64,000 nucleotides of DNA, from positions 11,070,501-11,134,500 of the forward strand of contig OX327690.1 in NCBI GenBank assembly GCA_946807835.1, written 5' to 3'. Below are positions 1 to 64,000 of the stretch, piece after piece. Position 1 is the first letter of the stretch, and each line of letters starts with the position of its first letter. The translations under genes and the position numbers were made by a program. Below the pieces are notes generated by a model. It was not told where the DNA came from, searched no databases, and saw only the letters and a program-made list of their open reading frames with translations. This stretch comes from Ailanthus altissimus. Taxonomy: Eukaryota; Streptophyta; Magnoliopsida; Sapindales; Simaroubaceae.

Positions 1-1384
1 ATTAATAATTCAAAACTATTTTGAATATTTACATTTACCATATATGTATTTACCAAGCAAAGTAAATAGGTAAATACATGGTAAATAATTTATGGAGCAA
101 GATTATGTCACTTGTCAATTTCTTATTGGTTAACAACTCTTGTAAACCAATAATGTATTTTACCTTCAATTATTGACAAGTGAATAATAAAAGGAACCTT
201 GAAACATTTTTTATTTTGCTGGAAATTGTTGGATCAATTATTCAATCCAATTCGCTGCCCCAGTGCACAACGAGTACACTTTATATTGTGAGACTCTCTA
301 GGTCCATGCCTGATTTGTCATATGAAACTATTTCACACGTCTGTGAACAATGTCCCACACACATGTTACAGATATTACAAAACGGCGCATTAGACCATAC
401 AAGTTGAGGTTATAACATATTTGTATAATCCTTCCATCATAAATATCCTAGAAGAGCGGAGATATAGATCAACACCGTCAAGTCTCCATGTGCTCAATCA
501 TAAACTTATCTCTAGATTTGTATTTCAATAAATAATATCCGTAAACACTTTCACGTTATTATTTTCCCAAGAAATTCTTGGATGTCTGTTTATGGCCATA
601 AGACTTTCTGAAATACAATCTTAGAGTTACAGGATATTTTACTCACCCAATTGAGTTGATGGATCCCATATCTGTATACACCGGACTCCATGAGCATCGG
701 ACCATACCCAGCGACACCCAGCGGTTAGACCATGAAAGGTATCTAACATGTGTGGAACCAAAGTATGATGGATCACTAACAAGTCCACCGTGGTACTCAG
801 GTCTAAGGACCACGAATACTACTCAACTCGAAAGATCCTCCATTGACGGCTTTATGGGTTGTCTATTGGAGATCTTTGTGAGTCTGTTCAATATTCAGTC
901 CTTACTGAATACTTGTATCTCTATACGAGTTTCCACTAAACTCATGGTCTGTTAAGACTAACCATCTGGACTATCCAGATATAGACATACACTGATCTAT
1001 ATATATATATTAGGATCTTCACTAACAGACCCGCATTAGTGAAGGTAGATCAGGAACATTAAATTTAAGAACATATTTGCATAACACCATTTCCTAGCAC
1101 CATTTGCAACCCATTGCAACTATGTCATTATTAATATATTCTTAGGTCTTTGTCCCATTTCAGACAAGGCTCTAACTCTTTAGATTTTACTGACTCTCAG
1201 TTCTGATCTAAACTCCTTTAGATCAAATCTGAACTCTGTCAGATCATACAATGTCTAAAACGTTACAAGCATCTTACCATATTTATAAATAAAATAATTA
1301 GTGATATATTGAAATCATAAATGTATAAACATAAAGCAAATATTTATACATAAAAAGGATGGCACGTAAGCACAAATCCCAACA
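1..1384 (-). repeat. copia-type LTR (L1), cut by window edge
   Basis: This is the 5'-terminal part (element orientation minus) of a roughly 2-kb copia-type LTR. The plus-strand end reads ...ATCCCAACA, which is a TGTTGGGAT start on the minus strand. The same blocks recur in the same order at 4364-6412, 29759-32271 and 58186-60276 (for example the ACCATACCCAGCGACACCCA block). The insertion interrupts the gypsy G 3' LTR: the sequence right of it (GAAGGGTGGCAACTAATTTG) matches uninterrupted sequence near 33218 in the G 5' LTR. The other end and its TSD lie outside the window. Short ORFs on either strand here are chance frames inside the LTR. Confidence 0.75.
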
Positions 1385-1889
1385 GAAGGGTGGCAACTAA
1401 TTTGCATTGATTATCATTAACGCACCTAATTGATTGTCCAATTTAGAATTGATGTAGTCTGAATTAGCTTTCACTCAAAATATCAAAGTTGTATATACGT
1501 CTCTTATCTTTCTAAATTGAGTTTTCTCATATGTATTAGATATGTATTTCTATAGTTATGGACCAAATACTGATGACTATTTGGACGGGGACTAAACTGC
1601 AGATCAGTTTTGTTCTAGGCCATTTTCACCCTCTAAACGCTCGAATTTCAAATGCCTTGTGAGATACACTATGTTAGCCCATTGAGTCGTCTTTACCAGA
1701 TCAATAATCACTTCAATTAGATTCTTAGGTAGAACGTTATGCCTATTTTACCAAACCTACCACAAAATAATTAAAAGTTAATTATGTACAATATTGTAAA
1801 CATACTTAAGTTAGGGGGGTTAAAGACACTAGTAATCCAAAACAATGATGTAAAACTCTTATTAAATATGTAAATTCTAGTGTTCATCA
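1385..1889 (-). repeat. Gypsy G 3' LTR fragment
   Basis: About 500 bp are homologous to 33218-33652, including the shared blocks TTTGCATTGATTATCATTAA and GACCAAATACTGATGACTAT. On the minus strand the LTR begins TGATGAACACTAG at 1889, directly after the polypurine tract. The rest of the LTR lies left of the copia LTR insertion, outside the window. The insertion of L1 at 1384/1385 leaves GAAGG as the presumed target duplication on this side. Confidence 0.75.
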
Positions 1890-1902
1890 TACCCCCCAAC
1901 TA
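1890..1902 (-). other. Polypurine tract of gypsy G
   Basis: The minus strand reads TAGTTGGGGGGTA immediately before the TG of the 3' LTR. A purine run abutting the 3' LTR is the usual plus-strand priming site of gypsy elements. Confidence 0.7.
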
Positions 1903-3257
1903 GCTTATTACTAATCCCTAACAATTCAAGCATAAACAAAATTTGAACACTACCTAAGTATTTCAAACAAAATATCAGTTCAAGATCACAATCGCTATTA
2001 CGGTTATTTCAATCATAACTTCCAAAAAGCTACGTATGTGTGTGTGTGTGAATTAAGCCAAAACCTTCTTACAACAAACTACAACATATATAGCATTTAA
2101 ATTTTCTCCAAGTAAAAACCTCAACTCCATATCCTTACAGGTGAATAACTGTTTAACGGGTTAGGATTTCACTTATAAAGTTGAAAAATAGATAATCGCT
2201 CAAAAAAATGTTATATTTAAGGATAAATAGACAAACTAACATTAATCCAAAGATAGAAAAATTAATTATTTAGAGTCAAACCATTCTTGCTACATGCTAG
2301 CTTCAAGACTTTAATTATTTTATATAAATCTTACGAATAGAGAGTCCGGTGATAAAATTCCTTCATAATGACTTCTGTCTTCTAAAATTGAACGAAGACT
2401 TAGTTGAACTAAATTGATTTCTTTTCTTTTTTAAAAAAAACACTTATTATTTTGTTTTAAAAGACATAAGGAATCATTACAAAATAAGAGCAATTTCTCA
2501 CCATAATACTTCTCCACAAATTTTTTTTTTAATCATCCTTCAGCTAAGCAGCCAAATCATTCATCATCCTAAATAATGTCATTCCAAACAAAAATTAACT
2601 ATTTTAAAAAATCAATGAAAGTTCGTAAGCTGTTATCTCAAATCTCTCCGCTCACTCACAAAAGATGTGTGAGTTTAGAAAATAATATGTATACTTAAAT
2701 ATGGAAATTCTCTTGGCTATATATATTGAATCATCCATCTTACTACAAGGCTTAATATTGTGCTCAAGAAATAATTTTGAAAGTTATTCTTTAGTAACCT
2801 AGATAGAAAAATTAATTTAAACTAGACAATTTTGAGATCATACCTCGATAGTAAAGTAAATTTATTTATGCAAGAGTTACCAAAAACTTAAGCAACAAAC
2901 AAATATACATAAAATGCATTAGAAAAACCAATTAGAATGTGTTTCAAACGTTTAATAATGTACTTTTTACTCTACCATTCTAGAATTATAATACATCTTA
3001 AGAATGCATAAATGAACATTTTATTCATGCCATTCATGATGAATTTGTTTTTTAGAGAACAAAGTGATAGCAAAAAAAATTAACATTATATATCAACTAT
3101 CCCCCCCAACCAGATTGAGACATTGTCCTCAATGTCAAAATATAGAAAAAGTAGAGTATAAAAGATATCACTTGAAACATCTTTTATTGGAAATAAAATC
3201 TACAACAAAATAAAATAAGCCACACAAAATGCTTAAAAATATATAAAAGTAGATAGG
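1903..3257 (-). other. Gypsy G 3' noncoding region
   Basis: 1.35 kb without convincing coding. It aligns along its length with 9355-10690 of element A (for example the shared TTGAATCATCCATCTTA block and a CCCCCCAACCAGATTGAGAC / CCCCCCAAACCAGATGAAAC tract near 3103 and 10505). The C-rich tract is a purine run on the minus strand (GGTTTGGGGGG type) followed by an ATTGAGGACAATGT block. Such tracts are typical of the long 3' region of Athila/Tat elements and may be a second internal polypurine tract. Confidence 0.55.
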
Positions 3258-3914
3258 CTACAGACGAAGTGTCAAATATATTTTGCGTTTCTTTTCACTA
3301 TCATTAGTATACCAATCTATTTGACGCATTATTGAATCAGATAGAGGTATAAAAGCTTGTAATTCATCGAGTAACTAATCAACAGTTGAAACAGAAATAA
3401 GGATTTGTTGTGCTACAGATGAAATGAATTATTTTTCCACCACATAGTTAAGAAAAGAGAACAACTCATTATAAAAACTATCAACATTTAACAAACCAAT
3501 GAGTTTTTGGTGGATTTGTAATTGTGCCCATGAGACAATTTGAAAGACTTCTTCCAAAGTTTTGAAACATCCAGGTAGAGCTATGAAGGCATCAGCATTC
3601 CAAAGCATAAGAGATATTTGCTCATGCATTGATGATACCTGTAACTTATCCTCAATAATATTTCCTATAGTATTCCCAACAGCTAAAGCTTTCGGTATAA
3701 TACCCAAAACTTGACTGCCTTTATTTTGTGCAGCTGTTGCCACACATCCCATTAATCAACGACTACCTCCCACATATACTAAGTGAATTTTTTTCTTAGC
3801 TAACACCTTACCAAGTGTTTCTACTGCTTCTACAAACTCTCTAATTTTTTTAGGGCTAGATCTACAAAAAAAAAACATTTTTTTTGTGAATTTACGAGTT
3901 GATGTTCCTTTCAT
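3258..3914 (-). pseudogene. LOG-like phosphoribohydrolase carried by gypsy G
   Basis: A full-length LONELY GUY homologue. LOG enzymes release active cytokinin bases from riboside 5'-monophosphates in the cytosol. From an ATG at 3914 one frame runs 218 codons to a terminal stop at 3260-3258, close to the usual LOG length of about 215, but with three internal stops (3758-3756 TGA, 3431-3429 TAA, 3377-3375 TAG). Recognisable LOG blocks in order are LVYVGGS, LMG, VLGIIPKAL, SSMHE, ADAFIALPG, TLEE, WAQLQIH, LIGLLNV and a C-terminal FISSVAQQILIS. The hallmark PGGxGTxxE motif is altered to PGCFKTLEE, and the usual MHxRK is MHEQI, so the conserved Arg is absent. There is no intron, whereas host LOG genes have several. 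It sits between the integrase side and the 3' LTR of the element, collinear with the copy at 10691-11317. It is a captured, now dead copy. Confidence 0.8.
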
Positions 3915-4040
3915 TATTACACTCACCTTTTACCTTGAATAATTTTGAGTTTGTATGAATATGTAGAAATAATGCAATGTATTTATAGAGCCAAAAGATG
4001 TTGCTAAATCATATAGGTAGTTAATTGTAAATGGATAAGA

Positions 4041-4358
4041 TTAAGCTTTAAATGTAAAAATTTCAAAATCGACTATGAGTGGTTGGTTGTTGTTGGAGAA
4101 GATGTTTGAGGTTGAAATGAAACATTTAAAAGCAATCGCTACAATAAATATATACAAGTAGTTGTGATTATGGCTCATATCTTCCTCTGGTTTTACATCT
4201 AGAAACGGTTTAAATGCCCTCCATGGGACAGGGATAGACTTTTCATCCAAAGTTTTAATAAATTGGCAAATAGGGTCTTTTAAAGTCAGATTTTCTAGAC
4301 TGTACCGCCCATATTCCTTTAGGAATATGTCCTATAATTCACGAATTGCAATATGCAC
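4041..4358 (-). pseudogene. Unknown retrotransposon ORF of G, C-terminal part
   Basis: The minus-strand frame contains KSIPVPWRAFKPFLDVKPEE followed by SHNHNYLY. It is collinear with KPIPDP, FKPLLDVKPEE and SHNHNYM in element A (11560-11810). The upstream half of the ORF continues at 6418-6830; a 2-kb copia LTR with an ATATC target duplication separates the pieces. I do not recognise the family. It lies directly upstream of the LOG-like gene in both elements. Confidence 0.55.
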
Positions 4359-6417
4359 ATATCAGTCAAATCTTAGGCACGTGGGTGTATGCATATGCAA
4401 TTGTGTCTATTGCCTAACACAGCGGAAATATAAATTTTACAATAAACACAATAAATAAATATATTAATCACATTAATATATTTATATAGTTACAAATCTC
4501 GCCAAACATGTAACATTATACACGTATTTTTTCTGGAGTTCACATGGAGACCAACTCGCATACAATTCTAGTCACCAACTCGGTGGGCTTAGTTAGCTAG
4601 AACAGCAGCTCCATATTCAGCCTGGGATTAAATCTTAATCCCCAAAATGGCTAGGAGTGAATTTATATCCTTTTCTCCAAAATGATAAGAAATGGAGAAT
4701 TTGAAGCAATTCACAATTGCTCCAATTGGAAGCTTAGGAAAAATGAAACAATTTCATTTTCCCTACCCTTTTCCTTTTTTTTTTCTTTTTCTTTCTTTCT
4801 TTTCTCTTCTTCCTCTTTTCTTTCTTCTCTATTTCTCTCTTTCTCTCTCGGCCCAATTCGGCCAAATCTTGCTTCTTCTCTCTTTCTTTTTCTTTATTTA
4901 TATATATATATATAATATATAATATAAATATAATATAATATAATAATATATATTATATAATATAAAATGAAAGATATTTTGATTATTTAACTATTAAATA
5001 ATCAAACTGAGAAATGACCATTTTGCCCTTCATAAATTCACCCTTAGTAGGTCCTACTAAATTCCACACTTGGATAAACTCGACTGAGAGTTCACAATAC
5101 GCTACGTGTCATAATCCAATTAGTAAATAACAATTATTAACTAATTATTGTATTTAACACTTAAATACATACACGTACGCATTCCCGTAGAAGTGCTGAA
5201 TATTGCTGGATTAAACAATTTAATCTGGCATGTTGCCCTAATGCACAACGAGTACACTCCATATCGCAGGACTCCCTAGGTCCTACGCCTGATTCATCAA
5301 ATGGAACTATTCTATGAGCCCGTGAGCAATGCCCCACGCACATGTCACGGATATACAAATCAGCGCGTTGAACCATACAAGCTGAGGTTACAACGCATAC
5401 GTATAGTCTTTCCATCATGATATCCAGGATGTGCGGGGGGATATAGATTATCACCATCAAATCCCCATGTGCTTATCCATGTCCTATCTCTAGACTTGTA
5501 TCTCAATGAACAATATGCACAAACTCCTTTGCCATATTGTTCGACCCTGGCGGAACTCTTTCCTGGGATTATTGCTTGTGACCACAAGACTTTCTGAGAT
5601 ACAGTCTCGAAGCATCTGGATATCTAACTCCATATGGGAGCTAACGGATCCCATATTTGTACGCACCGGACTCTATAAACATCGGACCATACCCAGCGAC
5701 ACCCAGTAGTCACACCATGAAAGGTCTGTGATATGTATGGAACCCAAATATGGTGGATCACTTACAAGCCCACCATGGCACTCAGGTCAAAGGACCACGT
5801 ATACTAATCAACTCGAGAGGACCCTCTATTGACAGCTTACATTGAATGTCTATCGGAGGCCCTCGTGAGTCTGTCCCATATCCAGTCCTAACTGGATACC
5901 CATATGTCAATACGTGCTCCAAGCTCACAGTCGGTTAGGAACGACCGTCTATACCCGATAGGTACGACATATGCTGATCTATATATAAAGTATCCGCCGA
6001 CAGACCCGCATCGGTAGAAATAGATCAGGGACTATTATTCGAAAACATATTTGCGCAACTTACATTTTCTAGCACCCGATTGTAACTCTTGAAGCTATGC
6101 AGTTACTAGTATATTCCCAGGTCTATGTCCCATTACAGACACGGCTCCAACTCTTGGATCTGCTGGGTATTATAACCAACTAACACTTAGTTGTGCTAAC
6201 ATTTAGCAATTATATCTCTCAGCGTGGCTAACTATGAGCCCTTATCTAAACTCTTTAGATCTGATCCAAACTCCTTCTGATCTACAATGTCTGTAACGTT
6301 ACATGTATAATACCATATAGATGGGTATTAGCGATTTAATGGGAATGTACACTTGTATAAATACACAAGTATATGTACATTCAGGGATAACATGTAAGCA
6401 CTGACCCTAACAATATC
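4359..6417 (-). mobile_element. Solo copia-type LTR (L2) with ATATC TSD
   Basis: The LTR body is 4364-6412, flanked by perfect 5-bp duplications ATATC (4359-4363 and 6413-6417). On the minus strand it starts TGTTAGGGTC; the opposite end (AGTCAAATC on plus) no longer shows the expected TG. Comparison with the uninterrupted sequence in element A (about 11750-11780) confirms that the flanking sequence rejoins after removing the LTR and one ATATC. The body contains a CT-rich tract (4755-4880) followed by TA/TAATA repeats (4895-4970). There are no internal coding sequences, so this is a solo LTR. Confidence 0.85.
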
Positions 6418-6830
6418 CACTAAGATGCGTCTCAAGACTCCTTACTCAGGCCATCCTTAATGAATCTAATTTTATCTTCGCGATTTATAGATACCATTCT
6501 TAAAGTGCGACAACGTGTGTTGCAAGTCATACGTGCATACTTGTAACAAACACTTAATCTTTTTGCCCTTCGTTTTTTTGCAAAAGAGCTTTTATCTAGA
6601 AATTAATGAGTTTGAAAACTCACCTGCCAATTGAACTTTGGCTTCAATTAACCAACGTACATCAACATGTATATTCATAATCATTAATAACCTTAATCTT
6701 TCACATTTTGCTTGGTAACTTTTCTTTAAGGTATTTTGAGGCAATGAGGGAAAACATTTTTTTAAAATTCATTAGAATGTCATCAATTATTTTTTAGAAA
6801 TAGAAAGAAGAGAAGGTATCAGTAATTATG
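6418..6830 (-). pseudogene. Unknown retrotransposon ORF of G, N-terminal part
   Basis: Degraded minus-strand reading matching the element A ORF at 11901-12203. The shared words include FPSLPQNTL, CERLRLLM, DVRWLIEAKV (DIGWLIEAKV in A) and a downstream KIQFIKGG-like stretch. The resemblance in both elements indicates an element-encoded protein of about 215 residues. Its role is unknown to me. It resembles uncharacterised plant-transposon proteins that predictors sometimes flag downstream of gypsy pol genes. Confidence 0.5.
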
Positions 6831-6849
6831 GAAAACTGACAAAACCGAT

Positions 6850-8160
6850 TTGAATGTCACAGATTACCATTATCCGCCACTTAACCGGGGTGCAAAACAC
6901 AACTTTAACAAAAATACTAAATTAACTTACAAGTATGAAAAAAAATAAAGTTAGAAGACGAATGTATATATATGTAAATATGTAAACAAAGATTAATTGG
7001 TCTAATAACAAGGGTCAGCAGGGGCACAAATTCTTCATGAAAATCTTGGTTTTCTAGAAACAGCTTGAGTCTTTACCCATTTACCTAAAACACATTACCA
7101 TTTCTAGGATTTTCAATGTCAATTGTTCTATAAGGGTACACATGTTTCATAATAAAAGGGTCACTCCATCTTGATCTTAATTTTTCAGGAAATATGTGAA
7201 GTTGAGAATTATAAAGTAAAACCTTCTGACTAACATCAAATGTTTTTCTTTGATTTTTTTTATTATGAAAAGCTTTGATTTTAACTTTATGAATTTTTGA
7301 ATTCTCATATGCATCATTTATCAATTCTTCAAGTTCATTTATTTGTAATTTATGTATCTATCCGATAGAATCAAGATTTGCGTTGAAAAGTTTGATGGCC
7401 CAGTAGGCTTTATATTCAAGTTCCACAGGTAAGTGACAAGGTTTTCTATAAACTATCCTATAAGGATACATACCCAATGAAGTTTTAAAAGCAGTCTATA
7501 AGCCCAATGTGTATCATTAAGTCTTAAAGACCAATCTTTAAGATTTAGGTTTACAATTTTTTTAAAATTTATTTTATCTCCTTATTTGCTAATTCAACTT
7601 GTCCATTTGTCTAAGGATGATAAGATGTGGCAACTTTATGAGTAAATTCATATTTTTTCATTAATGTTTCAAATGTCCTATTACAAAAGTGCATACTCCC
7701 ATCATTTATAATGGCTCGAGGGATTCCAAATCGACTCAAGATATTTTCTTTCAAAAATTTCATGACTATTTTATGGTTATTATTTCGACATAGAATAGCC
7801 TCAATCCATTTTGAGACATAATCTATTGCAACTAAGATATACGTAAATCCAAATGATAGTGAAAATGGTCACATGAAATTTATCCCCTAACAATCAAAGA
7901 TTTAAATAATTAGAATGGGGTTCAAAGGCATATGTATCTTTAAAAATGGATTCTAATTTCTGACAATTTTCACACATTATACAAAATGCATGTGTATCTT
8001 TAAATAAAGTGGGCCAATAAAATTCACACTGCAAGATTTTTGTAGCTATTTTTCTTCATGAGAAATGCCCCCCACATACTTCAGAATGACAAAATTCAAT
8101 AACTCTACTTACCTTATTGTCGAGTATGCATCTTCGAAATATTTGGTCAGGACAATATTT
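6850..8160 (-). pseudogene. Gypsy G integrase (decayed)
   Basis: Integrase inserts the cDNA copy into the genome. Reading minus, the domain begins with a KYCPDQIFRRC-like linker and an HHCC zinc region (CHSEVCGGHF). It continues through GINFMWPFS (first catalytic Asp region mutated to Asn), WIEAI, IINDGSMHFCN (second Asp), ATSYHP and NGQVE (Glu), and a C-terminal KLRSRWSDPFIMKHVYPY segment at 7085-7324 that resembles the GPY/F module. Stops and small indels interrupt the frame. The upstream RNase H is missing because element A and an associated deletion occupy that position. Confidence 0.7.
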
Positions 8161-8189
8161 GAAGAGATAATATTTGGTCAGGACAATAT
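8139..8189. repeat. 20-bp direct repeat at a deletion junction
   Basis: ATATTTGGTCAGGACAATAT occurs at 8139-8158 and again at 8170-8189, exactly where gypsy G integrase joins the truncated 3' LTR of element A. The LTR partner sequence also has GACAATATATC, giving microhomology. Confidence 0.75.
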
Positions 8190-9339
8190 ATCATTTTGAC
8201 AATATTGCAGTAAAAGATCAACTTGAATATCAAACAATTATTTTCTTTCATGTTATCCAAGATCGACAATATATTAATTGACAATATTGCAGTAAAATAT
8301 TAACATGTAAAATAATGTAACCAATAACAATTATAATTTAACACGAATCACATAAAGAAAGCATGATTGAAAATATATAAAACATGAAAATTATAACCTT
8401 TGTATTATAGAAGATAAAATAGATAAAAGTTTAGGTACAAACAAACTTACAAACATTTGTAGCTCTTAACAAGGAATCAAAGTATAGAAGTAAATTTACT
8501 ACACATAAAAGTTCATCTCTTAACTTTGCCAAGAACTCTAGCCTAACTTACAATTCATTTTAAAGAGAAGAAAATATGAGAGATTTTTCTAATGATGAAA
8601 ACATCATAGGAGTGTCCTTATATAGGCAATGAATGAAAATATGTTAAGTGTGACTTCAATCTTCAATAATTTAGGCCAACCACTCGTTCACCCACTTTCA
8701 GCACCTTTTTAATAATGTAAATAATTGACGTAACTATTTTGGCCAACATGAAATTTGTAGCATCTTGTCTCTTCTTTCCACAGGCACCAGATTCATACAA
8801 ATTGAATAAGTATCTAATGAGATATGGGCAAAATACCAAAGATATGTCAGATTTCGGCCAACAACCCTTTTACCCACTTGCAATACAATTTGGTCCATGA
8901 TAACGACTGATTTGGACTTTACCATCATAAGAGTTGTTAATAATTGAGTCAGTATTTCACAGCTTTAAGAATTATACCAATTGGGTATGTATTTTATGAA
9001 ATACGGTCCAAATACGTGAGGTGGGTCAAGCTGAGCGAAAGTTGTAATCCAATTCTGTTGTATCCTAATTTTGGCCCATAAAATGTTAGATTTGGCTTTT
9101 CAACTATTCTTTATGTTTGTGTAAGATTGATTATGTTACTCAATGCTCAATAATTTCTTCATTTTGATTTCTACATTGAGAGTTGTGTCTATTTTACCTA
9201 AACCTATACAAATAACATTCATTAATCACAATTTAAGGAGAACACTTTATTTCAAGTTAAAAATACAAAAAAGTTAAAAATAGTGACATTAAATGGTGAC
9301 TGAATCTCTTAATAAATATATATTTTCATGTGTTTATCA
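8182..9339 (-). repeat. Element A 3' LTR (truncated)
   Basis: Homologous to 18505-19673. On the minus strand it starts TGATAAACACATG at 9339. About 400 bp of the U5 side are missing: similarity stops inside the internal repeat near 8182 and joins gypsy G integrase through the direct repeat at 8139-8189. A TATA-type sequence (CTTATATAGG on plus) lies near 8618. Confidence 0.8.
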
Positions 9340-9354
9340 TAGCCTCCAACCAAC
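9340..9354 (-). other. Polypurine tract of element A
   Basis: The minus strand reads GTTGGTTGGAGGCTA, directly before the TG of the 3' LTR. It occupies the same place as the G tract at 1890-1902. Confidence 0.6.
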
Positions 9355-10690
9355 TTATTGCTAGTCTCTAGCAATTCAAGCGTAAATAGAATATGCAAAA
9401 CTACTTAAGTATTTCAAACAAAAAGTCGGTTCAAGATCACTATTGCTATTATGGTTTTTACAATTATAACTTCCAAAAATTATGTGTGTGTGAACTAACC
9501 CGTAACCATCTTACTACAAATCACAACAGATATAACCTTGAGAATTTCTTCAAGTAAAAGCCTCAACTCCATATGTTCACAAGTGTATGACTGTTTAAAA
9601 GGTTAGGATTTCTCTCATGGAGTTGGAAAATAGTTAAGCACTCTAGAAAATGTCAATTTTAAGGACAGACATACAAACTAACAGTGATCTAACGATAGAA
9701 AAATTAATCATTTTAGAGATCAATCATTCTTTACATGCACTAGCTTTATGACTTCAATTATCTTGTGAGAATAATATAAATATAGCTTGGTGAGAAAACT
9801 GTCTTACAAAATATTTGTCTTCTAAAATTGAATGAAGACTTTATTAAACTGAATTGATTCTTCTATTTTTATTTTTTTTTGGTATTTTGTTTTTGATTTT
9901 TTTTTAAGAATAATACAAAGAAGAATTGCAAAAGTTTCTCACCAAAATATATTATACACAAATGCAACCAACTTATTTCTTAATTCAAATAATATCAATC
10001 TAAACAAAACTTAACCAATTCAAAGGATCAATGAAAGTTCATAAGCTATTTTCTCAACCTTTCCACTTATTCACAAACGATATGTGAGATTAGAAAAATA
10101 TATACTTAAACATGGGAATTCTCTTGGCTATATAAATTGAATCATCCATCTTAGCATAAGGCTTAGCATTGTGCTCAAAAATATTTTAGAAGTCATTTTT
10201 TAGTAACCTAAATAGAAATAGTGACTCAACCTAAACAATTTTGAAATCATACCTAGGTAGAAAAGCAAATTCCTTTATAAAAGAATTACCAAGACTACAA
10301 GCAAAACAACAATGCATGAAATATAAAACAAAATAACAAGAAGTTAATTAAAATGGGTTTCAAAAGTTAGAAATAAAACTCCTTACTCTACCTTTCTAAT
10401 TTAACCTAGAATGCATCTCAAGAGTTCAATAATGAACTCTTTACTCTGCTATTTTAATCAAATGTCAGACCCTATTTCCTCTTTTTTTTTTGAATGCAAA
10501 ATACAACTTATGTCTACTATACTCCCCCCAAACCAGATGAAACATTGTCCTCAATGTTTAAATAGAAAAAGATAAAGTATAGGAGACATTACCTGAAATG
10601 CTAGTTATTCGAAAGAAACAAACCTGAGAGACACTTAAGTAAATATAAACTAAAATGATGATGTTGATAAATAAATAAAACAAAAAAAAT
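9355..10690 (-). other. Element A 3' noncoding region
   Basis: Collinear with 1903-3257 of gypsy G over its whole length; no coding is seen on either strand. It contains a C-rich tract near 10500-10520 (purine-rich on minus) next to an AACATTGTCCTCAATG palindrome-like block. Confidence 0.55.
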
Positions 10691-11317
10691 TTACAAACGA
10701 AGTGTCAGATCCAATTTTTGCTTGTTAAGGACCACTGACCAATTGGTCCGAATTATTGCTAGGTCAGGTTTATAGGTAACTGCCTGTAATTTGTCAATCA
10801 ATTCATCCACATTGGTAGCAGAAACGAGGATCTATTGCGCCAAATATGAAATACAATTCTATTCCACAGCTTGATCAAGAAAACAGAGTAAGCAATTAAA
10901 ATAGTTATTAACATTCAACAAACCTATGAGTTTTTGATGGATATTCAATTGGGTCCAATAGGCAATTTGAAAATTTTCTTCCAAGGTACCAAAACCACCT
11001 GGTAAAACAATAAAAGCGTTTGCATAGTAAAACATTCTAGCTATATGTTCATGCATGGATGAGACTCATAATTCTTCTCCTATTATTTTCCCAGTCAGGT
11101 TTTCCGCATCTAAAACTGTAGGAATAATACCTAAAAGTTAACTTCCTCCTAAATGTGCAGCTGTTGACACACACCCTATTAACCCAAGGCTACCCCCTCC
11201 ATAAATCAAATGGATTTTTCTAGATTGTTTCCAGCTTCTACAAATACTTTATTTTTTCCAGGACTAAATACACATATATTTCAGAATTGTTGAACTGAGG
11301 TTTCCTCTATATCTACA
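10691..11317 (-). pseudogene. LOG-like phosphoribohydrolase carried by element A
   Basis: Second LOG homologue, ending at a TAA at 10693-10691. Canonical LOG words are better preserved than in the G copy: YGGGSLGL (near 11181-11205), [24 protein letters not shown] with an intact PGGxGTxxE motif, [16 protein letters not shown] and a C-terminal ISYLAQ/ILVSATNVDEL. Four in-frame stops are visible (11140-11138, 11068-11066, 10861-10859, 10834-10832), and the N-terminus is shortened or shifted, with no clear ATG matching 3914 in the other copy. As in G, the usual MHxRK is MHEHI, so the conserved Arg is missing. The gene is intronless and lies between the unknown ORF and the 3' LTR. It is a pseudogene now. 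Confidence 0.8.
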
Positions 11318-11559
11318 CTCACCTTTATCTCAATATATGAAAATAAAAAAAATGAGGTGTTGTATTTATAGAGTACCAAATGATAATGACAATTTTGGTA
11401 ACCAGACAGTTTATCAGAAGAGATTTAAAAATAAAACACAAAAGTTTAAACATAAGGACCCATATGCATTATTTAACCAAAAGATTTACATTTAAGACAT
11501 CTATATGAGTAGCCCTACTATTCATAAAAAAATATTAAAATTAAAACATATGTATTTAC

Positions 11560-12203
11560 ATGTAGTTGTGATTGTGGCTCACATATTCCTCTGGTTTTAC
11601 ATCCAGTAATGGCTTAAATGTCCTTTATGGGTCGGGGATAGGCTTCCCATCCAATGTTCTTATAAATTGGCAAACAGGGTCTTTTAGAGTCAGATTCCCG
11701 AGACTATACCGTTGATGTTTATTTTTGAATTTATTCCATAAATCGACAAGTTCATATTGCACAAGCCCACAGGGATGCATCTCAAGAGTCAATAGAATAT
11801 CATCCAAAAACTCCTTACTCAGTCCACCCTTAATGAACTGAATTTTGTCTTCTCGATTTCTAGATGCAAATCCTAAAGAACGATAACTCCGGTTACAATT
11901 TCATCGAGCACATTTATGACAGACTTGTAACCTTTTTGCTCGTTGGCTTTTGGCATAAAAGCTTCTTCCAAGACCATGCATAAAAGAAACAAAATTATTT
12001 ACAGACTCACTAGATAATCGAACCTTGGCTTCGATTAACCAACCAATATCCACAGGGATATTACTCAACATCAATAGCCTTAGTCTTTCACACCGTGCTT
12101 TGTAAATCTTAAGTAGAGTATTTTGAGGCAATGAAGGAAAGCGTGTTTTTAAGGTTGCCAAGAATGCGATCCATTTTGAAATAAAGAAAAAAGATGAATA
12201 CAC
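11560..12203 (-). pseudogene. Unknown ORF between integrase and LOG (element A)
   Basis: Two adjacent frames (11901-12203 and 11625-11807), separated by stops, form one protein of roughly 210 residues. It contains LKTRFPSLPQNTLLKIYKAR, VDIGWLIEAKVRL, then FLDDILLTLEMHP, LKDPVCQFIRTLDGKPIPDP and a tail FKPLLDVKPEE/SHNHNYM. No catalytic or binding motif is obvious. The same protein occurs, split by a solo LTR, in gypsy G. Conservation in two elements argues that it was a genuine element gene. Alternatives are an accessory or envelope-position ORF, or a second captured host fragment. Confidence 0.5.
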
Positions 12204-12249
12204 AGTTTGAGGGACAGGTTTTAGGGAACTGAGAAACTGATTTTAATAG

Positions 12250-13560
12250 TCACGGAGTACCGTATCCGCCACTTGACCGAAAAATAAAATCACAGTAAAA
12301 ATAAAAAAAGAAGAAAATAAAGTAAAATAAAATATGAAAGAAAATAAAAGCAAAAAAAAAGTCAAAAGATAAAATATACACAAAATATAAAATATTGTAC
12401 AGATAGATTGAACCTGATCAAGTATGATAGACAGGATTCACAAAAAGGATCTCGTCTAGGTACATAGAGTGGTCTACCTTTTTCACATAGCTTTTCAGTC
12501 GCTGTCCATTCACTTTAAAAGTTCACCCATCAGTGGGGTCCTTGATTTTGACAGCACCATTAGAAAAAATGTGCCTTACCATAAATGGACCAGTCCATCG
12601 AGATCTCAACTTTTCAAGGTGTAAATGCAATCGAGAATCATAAAGATAGACTCGTTGATTTGGCTCGAAGTGTTTTCTTGAGATCTATTTGTCATGAGCT
12701 GCTTTTATTTTAGCTTTGTAAATTCTGGAGTTGTCATATGCATCATTTTGTAGCTCTTTTATTTCTGACAATTGTAACTTTCTTTGAAGACCTGCAACAC
12801 TTTAATCAAAGTTAAGGGCTTTGACAGCCTAATAAGTTTTATGCTCTAGCTCAACAGGTAAATGGCAAGCTTTCCCATAAACAAGCCAGCATAGAGACAT
12901 TCCTAAGATGGTTTTGTATGCAGTGCGATATGCCCATAATTCATCAGAAAGGCATAGAGACAAATCTTTGAGATTCGGGTTAACCGTCTTTTTCAAAATT
13001 TGTTTAACTCTCTATTTGCTTGCTCGGCTTGTCCATTTATCTATGGATGGTATGCAGTGGAAACTTTGTGAAGAACACCATACCTACACATCAAAGCTTT
13101 AAAATAATGGTTACAAAAATGTATTCTTTGGTCACTAATGATGACACGTAGCGTACCTTACCTAAATAACACATTTGCTTTTAAGAATTGTACCACAGTT
13201 GTATTATAATTGCTATGTCAAGCTATAGCCTCCACCTATTGTAATACATAGTCAACAGCTAGAAAGATGTAAAGGTAGCCAAAAGATGAGGGAAAAGGAC
13301 CCATAAAATCGATACCCCAACAATCAAATATCTCAATAACAAGAATAGGGTTAAAAGGCATCATGTCTTAGAGATAAAGTACCTACCTTTTGACATCTTT
13401 CACAGGAATGATAAAAATTATTAGTGTCTTTGAACAAAGTGGACCACAAGCAGTGTTTGAAACGATATAGATCATCCCAATAAAAATTACGTACCTCAAC
13501 CAAAAACCTACGCTTATCTTGTGCACTCCAGTTAGATGAAAGTTCACCGCAAACAAAATA
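12250..13560 (-). pseudogene. Element A integrase (decayed)
   Basis: Minus-strand frames read through an HHCC-type region (FYHSCERCQKVG near 13400), [14 protein letters not shown] (catalytic Asp, about 13310), VISDQRIHFCN-like (second Asp, about 13120), STAYHP and NGQAE (Glu region), and a C-terminal segment at 12500-12760 with LKSRWTGPF-type spacing. Several stops interrupt it. It follows RNase H without an internal chromodomain that I can see, as expected for Athila/Tat rather than chromoviruses. Confidence 0.65.
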
Positions 13561-13578
13561 ATTTACAATATGTGTGTA

Positions 13579-14049
13579 CTAAGGTATTTGGCTTATAGTG
13601 CAAAGATATTCATCAGGGAAATCATCTCGAATGGGTGGCAAATCAGTGGAGTCAGTGAACTCAAGACAGGATAAATGATCAGCAACAACATTTTCAACGC
13701 CCTTCATATCTTTGATGGCTAGATCAAATTCTTGCAAAAGAAGAATCCACTGAATTAAACAAGATTTAGCACTCTTCTTAGAAAAAAGGTACTTAAGGGC
13801 TGCGTGGTCAGTAAAAATAATAATAGGTGAACCAATCAAATAAGAATGGAATTTTTCTAAGGCAAAAACAACAGCTAGTAGTTCGTTTTCAGTAGTAATG
13901 TAATTTATATGAGCATTATTCAAAGTTCTACTAGCATAATAAACAACAAATGGTTTTTCCTCCCTTCGTTGCCCAAGAACTGCTCCTACAACACAATTAC
14001 CTGCATCATACATAATTTCAAATGGGAGGTTCCAATCCAGTGATTGCAT
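13579..14049 (-). pseudogene. Element A RNase H
   Basis: 156-residue open frame. The four acidic positions of gypsy RNase H are all recognisable: Asp in [15 protein letters not shown], Glu in [16 protein letters not shown], Asp in [11 protein letters not shown] and Asp in VADHLSCLE. The conserved [14 protein letters not shown] block is also present. RNase H degrades the RNA of RNA:DNA hybrids during reverse transcription. The frame starts inside the domain ([10 protein letters not shown]), continuing from RT after a small disruption at 14050-14082. This is the best-preserved coding block in the window. Confidence 0.8.
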
Positions 14050-14082
14050 GATAGGAGCGGTGGTGAGTTTGGCAATGATTTT

Positions 14083-15161
14083 TCAGAATACCTCCTTACA
14101 CTCTTGTGTCCATGTAAATTCTGCATCTTTTAGCAAAAGGTTACACAATTGTCTAGATATGGCAGAAAACTTTGGTATAAACCTCTTGTAAAAGTCAGCA
14201 TGTCCAAGAAAAGATCGGACATCTTTTACCGTTTTTGGTGTAGGTAATTTAGAGATTAATTCAATTTTGGCCTTATCATACTTTATCCCTTTTTTCAAAT
14301 ACAATGTGGCCCAAAACGATTCCTAAAGATACCATGAAATGACATTTCTCCCAATTTTGCACGAGTCCTTTTCTTCACACCTACTCAAACTAGCTTTCAA
14401 GTTAAGTAGACATAAATCAAAAGAATTACTAAAAGAAGTCAAATCATCCATAAAATCTTCCATGCATTTTTCAACCATATCAGAGAAAATACTCAACATA
14501 CAAGTTGAAAAGTAGCTGGTGCATTACATAATCCAAATGGCATTCTACGAAAAGTATACGTACCAAAAGGGCATGTAAAAGTGGTTTTTTCTTGATCTTC
14601 TATAACTATCTCAATCTGGTCATATCCTGAATACCCATCAAGAAAGAAATAAAAAGGATATCTAGCTACATGTTTTAAAATTTGGTCGATAAAAGGCAAT
14701 GAAAAATAGTCTTTCCTAGTGGCTGTGTTTAATTTTCTATAGTCAATGCACATTCGCCAACCACTTACTACCCTAGTAGGAATAGGTATCCCATTCTCAT
14801 TTTCTACAACAGTAACCTCAGATTTCTTAGGAACTACTTGAATTGGACTTACCCATTAAGTATCAAAAATTGGGTAGATTATACCCACATCTAATAGTTT
14901 TAAAACCTCTTTCTCCACTACTTCTTTCATTGTTGGGTTAAGTCTTCTTTGTGGGTCCCTACAGAGTTGGGCACCTTTCTCTAAATGAATTCTATGAGAG
15001 CATATCAATGGACAAATACCTTTAATATCTGCTATAGTCCAATTGAGTGTAGACTTATGTTCTTTTAACAATTTAATCAAATTTTCCTCTTGTTCAGCAC
15101 TAAGTTCAGAAGTAATGATGATAGGAAAGGTATCACCTGGTCCTAAGAATACGTGTTTCAA
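14083..15161 (-). pseudogene. Element A reverse transcriptase
   Basis: The N-terminal part is 15161-14856, with a stop at its end; this is followed by [31 protein letters not shown] (14753 onward), motif A FFLDGYSGYDQI, motif B PFGLCNAPATFQ, and the polymerase box FMDDLTSF near 14440-14460. The thumb/connection KAKIELISKLPTPKTVKDVR and SFLGHADFYKRFIP follows (14304-14083). FMDD in place of YVDD/YIDD is usual for Athila/Tat gypsy elements. Stops and frameshifts at about 14493 and 14310 make it nonfunctional. Confidence 0.8.
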
Positions 15162-15436
15162 ACCTTTAGGCAGTGGAGAAAGCTCAACCTATGGTGTCTC
15201 AAGGATTGATGGTTTCGGTTTCTCCCTCTCTCATGACAACTCTTTAAAGCGTGGCTGCCAAAATCGAGTACCTTTATCCTGTGAGTCAAAAATATTAAAC
15301 ATATCAATTATTTCATCAAGATAATACAATTCTTCAAAACACAATCAAAGAGGTTTTTTAAAGAATCAGAGCTATGATTTTTATAAGCTTGCTCCGCTAC
15401 AAGTTTGTCTATCATATATGAATGATATCATTCATC

Positions 15437-15805
15437 TTATTCTCGTGGTTGCTTGCCAATATGGAAAATGTTCACCTTAAGAGTCATATTCCCAAATGAA
15501 AATTTTATTAGACCATTTCTGTAATTAATAAGAGCGTTAGCAGTGGCAAGAAAAGGTCTCTCCAAAATAAGAGGGATTTTAGACTCCATTTTAACCATAG
15601 AATGAGTATCTAAAATAAGAAAATCAACAAGGTAGTAAAATTTATCAATTTGAAACAAAACACCTTTTATTATTCCCCATCGTTTCTTGATTAATCGGTC
15701 AGCTAATTATAGGACTACAAATGTAGGTTTAATCTCACTAAGTCCCAATTACAAGTTAATAGAATAAGTCATTAAATTTACACTTGCTCCTAAGTCCAAC
15801 AAAGC
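15437..15805 (-). pseudogene. Element A aspartic protease
   Basis: The active-site segment ALLDLGASVNLMTYS (minus, about 15765-15805) gives D-L-G-A in place of D-[ST]-G-A, which is common in Athila/Tat proteases. Downstream (15658-15437) are FYYLVDFLILD and IPLILERPFLATANALINY, the flap/C-terminal ILGRPFLAT block with Gly to Glu. The protease matures the gag-pol polyprotein. The segment between the pieces contains stops, and 15162-15436 (protease-RT linker) is unreadable. Confidence 0.65.
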
Positions 15806-16049
15806 TTGACCAAAATCATGTGTCCTAATTTAGCAGGAGATTGTGAGACATCTTGGGTCTTTTTACTTGGGTGGTGTCTTTTGTTCAATCACTGCACTTA
15901 TCTGTTCTGCTAAAAATGTAGTTTTCTTTACATGGTGTTTTCTTTTGCTAGTGCATAGATCCTTGATGACTTTGGCATAAGTTAGAACCTGTTTAATCAA
16001 ATGCAACAAGGAAAGATTAATCTTAACTTGTTTCAAATGTTCTAAAATC

Positions 16050-16960
16050 TCACCTTGAATTTTTTATTTTTTTCCAACGGGTCGAAGAGCTTGAGGAAAA
16101 AGCATTGACTTCTTCCACTATGGCCTCTTTTTCAAGGGAGGCATCTTTATTACTTGTAGATATGTTAGTTGTAAAAGTAGGCTCACTCACAATCTTACCA
16201 CTTCGAGTAGTAATGGCATTGACTTCTTTGAGATTTTGTGTATTTGAAGTAAAAGCTTGTGCCATGAATTATCCTTTTGGATTGGATTGAGGTTGAGATG
16301 AAAACTTACCTCGCTCTTATACAGTTAAGGCACTGGTCAACTTAGTGATTTGACTCTTGATTTCTTTGTTTTCATCTACCACTTGTGCAAGAATTGTTTT
16401 AAATTTTTTTATTAATTTTACTTTGTGCCTCCATATATGTTTGTAATGTATCCTCTAAAGGACTCATGACTTGTCGTCTATTATATTGAGGTAAACCATA
16501 AGACTTAGGTGCTTGTTGTTCTTGCTTCCAATGGTTGTTGGCTTGTTGGTTAGATTTCCAAAAAAAGTTTGGGTAGTTTCTCTAGTTAGGATTATAGGTT
16601 TCAGAGTATGGTGAATAAGGCTTCTTATACATCCTTAAGGCATTACATTATTCCTCATATATCCCTTTCATCTTACTATAAGTGGGATAATCCTGAGCTA
16701 AGTGTTCCACTCCTCCACAGATAAAATATCCCTTTCAAGGCCTCTAATTTCCTAGTTAAGACCTCTAACTGGGCTTTAAGACTATCCTCTTCCCTAAGAT
16801 GAAAAATTCCACTAGGTCGTGACCTATTTGTGCTTTCAGTAGCGCTAGGTCAAATCCATGTATGGGCTTTTTTGACTAAGTCATTAAGGAATTCTATGGC
16901 TTCCTTAGGATCTTTATGAAGAAACTCCCCATTACACATCATCGCAACAAATTAGTGCTC
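16050..16960 (-). pseudogene. Element A gag C-terminus and knuckle region
   Basis: A decayed CCHC knuckle (FICGGVEHLAQDYP, about 16690-16730, with the last Cys changed to Tyr) is followed by a low-complexity linker. Then comes the conserved Athila/Tat gag-protease junction word VNAITTRSGKIVSEP (16265-16050). The stretch carries many stops. Confidence 0.55.
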
Positions 16961-17610
16961 TCAAATTGTGAGTCCCTCATAAAAATAGCTAACCAAGCGC
17001 CAATTTTCATACCCATGGTGAGGGCACAGATTTAGCAACTCTTTAAACCTTTTCCAAGCTTGATATAAGGTTTCATTGTCTTTTTGGCAGAAGGAAGAAA
17101 TTTGTCTTTTCAGACCATTAGTTTTATGTTGTAAGAAGTATTTATTGAAAAATATTTTGGTCATTTCTACCCAAGTTCCTATAGACCTCGGCCTTAAAGA
17201 GTATAGCCAACTTTTTGCTTTGTCTTTCAAAGAAAAAGGGAAAAATTTAAGCCTAACAATGTCTATGGCTTCAGGTTGGCTATGAAAGGTGGCAATTACC
17301 TCTTTAAATTTCCTAACATGTACATAAGGATTTTCACTATCTGGACCATGAAAAGTGGGCAGAAGTTAAAATCTGAATGTGGTGTGTTAGGTGGAAATAT
17401 AATGCATGATGGTGTGGTTATGCGAGTAGGATGCAAATAATCTTTTAGAATTCTAACGAGGTTATCCTCGTGTTGGCTCATTGTGTTGGAATTACAAGAT
17501 GAATTAGATGGTGAATTCTCTTCCCTTACAAATTGTGGTGGTGGTTCTAGTTCTACTTCACTCATAAATCTTCCTTGTTTGTCTCTAAGTTGATGCATAC
17601 ATCCTAACAC
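16961..17610 (-). pseudogene. Element A gag (capsid domain)
   Basis: N-terminal frame 17610-17296 (DYLHPTRITTPSCIIFPPNT), then frame 17230-16961 with the retrotransposon gag signature: KDKAKSWLYSLRPRSIGTW, MTKIFFNKYF, QISSFCQKDNETLYQAWKRF, LLNLCPHHGYENWRLVSYFY and EGLT. It is shifted near 17290. Gag forms the virus-like particle. The capsid block matches gypsy G gag at 21600-21965. Confidence 0.7.
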
Positions 17611-17619
17611 TTTTTTTTT

Positions 17620-18114
17620 TTACTCTTTTTTTTTAATGAACGAAATTCTCAATGAAAAAGAAGTGAAATAAAACACAACAAGAAATAGAAATGAGTTAAG
17701 TGGTAAGACCAACCATGAAATATAAATATAAAATACAATAAATGAACAAAAGATAATAAATTGTAAAGTACAAGAAATTAAAAAAAGTACAATAAATAAA
17801 TAAAAGAAAAAAGTGTAATAAATAAATAAAAGAAAAAATAATAAAATAAAGTACAATAAATAAATACAATAAATAAATAAAATAAAATAAAAGTACAATA
17901 AAGAAATAAAATAAAGTGCAATAACTAAATAGAAGAAAATAAATTGCAAAGTACGATAAATAAATAAAGTGCAAAGTACAATAAATAAATAAAAGAAAAT
18001 AAAGTGTAATAAATAAATAAATTAAATTAAGTTAGGCGGTAGAACCAGCCATTAAAATAAAAATACAACATGTCCTAAAAAGGATCGAACTTCTCTAACT
18101 ATTTTTGGTGAGGG
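17620..18114 (-). repeat. Element A leader: AT-rich repeats
   Basis: About 500 bp between gag and the 5' LTR consist of degenerate AATAAATAAA-type units (best at 17760-18020) with recurring AGTTARGYGGTAGAACCAGCCAT-like blocks (17693-17715 and 18031-18053). Long isoleucine/tyrosine-rich frames on the minus strand (17620-17974) are products of this composition, not genes. No clear primer-binding site remains next to the LTR. Confidence 0.6.
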
Positions 18115-19673
18115 TGTTTACGCTCAAAATATAACGTGGCTATCGCAGTATAGATTGAGGTATCGATCCCTCAAGGAAGCTTTTGGCAAAATAAGTTAGT
18201 GAAGTAAAATATTAAAGTAGTAGCAAAGGAGAAAATTAATTAATTGGTTTAAGTGGACAAGATAGAATTGTCTATGAATTGAGAAAAATGTTTTATGATG
18301 ATGCAAGTAAGGCTTCGAGAATAAAAATTTTGCTTTATAAATCTACTCTATGATTCAATATTTATAACTCAATTAAAAGTTTCACATCCCAAACAATCAA
18401 TCAAAAGATATGTAAAATATAGCACATTTAATAACACATGTATTTGATATGATTCAACTCTTTGCAAACATGAACACAAACCATGTTCATTTATACAAGT
18501 TATCTAAGATCGACAATATATCATTTTGACAATATTGCAGTAAAAGATCAACTTGAATATCAAACAATTATTATCTTCACATGTTATCCAAGATCGACAA
18601 TATATCGATTGACAATATTGCAGTAAAAGATTAACATGTAAAACAATGTAATCAATAATAATTATAATTCAACAAGAATCACATAAAGAAAGCATGACTA
18701 AAAATATATAAAACATGAGAATTATAACCTTTGGATTATAGAAGATAAAATAAATAAGAGTTTAGGCACAAAAAAACTTACAAACATTTGTAGTTCTAGA
18801 CAAAGAAACAAAGTATAGAAGTAGATTTACTACACATAAAAGTTCATCTCTTAGCCTTGCCAAGAACTCTAACCTAGCTTACAATGCATGTTAAAGAGAT
18901 GAAAATATGAGAGAATTTTCTAATGTTGAAAAAGTCATAAGAGTGTCCTTATATAGGCAATGAATGGAAATATGTTAAGTGTGACTTCAATCTTCAATCA
19001 TTTAGGCCAACCACTCGCTCACCCACTTGCAACACCTTTTTGATAATGTAAATGACCGATGTAGTCTTTTTAGCTAAAATGTAAGTTGTAGCATCTTGTC
19101 TCTTCTTTCCATAGGCACTAGGTTTATACAAATGGGATGAGTATCCAATGAGATATGGGTACAATGCCAAAGATATGTCAGATTTTGGCCAACAACCTTT
19201 TTACCCACTTGTAATACAATTTGGTCTATGACAACAGCTGATTTGGACTTTACCATCAACATAAGTGTTGTTAATAATTGAGTCAGTATTTATAGCTTTA
19301 ATAATTATACCAATTAGGTATGTATTTTTTGAAATATGATCCAAATACACGAGGTGGGTCAAGCTGAGCAGAAGTTGTAATCCAATTCTGTTGTATCCCA
19401 ATTTTGGCCCATAAAATGTTGGATTTGGCTTTTCAACTGTTCTTCAAGTTTATGAAAGATTGAGTCATGTTACTCTAAGTTCAAGAATTTCTTCATTTCA
19501 ATTTCTACATTGAGAGTTACGTCTATTTTATCTAAACCTATGCAAATAACATTCATTAATCACAATTTAAGGAGAACACTTTATTTCAAGTTAAAAATAC
19601 AAAAATGCTAAAATTAGTGACATTAAATGGTGACTGAATCTCTTAATAAATATTTATTTTCATGTGTTCATCA
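18115..19673 (-). repeat. Element A 5' LTR
   Basis: 1559 bp; on plus it reads TGTTTACGCTC ... GTGTTCATCA, that is TGATGAACAC ... GAGCGTAAACA on minus, with perfect TG/CA ends. It matches the solo LTR at 38227-39782 (1556 bp, opposite orientation) and the truncated 3' LTR. A TATA-type sequence lies at about 18948-18958. A tandem duplication with the word GACAATATTGCAGTAAAAGA occurs at 18511-18640. Confidence 0.85.
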
Positions 19674-20361
19674 GGGGGCAAGTTAGCAATGAGTTTGACT
19701 TTTGCCTTATCCACTCCAATTCCTTTAGAAGACATTACATGTCCCAAAATAATTCTAGAAGTAACCATGTAATGACATTTTTTCCAATTCAACACAATGC
19801 CCTTTTCCTCACATATTTTTTAGACATATTCTAAGTTTTCAAAACAATTTCCAAACATGGTTAAATCATCCATGAAAACTTCTAAATAATGTTCAACCAT
19901 ATCACTAAAAATGCTTAACATATATCTTTGAAATGTTGTTGGGGCATTGCAAAGTCCAAATGGCATTCTTCTAAAAGCAAAAGTCCCAAAAGAGCATATG
20001 AATGTAATCTTTTCTTAGTCCTTTAGTGCTATAGAAATTTGATAATAGCCAGAATAACGTCTAGAAAGTAATAGTATGGATGTTCTGCTACTCTTTCTAA
20101 AATTTGGTCAAGGAATGGTAAGGAAAAATGATATTTTCTAGTGGTAGAGTTCAACTTCCTATAATATATGCACATCCTCCAACTAGATGAGACTCGAGTT
20201 GGTATTAACTCACCTTTGTTATTTTCAATGACTGTGATTTCATATATTTTTGGTACTACTTGAATAGGACTTACCCACTTACTATCCTCCTCCTTGTGTG
20301 GTTGCTTACACATATTGAAAAAATTAAGTTCAAGTGTTATGTTTTCAAATGAAAGCTTCAT
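19674..20361 (-). pseudogene. Gypsy G reverse transcriptase (3' part cut by element A)
   Basis: The minus frame has WVSPIQVVPKIYEITVIEN, MCIYYRKLNSTTRKYHFSLP and FLDQILERVAEHPYYYFLD (20361-20029). A frameshift follows, then PFGLCNAPTTFQ-like text and an FMDDLTMFGNCFE polymerase box near 19865-19880. The reading DKAKVKLIANLPP ends exactly where the LTR of element A begins, so the insertion interrupted the RT thumb/RNase H boundary. It is paralogous to 14083-15161. Confidence 0.75.
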
Positions 20362-20364
20362 TAC

Positions 20365-20660
20365 TCAATTCTTCCAATTAATCAAAGCGTTAGAAGTTAG
20401 ACGATCCAAAATAACAAGTATCGGATTACATCCTTTAACATGTTCTATTTTTAAGACAATAAAATCCACAGGATATATGAATTTATCAACTTGAACTAAA
20501 ACATCTTCAATTATCCCTCTTGGCACTTTTATTGATCTATCGGCAAGCAAAAGAGTTACAGAAGTTGGTTTTAACTCACCAAGATTGAGCTATTGATCAA
20601 CTGAATATGGCAGTAAATTCACACTAGCACCAAGATCAAGTAAGGCTTATTCAATTTTAT
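20365..20660 (-). pseudogene. Gypsy G aspartic protease
   Basis: Active-site segment LDLGASVNLLPYSVD (about 20610-20640), then LNLGELKPTSVTLLLADRS and IIEDVLVQVDKFIYPVDFIV (20550-20365). One stop follows the active-site segment. The D-L-G-A active site matches element A. Confidence 0.65.
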
Positions 20661-20825
20661 GACTTTCAATATTACAAGAAATTGTAGGACAACCAGAGTC
20701 TTTATATGTCAATGCATTATTATTTTGAAGAATGGTACTTGTTCAGCTAAAAATAATTTCTTTTTCACATTCAATTTTCTTTTTATTGTACATAAATCCT
20801 TTAAAAATTTTGCATAAGAGGGAAC

Positions 20826-21965
20826 CTATTTAATAACATCCAATAAAGTAATATTAACCTTTACCTGTTTGAAGATTTTAAAAATTTTAGGATTATGTTT
20901 CATCTTCTTAGCATTATGTAATGCATAAAGAAATGGGGATGGAGATGAGGGTTTGGTGTTTTCTTTACAAAGTGTAGGTTTAACGCTTTTGTTACCCTTA
21001 GAGATTGATTCATCGTTCTTACAAGGTCCATGAATGTATTTTTTAATAATCTTACCATTCTTAAGAGTGATAACCACTTTAACTTGATTCATGTGTTGGC
21101 TTGCTGAACTACATGCATTTGAGTTATATTGTCTTTTAGGGTTTGGTTGTGGTTGAGAAGAAAATTTTTTTTTCTCATAAATGTTCAGTGCCGATGCAAA
21201 TTTAGTAAGAGTATCTTTCAAATCAGTAAATATTTGAGCATTTTGAGAATTAATAGACTCTTGCTTTTCAATGAATGCATGCAAAGTTTCTTTAAGATTT
21301 TTCTTAGGGTGCAGGACATATGGTGCATAACCTTGATGGTTTTAAGAATTTTGGTGTGGTTGAAAAGACAGTTGTGAAGCCTGTGCTTGAGTGTCATTCC
21401 TTCAACTAAAATTCGGGTGTTTTCTTCAACCAAGATTATAGTTTTGTGAATATGGGTTATTGTTTAACCACTTGAACATGTTTAGAACATTGGCTTATTC
21501 ATGGAGACATTCTCTAAATACAGGCAAAGTTAGGCAATCATTAGTAGAGTGATCATGAGTTTTACATATGTGACACATAATTTCTTGAACAGATTTTAAT
21601 TGGCCACTCTTTTTCATTTCTAAGGTTTCAACTTTTCTAGCTAGGAATGCCAATTTCGCTTAAAGGTCTGGATCTTTCCTAAGATGATAAATACCCCAAC
21701 TAGATAAAGTGGTTTTAGTTTTGCAAGGTGCCTCATAGGTACCAGCAGTGTCCCAATTTTAAGTATTTTTTACTAGTAAGTCTAAATAGTTCATTGCCTC
21801 TTCTGGGTCTTTATCTTCAAATGTTCTATTACACATCATTTCTACCATTTGCCTAACTTGTGGTGTTAAGCCCTCATAGAAATTTGAGACTAGTCTCTAA
21901 GTTTTAAAGCCATGATGGGGACAGGTATTAAGTAATTATTTATACCTTTTCCAACATTGGTAAAG
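20826..21965 (-). pseudogene. Gypsy G gag, C-terminal two thirds
   Basis: Next to the Tekay insertion the frame continues the capsid domain (YQCWKRYK, LLNTCPHHGFKT, RLVSNFYEGLTPQVRQMVEM). An intact CCHC knuckle CHICKTHDHSTNDC lies at about 21540-21585. Then a Lys/Ser/Pro-rich linker at 21284-20826 includes the junction word VVITLKNGKII. The upstream gag lies beyond the Tekay element at 28895-29490; the halves meet at the TAAAG duplication. Confidence 0.7.
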
Positions 21966-23318
21966 TGTAATATCTGATCCCTATTAGTAGTATAGGTGTT
22001 TAAATTTTGGTATAAAGCGATAAAGACACCGTAGGGTTACCCAATTCCAACTCTATTAGAAATATATTTTTTTATGGTGTGCGTGAGAGGTATTAGACCT
22101 AAATTAGTAATTTCACACTCGGTTGGAGAGTCAGACGGTCATGGAATATTTTTGGAATTTTTCTCTATTGGCTTGGAAAAGGAAATTTAATTCAATACAT
22201 GAATATTCATTTAAAGGTTATACATGGAACAAGCCTTTGTTAAGCAACACAATCCATATATTAGAAAATAGACCAATTAGAGACAAATTGGTGGATTGCT
22301 AAGTTGGAGGCCTAATTGGTTACTTTGACTATTCTAAATAAATAATTAGAAAGGAACCAATTAAATAATTCCATTTCTAACCAATGGCAACTTAGAAATT
22401 TAGAAGTAGTTGAAGGGAAAATTAGAGTTTTGGGAAAGCACTATATAAGGATGAAATGTCTAGAATTTGGCTAAGTAAAAAGCATAAGGTGTTAGAGCAC
22501 AAGAGGGAAATTTTGGCCATGAGAGGAAGCTCTTGCTACAGTGAAATTCAATGCTTTTTCATGCATTTTCAGCCTTGATCAAGTAAAGATAAAGCTAAAT
22601 ACAAGTTCCCAAGATGGATTAAAGCTGCTACTAGTGAAAATCCAAGAAAAAGAGGTGAGAAAAGCATTATGTAGTAATGGTGGTGTATGATTTTTCAAGA
22701 TCAATTCTATTAAGGCTTTTGTGTGAATTCTTGATTTAAATTTAGTTGAATTCAAGTGTGGAACACAAGGGAGACACTAAACTAAAGGAATTAGTAAGGT
22801 ACAAATTAGGGTTTGGTGTGATTTTATTATAAAAACTTCAAGTAGATGTTATTAAGGCATTAAAATTAAATTAGTTTGATTTCGATGTCATTAGAACAAG
22901 AAATTGAGAAAAGAGATGTATTTGGTGAGCAAGGTAAATTTTGGCCACTTTAGGGATTTTAGGGTTTGAGTTATGTTTTGGTTCAATTGTTATGTATAAA
23001 TGATTCCTTGTATCAATTAGATGTATATGGTTGGTGAAAAATTAAAAATGAAGAAAATGGGACATAATTGTCCATTTTGGTAAGGTGAAGGGCAATTATG
23101 TCCAACCAAATTTATAAGGTGTTAAGAAATTTTTTATAGTGACGGATGGTGGATGATAAGGACAAATTTGTCATATATTTTCTCATGTTTTTATTATTGA
23201 TATTTTATGATTTTATGAGAATAGATGGCTATTTATGTGCATTATTGTTATTTATAGGGACTTGAACGAAATTTAAAGAAGTATGAGTTTTCAAATGCAA
23301 ATTTTTCAAATTATGAGT

Positions 23319-23595
23319 TCAGTGCCCCTGCGCCACAAGTATTGTAGCCCCAGCGCTGAAATAGTGATCGAAATAAGAAAAACGACCTGCTTAAGTCGCG
23401 TCTAGCGCCTCCGCGCCAAAGAGTCACTGCGCCAGCGACAATTTATCACCCCAGCGCTATCAGTATACCGCGCCAGCGGTGAAGCCATTTTCATGCAGCG
23501 CCCCAGCGCCAAGATTCCACCGCTCCAGTGGTAATAGTTTTTTACGCGTCGCCCCAACGACAGATGCATAGCGCGCCAGCGGTAGTGCGAGTCCT
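23319..23595 (+). promoter_or_regulatory. U3 array of CAGCG/GCGCC words in LTR D1
   Basis: In an AT-rich background this stretch packs many variants of GCGCCAGCG, CCCCAGCGCT, CGCTCCAG and related words, spaced 20-40 bp, ending about 45 bp upstream of the TATA sequence CTATATAAAAG. The position suggests a U3 enhancer array. The equivalent stretches are 55462-55680 (D2) and about 43020-43250 (D3). Confidence 0.5.
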
Positions 23596-23635
23596 AGTCC
23601 GACGAGAATTGAGATTTTCAAGCTCATATCAATCC

Positions 23636-23646
23636 CTATATAAAAG
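23636..23646 (+). promoter_or_regulatory. TATA box of LTR D1
   Basis: CTATATAAAAG, followed by GCCACTCGTTCCCAGCC. The same arrangement (CTATAAAAAG) lies at 55724-55733 in D2. Position in mid-LTR fits the U3/R boundary. Confidence 0.55.
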
Positions 23647-25069
23647 CCACTCGTTCCCAGCCTTCAAGAATCAATCCAAGACGACCCAAGAGCACCAAGA
23701 ATACAGAGCATGAGTCTTGGAGAGCAATAGGAGCTTAATTGAATCAACTTTAGAGAGAGATACAAGACGTTCTTCGGCATCAAGAGTTCTTAGGCAGCGA
23801 AATCAAGAGCAATTCGACGTCTACATCGGTTTGCAATTGATTGTATCATGTTTTATTTTTATTTTTACTGCTGTTCTCTTGTAGCCATGAGCTAATTTAT
23901 TTTCTAGGGTTAATATTTGAACTCAATATGTGCGCTTAAATTGCCATATCTTTTAGTATTTAATAAACTTAGTCATTTATTATTTAAATTACTTGTGTTT
24001 AATGCTTCAATATATCGGGCCAATATATGGTGAATGAGTTGGTAATATTATTGATAAACTCGGAAGAGGAATCATAATATTTAGACCTAGGTAATTTGAT
24101 GCATGATTGTAGAGTAACATTCAATGTTGCATATGCAAGTTTCAATTTAGGATAAGAATATACCTAATTGGCATGTATGATCAATAAGACCTAATCTTAA
24201 TGAATCTTAATTTATTACAAGTACCATAGGAATATAAGTATTTGGTAAATTAAGGTATACTTGCATGACCTTGGAAGAGGCTTGTGAATACATTAGTGTC
24301 TTGATCAATAATAAAGACTAAGTGAGTTAAATATTAGAGGGTTAATTATTAAAAAGCATATTGAGGGATAATATTAATCCTAGGTTTTCTCTACATTGCT
24401 ATCACCTAAGTCTCTTTACATTGTGTTTTGCTTTTATATTTCTTACATTCATTCTTAGATTTTTATTTTTCTGAATAATTATTAGGAAGATATAATTTTA
24501 GTAATTGGTTAAAAAGAAAAAATTATCCCTGTGGGTTCGACATCCGACTTATTTAGTCTCTTTATTACTTGCATACGATAGTGTATACTTGCACTTAATT
24601 TATGATATAGAAATATCGCATCAGTGGATTAAATAAGATTGAATGACTTTATAAATGAAAATTGAAAAGTAGAATCCATCTGGGCTTTGTAAGCCGATTA
24701 GGGCTCTTATTAGTTTAAGTGAAGTTTTAGCTTTTGTAAAGGTTCTAAATTTCATTTATGGCGTGTAGGTAAAGAAAATCGAAACCGTTAAAGGAAGTAA
24801 AAGTCTAGAGAAGAATTGAGTTTGGAGCGGTTGGTGAGTGAAAATTTGTCATGGTTTATCTTTCATTTAATATGTTTCCACATATTGAAATTGTATGTTT
24901 TATGTGCTTTTAACGCATAAACATGATTTACGATTTTGTTATTTAGTTATAAATATGCATTTGTATGTTCAATTTAAGTAATAGTTTTAAAACTAATAAA
25001 TTAGTATCAACAGCCATTCGTACCCTTAGATTTCAATGTGGTGATAGTTTAAGACCTGGCCAGTTTTTT

Positions 25070-25800
25070 AGGTTATGAGGTGTTCGAAAGAACAAATGGT
25101 TGCATACTCCGTATTCCTATTAAAGGAAAGGGCAAAAGACTAGTGGATGGCCTTGCAGAGGAGGAATTGTGATAGGGTGTCTTGGGCATTTTTCAGATGG
25201 AATTTCTGGACAAGTTTTACCCTAAAAGTTATAAAGACGTGAAGATAGAAGAGTTCTTCAAGCTATAATAGGGTTCTCTCTCTGTGGCAGAGTATGAAAA
25301 GAAGTTTTCACAGCTTCTCCATACAGTTCCCTTTATAGTTGATAATGAAGAGCAGAAGGCTAATCGATTTGCAGTGGGCCTCAATCCTTGAATCAGGGCT
25401 TACGTGGTATCGGCAGCTCACACTCAGTACGGAACATTGGTGGAAGCTGCAACTCGAGTTAAAATAAGCATGGAAGCCATCCCTAAACCAAAATAGTAGG
25501 GCCAAAAAGAGGCTGGACAGGTGGTTCTCGGGGAGGAGCTAGTAAATCCGCAAGAATGGAAGAGAGATCTACATGGTCTAGCAATCATAAATTTAGCCAA
25601 GGAGCTCAATCAAGTCAAGCTTCTGTTAGGCAACGATCAGCCGAATCTCAAAGTACTAAAGAGAGTTGGAAGGATTTTTTCATGTGTAACAAATGCGGCA
25701 AGGCTTATCCTAGGGATTGTAGGAAGGGGACTACAGGTTCCTATAAGTGTGGTTAGGAGGGTCATTATATGAGAGATTGTTCGAACATCGGAGCCAGTAG
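25070..25800 (+). pseudogene. Tekay-like gag and zinc knuckle
   Basis: Two shifted plus frames make up a chromovirus gag: KEQMVAYSVFLLKERAKD, RVSWAFFR, then SYKDVKIEEFF, GSLSVAEYEKKFSQL, VPFIVDNEEQKANRFAVGL, IRAYVVSAAHTQYGTLVEAA. A knuckle region, CNKCGKAYPRDC plus YKCG-stop-EGHYMRDC, follows at 25682-25780. Multiple stops are present. The first gag residues were lost in the deletion that removed the LTR end and the primer site. Confidence 0.75.
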
Positions 25801-25972
25801 TAAGCTAGAAGATAGACCACCAGCTCCAGGATAAACTAGTGGTGGTCGAGGACAGATTTGAGGTGGTTCCTAATTCAGAAGGCCCAGCGGTTTAGGCCAG
25901 CCTAGTAGGGGAGCCGGTCGAGGAAGATCATCTAGAGCGCAAAAAGGCAGACCCCAGGCTAGCGTATTTGCA

Positions 25973-26290
25973 GTGACCCAGCAGGAGGTGGATGCGGTCC
26001 TAGAAGTTGTGACAGGTACAATGTCAGTTTTTGATCGAGATGCTTATGTGCTGATAGATCATGGAGCTACTCACTCTTTTATTTCTATAAGGTTTGCTGT
26101 AAATGCTAGTATAGCGCCACAATTATTAGATTGTAGCGTTGCGGTGTCTCTTCTGATTGGAGATACTATTGTAGCAGAGAATGTGTATAAGAGTATTAAA
26201 ATAAGTGTAAGAGGATAAGAATTTTTTGGCGGATTTGATCTTGTTAGCCATCAGTGAATTTGATGTGATTTTAGGGATGGATTAGTTGTC
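25973..26290 (+). pseudogene. Tekay-like aspartic protease
   Basis: Plus frame with ALVLIDxGATHSFIS-type text; here it reads YVLIDHGATHSFISIRF, with the catalytic D kept but the following Ser replaced by His (DHG instead of DSG). A stop at 26216-26218 is followed by out-of-frame LADLILLAISEFDVILGMD*L, the flap/C-terminal ILGMDWL block. Confidence 0.7.
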
Positions 26291-26479
26291 CAAATATCGG
26301 GCCACAGTGGATTGCTTCCAGAAAGAAGTCAGATTGTGTAGCCTAGGGGGAACTAAAGTTATTTTCTATAGAGTATGAAAAATACTTCCCACCAGTATGG
26401 TGTCCGTAATGAGGGCAAAGAAGATGCTTCGAAAGTCATGTTAGGTATATCTAGTCTATGCTATAGAAGTAAGAGATGG

Positions 26480-27125
26480 TGGAACGAAATTAGAGGATAT
26501 TCCAGTGGTTCGAGATTTTTTGAATATGTTCCCAGATGATCTTCTAGGATTACCCCCAGATAAGAAAATAGAGTTTTGAATAGAACTAGCCCCCAGAACA
26601 AAACCAATTTTTAAAACCCCCTACGGAATGTCTCCTTCAGAATTGAAAGAATTGAAGGTTCAGATGGAAGAGTTAATGAATAAGGGTTTCATTAGGTAGA
26701 GTACATCTCTTTGGAGGGCACCGGTCTTATTTATAAAGAATAAAGATAGAATTATGAGATTATGCATTGATTACAGAAAATTGAATAAAGTAGCAGTACG
26801 TAATCAATATCCACTTCCGAGAATTGATGATCTGTTTGATCAGCTATAAAAGGCCAAAGTATTTTCTAAAATAGATCTGAGGTCAGGCTATCATCAATTA
26901 AAAATTCAGGAGAAAGATGTTTCCAAGACTGCGTTTAGGACACGATATTGGCACTATGAATTATTGGTCATGCCTTTTGGGCTGACTAATGCCCCAGCCA
27001 TTTTTATGGATCTTATAAATAGAATTTTTTGATCTTATTTAGATCAATTTGTGATATTATTTATTGATGATATACTGGTATATTCAACCAGTGAGGAAGA
27101 GCATGCAGAACATCTGAGGACATGT
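26480..27125 (+). pseudogene. Tekay-like reverse transcriptase, 3' truncated
   Basis: Chromovirus RT reads in one plus frame with four in-frame stops: [55 protein letters not shown] (motif A), [10 protein letters not shown] (motif B) and [10 protein letters not shown] (polymerase box, about 27055-27085). Coding stops after EEEHAEHLR, and within about 30 bp the sequence becomes 3' LTR, so RNase H and integrase are deleted. Confidence 0.85.
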
Positions 27126-27149
27126 TATTTCTGGCCAAACATAATTACA

Positions 27150-28894
27150 TGTTATGTGAAGGGCAATTATTTTGGGCCATTTTAGGGACTTTAGGGATTT
27201 TAGGGTTTGAGTTATGTTTTGGTTTAATTGTTGTGTATAAATGATTCCTTGTATTAATTGGATGTATATGGTTGGTGGAAAATTAAAAATAAAGAAAATG
27301 GGACATAATTGTCCATTTTGGTAAGGTGAAGGGCAATTACGTCCAACAAAATTTATAAGGTGTTAAGCACTTTTTTATAGCGACGAATGGTGGATTAAAC
27401 AAGATTGAATGAATTTGTAAATGAAAATTAAAAAGTGGAATCCATCTGGGCTTTGTAAGCTGATTAGGGCTCTTATTAGTTTAAGTGAAATTTTAGCTTT
27501 TGTAAAGGTTCTAAATGTCATTTATGGCGTGTAGGTGAAGAAAATCGAGACCATTAAAGGAAGTAAAAGTCTAGAGAAGAATTAAGTTTAGGGCGGTTGG
27601 TGAGTGAAAATCTGTTATGGTTTATCTTTCGTTTAATATGTTTCCATATATTGAAATTGTATGTTTTATGTGTTTTTAATGCATAAACATGATTTACGAT
27701 TTTACTATGCAGTTATAAATATGCATTTATATGTTCGATTTAAGAAACAGTTTTAAAACTAATAAATTAGTATCAAAGGCCATTGGTACCCTCAGATTTC
27801 AGTGTGCTGATGGTTTAAGACCCGGCTGGTATATCCCATACACATGGGCAAGTATTGGGGGGTGAGTCATTAACTCTGAGAAGGCAGGTTGTCGAGGCAT
27901 GTGAGTCACTCTATGTGTACGAGGTATTGTCTCGCTATATATTGGTGATGTAGGATTCTACTGCATAGCCAGTGACCTGTGGGTGTTGCTAGTTTAGACA
28001 CCCTGTGACCTACTCACGTTGTGCGGTGTTACTTGAGTCGCTGCGTGAGTATAGAGCTTTAGGGTTACCATTGGTATAGTTTAGAAAGAAAATGGCCGAG
28101 CAAAGGCTTTAATAGTTTTCAAGCTACCGAACATACATTACATATTTATACGTGTACATGTTAGTTATTATATTTTACAGTTTTATAATACTTTCAGAAG
28201 CATGTTTTATGCATTTTTTTGGATTTGTTATTTATGTTGTATTTTATTTTTACTGGATATCTTAAATGCACTCACTGAGCTCCTTTAACTCACCCGTTTT
28301 GTGTTTTATGTTTTCTAAACCCCCTCCAGGTGCAGGCCTCGGTGTGCAAGTTGCTGATTTTTCTACAACTGATTAGTGGGCCAAGTCTGGCGATCATTTT
28401 GTAAATTTAAATGTGCTAAGTAGGACCTTTTTCTTTTTTGCATATTAGTTATAGACTTGTGTATTTTGTAAATATGTTTTGAGCAAACAATATGAGGTTT
28501 TGGTGTTCTAGTGATAGTTTCACCTTTTATTAGTATGTAAATTTTAGATTAAAATGAAATTGTTGAGTTGAGTTTAGATTTGGTTTTGAAAAGGACCAGA
28601 GGTCCTATTTGGAAGTTGAGAATTTATTTGAAATAGAAGTGTAATTTCCTTATAAGTTTTATATTGGGATTTTCAGAAAAATAGAGGAAACTCTCTGTTT
28701 TTTTTTTAAGAAAAAACTTTGGTAAAATATCTTCACAAATATCTCGGGACTTAGTTGGTATGTGTAAGAAATAAAAAGGGTTCGCCTCGCAGAATTTCTC
28801 AGTTTTGATAGTGAAATTCTGAGGAGCTTCCGTTGGGGTGCCCGACAAGGCCCACTAAAATCTACAGTAAAGGGTCTCAGGGCGGGTCTTGTCA
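27150..28894 (+). repeat. Tekay-like 3' LTR (5' end deleted)
   Basis: 1745 bp ending GGGTCTTGTCA at 28894, followed by TSD TAAAG. It contains the U5-side half missing from the 5' LTR (GGTGCAGGCC..., GGCCCACTAAAATCTACAG). ORFs on its minus strand (28624-28895) are chance frames. Confidence 0.8.
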
Positions 28895-28899
28895 TAAAG

Positions 28900-29490
28900 G
28901 GTCTCTCCTAGTTTTTGGGCAAAAATGGTAATTTATCTTTTGAAAGAATTTTTTCTATGGAGAGAAAAAAAATTTTTTAAGAATTGTTGTTGCATCTCAT
29001 CCCATAAAGAAATGGATACTGGCCTAAGGTTTTATAGTCATGTTTTTGCTTTATATTTTAAAGAAAAAAAAAACTTAAGTCAAATTGTGTTCATGCTACA
29101 ATTTTTGTCATTATACGTGTTACACACTTCTTCAAATTCTCTTAAATGTAGATAAGGGTTCTCTGCATCTAAACCATGAAAAGTGAGTAAAATTTGGATA
29201 ATACCCGGCTTAACATTAAAATGTGTTGCATTTTGAGGAAAAACTAAGCAAGATAGTGCACCGGTTCGTGAAAGGTTCATGTAGTCTCTAAGTGTCCTAG
29301 GTCGATTACGGTTATTATGTTGGAACTGATTATCCCCTGGGTCTATGAGTCCCTCAATTTGATTATCGGTCATGGTGTTAATTAGTGAAGAATGAGAAGA
29401 TAAAGGAGAATCAAATAAATTATCAAAGGAAGTCCCAAAATTACCTTTCACCAAACGATGAGAATTAGGATCTCGAAACCAACCACTCAT
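28900..29490 (-). pseudogene. Gypsy G gag, N-terminal part
   Basis: The open frame (29724-29080) includes a plausible start MSGWFRDPNSHRLVKG at about 29490. It continues with RPRTLRDYMNLSRTGALSCL, VFPQNATHFNVKPGIIQIL, TFHGLDAENPYLHLREFEEV and CNTYNDKNCSMNTI, the highly characteristic N-terminal gag of Athila/Tat elements. A frameshift near 29080 is followed by the capsid start, cut by the Tekay insertion at 28899. The frame upstream of the Met is leader sequence. Confidence 0.8.
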
Positions 29491-29758
29491 ACAAAGAAAT
29501 AAAATAAAATAAAATATTAAATAACGGCAAATAAAATAAGTAAGGCTAACAATAAAATAAAAGTTAGATAAATAGTTAAATGTTAGATTAGTAAATGTTA
29601 GATTAAGGTAATAAAAAGTTAGTAAATTAAGAGCAAGAGACTTAACCTTCCATGAAAATAACAAGCGAAGAATAAATAAAATAAAGTAAGTTAGGAGGCT
29701 TAGCCTTCCATTATAATAAAACAAACAAACAAAAAATATTGTTAATTTGGTTGGGTGT
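29491..29758 (-). repeat. Gypsy G leader, AT-rich with repeated block
   Basis: Leader built of AAATAAAATAA-type sequence with a recurring block ending CCTTCCAT (29635-29655, 29697-29712). It is comparable in place and style to 17620-18114 of element A. Confidence 0.5.
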
Positions 29759-32271
29759 TGATTATTCTAGGGTGCTTGTATGTGGGATGTGTTCATCATA
29801 CAAAAAATATATATATCTCATACATATATGTGCATAGCGGAAGATTACAATTAATACAATGAACACATGTAATACATATTTATCAAATGAAAAACGAGAT
29901 TGAGAAATTTAACCCATAAAGCCTTTGGATTCATTTGCTTGAAGTCCACTATAAAATGAAACTTTGATCAATCCTAGCAATCAACAAGGGTGGGTTTGAT
30001 TGTCTAGAATAGTAGTATGTTAATCTAGCATTTAGTTTAACTCTTAAATTTGATTCAAAGTTAAGCTCTTTAACTTAGTTAAATTTGATTTTCTTTTTAT
30101 TCAACTCTTGAATAAAAACAAATTTAATTCATGTTTTAATGGCTAAATTAATTGGAGAAGATGATGAATAGAAAATATTTTCAACTCTTGAAACATTTCA
30201 ATTTGCATTCTACATTTCAATTTTCGTTCTCCATTTCTCTCTTAATTTTCTAGCTAACCAAAAACACTTAACATTTGTTTTAATCAAATTAAATTAATTT
30301 GTTTTATCTTTTGTTCAACACTTGAACAATTAAAATAAATCTATTTTAGTTATTACATTTAGTAACCATTTATATATTTGTTTTGTTATTTTAACACTTA
30401 AAATACAAAACAAAGAATTCCAATTTCTCAAATTAAAATGGCCACTAAAATTGTAAAAATACCCTCACAAAGAAGACTAATGAAAAATAGACCCCCGCTA
30501 ATTCATTCTATTGATCTTATCAAGCTGAGCCAGCCTCAAGGAAGAGCTTTGATCCTTGCCTTGAACCGACTTTCGAATGAAGTTTCATTATTCAAAGACA
30601 GGTAACCGAAGTCCTCTTAAAAACTTAAAACTTTTGAATTTCATTTCCCTTTATATACTAATGCATAAATTTCAAACTAATTTGAATTTCATTTGCATTA
30701 AATTTAATTTAACCTTAGTTAGGTTAGTTTAACTTAACCCTTAAGTTAATAAATATTTAAATATTCTAACTATAGTTAACTAACTTAACCATGGTTAGGT
30801 TAACTTTTACTTAATCATTAAGGTTAACTGAACTTAACCATATGGTTAACCTTTAACCATAGTTAAGTTAAATCATTTATTTAACAATTAAATAAATAAA
30901 TATTTATTTTAATTATTTAACAATTAAATAATCATAAAGTAAAATTACATTTATATCCTTACTAGGTTACCAAGTTAACCAAAAGTAGGTCCCACCATTT
31001 AACCATATATTTTAGTTAACTTAACCTTAGTAATTTGCTGAATTATACTGTATTTAACCATTCAATATGATAAACTGCCCAAGTGCTCAAAGAGTACATT
31101 TCATATTAGGACTCTCTAGGTCTACACCCGATTTGTCAAATGGAACTATTCTAAGAATCCGTAATCGGTGCCTCATGCACACGTTACGAATATTACAAAT
31201 CAGAGCATCAGACCATACAAGTTGAAGTCACAACGTATACGTATAATCCTTCCATCATTTATACCCTGGATGTGCGGGGATATAGATCAGCATCGTCAAA
31301 TCCCCATTTGCTCATCCATAAACTTATCTTATCTCTAAATTCATATATCGGTAAACAATATACGCAAACACTTTTGCTATATTGTTTAACCCTGTGGAAA
31401 ACTCTTTTTTCGGGTTTATGCTTATGGCCACAAGATTTTATGAAATACAATCACAGAGCATCGGATATACAACTTACCTACATAAGCTGACGGATCCCAT
31501 ATCTATGCACACTGGACTCTATGAGCATCGTACCATACCCAACGATACATAGCAGTCAGACCATGAAAAGCCTCTGATATATGTGGAATCAAAGCATGAT
31601 GGATCACTTACAAGACCACCATGGCATTCAGGTCAAAGGACCACGAATACTACTCAACTTGAGAGGACCTTCCTTTAACGGCTTCATAGAATATCTGTTG
31701 CGGTCCTCGTAAGTCTGTTCAGTATCCAGTCTTGACTGGATACCCGCATGCCTATACAACCTCTAAACTCATGGTCAGCTAAGAACAACCATCTGAACCA
31801 GTCAGATATAGACATATACTAATCTATATAATGTGAATTCACTGATAAACCCGCATTGGTGATCATAGATCAGAAATATTGTGTTTGAGACATACTTACA
31901 TAATAATATTTCTTAGCCCCTATTGCAACTCTTTGCAACTATATCATTACAAGTAAATTCTCAGGTCTTTGTCCCATTATAAATAAGGTTCTAACTCTTT
32001 AGACCTCACTGACTCTTATAAACCTGCTAATTCTTAACAGTACTAACTCTTAGTATTTATAACTCTCAGCTTTGCTAACTATTAGTTCTGATCTAAACTT
32101 CTTTAGATCAGATTTGAACTCTTTTAAATCAAACATTGTCTGTAATGTTACAAGCATTATACCATATAAATTTGATATTAACAATATTTATTCGAAATGT
32201 TTATTGTATAAATACTAAACTATTAATATTCATACAATATTGGAATTGCACTTAAGCACCAACTCCAAACA
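29759..32271 (-). mobile_element. Copia-type LTR (L3), probably solo
   Basis: About 2.5 kb related to L1, L2 and L4 (for example ATAGCGGAAG near 29838, ACCATACAAGTTGA near 31213, CCATACCCAACGATACATAG near 31534). The right end reads CTCCAAACA (TGTTTGGAG on minus) at 32271, inserted 9 bp from the gypsy G primer site. The left end is taken at TGATTATTCTAGG but a matching TSD is not visible, so the end is approximate. 30708-30885 is dense in TTAACC/GGTTAA words. No internal coding is seen. Confidence 0.65.
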
Positions 32272-32280
32272 ATTTCACTT

Positions 32281-32298
32281 TCCCTGACAACGGTACCA
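32281..32298 (-). other. Primer-binding site of gypsy G (tRNA-Asp type)
   Basis: The plus strand reads TCCCTGACAACGGTACCA, close to the 3' end of plant tRNA-Asp (TCCCCGGCAACGGCGCCA as known from Athila elements), so the minus strand is a degraded TGGCGCCGTTGCCGGGGA site. It sits 6 bp from the end of the 5' LTR. Confidence 0.7.
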
Positions 32299-32304
32299 AA
32301 AACT

Positions 32305-33652
32305 TGACACATCCAGAATCTAAGAGTTTATTCTCAAATTTAGGATTGTCGAAGTAATAAATAACCTGGGGAGAACGAGGTCGATCCACAAGGAAGTGAA
32401 ATTAAAATTACAAACTATAATACTTCAAAGACAATTAAAGCAGTATAAGATGTTTGCAAATAATAATTTAATTAACCAATTAAAATAAAAGCTAAGGTTA
32501 GGGGATCCACTTTTGGCATTTTAAATAAGATTATATTCAACTCTTTTTATAACTCAATTGAATTTCTCACACAAATGAGGTTCCAATAAGAAGATATAAC
32601 AATTAAAGTTCATCACCATTTATATATTAACTTATATTTATTTCTTTCAACTATTATACACAAAATCTTATAAATTGGTTCAACTATTTATTATGCCAAT
32701 CTTTATATTTGTCTACAGTAAATCAAGACTACCACTTTACAAGAAATGGTATTTACGTCAAATCTTGTAAATGGTTTCAAGAATTTATTGTGCCAACTAT
32801 AAAAATTGTCTATAATAAATCAAGATACACCACTTTACAAGAAAGGGTATTAATATTACAAACAAAATAAATACATCATATATAAATTTGCATAACTTAA
32901 AAATAAAACATTAAATTCATGAATAAGAGTTAAGTATATCTTATTACCTTGCCAAGAGATCACCATTTCACCTTAGCAAAATAAAAATTACTTGGATAGA
33001 ATAAAACTAAAGAAAAAGAAAAGAGATGGAAGAAGAGATAACATGAGTTTAGAACAGTAAACAAGAGAAATAATACTACAAAAGACAAGTGTTTTGAACT
33101 AAAATCTAGCTCTCTAATTACATGCTTTAGGCATAAACAGGCCATATATTTATAGAAAAATATGTATAAATCAAGACAAATGAATAGGGAACCACTTGGA
33201 TGATAAAAGTCAAGAAGGGTAGCAACTAATTTGCATTGATTATCATTAATACACCCAATTGATTGTCTAATTTGAAAATGATGTGGTCCAAATTAGCTTT
33301 CACTCAAAATATCAAAGTTGTATACAAGTCTCTTATCTTTCCAAATTGAGTTTTCTTATACGTATTAGATATGTATTTCTATAGTTATAGACCAAATACT
33401 GATGACTATTCGAACTGGGCCTGTACTGCAGATCAGATCTGTTCTAGGCCATTTTCACCATCTAAATGCTCGAATTTTAAATACCTTATGAAATATAATA
33501 TGTTAGCCTATTGAGTTAGATCTTCATAGGATCAAGAATCATTCCAATTTAATTCCTATGTAATCATACGTAAGTTAAGGGGGTTAAAGACATTAGTAAT
33601 ACAAAACAATTATACAAAACCTTTATTAAATGTATAATTTCAAGTGTTATCA
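32305..33652 (-). repeat. Gypsy G 5' LTR
   Basis: 1348 bp: on minus, TGATAACACTTG (33652) to GGATGTGTCA (32305). The distal third matches 1385-1889. A short Ser/Phe-rich ORF on its minus strand (32960-33145) is a chance frame. Confidence 0.75.
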
Positions 33653-34231
33653 TATATAAAGCCCTCCTAGGACTTAAGTGAAAAATCAATGAGCTGCTGA
33701 AAATGAGAGATCAAGAAAATAAGTTTGGGGGTATGTTTTGGGAAAAAGAAAGTTGAATCACCTAGAATCAAGAAGGTTATGGTTATCGTACAAATAAAGC
33801 TTGAAAGTTTTCCAATTTTCCTCACTATAACCTAAGCCTTTCTTTAGAAGCTTTCGAAAGTCATATTTGATCTTTAGTTATATATACTTGTCCTATATTA
33901 GTGGAGAGTGATATGAAAAGCAAGCTTATGAACAATCTTTTTATCCTAGTCTTTCTCGTTAGTATAAATCAATCCGAGTACAAATAATGCACAGAAAATT
34001 AGCTCTGCACACACTCACCAAGTGAATATTTATAAGAAAGAAATAAGGATGATTATATTATGGGATATCCATAAATGATTAACTATTTTAAAGATTTTAT
34101 TAGCATAATTTAACCTTTGAGACAAATGTACAAACTTTTAATTGACCCATTCAATCGAGTGTTTTTAAATTTATTTTGTTTTTGCTTTTGTTTTGTTTGA
34201 TGACGAGCAAAGTCTTAAGCTTAGGGGTATT
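33653..34231 (+). other. 3' internal end of gypsy J with polypurine tract
   Basis: No coding. It contains GTTTGGGGGT (33723-33732) and ends GATGACGAGCAAAGTCTTAA then GCTTAGGGGTATT (34219-34231), directly before a TG-starting LTR. This is the usual 3' noncoding tail and polypurine tract of plant Athila/Tat elements, here on the plus strand. Its upstream part is separated by gypsy G. Confidence 0.6.
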
Positions 34232-34332
34232 TGATAAGGTCTAATAAAGACTAATATTTTCATCCTCTTGAACTTAGATGTTACCTTAAATAGATGAGTA
34301 TTTGGCTATTTATTTGAATTTATTGATAAAAT
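34232..34332 (+). repeat. Gypsy J 3' LTR, first 101 bp
   Basis: Starts TGATAAGGTCTAATAAAG right after the polypurine tract and is cut at 34332 by element C. The remainder of this LTR is inferred at 47808-49088. Presumed TSDs of C are AAAAT (34328-34332) and CAAAT (47803-47807), a 4/5 match. Confidence 0.5.
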
Positions 34333-34832
34333 TGATGGGTGTAAATAAAATATATATTTAGACCTTAAATTATCTTGGGAATTGTCTATTTTTGAGTAAT
34401 GTTTAAATTATTTATGCTTTGAATGTTATTTTTATAGGTTTTTATTATGATAAGATGGGAAAGTAAGGAATTGGAGCAAACAATATATATATTGCTATAG
34501 TAAATTGCTACAATAATAATGAATAGTAATCAACGTCCCTACGTCCAAAAATGAACACCCCAGCATTCATTTAGTGATGAACACCCTATCGTTAAACAGT
34601 GAATGCTTCAGCATTGGCCCAATTATATAAATGCCTTATTTCGTCTCTAAACAAGGAGTTTCGCCCCTAACCTATTTTCTCTCAATCCTTACACATCCCT
34701 AACCCATAAACCATCCCATATTATGCAATAACAACACTTAAAACTATATTGGAGGGAGACTACACAATTAAGAGTATTTTGGCTAACTATTGGAGGATTC
34801 AAACATTGCTCAAGGATTGAATAAAGGCTATC
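34333..34832 (+). repeat. LTR C1 (5' LTR of C, 3' end deleted)
   Basis: Starts TGATGGGTGTAAATAAAAT and matches 40451 onward until GGATTGA...GGCTATC at 34832, where it jumps to unrelated internal sequence. A U3 word cluster (GCTATAGTAAATTGCTACAA, then ACCCCAGCATTC variants, 34493-34617) lies immediately before TATA sequence TTATATAAAT at 34623-34632. Confidence 0.7.
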
Positions 34833-35060
34833 ATTAAAGTCTTTCTAGGAAAGCTCAAATCAAAATAGTCAGAGCTATTTCTTAAAGATTTTCTTATGAA
34901 GCTTTGGAAGTCAAAGAAAAGGATTGTCAACACTTGAAGATATCGACTTAAGTTCCATAAAATAGATGTCGTGGATATGCAATTTGATCCACTATAAGCA
35001 AAAATGGAAGATGTCAAGCCGATGACGTTAAATCAAGCACTACTTGGAAGGCAACCCAAG
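34833..35060 (+). pseudogene. Possible integrase tail of element C
   Basis: No readable frame of length, but 35029-35062 (TTAAATCAAGCACTACTTGG then AAGGCAACCCAAG) matches the sequence found at the end of pol in many Athila/Tat elements (a TTAAACAAGCGCTTGTTGGG-type stop region). It suggests a deletion from LTR C1 into the end of pol. Confidence 0.4.
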
Positions 35061-36853
35061 GTATATTTTATTTTGTTTAAGTCTATTTTATTTTAATTAA
35101 ATTGCTTTGCTTTTGGTGTGAGCTAAGGATATGGACAAGGAAAAATGTGAGCCAACACCCTTGTATTCCAATAGAGAATGCCCTAGCGTCAATTCTTGAG
35201 CAGCTCTAAAAATTTCATATCATTTCAATGCTGGAACATCCAAATGTCAATGCCCCCACATCAAGCTAAACATTGAGGCATCACCAACACAGGCCCTAGT
35301 ATTTGTAGAAGTCATCCAATGCTAAAGAGTTCACAATTCTCAACATCCCAGCATTCCTATTCAATGTTGGGGCAGTACTTTTTCAATGCCCCAGTGTCAA
35401 TTCCAAAAATTTTGAGGGGTCCTCAAAAGCCACCAATGCTCCTGTGTTGAAGCCCAATGTCCCAACGTTCCTTATTTACACTTTGGAAGGCCAACAATTA
35501 AGTCTTTAACGCCTTCGTATTTCAACTTTGTAGAGTTTAACGTTCATCCAGGGTAGATGAACACTACAGTGTTATAAAGAGAATGTCATGGCGTTCACTT
35601 GACAAAAACAAGAGCACCTTACCCCATCACCACCACTACCATTATCGTCTCAAGAGGATGATCAGATATTGGGACAAAAGGAACTAGCATTAGTAGGGGA
35701 GGACTTGGACGCTTAAGCCAACATTTTACAGATTAGAGAAGTATTTTAGTTTCATTTATATTTCCGCTGCCATGGGGACCATGCCATATTTTTAGTTGGA
35801 GACAATGAAACACTTCCTATATTTTGTTTAGCTTGCATTTTATCCTTGTTTATGTTACTTTATGTTTTTTTTTATGTTGGTTATCTTTTGTCTTAGTCTT
35901 TTATAGTTAAGGAAAACAAAGCATTAGTAATATGACTTGATTTTCACGTAAAATAATTTTTTGAAGTTGTCTATTGCTATATTTTTCTAATGTTGGGTTC
36001 TGATGATGATTACTACTCTATGATAAGAAATTAAAATTTGATTGCATAACTTATTTTTTAATTCCCTAAGAAATAGTATATACCTTAAATAATTTATGCA
36101 CCAATACTTAGAAAGATTTTGACCAAGTTTGTTGATCACCAATTTTTAGGCACTTGAATAAAAGCTTGTGTTAATTGAATTCTTGCTTAGAAATGCTCAT
36201 GATCAAGTAGTACATTTTAGACTTGATGAATAGAAAAACACGCTAGAATTTATTTTAATTAAAGCTTGAGGTGAAATTCTAGAAAACACATAAATTATGA
36301 GATGAAATTAGGTCATCTTTGGACCGTTTAAGCCTTTCACGTCTACCCTTGTTATATATTTACCCCTAGTTAGCCCATTTGAGTAGAAATTACCTTTTTC
36401 TTAAACAACCACATTACAAGCCTAACCCTTGAGTTTAAGTACCTTAAACACCCTATACACCATTGACACTAAGTATATTGAGAGATATTGAGAATCTGTT
36501 AAGTTATGGTTAAGTAAAAGTGTATATTTCTACATTACAAGCTAATAAAAGACCTAATAGATTCAGAAATATGTGTATTTCTACATTAAGGGAGAGCTGT
36601 ATGAAAAACAAGCCTATGATAGTGTTTTGTGCTTTAACATATATCGAGACATCTCTTTTCTGTACATCTTGGGCACTTGAGTTAATCTTGGTAAAATTCA
36701 ATTAACACTTACTTGTTTTACACACATACAAGGTTGATCACTTATGACGAAAAATGAAAGTGCTCAATGGTGGTGTTTGTGAATTATTTAGAGTGTTTAT
36801 TAATTTAGAAAGAATTGAAGAATAAGTAAAGCAGTCTTTAAGACAATGGTATG
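35061..36853 (+). other. Element C 3' internal region, word-rich noncoding
   Basis: No gene seen. 35140-35600 repeats variants of AATGCCCCAGCGTCAA/AACGTTCC many times, echoing the words in the C LTR U3. 35940-36480 resembles the long 3' noncoding region of Athila/Tat elements. Two overlapping short ORFs at 36510-36705 on opposite strands are chance frames. Confidence 0.45.
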
Positions 36854-39800
36854 ATCATTGATAAGCACATTTTATATATAATATTATACCTCTCTTAATG
36901 TGATAATTGCTCATTTTAAATGTGACTTTATGATTTTTTTATGTATATTAATATTATTTTATAGATTTCAAGTTAATAGAGCTATTTGGGATGAAACTTT
37001 AAAGAAAATAAGCAAAATACCAAAATGCTATAGTGCACTAAACAGTATCGGGTGAATAGTATATGTGCTACAGTTCCGCTACAGTGCCAGAAACCGTGTT
37101 TGGCGCTTTAGCGCCACCACCTGTTTTAAGCCCCCATTTCTTGTCCTAATTTGAAACCTATAAATACTATTATTTAGCCATTTTCTCAATAACAAAAGGG
37201 AGGCACAAAATTTACAAAAGAGAACAAGACTTGAGCTCAAATTTGAAGATAAGAAATGATGGCTCCAAGGTTTCTTAAGCATTATTGAAGACATTTGAAG
37301 GATTGAAACCTTGGAGACATCCCCAAATTCGGTTTTCTCTTTTTTTTTTCATTATTTTTCTCTTTTGTTTAAATTTTCATTTATGAACATTGCTTAAATG
37401 AGTTGTATCTATGGATTTCTAGATAATTTTAGTTATGGTTTGATTTGTATGTGATTAAACTTGAATTCTAAAGCTTGATGTAGTTTTATTTATATTATGT
37501 TTGGAAGATTTAGTATATTTTCGTTGAAGTCATTTATGCTTCTCTATGCTTAATGCTTCCAATTGATTAGAAAATGAATTGGTTGTTGTGGATTTATGAA
37601 TTGATGCTTGGGAGAGCTTGACCTATTTATCAAATTTGGAAGAAACATAACCTTAGGTTGTTATTGAGTTAGGAGGCTGATAACACTTAGGTAATCACTA
37701 TGGTTTTCTCAAGGATTACATGTAGTGCACACCAAGTGTTTGATAAAATATTTGAGAACACTTGGGGTATGCATTATGCCTATAATTTTATTTGACGCTC
37801 GGGAGAGGTAATGAGATTAATCTTTGGGTAATCAATTTAAGGGTTGCGTAATGCATGTATAGGTAAACAAGTTAGATAGGGATATCAACTTGAATATGTA
37901 TGCATAGTATCTCATTCGGCACTCGGAAAAGGAAACGAGATTAGTCTTAATCCCTTGATTAATGAATTGAACGAAATGCTAAATAGGAAGAATAGAATGA
38001 AATCAATACTCTAGGATCCCATTTGTATAGAATTCACCATATCGTATGATTATCATTGTTGTTAGATTATATGTTCTAAGCCTTGATGGAACTCTATTGA
38101 ATAATATGCGTTGATGTTGTTTTGTAATTAATGACTATTTTGTGTTATTCATTTATGTTTTTTATGTGCTTCTAATTGAATTGGGAAATAGATTGGATGA
38201 ATTAAACATTTGGGTTACATGCTTGATGATGAACACATGAAAATGCATATTTGTTAAGAGATTTAATCACCATTTAATGTCATTAATTTTAGCATTTTTT
38301 GTATTTTTAGCTTGAAATAAAGTGTTCTCCTTAAATTATGATTAATGAATGTTATTTAGACAGGTTTAGGTAAAATGGACATAACTCTCAATGTAGAAAT
38401 TGAAATGAAGAAATTCTTGAACCTAGTGCAACATGACTCAATCTTACACAAATTTTAAGAATAGTACAAAAGCCAAATCCAACATGTTATAGGCCAAAAA
38501 TTGAGATACAATAGAATCGGGCTATAACTTCTGCCCAACTTGACCCAACTCACGTATTTGGACCGTATCTCACAAAATACGTACTCAATTGGTATAATTC
38601 TTAAAGGTGTGAAATTTAGACTTAACTATCAACAACCTGTATGTTGATGGTAAAGTCCAAATCAGCCATTATGATGGACCAAATCGCATTGCAAGTGGGT
38701 AAAATGGTTATTGGCCAAAATCTGATGTATCTTTGGAATGTTGCTCATATCTCATTGGATACTCATCCAATTTGCATGAACTTAGTGCCTATGGAAAGAA
38801 GAGACAAAAGGATATAACTTTCATGTCAACCACAGAGGCTACATCAATCATTTATATTACCACAAATGTGCTGCAAGTAGATGAATGAGTTATTGGCCTA
38901 AAATTATTGAAGATTGATGTCACCCATGACATATTTCCATTCATTGCCTATATAAGGAGACTTTTAGGACGTTTTCAATATTGGATAATTCTCTCTTCTT
39001 TTCTTCTCATTAACATGTATTGTAATTTAGGCTAGAGTTCTTGGCAAGGCTAAGAGATGAACTTTTATGTGTAATAAATCTACTTCTATGCTTTGATTCG
39101 TTGTCAAGAGCTACAAATGTTTGTAAGTTTGGTTTTGATTAAACTCTTATCTATTTTATTTTCTATAATCCAGAGGTTATAATTCTCATGTCTCATATAT
39201 GTTCAGTCATGCTTTTCTTATGTGATTCTTATTGAATTATGATTGTTACTTGTTACATTGTTTTGTATGTTAATCTTTTACTGCAGTATTGTCAAATTGA
39301 TATATTATCGATCTTGAATAACATGTAAGGGCAATAAATGTTTGATATTCAAGTTGATCTTTTACTGCAATATTGTCAAAATGATATATTGTCGATCTTA
39401 GATAACTTGTATAAATGAACATGATGTGTGTTAATGCTTGCAAAGAGTTTAATTACATCAAATACATGTGTTATCAAATGTGCTATATTTTACATATCTT
39501 CCGATTGATTGTTTGGGATGTGAAACTTTCAATTGAGTTATAGGCATTGAATCAAAGTGTAGAGTAGATTTATAAAGCATAATTGTGATTCTCAAAGCCT
39601 TGCTTAAATCATCATAAGATATTTTCTTCAATTCATAGACAATTCCATCTCATCAACCTATTTTTATCCTTTGCTACCTCTTTAATATTTTGCTTCACCA
39701 ACCTATTTTGCCAAGAGCTTCCTCATGGGATCGACACCTCAATCTATACTGTGATAGCCGTGTTATATTTTGAGCGTAAACACTTGGAAAATTTTAATCC

Positions 39801-40319
39801 TTATGTTGGTTGTAAAAAGCATAGCTTTGAGTTTGTTGAGTTGGGAGACTAATGAACTTAGGGTAGTCGCGTAAGGGTAGCTTAATGCATGTATGTATAA
39901 CGGGTTAGATAGAAATATCAACTTAGTTGTATATGTATAGTGTCTCATTTCGGCACTCGGGAGAGGGAATGAGATTAATCATACACCCTGGACTAATGAA
40001 TGTATAAAATTGGACTGATCACTAATGACAAAGACAATAGGAACAATAGAGGAAAATCAAGTCCCTAGAACCCCATTGCCATAGATCTCTCATATCTCTA
40101 TTTTACCAAGTATTTAGTTTTAAGCTTCTTTTAATTCAATAATTCAACTTATCATTTAGATTAGCCTAGATAAAGTTGGTTGCCAACATCATAGTACTTA
40201 GTATTAATTTAGGACATAATCCTCATGGGAACGATACTCACTCAGCACTTTATTACTTGCTCACGACTCGTGTACTTGCGGTTATAAATTCCCTTGTGTA
40301 TAATTTTGTGAAGAATCAT
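36854..40319 (+). mobile_element. Solo LTR B1, TSD ATCAT, with LTR A nested
   Basis: The LTR is 36859-40314, flanked by perfect ATCAT (36854-36858, 40315-40319). It starts TGATAAGCACATTTTATA and ends ...TTTTGTGAAGA (compare ...TTTTGCGAACA in B2). Without the nested LTR A it is about 1.9 kb and aligns with 49280-50634. A U3 word cluster (GCTATAGTG, GCTACAGTT, GCTACAGTG, GGCGCTTTAGCGCC; 37026-37118) precedes TATA sequence CTATAAATA at 37158-37166. Confidence 0.85.
38222..39787 (+). mobile_element. Solo LTR A, TSD CTTGA/CTTGG
   Basis: The LTR is 38227-39782 (1556 bp), TGATGAACAC ... GAGCGTAAACA, with flanks CTTGA (38222-38226) and CTTGG (39783-39787). The uninterrupted sequence in B2 (TATGTACTTGGGAGAGTTTA, about 50095-50115) shows the original site. 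Same family as the LTRs of element A, opposite orientation. TATA sequence CTATATAAGG lies at 38948-38957, and the internal duplication with GACAATAT words at 39275-39415. Confidence 0.85.
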
Positions 40320-40450
40320 CAAATCAATCCAATCGTTTGTTAATTTTTCATATGTTTCGATTTTTTTTTTTTGTTTCCTTTTAAGTTTTTATTTCCACAT
40401 TATTCTCTCTCATTGGTTGAGGATAAGTAATTGTCTAAGGTTGGGATATT
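40320..40450 (+). other. End of element C internal region and polypurine tract
   Basis: Short noncoding piece ending GTCTAAGGTTGGGATATT directly before the TG of LTR C2. Confidence 0.5.
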
Positions 40451-42010
40451 TGATTGGCATAAATTAGACATATATTTAGATCTCAAATTATCTTAGGAAT
40501 GATCCGTTTTCGAATAATTTCATAATCATGTATACTTTGAATGTTGTTTTTACAGGGTTTATTATGATGAGATGGGAAAAGAAGTAATTGGAGCAAAAAA
40601 TATAAATTGCTATAGTAATTGCTACAATAACAGTGAATAGTGATTTGTTGCAGTGACCAACAACTCAGCGTTCATACAACAATGAACGCTTTAACGTTGA
40701 ACTATGAACATTTCAGCGTTGGCCCAATTATATAAATACCTTATTTCATCTCCAAATGCGGAGTTCCACTCCTAACCAAACTCTAACCTATTTTCTCTCA
40801 ATCTTAACACATTTCTAACCCATAAATCATCCTCATATTTTGCAATAACAACATTTAAAACTATTCTTGAGGGACATTACACAATTAAGAGCATTTTGGC
40901 TAACTATTAAAGGATTCAACCATTGCTCAAGGATTGATTGGAGGCTATCTTATCTTCATGAATTCGGTTTGGATTGGTTGTATCATGCTTTATTATTGTT
41001 ATTTAGCCATTAAACTTTTAATATGTTGATGCAATTCTATTATTTAGAGTTATAGTCTTAAACTCAATATGTGTACTTGATTGGTTTAATCCAATTATTA
41101 TAAACTCAATATGTGTTATTAATGCTTTCAAAATACTAGGAATGGTGATTGGATGAATAATGAACACTTTGATAAACTTGGAAAAGGCATCCTAGTGTTT
41201 AGACCTAGAAAAATTAATATATGGTTGTAGATTAATGTCCACAAGTTTTGAATTAGGATAAGAATATATCTAATTGGCATGTATGGTCAATATAACTTGT
41301 TCATAATGAACCTTGATTTATTCGAATTACTATAGAAATAAAAGAATTTGATAGATTAAGGTATAATTGCACAACTATTGGAAGAGGCTTGTAATGAAAC
41401 TCGTGTTGTGGCGAATAAATGAACTGAGAGAGTAATAATTGAGATAATAAAATCATACTGAGGATGTTGACTTTATTGTCATACATATTAATGCCTTGAT
41501 GATAACAAATCCCATGTTTAGGCATTAAAAGAATTAAATGCACAAGTGAGGTAAATTAGGAGCAAAGAAAATAGAAGGGCACATTCAAAATTACACTGGT
41601 ACTGTATGAGAAAAAATGTGCACAAACTTGGTAAAAAAAGGAAGATAATTGTGTTAGCTTTCTAAAGAATTTTATGGAAGTAAATTTGGATTTTTCTATA
41701 TAAATTTACGATCAAGTCATTTAAGCATGCTGAAGTAGATCAAAGTGAAAAGTTTTGAAAGTTTCAGAAATTGGATTAAAATGCAAAAGATTAAAACTTT
41801 GAGAAGATCACTGTAGTGCACTGTAGCAACTATAATTACACTGTAGTAGCACTATAGTAATGGGGCATGTCACTATATAACAGTTAAGTACTGTACATCA
41901 CTATAGCAACGGTTAAGTCACTATAGCAGAATTGTAGCAACGGCTATTTTTCATTGCTTAGAAATATCACTCATTTGAAGCTCAAGAACAAGAGAAAAGA
42001 AGAGAAAAAT

Positions 42011-43394
42011 ATTATTAATACGATATTTCTATATCTTAAAATTGAGTGCAAGTATACACTATCATATGCAGGTCATAAAGGGACAACAGAGTCAAATATC
42101 GAACCCACTGGGATAATATCTTATTTTTAACTAAATACTAAAATTATGTCTTTCTAGTAATTATTCAAAAAAAAAACTTAGAAAATATAAAAGGAAGAAC
42201 ACAACATAAGGATATTTGGAAGATAGTAATACAGAGAAAACTCAGGGTTAATACTATCCCTCAATATGCTTTTTAATGATTAATCTTCTAATATTTAATT
42301 CCCTTAGTTCTTGTTGTTGATTAAGACACTAATGTATTCACAAGCCTCTCTTAAGGTCATGCAAATATACCTTAATTAACCAAATACCTATATTCCTATG
42401 GTACTTGTAATAAATTAAGATTCATTAAGAACAAGTCTTATTGATCATACATGCCAATTAGGTATATTTCTATCCTAATTCAAAATTTGCATATGTAACA
42501 TTGAATGTTACTCTACAATCATACATAAAATTACCTAGGTCTAAATATAATGATTCATCTTCCAAGTTTATCAAAATATTACCAATTCATTCACCATATA
42601 TTGGCTAGATGTATTAAAGTTAAGAACAAGTAATTTGAATTACAAAAAACTAAGTTTATTAAATATTAAAAAGATATGGCAATTAAGCGCACATATTGAG
42701 TTCAAGTATTAACCTTCGAAAGAAAATTTAGCTCATGGCTACAAGAGAATAGTAGTAAAAATAATAAGAAATCATGATACAATCAATAGCAAATCAATAT
42801 AGATGTTGAATTCTCATGATTGTATTACCTAATAAACTCTTGATGCTGAAGAACGCCTTGCATTTCTCTCTATAGATGCTTTAATTATGCTCCAATTGCT
42901 CTCTAAGACTTGGGTTGTGTATTCTTGATGTTCTTGGATGATTTCTAAAGGCTAGGGACGAGTGGTCTTTTATAGGGATTGATTTAAGCTTAAAATCTCC
43001 AAATTTTGTCAAGTCAGGAATCGTACTGTCGCTGAAGCGCTGTGTTCAAAAGGCTATATCGCTATAACGGTGAGGACATAACGCTGGGGTGTTGAGCTGT
43101 CACTGGCATGGTAGCTTGCTAGCCTAGCCCTGGGGCGATGGACTAAGACTTAAATAAGACTTTTTTTTTCTTTTTTTCTTATTTTGTCTCAGGTTTCAAT
43201 GCTGCGGTGGTAAAGCTTGTGGCGTTAGGGAGACAACTATATATTTTGAAATTTTTACACTTTAGTCCCTGTTTTTCATTCAAGTCCCTATAAAAAAATA
43301 ATATTCACATAAATAGCCATTTATTATCATAAAATAATAAATATCAAAATAAAAACATCAAAAAATATATGAAAAATATGCTCTTATCAGTTGT
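42011..43394 (-). mobile_element. Solo LTR D3 (reversed), TSD ATTAT/GTTGT
   Basis: 1374 bp, 42016-43389; the minus strand begins TGATAAGAGCAT and ends GAAATATCGTATTA, related to D1 and D2. The empty site in the F 3' LTR (AAATATTATATATCAG, about 46555) shows the insertion point. Flanks ATTAT and GTTGT differ by two A/G changes, consistent with an old duplication. Confidence 0.8.
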
Positions 43395-43945
43395 ATATCG
43401 GAATTGAGAGCTTTGTTGTTCTTACACTTTCATATTTACTCTTTTGGGAGTTTAAATTATTTTATTTATCAATTCTTATATTGATATTATTCAAGTGTTT
43501 CTGGAAAAGACTTTGAGAAGAGAGTGGATACTCTTTTGTTGTCATTTAAGTGTTCTGGGAAGCACTTTGAGAGCAGAGTAATTTAATTACTCTTTTATTG
43601 TAAGGGTTTCTTGATACCTTAGAAGTCAATAGAGTATCCCCTGGCCTTGATTTAAGGCTAGCTAGTGGAAATTAATTTACTGTAAATGTTTCTTAACACC
43701 TTCGAAGTCAAGTGTATTGATTCTTGGCCTTGATTTAAGGCAAGCTAGTGGAATCCTCGAGGCGAGTTGCTTGAGGTGCGAACGTAGGCTATGTGGAGTG
43801 TCGAACCACATAAACATTCGAGTGTCATTCTCTCTATCCCTTACTCTCTTATGTATTGTAAATATTTGTTATTAAATTTGTTTATGTTTTAATAAATGCA
43901 TAAATTATTTATATTTGTGCATTAATTTTTAAATACCTAATTTAA

Positions 43946-43990
43946 CCCCCCCCCCCCCCCCCCACCCCCCCCCCCCCCCCCCCCCCCCCC
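43946..43990 (+). repeat. 45-nt poly-C tract (C18 A C26)
   Basis: Uninterrupted cytosines except one A at 43964. The matching place in the 3' LTR (about 47500) has only CACCCCCCTTCC. Either a homopolymer expansion or a sequencing/assembly artefact. Confidence 0.9.
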
Positions 43991-44023
43991 TCCTTTTTGG
44001 GTTGCCTCTCTAGAATTTTCATT

Positions 44024-44036
44024 TGGTATCAGAACC
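44024..44036 (+). other. Primer-binding site of element F (tRNA-iMet)
   Basis: TGGTATCAGAACC, 2 bp after the LTR end; matches the copia-typical TGGTATCAGAGC complementary to initiator tRNA-Met. Confidence 0.85.
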
Positions 44037-44239
44037 TCGTACTCTAAAAAATGGCATAACGATCTTAGAGTGATCCTTGGCAACCCTTAGAGACCCTAAA
44101 TGTATGTGGCCAATTCTACCACTAAACCTCCTTTTTTTTAATGGATTCAATATAGTTCTTGAAAAATTAGGATGAGGACTTATTTGTAAGCTTTTAATTA
44201 TGAACTTTAGATTACTGTTCAAAATGGTCATCATGTGCC

Positions 44240-45199
44240 CACGAAAAAGAATAAAAGGTCCAGCTTATTCCTAAACTCGAAGAGGAGTGGAATAAATAGG
44301 ATTTTAGAAATTCTTCTTTAAATGCAAAAGCCATGATCTATTTATTTTGTGCATTAGATAAAAATGTATTCAATATAATTTGTAATTATAATTCTGCATA
44401 TGCAATTTAGCATGCACTAGAAGTATTATATGAGAAAAATTCAGCGAAGAAAAAGAAAAAGAATGCATCAACTTGTGATGATAATAATGAAGAAAAATAT
44501 GAATGTCAGACTTTAAATCTTGCACTCATGGCCATTGGAGATGACGAATTTGAAAATCTTAATGAGGTATGTGAACAACTCTCTTGTGATGAATTGTATG
44601 ATGCTTTTCAAGAAATGCATGATGCTATGACCAAGCTTGCATCTAAAAATACATCACTTAGGGAGAAAAATTTTTATCTTTCAAATAAAATTGAAGAACT
44701 TTAAAAAGAAAATAATGTGCTAAAAAGTGAAAATATTTATGTAGAAGAAAATGTCATTTCTTTTAAAAGAGAAAAAGAAAATCTTGAAAATGTACTTGAA
44801 GTATCTTACGCATGCATTCAAGAGTTAAATGAGAACCTCAAAATCAAAGATATAACTTTAGAAAATGAAGCCATTAAAAAAGAACTCATTGATTTACAAG
44901 AGATTGTCCTAAATTTCATAAATGGACAAAAATTACTTGGTTCTCAAAAATATGTGTTTGACAAGGGAGGTATAAGATATAAACTATTTCTAAAGCAAAA
45001 ACACTTGAAAAATTATTTTGTAAAATCAAGTTTTAAAGTTGAACCTAATTTAATTTGATATTATTGTAATAAAAATGATCATAAAGTTTATAATTGTCCT
45101 TTAAAAAACTTTGGAATTGGACAAATCTGGGTTCCAAAAGAAAGCATTTCTAACATTCAAGGATCCAAGGAATGTTGGGTACCGAAATGTGCATTTTGA
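44240..45199 (+). pseudogene. SIRE-like gag with coiled coil
   Basis: The plus frame has two early stops, a NAKAMIYLFCALD word (gag capsid of SIRE elements) and then an apparent internal deletion before NLALMAIGDDE. A long heptad-rich segment follows (EELxKENNVLKSENIYVEEN ... ENEAIKKELIDLQEIV, about 44590-44930), predicted coiled coil. The knuckle reads stop-YYCNKNDHKVYNC: the first Cys codon of the CCHC box is TGA at 45056-45058. The tail IGQIWVPKES and ECWVPKCAF is diagnostic of SIRE/Maximus gag. The largest open piece is 44717-45058. Confidence 0.75.
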
Positions 45200-45989
45200 A
45201 TTTATTTTTGTAGGTACAAAAAAAATATGATTTGAATTGGTAATAATATTTGCCTTGTTAATAGATATTACATTTGATGGTGCCTTGATATTGTGTGAAA
45301 TGTTTTTTCTTTGATGTTACACTATGAACAATTATAAATTATTTTGATTTCTTTAATTTCATTGGTGAGTTATAAATTGTTAGAATTCTTAATATATATT
45401 TGGTTTTCATAGGGGGAGTTATATGATTTTCTAATCATTTTGGGTATATCATTACATCTTTGATTTTCTAAGGGGGAGATTTATGTATGTTATATTTAGG
45501 GGGAGCAAGGAATTATAAGCATATTATTTGTGAATGATATTTTTGCTTGCACCTAGAACATGTGAATAAAACATTCATAGCTTGGAATTCTCCTCGTGGA
45601 CAAGTTCTTGATGATTCATCAATTTAAAAATAATAGATGTATTTTGATATAATGTTTTGATGAAATAGTACATATATTGAAAAATTATTTTTCACAGAGG
45701 GAGGAATGTATTTTGATTTGATTAATATTGCTTACGGTTATGGTAATTATGATTGAGTCATATATGCCTATCAAAATATTTTGATGATTTTATAAGTTAT
45801 TATGCATATTGAAAAATATTCTTTAAAGAAGAAAATGTATTAGACTTTTGATAAATACCCCAATAATTTTCTTGGCCTTTTGATGATGTCAAAAAGGAGA
45901 TAATTTTGATGTATTTTGATGATATAAAAATTTCTTTGTAAAATCTCCACTAAGGACATCAAAATACATGAGGTATTTTGATGAGATTA
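45200..45989 (+). other. Element F 3' noncoding region with AGGGGGAG tracts
   Basis: No coding seen. Three AGGGGGAG purine tracts occur at 45411, 45471 and 45498, the first two in a roughly 60-bp repeated setting. Repeated polypurine tracts in the 3' region are known for SIRE elements. The tract next to the LTR (TATTTTGATGAGATTA) is weak. Confidence 0.6.
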
Positions 45990-47536
45990 TGTTGACTTTC
46001 TAATCATGCATATTGATGTTTCGATGATAAAAAATTGTATGTTTAGGCATTAAAAGAATCAAATACATAAGTGAGGTAAATTAGGAGCAAAGAAAACAGA
46101 AGGGCTCATTCAAAATTACATTGGTACTGTATGAGATAGAAAATGTGCACAAACTTGGTGGCAACAGGAAAATAATTGTGTTAGCTTTCCAAAGAATTTT
46201 ATGAAAGTAAATTTAGAGTTTTCTACAAAAATTTACCATCAAGTCATTTAAACATGCTGAAATGGACCAAAGTGAAAAGTTTTGAAAGTTTCAAAAAATG
46301 GACTAAAATGAAAAAGATCAAAACTTTGAGAAGATCACTATAGCGCACTATAGCAATTGTAATTACACTATAATAGCATTGTAGTAATGAGGCATGTTAC
46401 TATATAACAGTCAAGTACCATACGTAACTGTAGCAATGGTAAGTCACTATAGCAGCACTATAGCAACGAGAGAGTTATTGTAGCAACAACTATTTTTCAC
46501 TCTTTATAAATAACTCACTCATTTGAAGCTCAAGAATAAGAGAAAAGAAGAGAAAAATATTATATATCAGAATTAAGAGCTTTGTTGTTCTTACACTTTC
46601 ATATGTACTTATTTGAGAGATCAAATTATTTTATTTACCAATTCTTGTATTTAGATTATTCAAGCGTTTGTAGGAAACATTTTGATAAGAGAGTGGATAC
46701 TCTTTTGTTGTAATTTAAGTGCTTGTGGGAAATACTTTTAGAGTAAAGGGATTACCCTTTTATTGTAAGGGTTTAATTGGTACCTTGGAAACCAATTTGT
46801 TATAAAGATTTTTTAACACCTTAAAAGTTAAGAGTATTAATTCTTGTCCTTAATTTAAGGCAAGCTAGTAGAATTCTCAAAGCGCGTTGCTTAAGGCATG
46901 GACGTAGGGCGTGTGGAGTGCTAAACCAAGTAAACATCTGGGTGCCATTTTGTAACACACTAGGCAAATCCCACATCGCTAAGGCACGAGAGAGATGCTG
47001 GGTTTATAAGGGGTGACCCATACCTTAATTGGCAAGACACGTTATGGGTGAAGGACGCTTGTGTGAAGCCCAAAGCAGACAATATCTTGCCAGGTCTGGG
47101 TTGGGTCATGACAGATGGTATTAGAGCCACTCTCGGTGTATAGCAGAGCGATGGTAGGGTAAACCTCAGCGAGAATGTTGAGTCCCTAAGTGGGGTGTAT
47201 GTAACACCCTAGGAAAATCTCACATCGCTAAGGCACAAAAAAGATGCTGGGTTTATAAGGCGTGACCCACACCTTAATTGGCAAGACACATTTTGGGTCT
47301 TGCGTGAAGCCCAAGAATAAAACCGTGCTGGCTTAGGCCCAAAAAAGATAATATCTTGCCAGGTCTGAGTTGGGTCATGACACATTCTCTATATCTCTTA
47401 CTCTGTTATTTATTCTAATTATTTTTATTAAATTTGTTTATGTTTTAATAATTGCATAAATTATTTATTTTTGTACATTAATTTTAAATACCTAATTCAC
47501 CCCCCTTCCTCTAGGGTTACCTATCTAGAATTTTCA
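45990..47536 (+). repeat. Element F 3' LTR (TRIM nested)
   Basis: TGTTGACTTTCTAATC ... TCTAGAATTTTCA. The word cluster CACTATAGCRS is at 46337-46491, followed at 46503-46511 by TTTATAAAT (TATA). It contains the TRIM at 46951-47382. Confidence 0.8.
46946..47387 (+). mobile_element. TRIM element, TSD CATTT/CATTC
   Basis: A 432-bp terminal-repeat retrotransposon in miniature. LTR1 46951-47113 and LTR2 47200-47382 (TGTAACACMCTAGG ... GGGTCATGACA, sharing CACATCGCTAAGGCAC and AATATCTTGCCAGGTCTG). The primer site TGGTATTAGAGCCA is at 47116-47129, and the polypurine tract AAGTGGGGTGTA at 47188-47199. It has no coding capacity. The empty site in the F 5' LTR (AGTGTCATTCTCTCTATCCC, about 43822) confirms the insertion and the CATTY duplication. 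Confidence 0.9.
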
Positions 47537-47807
47537 ACGGGGATAGCTATAGTCCTTGATACTCTTCATATAGTGATTGTACTTTATTGTTTTCATAATT
47601 AGGGTTGATTAACTTTAGTAGTGGTTTAGTTTTAATATAAACAAACCTAATTAACATTTGTTTGGATAAAAGTAAGGAGACACAATTTTAGTATTTGGTT
47701 AAGAATACGTATAAATTCCTCATAGGATCAACACTTTACTCATTACTCTATTACTTGTTCATGATAGCATACACTTACGCTTAGTACACATCACACAACA
47801 CACAAAT

Positions 47808-49088
47808 ATAGGTTTTCAACCCACGGCATGAAAATACTAGAAAAATCAAACGCAAAATGAAGAAGTTGAAGAGAGTGGCCCAGTGTCGCGGTGCCCATAA
47901 ACAAGCACTATAGCGCTCTAGCACTATGGCCAAGACACTCATGCAGAAGAGTTTAGCCACATTTCCTAGGTATGAGCACCGTAGAACTCATAGCCAGCAT
48001 CACGGTGCTTAAAGTAGAGAGTTGGGCATCACGACGCCCATGTAACTAAAAGAACCCATCCTGTTTAAGTTCTAATACCATTTGGACTCGAAGTTACAAA
48101 CCCTTAGGGTTACAAAGACCTATAAAAAGACCATTTTTCACTGCTAAAAGAGAGTGCAACAAAAAAAATTCAAAAGCAAACATAAAACACCTTTCAAGAG
48201 AGATTGAAGATTAAAGAGCAAGGATTGCAAAACAAGCATGAAATAAGGAGAAACAATTCAAGGGCATCAACCTTGTGTTATTACTTTTATTTTCTCTTAT
48301 TTGATGTCTTTTTTAATCATGTCTTTAATTTATTGCTTTGGAACTCTTAGATTCTTTATGAACTAAATTTTCTTGATTTAGGGTTAGACTTTTGAACCTA
48401 ATGTAAGTGAATCTATTATTTCTCTTAGCTTATGAACTCAATAAAGTAGATTGGTTCATTTTATCTGTGTTTAATGTTTCTTTATATCTGGCCAATATAA
48501 TGATTGTTCAAGGAACCATAATGAACTCAACAGATGAATTTATGTGTTTAGTCTATAATAGTTTGATACATGATCATAGGTTAATAACTATGAGTTTCAT
48601 GTAGGATAAAAATATACCTATATGGATGTGTGACATTATTAGACCTGTTCTTAATGAATTTTATACTATTTTAATTACCATAGACATATAGATTATTGTT
48701 ATGATAAAATATAGTTATCTGACCATTGACAGAGGCTAATAACGATATTTGTGTTCTAGTCAATAATTTATTATTAAGGAATTAAATAAAAGAATAATAG
48801 ATTCAATGAAATATTTAGTGATAATTGAAACCTTAGATTCCTTTTATAATGGTGAATTTAATTCTTGTTTGCTTATTGCTTAAGATTATGTTTATTTTCT
48901 TAGATTTAGATTAACTAGAGAAATTTATCCTTAGATTTTTTCTGAATAAAAGTTAAGTAAGATTAATTTTAGTATTTGATTCAAAGAATTAGATTAAATA
49001 AGTCTCCATGGGAATAATACTTAGACTCAAATTCTATATTACCTAATACGATAACGTGCACTTATGCTTAATTAAAAATTGCATATCA
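47808..49088 (+). repeat. Gypsy J 3' LTR, distal part (inferred)
   Basis: LTR-like sequence of the same general build as the D and C LTRs: a word-rich GC patch (GCGGTGCCC, ACTATAGCGCTCTAGCACTA; 47880-48050), TATA-like CTATAAAAAGA at 48120, a TTGTGTTATTACTTTTATTT segment, and an end ATTAAAAATTGCATATCA at 49088. It is placed with 34232-34332 as one LTR split by element C. The ORF at 48407-48604 is a chance frame. Confidence 0.45.
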
Positions 49089-49274
49089 ATGTTGTGCTCA
49101 TGTTCATTGTGAAAAATATAGTGTTTAGTCTAATCTTACTTATCCTCAAATGCCAGGATCAGTTTCAGCTTCCTGAAGATTTTCGAGTCCTTATACTTCA
49201 AATAAAATTTTTCTACGAGCATATTGATTGGGATTATAGGCTAAATTTATCTTTTTAGCTTTTGGTCCCTATCA
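49089..49274. other. Unassigned flank between J LTR and solo LTR B2
   Basis: About 190 bp with no recognised gene or repeat. It is continuous with 50640 onward once LTR B2 and one CCTTC are removed. Confidence 0.4.
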
Positions 49275-50639
49275 CCTTCTGATAAGCGCATTTTATACAT
49301 TATATTGTAACTCTTCTAAACTTGATAATTACTTAATTTAAATAAGAATATATAGTTTTTTATGTGTATTAATTTTATTTTGTATGTTTCAAGTTAATAG
49401 AGTTATTTGGAATGAAAATTCAAAGAAAACAAGCAAAAAAAAAATTAATATGCTACAGTACTGATAAGCAATGCCTATGAACCGTTGATGTGCTACAGTA
49501 ACTCGCTACAGTGCCAAGGTGCTATAGTGCTCGGCGCCAAAAAGTGGTGCCCAGACACTAAATCAGGCAAAATGCTTGGCGTTCGAGAGCCAAAACGTGG
49601 CGCTCAAGCGCCACCGCCTATTTTATTAGCCATATTCTTGCCCTAATTTAAAGCTTATAAATACTATCCTTTAGCCATTTCTCACATTATCAAAAAGGAG
49701 CACGAAATAGAGAGAGAAACTTAAGTTCTTAGTGAGAGAAACACCATTGAAGCTTGGATTGATAGAGATTATTGAAGATTAAAGACTCCAAAGGCTTCTC
49801 CAACTAGTTCATTCTTCTCTCTACCTCATTTACATTTATTTTTAGTTTTTAATTGTCTTTTGTGTTGATTTAAATATGAGTACTTTTATGAACATTTGGA
49901 TGAATGTAGTTGAATATTTCATTATGGATTTCTAGATTATATATTCTAGGGATTGATGGAACTTTATTGAACTCTATGTATTGATGTTATCTTATTATTA
50001 ATGACTATTTGATGTTTATTCATTTATGCTTTTCTATGTGCTTAATGCTTCTAATTGCATTGAGAAATTGATTAGATGTTTTAAATGCTTAGTTTATGTA
50101 CTTGGGAGAGTTTAATCCATCTATTGGTTTTAATAAGCATAGCCTTAAGTTTAGTGAGTTGGGAGACGATTAGACTTAGGGTAATCATTTAAAGGTTGTT
50201 TAATGCATGTATGTATAATGAGTTAAATAGGGATATCAACTTAATTGTATATATATAGAGTCTCATTCAGCACTCAGGAGAAGGAATGAGATTAGTTTTA
50301 AGCCCTTGATAAATGAATGCATTAAATTAGTTGATAATCACTAATTATAAAGAGCATTGAAACAATAAAGGGAAATCAAGTCCCTAGAACCCCATTGCCA
50401 TAGAACTCCCATTCCTTTAATTTATCAATTCATTTAGTTTAAAGTATTTTTAATTACACAATTTAACTTATCCTTTAGATTTTTCTACATAAAGTTAGGT
50501 TACCAACACAATAGTAACTAGCATTAATTTAGGACACCAATCCTCATGAGAACAATACTCACTCATCACTTTATTACTTGCTCGTGACTCGTGCACTTAC
50601 GGTTATAATTCGCGTTTGTATAATTTTGCGAACACCTTC
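49275..50639 (+). mobile_element. Solo LTR B2, TSD CCTTC
   Basis: 1355 bp, 49280-50634, TGATAAGCGCATTT ... TTTTGCGAACA, flanked by perfect CCTTC (49275-49279, 50635-50639). It is the uninterrupted homologue of B1. The word cluster 49451-49616 has four GCTAYAGT units plus GGCGCC, GGCGTTCGAGAGCC and GGCGCTCAAGCGCC; TATA sequence CTTATAAATAC is at 49653-49663. Confidence 0.9.
49653..49663 (+). promoter_or_regulatory. TATA box of LTR B2
   Basis: CTTATAAATAC, about 40 bp after the GCTAYAGT/GCGCC word cluster and conserved as CCTATAAATAC in B1 (37157-37167). Confidence 0.5.
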
Positions 50640-51700
50640 CCTAGTAAAAATCCACTTCTGAAATCCTTCTTTCTGCGATGTACTTCCTTTCACATTGTAA
50701 TCACAAAATTTTCTTTTACCGTTGCAACTTCATCTTCCTCCTCTCTAATCCATTATTCAAACTTTTAGTTAATTATTTTGAAGGAAGTAAATTTCTTTTA
50801 GACGAGTTACTGATAGTAGGGAGTTGATGTCTTTACTATATTTTGGTAAGCTTGGATAGCTATATTTGTATCATAGCTTCCTTACTAAGTTCTTTGTTAA
50901 ACATGTTGAGGAAACTTTTTATCATCTCATTCCACTTACTTCATAAAAATAAGTCTGAGGTAGGTTTATTTTTCTTTCAGTTCCGCATATATTAAGTGAT
51001 GACGTGGGTAGTCAGCTCGTTGTAAGATATTAAATTTTCTTACAAGCTCTAGATCCATGCTTGGGCTAGTTTCTTTAGGCTAGAAGGAAATGTGATGTAT
51101 TTTAAGGGTTTGTCCAATGCGTGCATAATCATTTCACATTGAAGTAGAGGATGTGTTCCTTAAGATTTCCAGTGCCATCGTACATTTAGAAAAGTGGTAT
51201 GACAAATTTATAGGGTCTTTTGACTCGTTTTATGGCTTCTAAGAATATGTCTTGATTTACCTCTCTTGCCAAGAACATCGCATCTTTAGCAACTCTAGAT
51301 TCTTTTTTTATCTTTTCATATAATTCCTCTACCTCCTTCATAATGGAATCACTTATACCGCTTCCATCCATCTTCTTGGTCATATCTAGAATTTCCTCAT
51401 CCCCCTCAATCCTATAGAGCACAACTTTGTCAACCCCATTCATTATTGCCTTTCCACATATATGCTCTAGTTCATTTCTTAGATGCTGGGAATCTTGTCC
51501 ATCACATAATTCTTCATACTCTTCCATCTCTATCAATTTATCTCTTAACTCACGATTTTCTCCTCTAGTCTCCTCAAGTTTCTTGGGTATTTTTGTCTAG
51601 TATACTCAAGTTTCTTAAGTACTTTTGTCAATATGTCTCCCACTTTAACACAAACATCGCTTTCTAATACCATTGTCTCTGAGCTGCTTAGTCCCTTAAT
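50640..51700 (-). pseudogene. Orphan gypsy gag with coiled-coil N-terminus
   Basis: The minus strand has an acidic, heptad-rich frame (from about 51590: KKLEETRGENRELRDKLIEM, continuing through 51536-51186 to RVKRPYKFVIPLF-stop). This is followed immediately in frame by MYDGTGNLKEHILYFN, the signature YDGxxDPxxHL-type start of the retrotransposon gag domain. Downstream to about 50700 the frame is shredded by stops. The 116-residue open piece at 51186-51536 has no host-gene resemblance that I recognise. The context suggests a different gypsy (Tat/Ogre-like) element whose LTRs are not identified. Function as gag is inferred. Confidence 0.5.
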
Positions 51701-53265
51701 TTTTGTGTTATATAGAAGTTATGGATTCTTATCCTTTTTTCTTACCATTCTTCTTAGTAGTCACTGACAAATCTTTAGTATTGGTAACGCTATTAAAGAT
51801 ATTCAATTTGAAATCAGCTTGATTGATTTTGTTCAAACTTTTTTTTTATAGATAACGCTATTAAAGATATTCAATTTGAAATCTCTATATTAGTTACCTT
51901 CTTACCCTGCATACTCCTCCAATTGATGATCAAAACCCTTCGTCCTCCTATAAAAAAAATACTATAATACTTAAGTCGGTGTTTATCTATAAAAAAAGTG
52001 CGTGTATGATAAACAAGTGTATGCAGAAACCAATAAGGTAGTAATATTTGTTATATGTATGTATGAATGGTCAATATCAATTGTTAATGAATCAATCCAG
52101 GAATAATTTCTCATATTTATAGAGTATGAATTTCAATCCTTTCGTAAATATGTATACATGAATATAAATCCTAATTAACATGTATTATATCCTTTTTACA
52201 TGATATTTAGTAATTTTGTAAGATGAATTTAACTTTAAGAATGTGTATTTTATTAAAACTTTGAAATAACAATAAGAATGAGAGTATATATCATAATTTA
52301 ATTCGTTCCCAATTTCTTGCGAAATTTTTTATCTGTTTGTAAAAATTTACAAGTTGTTAGATTGAATTACCTATTTGCTAGATGTTGGATCTGATTTATG
52401 GACCTTTGGATATACAGGTTTTTTCACATCTGAAATTCTTATAATTTAGAATACATACAACCTTTTCTTAAAATAGTGAAACATAAGTTGTAAGAGTGCC
52501 TTTTAAAAAAAATAAGCCCAACAATTATAAATTTAACAATTTAGATTACTAAATCTAAGATAAATATGCAAGATTTCAAGTTATTATAATTTAATTAATT
52601 TAACATATTAGATTTTAAGTGCAAATGTACTTGTAGTAATGCCTTTACCAATATCATATCGTCCCACTATAATGTGTAGAATTATTAATTTCATGTTGGC
52701 CGAATATTCAAACTAAGTGCCCCATAGTTTTGAAATTTTCAATGGTCCCGTGAATAAACAATAAAATTCCTCAATGACAAGTTGATGGGTCACCATCCAA
52801 CCGTCAATTTTTATTTTATTTTTTGTCGTATATTTGTTTAGCATATCTCGTTCCAAAACCCTAGTCCTTGAACATCATGGAAATATTCTTCTACAATGCT
52901 ACGATTTTCCATCATTTTCAAGTCTGACATGATTTTCCATGTGATTAACTTGATGAAATGATGATATTCATTAAAATTGATTTTATAGACTTTGCGGTGA
53001 AATTTTGAAGTTTGAGGTCTTGATTGGCTGATTATGTAAAAGGTTCCTTTATAACTTAAGCATACCCTAGGTTGATTGTAAGATATTTAAGTAATATTAT
53101 AGAAAAAAATGATATTTAAACTTTTAAAGTTTTAAAAAAATATATGTAAATTTCAGTGTTTTAAAAATTTTATCAAAACTCTTGTCAAATAATAATTTTT
53201 AATAATTTTAATAGGAGAATGGGTAAAATGAAAATTCAATCTAAATTTAAATTTGAAGTTAGTAA
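51700..53265. other. AT-rich intergenic DNA, no features recognised
   Basis: 1.5 kb of AT-rich sequence with short homopolymer runs. A 22-bp block (ACGCTATTAAAGATATTCAA) is repeated at 51788 and 51854. No coding, LTR end or RNA gene is recognised. Confidence 0.4.
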
Positions 53266-53269
53266 ACTC

Positions 53270-53745
53270 TTATATAAGAAAAAATAAATCTTTGACATAG
53301 ATTGAACCCAGGACATCGGCATGATAATACTCTTGTACTCACTAATATACTGTAAAAAATTTTATTAAAATAATGTCAAAACAAAAAATACAAAAATAAA
53401 AAATGACATAACCCTAACTGCCATAAAAGTCATCACTTGCCGTCATTTTAGGTTTTGATCTCTTTTTTGGTAATTTTAGCCACGGTTTACAACGAAGACA
53501 TTTGGAACTAGTTGGTCGATTGTTTCTGAGTTGATTGTTTTTGAGTTAATTATTTCTAAGTTGATTGGAATGTCGACTGACGATCGGCGCTATGGCAAGT
53601 AGTGACGGGCAATAGCTAGGGTCCTGCCATTTTCCCTTTTTGTATTTTTTGTTTTAGTACTATTCTAACAAAATTTGTTGTAGCACAATGATAAGTACTC
53701 TTATTTATTATGTGGATGATCGAGGTATAATACTTGTTACTGACA
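53270..53745. repeat. Long imperfect inverted repeat (MITE or paired SINE-like)
   Basis: The left arm (about 53283-53442) and the reverse complement of the right arm (about 53591-53735) align through AAAACAAAAAATACAAAAA, then ATGRCA.RACCCTARCT and ACTTGCC, with a loop of about 150 bp. The arms also pair through GATAATACTCTTGTACT-like text. The left arm on minus contains CTGGGTTCAATC, close to a tRNA B-box. No coding. Candidate MITE, MULE-derived foldback, or two head-to-head SINE-like copies. Confidence 0.6.
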
Positions 53746-53814
53746 TTTTTTAAAATATTAACATAGGGTCTTAAGGATCAAATATTAATAGATTTGCAAA
53801 CTCATATATAGAAA

Positions 53815-53885
53815 TAAAGCTTGAGTGGCTTAATTAGTTAAAGTATATGATGTTAACCACAAGGTTAGGGGTTTAAATCCTCTTT
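53815..53885 (+). repeat. tRNA-like (SINE-like) segment
   Basis: GAGTGGCTTAATTAGTTAAAG (A-box-like) followed about 30 bp later by GGTTAGGGGTTTAAATCC (B-box-like GGTTCRANNCC). No cloverleaf could be closed by eye, so it is not called a tRNA gene. Confidence 0.3.
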
Positions 53886-53933
53886 CTAATATTTAATTGA
53901 ATTTAAACTTTTTTTAATCAATATAGGGGCATA

Positions 53934-54350
53934 ATTATACTTTCATCAATTTTACTCTAAAATAGGGATATAATTATACTTTCACCCATTTTACATGTTT
54001 TGTAATTAAAATAAATAAAAATCATTATCTGATAAAAGCTTCAATAGTATTTTTAAAGAAATTGATTGCATATCTCTTTTTTAAAACCTTAATGGTTCAT
54101 GTCCTTTTCAAATTTATTAAAGATGCTTTCTTGTTTAATATTAGTACTTTCACCAATTTTCTTGTAAATAGGAAGAATAATTATACTTTCATCAATTTTA
54201 TTTTTTTTACAATTAAAATAAACAAAATTTATTATCTAATAAGAGTCTTTATGAAAATTTAAAAAAATTGAAATTTGTATTTTTTTTTTTCTATAACTTT
54301 AAGGATTCAAATTTTTTTTAATTCAATTTATTATAAGATGCTTTCTTGTG
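53934..54350 (+). repeat. Degenerate tandem duplication, about 210 bp
   Basis: Two copies of a unit starting ATTATACTTTCAYCMATTTTA (53968 and 54180) and ending TTATTAWARATGCTTTCTTG (about 54114-54133 and 54330-54350), with shared AATTAAAATAAAYAAAA in between. An additional partial unit starts at 53934. The ORF 54062-54262 spans the repeat and is a chance frame. Confidence 0.6.
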
Positions 54351-55002
54351 TGATAAATGAGTGTACAACAATTTTCAGTTTTAAAATGAAATATAAAATT
54401 TGTTGATTATTACAAAATGCATGGATAATTGTTAGTAAAATCATTTGATTTCAAAATTTTAAGTTAATAGATAATTATATACCTAACATTAGTATTTAAC
54501 TAACCCACTGACTTGCTATGTAAATTTGATCAGACCGACATTTACATTTAAGGAGATTTTGGCTCAATATCTCATATTAGTGAAATCAGTTACTCAAACA
54601 ACTATGTGACATGATAACTCAATTAAAATATCTAATGATTACATTGTGTTTATGTTTCTAACAGTGTATGACCCGCTTAACTCGATTAATTTAATTAGTA
54701 CGATTTTTCTCACTTAACCTAATTGGTGTAAATTTGACTAATTTATGTTGTTCTTCAACATACTTTCGAAAATAATCTTAATATCTCTCAGCCCGACAGA
54801 AAAAATTATCTAATCAAATGAAATTAAGAAAAACAAAACACATTAAGCTACGAATGAAAATTCTAAATTTTATTAGTTTATAAAAATGTGTTAAAAAAGT
54901 TTAAATTAAAATAGCAATACAATTAATAATCAAGTGATAAAAACAGGTTTGAAGTTAGTTGAAAAGCACTTTGTATCATAATGTTATTAGATTAATGAGT
55001 TT
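54351..55002. other. AT-rich DNA, nothing recognised
   Basis: 650 bp with no convincing frame, LTR or repeat on either strand. Confidence 0.4.
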
Positions 55003-57870
55003 TGTTAGATATTTTATATTATTTTATATCCTTAAAGTATGTGTAATAATATTTTATTAAATTAATAAAGTTTATTTATACATATAATTGAGCATATATT
55101 AATGAGCCCATATTTATAAAGTATGTGATATATGGATTATGCATATGATGCTAATACAGAGGGTATAGACCACAAGTTCTTTATAAATTAAATCTAGTTC
55201 ATAACCATTAATGAAAAAAGGCATTTTATTATGTAAGGTTGTAGTTTTTCTGCTTCATATAGTGGGTGATTTACCTTGATCATTGATAAGAGCAAAATTG
55301 TCATATATTTTTTCATGTTTTTATTTTAATATTTTATTATTTTATGAAAGTAGATGGCTATTTATGTGTATTATTGTTATTTATAGGGACTTAAATAAAA
55401 TTTAAAGAAAGAATGCAAAAGGAGCGAAAACAAAGACTAAAATGTAAAGTTTTCAAAGTATGTGTCCATCGCCCCAGCGCCACGAGGATTACCGCTCTAG
55501 CACTGGAACAGTGATTGAAATTAGGAAAATGACCTAGTTAAGTCGCATCTGGCGCCCAAGTGCCAGACCTTTATTGCACCAGCGATAGGCCAGCGCCATT
55601 GTCCCACCGCTCCAGCGGTGAAGCCTTTTTCACGAGTAGCCTCAGCGACAACTGCATAGAACCCCAATGGTAGCGCGAGTCCTAGTCCGACGAGAATTGA
55701 GATTTTCAAGCTCATATCAATCCCTATAAAAAGCCACTCATTCCCAGCCTTTAAGAATCATTCAAGAGCAACCTAGAGCAATTCAAGAACACCAAGAATA
55801 CAGCGCACGAGTCTTGGAGCGCAATAGAAGTTTAATTGAAGCAACTTTAGAGAGAGATTCAAGGCGTTCTTCAGCATCAAGAGTATTTTAGACAGCACAA
55901 TTAAAAGTAATTCGACGTCTATATCGGTTTACTATTGATTGTATTATGGTTTATTATTATTTTTACTGTTGTTTTCTTGTAGTCATGAACTAAATTTATT
56001 TTTTATGGTTAATACTTGAACTCAATATATGTGCTTAATTGTCATATCTTTTGAATATTTAATAAACTTAGTTCTTTTATATTTAAATTACTTGATCTTA
56101 ATGCTTAAATATATCTAGCCAATATATGGTAAATGAGTTGGTAATATTATTGATAAACTCGAAAGAGGAATCATAATATTTAGACCTAGGTAATTTGATG
56201 CATGATTGTAGAGTAACCTTCGATGTTGCATATGCAAGTTTCAAATTAGGATAGGAATATACCTAATTAGCATGTATGATCAATAAGACTTAATCTTAAT
56301 AAATCTTAATTTATTACAAGTACCATAGGAATATAGGTATTTGATAAATTAAGGTATACTTGTATGACCATGGAAGAGGCTTGTGAATATATTAGTGTCT
56401 TGATCAATAACAAAGATTAAGAGAGTTAAATATTAAAATATTCATCATTAGAAAGCATATTGAGGAATAGTATTAATCCTAGGTTTTCTCTATATTGCTA
56501 TCACTTAAATCTCTTTGCATTGTATTTTTGCCTTTATATTTTTTACATTCATTCTTAGATTTTTATTTATCTGAATAATTATTAGGAAGATACCATTTTA
56601 GTAATTGGTTAAAAAGAAGAAATTATCCTTGTGGGTTCGACATCTGACTTATTTAGTCCCTTTATTACTTGCATACGATAGTGTATACTTGCACTTAATT
56701 TTAAGATATAGAAATATCGCATCAATTATCGAAGTAGAGACTTCGAGTAGAAAAACTAATGTATATGTTACTTTGAATGGGACTATTGTGAATTTCGATC
56801 TGATTAACTAAATGTCGTAGATCTTAATTCACAAAAGTTTTAATGAACTTGATTGATCTTAATTCTGAGCAAGTAATGAACTTACATTCATGCGTTGTAT
56901 CTTTTGAGCTATCATGGACTGAGATCCATATAAACGGTCAAAACCTCGATAACTTAGAGATATAATTTTATGGGTAGTAGGAACATATATTTGCAAGATG
57001 GAATCTAATAATTAATGTCCACCTAAGATGTTTGCAATACTTGATTATTAGAATCTGTGGCCACAGTTTATTCAATAAATTATTTATTAAATAATAATAT
57101 TTATTTATAAATTTATTTACAAATATAGATATGTTAAAAGTGATCATTAGAGCATTCAATGACTTATGAAAAAATAAATAATTAAAGAAGCAAGACATTT
57201 TTTTATGGCCTAGTTTTAATTATGAACATCAATTAGATGGTCAATTAAGTGGTTATTATTAGTTTAAAGACCAAGCCCAATTTAAATAAAATAAATATTA
57301 ATTAAATGGGCTTTTACTTTATAATATGGATTACTATAGTACAGCCCTTGACTTTTACTGGAATACCTGAGGTTAACTTAGAAGAATTGGTATATTATAA
57401 GATAATAAGGACTATGCCTTTTAAGTTGGAGCTAAGAAGCCCATGGGTTTTGCAGTCCCTCTACTAGCTCAAATCCTAATCAAACTCTAATTTTCTAATC
57501 CTAATCAAATTTTAAATACTCAATGGAGATCCTTATATATATGGGAGGTATGTAATAAGAAAAATATACCACAACTATACAGAAAAAAATTTCTTTTTAT
57601 GTATTCTTACGTGTGAGAAGAATTTAATTAATATCATTCTCTCAGATTTTGGTATTAATATTTTTATAAATTCAGAAAGATCCACATGCACACACGCGTT
57701 GAGTTTGAAGATTGAGGATAATAAAGAAAATTACAGCCAGACAATTCATATTTGCTATAGCGAGGAATTGAGGTAATCTTCTATCCCTATATATGTAATT
57801 ATGAACAAGACGATCTAGCTTCCGCTACGTTTACTTTTATAAATAGAAAATTTTTATTTACCAACCAACA
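55003..57870 (+). repeat. Copia 5' LTR (element I), D2 nested
   Basis: The end is firm: ...CCAACCAACA at 57870, followed after 2 bp by a perfect copia primer site. The U5 side contains CTTCCGCTACG (57820-57830), a word common near copia LTR ends. The start at TGTTAGATATTTTATATT (55003) is a best guess. Net length without D2 is about 1.42 kb. The 3' LTR is not in the window. Confidence 0.55.
55279..56729 (+). mobile_element. Solo LTR D2, TSD ATCAT/ATTAT
   Basis: 1441 bp, 55284-56724, TGATAAGAGCAAAATTG ... AAATATCGCATCA, flanked by ATCAT (55279-55283) and ATTAT (56725-56729), a 4/5 match. Collinear with D1 throughout, including the GC-rich word array (55462-55680) and the TATA sequence CTATAAAAAG (55724-55733). 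Confidence 0.85.
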
Positions 57871-57872
57871 AC

Positions 57873-57885
57873 TGGTATCAGAGCC
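57873..57885 (+). other. Primer-binding site of copia element I (tRNA-iMet)
   Basis: TGGTATCAGAGCC, a perfect match to the initiator-tRNA site used by most plant copia elements, 2 bp after the LTR. Confidence 0.9.
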
Positions 57886-58185
57886 ACCTTGTTTTATATT
57901 ATATATATAATTTATTTTTATGTGTGGTAGCAATTGTTTATTGTGGTATCAATTACATATTTAATCTATATTTGTTATTTTTATTAATTATGTGATGAAT
58001 AGTTATACCCATAATAATTCATGATTAGGTTAATTCTTGGTGATTCTTTAATTTTTTTTTTTAAGTCAATTAAATGGTTTAGAGTTTTGATTTGCAATCT
58101 AAAGAATATATATTTTTATTATTATTTTGACTGTAATAAAAAATAGGAAGAATTTGAAGAAAAAAAAAGGAAAAGGCAAAGAAAG
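57886..58185 (+). other. Leader of copia element I, cut by the next element
   Basis: 300 bp of AT-rich leader (TATATATATAATTTATTTTT and so on); gag would follow but the minus-strand copia element begins at 58186. Confidence 0.5.
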
Positions 58186-58724
58186 TGTAGGTGCTTGCAT
58201 GTGCAATTGTGTCTATTGCCTAAAATACGTATCACATACATATTATACGCAGCGGAAGAGTTTAAATTAAATAATAAACACAATAAATAAAATATATTAA
58301 TCACATTAATATATTAATAGGGTAGAGAACTCACCTCAACGTGTAACTTATACACGTATTTTCTCGGAGTCCGCATAGAGACCAACTCGTGGGCAATTCT
58401 AGTCACCAACACGGTGGGCTTGGTGAGCTAGAACAGCAGCCTTATATTTAGCACTGGGTTTAACTCTTAAACCCCAAAATGGCCGGGTGTGTGCTATTAT
58501 CCTTTTCTCTAAAAAGATAAGAAATAGAGAATTTGAAGCAATTCACAATTGCTTCAATTGAAATCATAAAGAAAAATGAAACAATTTCATTTTTTTCTAT
58601 TTTTTTTCTTTTTCTTTTTCTTCTTCTTCTTCTTCTTCCTCCATTTCTCTTCTTTTCTCTCGACAAACACTTTGCAACACTTTCAAAACACACACCTTTT
58701 CACCAATTCTCATCTCTCTCTCCT

Positions 58725-58756
<32 letters not shown>

Positions 58757-60276
58757 AATATATATATATAATAAAATAAAAATATAATATAATATAATAA
58801 TAATAATAAAATACATAATGGATGCCAACTATTTGACACTCAAATAAACTATTATTATATATATAATATTATATAATAATATATTATAAAGATATATTTT
58901 AATTATTTAATAATTAAATAATTAAAGTGTGAAGTGATCATTTTGCCCCTCATGAATAATTACCAAGTGTCAATATATAATTAGTAAATAATAAATATTG
59001 ACTAATTGTTGTATTTAACACTTAAATACAGACACGCACGTATTTCTATGGTAGTGCTGAATATTACTAGATTAAACACTTTAATCACACACGCTGCCCA
59101 AGTGCATAACGAATACACTCCTTATCGCTGGACTCTCTAGGTTCTACGCCCAATTTGTCAAATGGAACTATTCTATGAGTCTGTGAGCAATGCCCCATAC
59201 ACACGTCACGGATATACAAATCACCGCATTAAACCATACAAGCTGAGGTTACAACGCATACGTATAGTCCTTCCGTCATGATGTCCTGGATGTGCGGGGA
59301 TATAGATTATCACCGTCAAATCCCCTAATGCTCATCCATGTCCTATCTCCAGATTTGTATCTCACTGAACAATATACGCAAACTCCTTTGCCATATTATT
59401 CCATCCTGACGAAACTCTTTTTCAGGAGTAATACTTATGGCCACAAGATTTTTTCGAGATACAATCTCGAAGCATCTGGATATCAAACTCCCTATACGAG
59501 CTGACGGATCCTATATCTGTACACACCAGACTCCAAAAGCATCGGACCATACCCAACGACACCCAGCGGTCACACCATGAAAGGTCTATGACATACATGG
59601 AACCAAAGTATGATGGATCATTTACAAGCCCACTGTGGCATTCAGGTTAAAGGACCACTTATACTACTCAACTCGGAAGGACCCTCCGTTGACGGCTTAC
59701 ATAGGATGTCTATCGGAGGCCCTCGTGAGTATGTCTCATATCCAGTCCTAATTGGATACCCATATGTCAATACGAGCTCCAAGTTCACAGTCAGCTAGGA
59801 ATGGCCATCTATACCCTCTAGGTACAACATATGCTGATCTATATATAAAGGTATCCACCGATAGACCCGCATTGGCAGAAATAGATCAAAGACAATAGTT
59901 CGAGAACATACTTGCGTAACTTGTATTTCCTGGCACCCGATTGTAACTTTTGTAACTATGCAGTTACTGGTATATTCCCAAGTCTATGTTCTAATACAGA
60001 CAATGCTCCAACTCTTGAATCTACTGAGTATTATAACCAGCTAACACTTAGCTATACTAACATTTAGCATTTAGATCTCTCAGCATGGCTAACTGTAAGT
60101 CCTTATATAACCTCCTTTAGATCTGATCTGAACTCATTCAGATTGTAAAATGACTGTAACGTTACATTGCATGGTACCATATTTATGGGTTTTAGCCATT
60201 TAATGGGAATGTACACTTGTATAAATACACAAGTATATGTACATTTAGGGATGGCACGTAAGCACTGACCCTAACA
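58186..60276 (-). repeat. Copia L4 3' LTR
   Basis: 2.09 kb; on minus it starts TGTTAGGGTCAGTGCTTACG at 60276. The left end at 58186 (TGTAGGTGCTTGCATG) is approximate. It contains a CT-rich tract (58585-58665), (TA)n repeats (58726-58775) and the GCAGCGGAAG word near 58249. ORFs at 58460-58779, 59292-59504 and 59610-59798 are low-complexity or chance frames. Confidence 0.75.
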
Positions 60277-60287
60277 ATCTCCCACTT
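60277..60287 (-). other. Polypurine tract of copia L4
   Basis: The minus strand reads AGTGGGAGAT directly before TGTTAGGG, the standard copia arrangement. Confidence 0.8.
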
Positions 60288-61080
60288 ACTCTAGTGCCAT
60301 TCCTGATGGTATCTCATATCCATCGACTCTACGTGTTTCATAAACACTTTAAGAGTCGTGGCCTTCAAATATGGGTTCGTTAAATTATTTATAGAACACT
60401 TCTATAAATAATTACATCTTCTTAAGCCAAATCCCTCTTTTATGTGAGACTCCTCTCAACATAATTAGAGTATTGGCGTCCTCTTGGCACTTCGGCCTGT
60501 ACTACGGCCTAGTTTTATTGCAAATTTATGGGATAGGATCCATCTGTCTTGGAACTCTTCCAAGGTCAGCGACAAACCTATGTATCCTCACTGCCGCTTC
60601 TGCTACGTCCATATAGGTCTGTAGTGAATCCCAGTTTGGTGTAATTCTAACTCACTTAGTACTATTGAGAATAAGCACATTCCCAAACGTAGACTTTCCA
60701 TTATCTAGGTCAAATTAGAAGTCTGTCCGTGCATTTTCTCACTTGTAAGTTACTTTCTCTATATTTGAGAAACTTATCCTTTGTACCTTCAAAGTATCTC
60801 AGGATATGTTTGACTACTATTTAAATGGCTGTCACTTGAATCAGACTGAACTAGACTTGTAAATTTTACAGCCAAACTGATATCAGGTCTCAAACACATC
60901 ATAGCAAACATCAATCTCTAAAGAGTTGATGTATCTGGTGTGTTAGACACTCTAACTTTCTCATTTTTTATCTAAAGAGACACTCTCCTCGAAGGATGAA
61001 CAGCAGATCCAAAAGGTACGTTAACTATCTCATAGTTAACAAAACTGCACCTTTTTAGGACACTATTGATGTAAAATGAT
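60288..61080 (-). pseudogene. Copia L4 RNase H region (decayed)
   Basis: Fragmented minus frames, with recognisable copia words such as VRLMFAMMCLRPDI-like text near 60880-60910 and LAPFG/RTFWICCSS-type remnants near 60990. The DPIPxICNKTRP and SHKRGIWLKKM stretches at 60420-60540 hold the C-terminal portion. Many stops; catalytic residues cannot be assigned with confidence. Confidence 0.45.
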
Positions 61081-61841
61081 TTAGGAGAATCATATCAGCT
61101 TCCTAACTCTATCTCTATAAAGTTTTATACCTAGTATAAAGGAAGCCTCTCCTAAACCCTTTATGGAGAAATTCTTACGAGTTACTTTTGATCGATTATA
61201 ACATACTGACATCATTCCCAATGACCAGTATGTCATCAACAAAGAGCATCCAGAAGACTATCATGCTCCCACTGACCTTTCATGCACACTAGACCAAATG
61301 TCTGGCTGGATGTAAAATCTTCAGGCTATTCCATGAACATCTCTTACTCAAGGTATCCATTCTAGAACATTGTCCTTACATCCATCTGTCAAACCTCAAA
61401 GTCATAATATGCTGCAAAAGCCAATAACATTCTAATCGACTTTAGCATCAATATAGGTCTAAAGTTTTCCTCTTAGTTGATCCTAAATCACTGAAGATTA
61501 TCTTTCTAGAACCAATATAAGGCCTAGAAAGTCTCTACCTTCCTTCTGGCTTCCACTACCTCTTTGTAAACTCTTTACAACCAATGAGAACAATTCCCAC
61601 TGGTAGCTTAACTAAGTCCTAGATTTGATTCTGATGCATAGAGTCAATTTTGTTTCCATAACTTCTTGCTGCTTCTTGAACCGATGTCTAACATCGTCTC
61701 TCTGTAGGTCAAAGGATTATTTTCTTCTACCAAGAAAATTACAAGTTCATCTTTAGGCATCAACCATACTTAAAAGATGACCTAGACATCCTTTCTAACC
61801 CACTGGGAGAAGTGTGCTAAAAGGTCACTGCTTAATTAAGC
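61081..61841 (-). pseudogene. Copia L4 reverse transcriptase (decayed)
   Basis: The polymerase box reads MLFVDDILVIGNDVSML on minus (about 61205-61255), the copia YVDDILLIGND signature. Upstream frames are broken. Downstream KSIxFSIKGLGEASFIL-like remnants (61080-61160) match the RT thumb. Confidence 0.65.
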
Positions 61842-62580
61842 CTAAGTTCCCATCCTTGGTTCATTGATTTCTAGATTTACTTCATCAAATTCAATCTTTC
61901 TATGATTTCTACGTTCCATGAGAAACTCTTTCTCTAAAATAGCGGTATATCGATAAACGAACACACTTCGCTTCTCTAAATCGTAGAACTCGTATCCTAT
62001 TGAATTCACAGGATACACAATGAACCTATACATGTACCTCTTAGGTGCTAGTTTATCTTGTTGAGTAACTATTATAAAACAAGATACTCTACTGCGTAAC
62101 TCTTACATTAGTAGGATAACCCAAAGTTTTAACTTACTTAAGATATGGCTTTCTTCTTTTCTGTATCTCATACGGAATAGAAGGAATAGCTTCTGATGGA
62201 ACTTTACTTAATAAGTAGCATTATTTGGAGCATATACTGATAAATATAGTCGGTAACACTCATTATCAATCGGACCATATCTAATAAAGTCCAATTCTTC
62301 CCCTCCTAAACATCATTATGTTGTAGAGTATCCGGAGGACTATAATGAATGAGAATCTCATTCTTCTTTACTCAAATGGAAAACTTGCTGCTAATGTACT
62401 CACTACTTCGATTTAATCGAAGGGATGTGATGTACATTTTGGTATGTTTGGTCATCTCTATGAAGACATTATTCATAAACTAGTTAAGTCTTTATAGTCA
62501 GATAAATAATCCAACCATCCTTAGCTAGACGGATAAGCGTCTCACACTTATATGACCTAAACTTATATACCACAGCTCTG
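61842..62580 (-). pseudogene. Copia L4 integrase and linker (decayed, shortened)
   Basis: Pre-integrase box ALWYISLGHISVRRLIRLAK (about 62510-62575, LWHxRLGHI type). Then LRLNRSSEYISSKF (about 62375-62420), where the DRGGEY catalytic Asp is replaced by Asn, followed by a SPPDTLQHND remnant, TLLDMVRLIMS and PSEAIPSIPYEIQKRRKPYL. Finally an open frame 62033-61842 holds the C-terminal SIGYEFYDLEKRSVFVYRYT and FLEKEF-type word. The core is too short, so a deletion lies between the pre-integrase box and the second Asp region. Confidence 0.65.
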
Positions 62581-62929
62581 TATAATTTAAGGATTCCGAT
62601 CTATAGACATTTTTAATTATATATAATGTCTATTTATTAACTGACATTCAGCTAATAAAATATTATACTAATTATGCAATACAATTATTGTATTGCATAG
62701 AAGAAGTAAGTCAAGCTGCCTAACAACTTGGACCTGCAAGAAATCACCATTTCTTATTCTTAACATTACTTCTTTAAGCTATTGCATTTCGGTCTCTCTC
62801 AATCTCTGCAACATATTGCAGATGTGAGAGGGATATGCGGCATCTCATACCCAGTTTGAACAGGCATCAAATGCCCTAAAAATGTCTATGTATGGCAAAC
62901 ACAAACCTGTGGGAGTCTTTCTGACAATG

Positions 62930-64000
62930 ATAAGGCTTCTAGGGTAGAGGAATTTTTAATACCTAACCTTACTGTAGTGGAAACACTTTCCATCTACAGG
63001 CTCCCTTGTTGATCTTTGGATTTATCCTGGGTATCCACCTCCTCTTCTTCTTCTCACACATCTGGTCTCACTAGATATACTTGAAGTAGAAGATGAAGCA
63101 CCCTGAACAAATAGGGTTACACCCCTTCTATTCTATATTCTAGAGAGGTGTTATCAGAGTTACCTTACGGCAAACTATAATCAATAATAAATCCAATATT
63201 TTTTGAATCCAAAACTCTTCTGTGATTTATCTACCGGTCAGAGTAATTCTTAGTACCCTATAGTTGGACTGCATCTACTATGCTCACCAACTGGTTTGTA
63301 GTGGCCATTAAATTTGACAAGCCAAAATAACGGGAGATGTGAGCGAAATGATTATAAAATCGCTAACAGAACGTTTTAAATTATGGTATACTAATTATAG
63401 ATTTTTTATTTAAAATGTCCTCCCACTGCTTTACATAATCGCAGTAATCTCTCGAATAAGAAGACTATTATTTAAACTCTTTTAAACCATACAAGGGAAG
63501 TAGATCCCATTGAAATTTACTTGGGCCTCACACTGTAGGAATATTACCCTTTGTAAACCCAACAGGTAGACAACACTTATCAATTACATCTCACGCAACT
63601 CTTACCACTTGATCCTGAATATACCTTATCCTCACGCTGTAGCAATATTGGGTAAGTGTATTCCAGATTAACTTGTCAATGATCAAATATATGCTACTGA
63701 TACTACCCTCACGTTGTAGTAATATTGGGCAATACTTTCGCATATATTTGCCTTATCTCACGTTTAACTGATATAGTTCAAGCCCTACTGACCAAGTCCC
63801 TCACGTTGTAGCAATATTAAGAAAAGGCCGACATGACTTGTTTAACACCGTATTGACAAGACAGATCAGAATAAAATATTATCTCATAATGTAATATTCT
63901 TCAATCTGATTAAGAGATTTTTATTTCTAGGTCTCAATTCTTTTAGGGAAGGTGATTCTCAATTAGTTAATTTTTCTATACAAGCACAACTAACTCCCAC
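62930..64000 (-). pseudogene. Copia L4 gag region, highly decayed
   Basis: A knuckle remnant GKCFHYSK (second Cys changed to Tyr) lies near 62965-62990; the HWKRNC half is not clear. The rest to the window edge is stop-rich on minus. It contains four copies of a CCTCACGYTGTAGYAATATT word (63526, 63630, 63707, 63799), which argues that part of this is noncoding or rearranged sequence. Confidence 0.4.
63526..63818 (-). repeat. Four dispersed copies of a 20-bp word
   Basis: CCTCACACTGTAGGAATATT at 63526-63545, CCTCACGCTGTAGCAATATT at 63630-63649, CCTCACGTTGTAGTAATATT at 63707-63726 and CCTCACGTTGTAGCAATATT at 63799-63818, spaced 104, 77 and 92 bp. The intervening sequences are not obviously alike, so it is not a simple tandem array. 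Confidence 0.85.

What the first reader, a model, noticed from the sequence alone, without database searches (positions are those of the whole stretch)
3258..3914. Intronless, nearly full-length LOG cytokinin-activating gene carried as cargo by gypsy element G
Seen: one frame of 218 codons from an ATG with LOG landmarks in order, at LOG-like total length, lying between the integrase side and the polypurine tract of the element. Known: host plant LOG genes have introns, while retrotransposon cargo copied through RNA does not. Inference: a spliced LOG transcript was captured by the retrotransposon and moved with it. I do not know of a described plant gypsy lineage that carries LOG.
Basis: partly seen in the sequence, partly recalled or inferred. 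Interest (0 to 1): 0.9.

Follow-up and report, generated by a model that had tools for sequence, protein, structure and literature searches.

The report
Athila retrotransposons carrying plant hormone gene
In a plant genome that is very likely the tree of heaven, LTR retrotransposons carry an intronless gene of the LOG family (enzymes that activate the plant hormone cytokinin) whose active-site motif is intact in more than a thousand places; its sequence bears the mark of selection between element lineages, and its tail ends in a motif that would likely bind the host's TOPLESS repressor, so the elements probably use it to steer their host.

Summary
The LOG-like sequence at 3258-3914 is real: minus strand, a whole LOG protein without introns, on the 3' side of integrase in a gypsy element. 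This copy is dead (three in-frame stops, broken catalytic motif). A second, diverged gypsy element nested in the first carries the same pair, NABP-like ORF then LOG. Assembly figures match Ailanthus altissima, where LOG cargo comes in three lineages: A and C (with an ORF related to betaflexivirus nucleic-acid-binding proteins) and B (a non-autonomous LTR element with an orphan ORF). Intact catalytic-motif patterns match 1,258 places, the host LOG motif 9. Between lineages dN/dS is 0.14-0.33; in B, private changes look near-neutral and shared ones constrained. Element LOGs share a 13-bp TATA block 63-76 nt before the start and a basic C-terminal tail ending in an EAR motif (LxLxL or DLNxxP; 101 of 120 relatives). 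LOG in LTR-retrotransposons was already in print (Citrus, poplar), so the cargo is known. I found no report of the EAR tail, internal core promoter, NABP partner, B family or selection pattern (open-licence library only). Function, expression and TOPLESS binding are predicted, not shown.

The parts
3258..3914 (-). LOG copy of element 1: full-length, intronless, decayed (3 internal stops, PGCFKTLEE)
3978..3990 (-). CTCTATAAATACA block, predicted core promoter, 76 nt before the LOG ATG
3181..3188 (-). AATAAAAG, polyadenylation-like signal after the LOG stop
   Evidence: also in the A and B copies shown; not seen in the C copies or element 2 stretch shown
1889..1901 (-). probable true polypurine tract of element 1, beside its 3' LTR
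4224..4361 (-). C-terminal part of the NABP-like ORF of element 1, cut off by an insertion
6357..6765 (-). N-terminal and middle part of the NABP-like ORF of element 1, frameshifted
7025..8169 (-). integrase end of pol, element 1, frameshifted
19658..21968 (-). further gag-pol of element 1, beyond the nested element 2
28894..29520 (-). gag part, assigned to element 1
32305..33562 (-). 5' LTR part of element 1 (84% to a type A LTR stretch; 86% over 350 columns to the 3' piece 1384-1731)
10694..11310 (-). LOG copy of element 2 (C-like; frameshifted, start codon ATA, early stop)
11361..11373 (-). CTCTATAAATACA block of element 2
11628..12164 (-). NABP-like ORF of element 2
12421..17475 (-). gag-pol of element 2, frameshifted
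   Evidence: RNase H piece 13579-14046 PF17917 1.3e-31
8182..9339 (-). 3' LTR of element 2
   Evidence: 90.3% over 1163 columns to 18512-19673
18512..19673 (-). 5' LTR of element 2

Best explanation
The LOG at 3258-3914 is a dead copy of a gene that gypsy elements, probably of the Athila lineage, carry as one of their own and that likely serves the element as a host-manipulation enzyme. Shown: LOG follows an NABP-like ORF or, in family B, an orphan ORF; it is intronless, keeps the catalytic motif in intact copies, is conserved between lineages, and lies behind an invariant TATA-like block. Predicted: a LOG fold with a loose tail. Inferred: a spliced host LOG mRNA was captured long ago; the internal promoter gives the gene its own transcript; the product frees active cytokinin from its nucleotide and, through the basic tail ending in an EAR motif, enters the nucleus and binds TOPLESS-type corepressors. 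This would keep the cell dividing or meristem-like and loosen repression, helping new copies reach the germ line. Family B lacks gag-pol in the copies examined and shares the cassette from the TATA block to the element's 3' motif, so it probably took it from an Athila-like element and uses another element's enzymes. After insertion each copy decays, as both copies in the window have done.
For: Linkage in both directions: 36 of 37, 20 of 20, 18 of 20. Counts: 843 exact matches of the A/B catalytic-motif pattern and 415 of the C pattern, reversed controls 0, against 9 host-motif matches, control 0; a motif match is not proof of a whole gene. The 150 scored PF03641 places (best of 4,943 first-look candidates) have no stop inside the match. 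Selection: mean dN/dS A-B 0.33, A-C 0.14, B-C 0.24; within B 0.27; in B, private variants 15 synonymous:34 nonsynonymous versus shared 18:8, Fisher p=0.0017. Constraint of type A against element 2: LOG 0.24, NABP 0.25, the two gag-pol ORFs 0.17 and 0.145. Fold: pLDDT 83.6, best PDB match At2g37210 at E=1.7e-24 and 55% identity, tail residues 196-217 under pLDDT 50. Tail: LxLxL or DLNx(x)P in the last 12 residues of 101 of 120 listed relatives, against 15 of 23,824 other 12-residue windows in them; type B ends IDLNLTP, and PMC9956375 (passage) gives LDLNLTP as the EAR motif of ZCT1 and ZCT2; a host LOG (L051) ends LGYTPDCDVSR. TATA: CTCTATAAATACA is the longest block invariant in A, B, C and both window elements, in upstreams 39-47% identical for the three pairs measured; CTATAAATA before the start in 3 of 4 A and 50 of 52 B loci, and 61 nt before the start in 16 of 17 C loci. 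Recent activity: LTR identity 100% over 2,092 bp in one B element; 99.66% over the 295 and 1,175 bp held of two A elements.
Against: No expression, enzyme, localisation or TOPLESS-binding data; EAR, basic tail and TATA are motif readings. Within A the ratio is 1.39 on very few differences; among 14 C rows it is 0.56 (about 0.29 in the 8 intact ones) and C shared variants are 6 synonymous:9 nonsynonymous, not clearly constrained. A-C dS of 1.65 is near saturation. The 20 B and 20 NABP copies came from the scored, best part of their lists. Of 18 NABP-linked LOGs only 8 are intact. Two of 20 NABP copies had no LOG in the stretch held. The polyA-like signal was not seen in C.
Confidence: 0.5

Rival explanations
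1. The LOG is a working enzyme for the element but not through cytokinin: it would clear or salvage purine nucleotides or blunt a nucleotide immune signal.
For: AMP-bound LOG and LOG-like structures are among the fold matches; substrate-specificity residues were not tested; catalytic motif kept.
Against: The nearest solved relatives are plant LOG-type proteins, 55% identical. Nothing in my data points to another substrate.
Confidence: 0.2
2. The enzyme part is secondary; the conserved function is the EAR tail, which would titrate TOPLESS and so loosen silencing or defence, with LOG as a carrier.
For: Tail in 101 of 120 relatives, with both EAR classes present. Pathogen effectors use EAR motifs against TOPLESS (PMC8126959 abstract; PMC9956375 passages).
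Against: PGGFGTLEE and MHER are kept in the A, B and C rows shown; PGG, GT and LEE columns are invariant and the arginine nearly so in the 20 LOGs. A mere carrier would not need them. The motif is missing in some of the 120 (14 noPGG marks in the listing).
Confidence: 0.12
3. Passive passenger: a captured gene amplified by hitch-hiking, without use.
For: Many copies decay, including both in the window; private changes are near-neutral.
Against: Between-lineage dN/dS 0.14-0.33, shared-variant constraint in B, conserved tail and TATA block; relatives in several plant genera.
Confidence: 0.08
4. Host genes: the intact intronless LOGs are host retrogenes that elements happen to neighbour.
For: Relatives in poplar are named LOGL10 in public annotation.
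Against: Linkage of 36 of 37, 20 of 20 and 18 of 20 to element ORFs; copies by the hundred; near-neutral private change.
Confidence: 0.02

Closest known systems
LOG/YgdH domain in LTR-retrotransposon consensuses of Citrus sinensis, C. clementina and Populus trichocarpa (PMC9289625 passages; it cites Steinbauerova et al. 2011, not held and not read; I recall its abstract as naming two Athila-like elements with an extra ORF like LOGL4)
   Same: A LOG-family extra domain inside plant LTR-retrotransposons.
   Different: The passages I saw say nothing of tail, promoter, NABP partner, non-autonomous carrier, copy counts or selection.
Plant LOG-type proteins (At2g37210, At5g11950)
   Same: Fold and catalytic motif.
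   Different: Element LOGs have no introns, form a clade apart from 4 host rows, read PGGFGTLEE in A, B and C where these plant proteins have PGGYGT, and have a basic EAR tail.
AlkB-type RNA demethylase ORF in Phalaenopsis gypsy elements (PMC9289625 abstract)
   Same: An enzyme fixed as extra ORF of a gypsy lineage.
   Different: Acts on RNA; no hormone link.
Betaflexivirus nucleic-acid-binding proteins / silencing suppressors (PF05515, PF01623)
   Same: 26 and 27 of 30 element NABP rows match at E up to 0.01.
   Different: Sits in a retroelement; the match is weak (29.7 bits for type A) and the direction of transfer is open.
EAR-motif effectors of plant pathogens (Jsi1, abstract; HaRxL21 and XopD, passages)
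   Same: EAR motif; TOPLESS as target for Jsi1 and HaRxL21.
   Different: Here on a predicted enzyme encoded by a genomic element, and TOPLESS binding is untested.

Membership tests
LOG phosphoribohydrolase | PF03641 domain and LOG fold | tested here: met
   Type A PF03641 1.2e-40; best fold match plant LOG-type protein, E=1.7e-24. Window copy 8.5e-26 in one piece.
LOG phosphoribohydrolase | PGGxGTxxE motif and the active-site arginine (roles recalled) | tested here: met
   Met in the A, B, C rows shown; PGG, GT, LEE invariant and R98 nearly so in 20 rows. Not met in the window copy.
LOG phosphoribohydrolase | activity on cytokinin nucleotides | not testable with these tools
   Needs an enzyme assay.
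Ty3/gypsy, Athila lineage | gypsy order: RT, RNase H, then integrase | tested here: met
   gag, protease, RT, RNase H, integrase in L012.
Ty3/gypsy, Athila lineage | no additional RNase H (aRH marks Tat, PMC6317226 passage) | tested here: inconclusive
   No second RNase H family, by Pfam alone and in one element.
Ty3/gypsy, Athila lineage | placement in an RT tree | not tested
   No reference RT set was fetched; 'Athila-like' rests on the recalled look of gag and the row above.
Betaflexivirus NABP | PF05515 or PF01623 match over cut-off | tested here: met
   PF05515 29.7-31 bits, cut-off 23; PF01623 below its cut-off for type A (17.8 and 18.5 of 20.9).
Betaflexivirus NABP | same fold | tested here: inconclusive
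   Model pLDDT 59; best BFVD match E=0.054, none under 0.001, though most named high-ranking matches are suppressors or nucleic-acid-binding proteins of such viruses.
EAR-motif repressor | LxLxL or DLNx(x)P sequence | tested here: met
   101 of 120 relatives in the last 12 residues.
EAR-motif repressor | TOPLESS binding and repression | not testable with these tools
   Needs a binding assay.

The most novel reading that the evidence does not exclude
Athila elements carry a virus-style two-gene module for ruling the host cell: a protein related to RNA-virus silencing suppressors, and a nuclear cytokinin-activating enzyme with a TOPLESS-binding tail driven by its own promoter inside the element. 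A gag-less element family has stolen the hormone gene, which shows that the gene pays by itself.
Probability: 0.3. Interest if true: 0.93.

Novelty: new variant of a known kind. Interest (0 to 1): 0.78.

Why it matters
It would be a case of genomic parasites that encode a plant hormone enzyme and are selected to keep it, as pathogens do. It makes testable why some elements spread: do they change the cell they live in? It also warns annotators: relatives named LOGL10 in poplar fall inside the element-type LOG clade, so LOG gene counts in woody plants may be inflated by transposon cargo. The NABP partner raises the question whether RNA viruses took such a protein from retroelements or the reverse.

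Tried and rejected
Plus-strand reading: many stops, rejected. Finding host LOGs by protein search failed twice because element copies filled the 150 scored places; a DNA pattern for the host motif worked. Scans of viral contigs with LOG and NABP confirmed no relative. The type B ORF has no Pfam family at E up to 1 and one database hit, 98% alike, so its role is unknown. The NABP fold was too poor to carry weight. A first dN/dS run used copies chosen by LOG score (within B 0.18) and was replaced by samples chosen by other ORFs; there 4 of the 18 NABP-linked copies were left out for frameshift or truncation. In the tree four fused predictions were dropped and P0002 was cut to its first 225 residues; 59 of its 119 inner branches have support under 80. 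Gene order in other species was not verified; equal contig lengths (8723; 4511; 21981555) for LOG and NABP hits only hint at it. An earlier count said the AATAAAAG signal is also in element 2; the stretch shown does not bear that out. Literature on LOG in LTR elements: searches; on carlavirus-type proteins in gypsy elements: search 32 (0 papers); on LOG with EAR motif: search 93 (18 papers, 15 listed; listing only seen, no title about a LOG protein with an EAR tail). Steinbauerova et al. 2011 was not read; what I say of its abstract is recalled.

Full report
WHAT IS IN THE WINDOW. The finding is on the minus strand. From ATG at 3914 to the stop ending at 3258 runs a LOG protein of 218 codons without introns, with three internal stops and a ruined catalytic motif. 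Its longest open piece matches plant LOG-type structures at 1e-25 and PF03641 at 8.5e-26. With proteins of young relatives as queries, the window holds two gypsy elements with LOG. Element 1: LOG 3261-4013, NABP remnants 4224-4361 and 6357-6765, pol 7025-8169, then, beyond an insertion, 19658-21968 and 28894-29520. Element 2, nested in it: LOG 10694-11325, NABP 11628-12164, gag-pol 12421-17475, LTRs 8182-9339 and 18512-19673 (90.3%). LTR pieces of element 1 are 86% alike over 350 columns. Both are old and broken.

WHERE IT COMES FROM. The genome has 939,062,666 bases in 37 contigs. The published tree-of-heaven assembly has 939,218,608 bp in 37 scaffolds, and its chromosomes 3, 5, 7 and 8 have 35.13, 34.17, 33.54 and 31.7 Mb (passages of PMC10472066), which fit contigs C3, C5, C7 and C8 (35,128,234; 34,168,734; 33,535,000; 31,699,893). 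The totals differ by about 0.16 Mb. I take the window to be Ailanthus altissima chromosome 8; this is a match of figures, not a label.

HOW MANY, AND LINKED TO WHAT. PF03641 gave 4,943 first-look candidates; the 150 scored pass the cut-off with no stop inside the match. A 35-base pattern over the catalytic motif has 843 exact matches for A/B, and one for C has 415, reversed controls 0; they count motifs, not proven whole genes. A pattern for the host motif DMHQRKAEM has 9. Type A (L012, L014/L015): gag-pol, NABP-like ORF of 182 aa, LOG of 217 aa. Type B (L009, L010, L016, L018): no gag-pol match at 1e-5, a 397-aa orphan ORF, LOG of 217 aa, between LTRs of at least 2.09 kb in L009, partly in tandem arrays. 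Type C: NABP then LOG of 215 aa; its gag-pol was seen only in the C-like element 2. Of 37 distinct LOG loci cut out by rank, 36 are linked as expected. Chosen by the B ORF, 20 of 20 have LOG at about the same spacing, 18 without a stop; chosen along the NABP list, 18 of 20 have LOG, 17 of lineage C (8 intact) and 1 of lineage A, frameshifted. In a host gene, L051, five LOG exons were read and the last, with the usual LOG tail.

SELECTION. Counts by Nei-Gojobori: A-B dN 0.156, dS 0.467; A-C 0.238 and 1.65; B-C 0.270 and 1.14; within B 0.0106 and 0.0388. In 20 B copies, private variants are 15 synonymous to 34 nonsynonymous (0.70 per site) and shared ones 18 to 8 (0.14), p=0.0017. In B the gene is thus kept while the element multiplies and drifts once inserted. 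Weaker or against: 14 C rows give 0.56 (8 intact ones 0.0072 over 0.0252), C shared variants are 6 to 9, and the 4 A rows give 1.39 on few changes; the window copy against A gives 0.52, as expected of a decayed copy.

THE GENE'S OWN SIGNALS. Upstream of LOG, sequences of A, B, C, element 1 and element 2 align poorly (39-47% for the three pairs measured), but hold an invariant 13-base block CTCTATAAATACA, 63 to 76 nt before the start, the longest invariant block; GGTGAG just before the start is the next. CTATAAATA is there in 3 of 4 A and 50 of 52 B loci and, 61 nt before the start, in 16 of 17 C loci (L074 lacks it). AATAAAAG after the stop is seen in the A and B copies shown and element 1, not in the C copies shown nor element 2. 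B shares sequence with A from the TATA block past the stop to the TATTTTG-CATTGAG motif, so the cassette seems to have passed between element families as a unit; the direction, A-like to B, is inferred.

THE TAIL. Element LOGs end in a basic stretch and LxLxL or DLNxxP: 101 of 120 listed relatives hold the motif in the last 12 residues, against 15 of 23,824 other windows; with a basic pair required before it, a slightly different pattern gave 99 of 120. The 19 without are one host protein, predictions that look fused, truncated or extended, and four with a changed position. EAR is defined as LxLxL or DLNx(x)P (PMC9956375 abstract, passages). In the model the tail is disordered (residues 196-217 under pLDDT 50) while the body is a LOG fold. 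TOPLESS binding is predicted, not shown.

RELATIVES. The best 120 of 7,786 hits include Xanthoceras, Reevesia, Diplodiscus, Populus and Paulownia proteins. In a quick tree of 122 rows, 118 element-type rows stand apart from 4 host rows with SH-aLRT 100; A and B group together (99) and C elsewhere; half of the inner branches are weak. Rows from other species were not checked for element flanks. NABP relatives (481 hits, 120 listed) come from Xanthoceras, Acer, Populus and Rhamnella among others; 27 of 30 match Carla_C4 and 26 of 30 Viral_NABP at E up to 0.01. Cysteine-rich proteins of mandariviruses were reported as pathogenicity factors, one a silencing suppressor (PMC12172455 abstract); their relation to this ORF was not tested.

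KNOWN OR NEW. LOG/YgdH in LTR-retrotransposons is in print for Citrus and poplar (PMC9289625 passages). Reviews of extra ORFs seen in part (PMC11963269 parts 1-2 of 5; PMC7264820 part 1 of 3) do not mention LOG there; PMC6317226 has no 'LOG' or 'cytokinin' in its main text by a word search. I found no paper joining LOG, EAR tail, internal promoter or carlavirus-type NABP with gypsy elements in searches, over an open-licence library only and mostly from listings. Hence: new variant of a known kind.

Noticed in passing
window 217-1197, 5194-6155, 31036-32016, 59092-60027: A repeat of about 1 kb occurs four times, 73-76% alike; one copy lies in the insertion that cuts the NABP ORF of element 1. 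Not identified.
   Followed up: no
window 3922-3927 and 11318-11323: A splice-donor-like GGTGAG begins 13 nt before the LOG start in A, C, element 1 and element 2 (GGTGAGC or GGTGGGC in B); type A also has a TTGTTGCAG acceptor-like stretch after the stop. The LOG might be a retained intron of the genomic RNA.
   Followed up: partly
L010/L011, L016/L017, L018/L019: Type B elements occur in head-to-tail arrays with period about 6.55-6.62 kb.
   Followed up: partly
L010:4161-5351: 397-aa orphan ORF of type B: 104 scored copies, 97-100% alike, no Pfam family and a single database relative, 98% alike and so likely the same species.
   Followed up: yes
P0027, P0054, P0109: Poplar proteins annotated as LOGL10 fall in the element-type LOG clade and bear the EAR tail, so they are likely transposon cargo.
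   Followed up: partly
window 24624-25060 / 27390-27826 and 22938-23154 / 27179-27395: Further direct repeats of 91.8% and 93.1% identity, perhaps the ends of another insertion.
   Followed up: no
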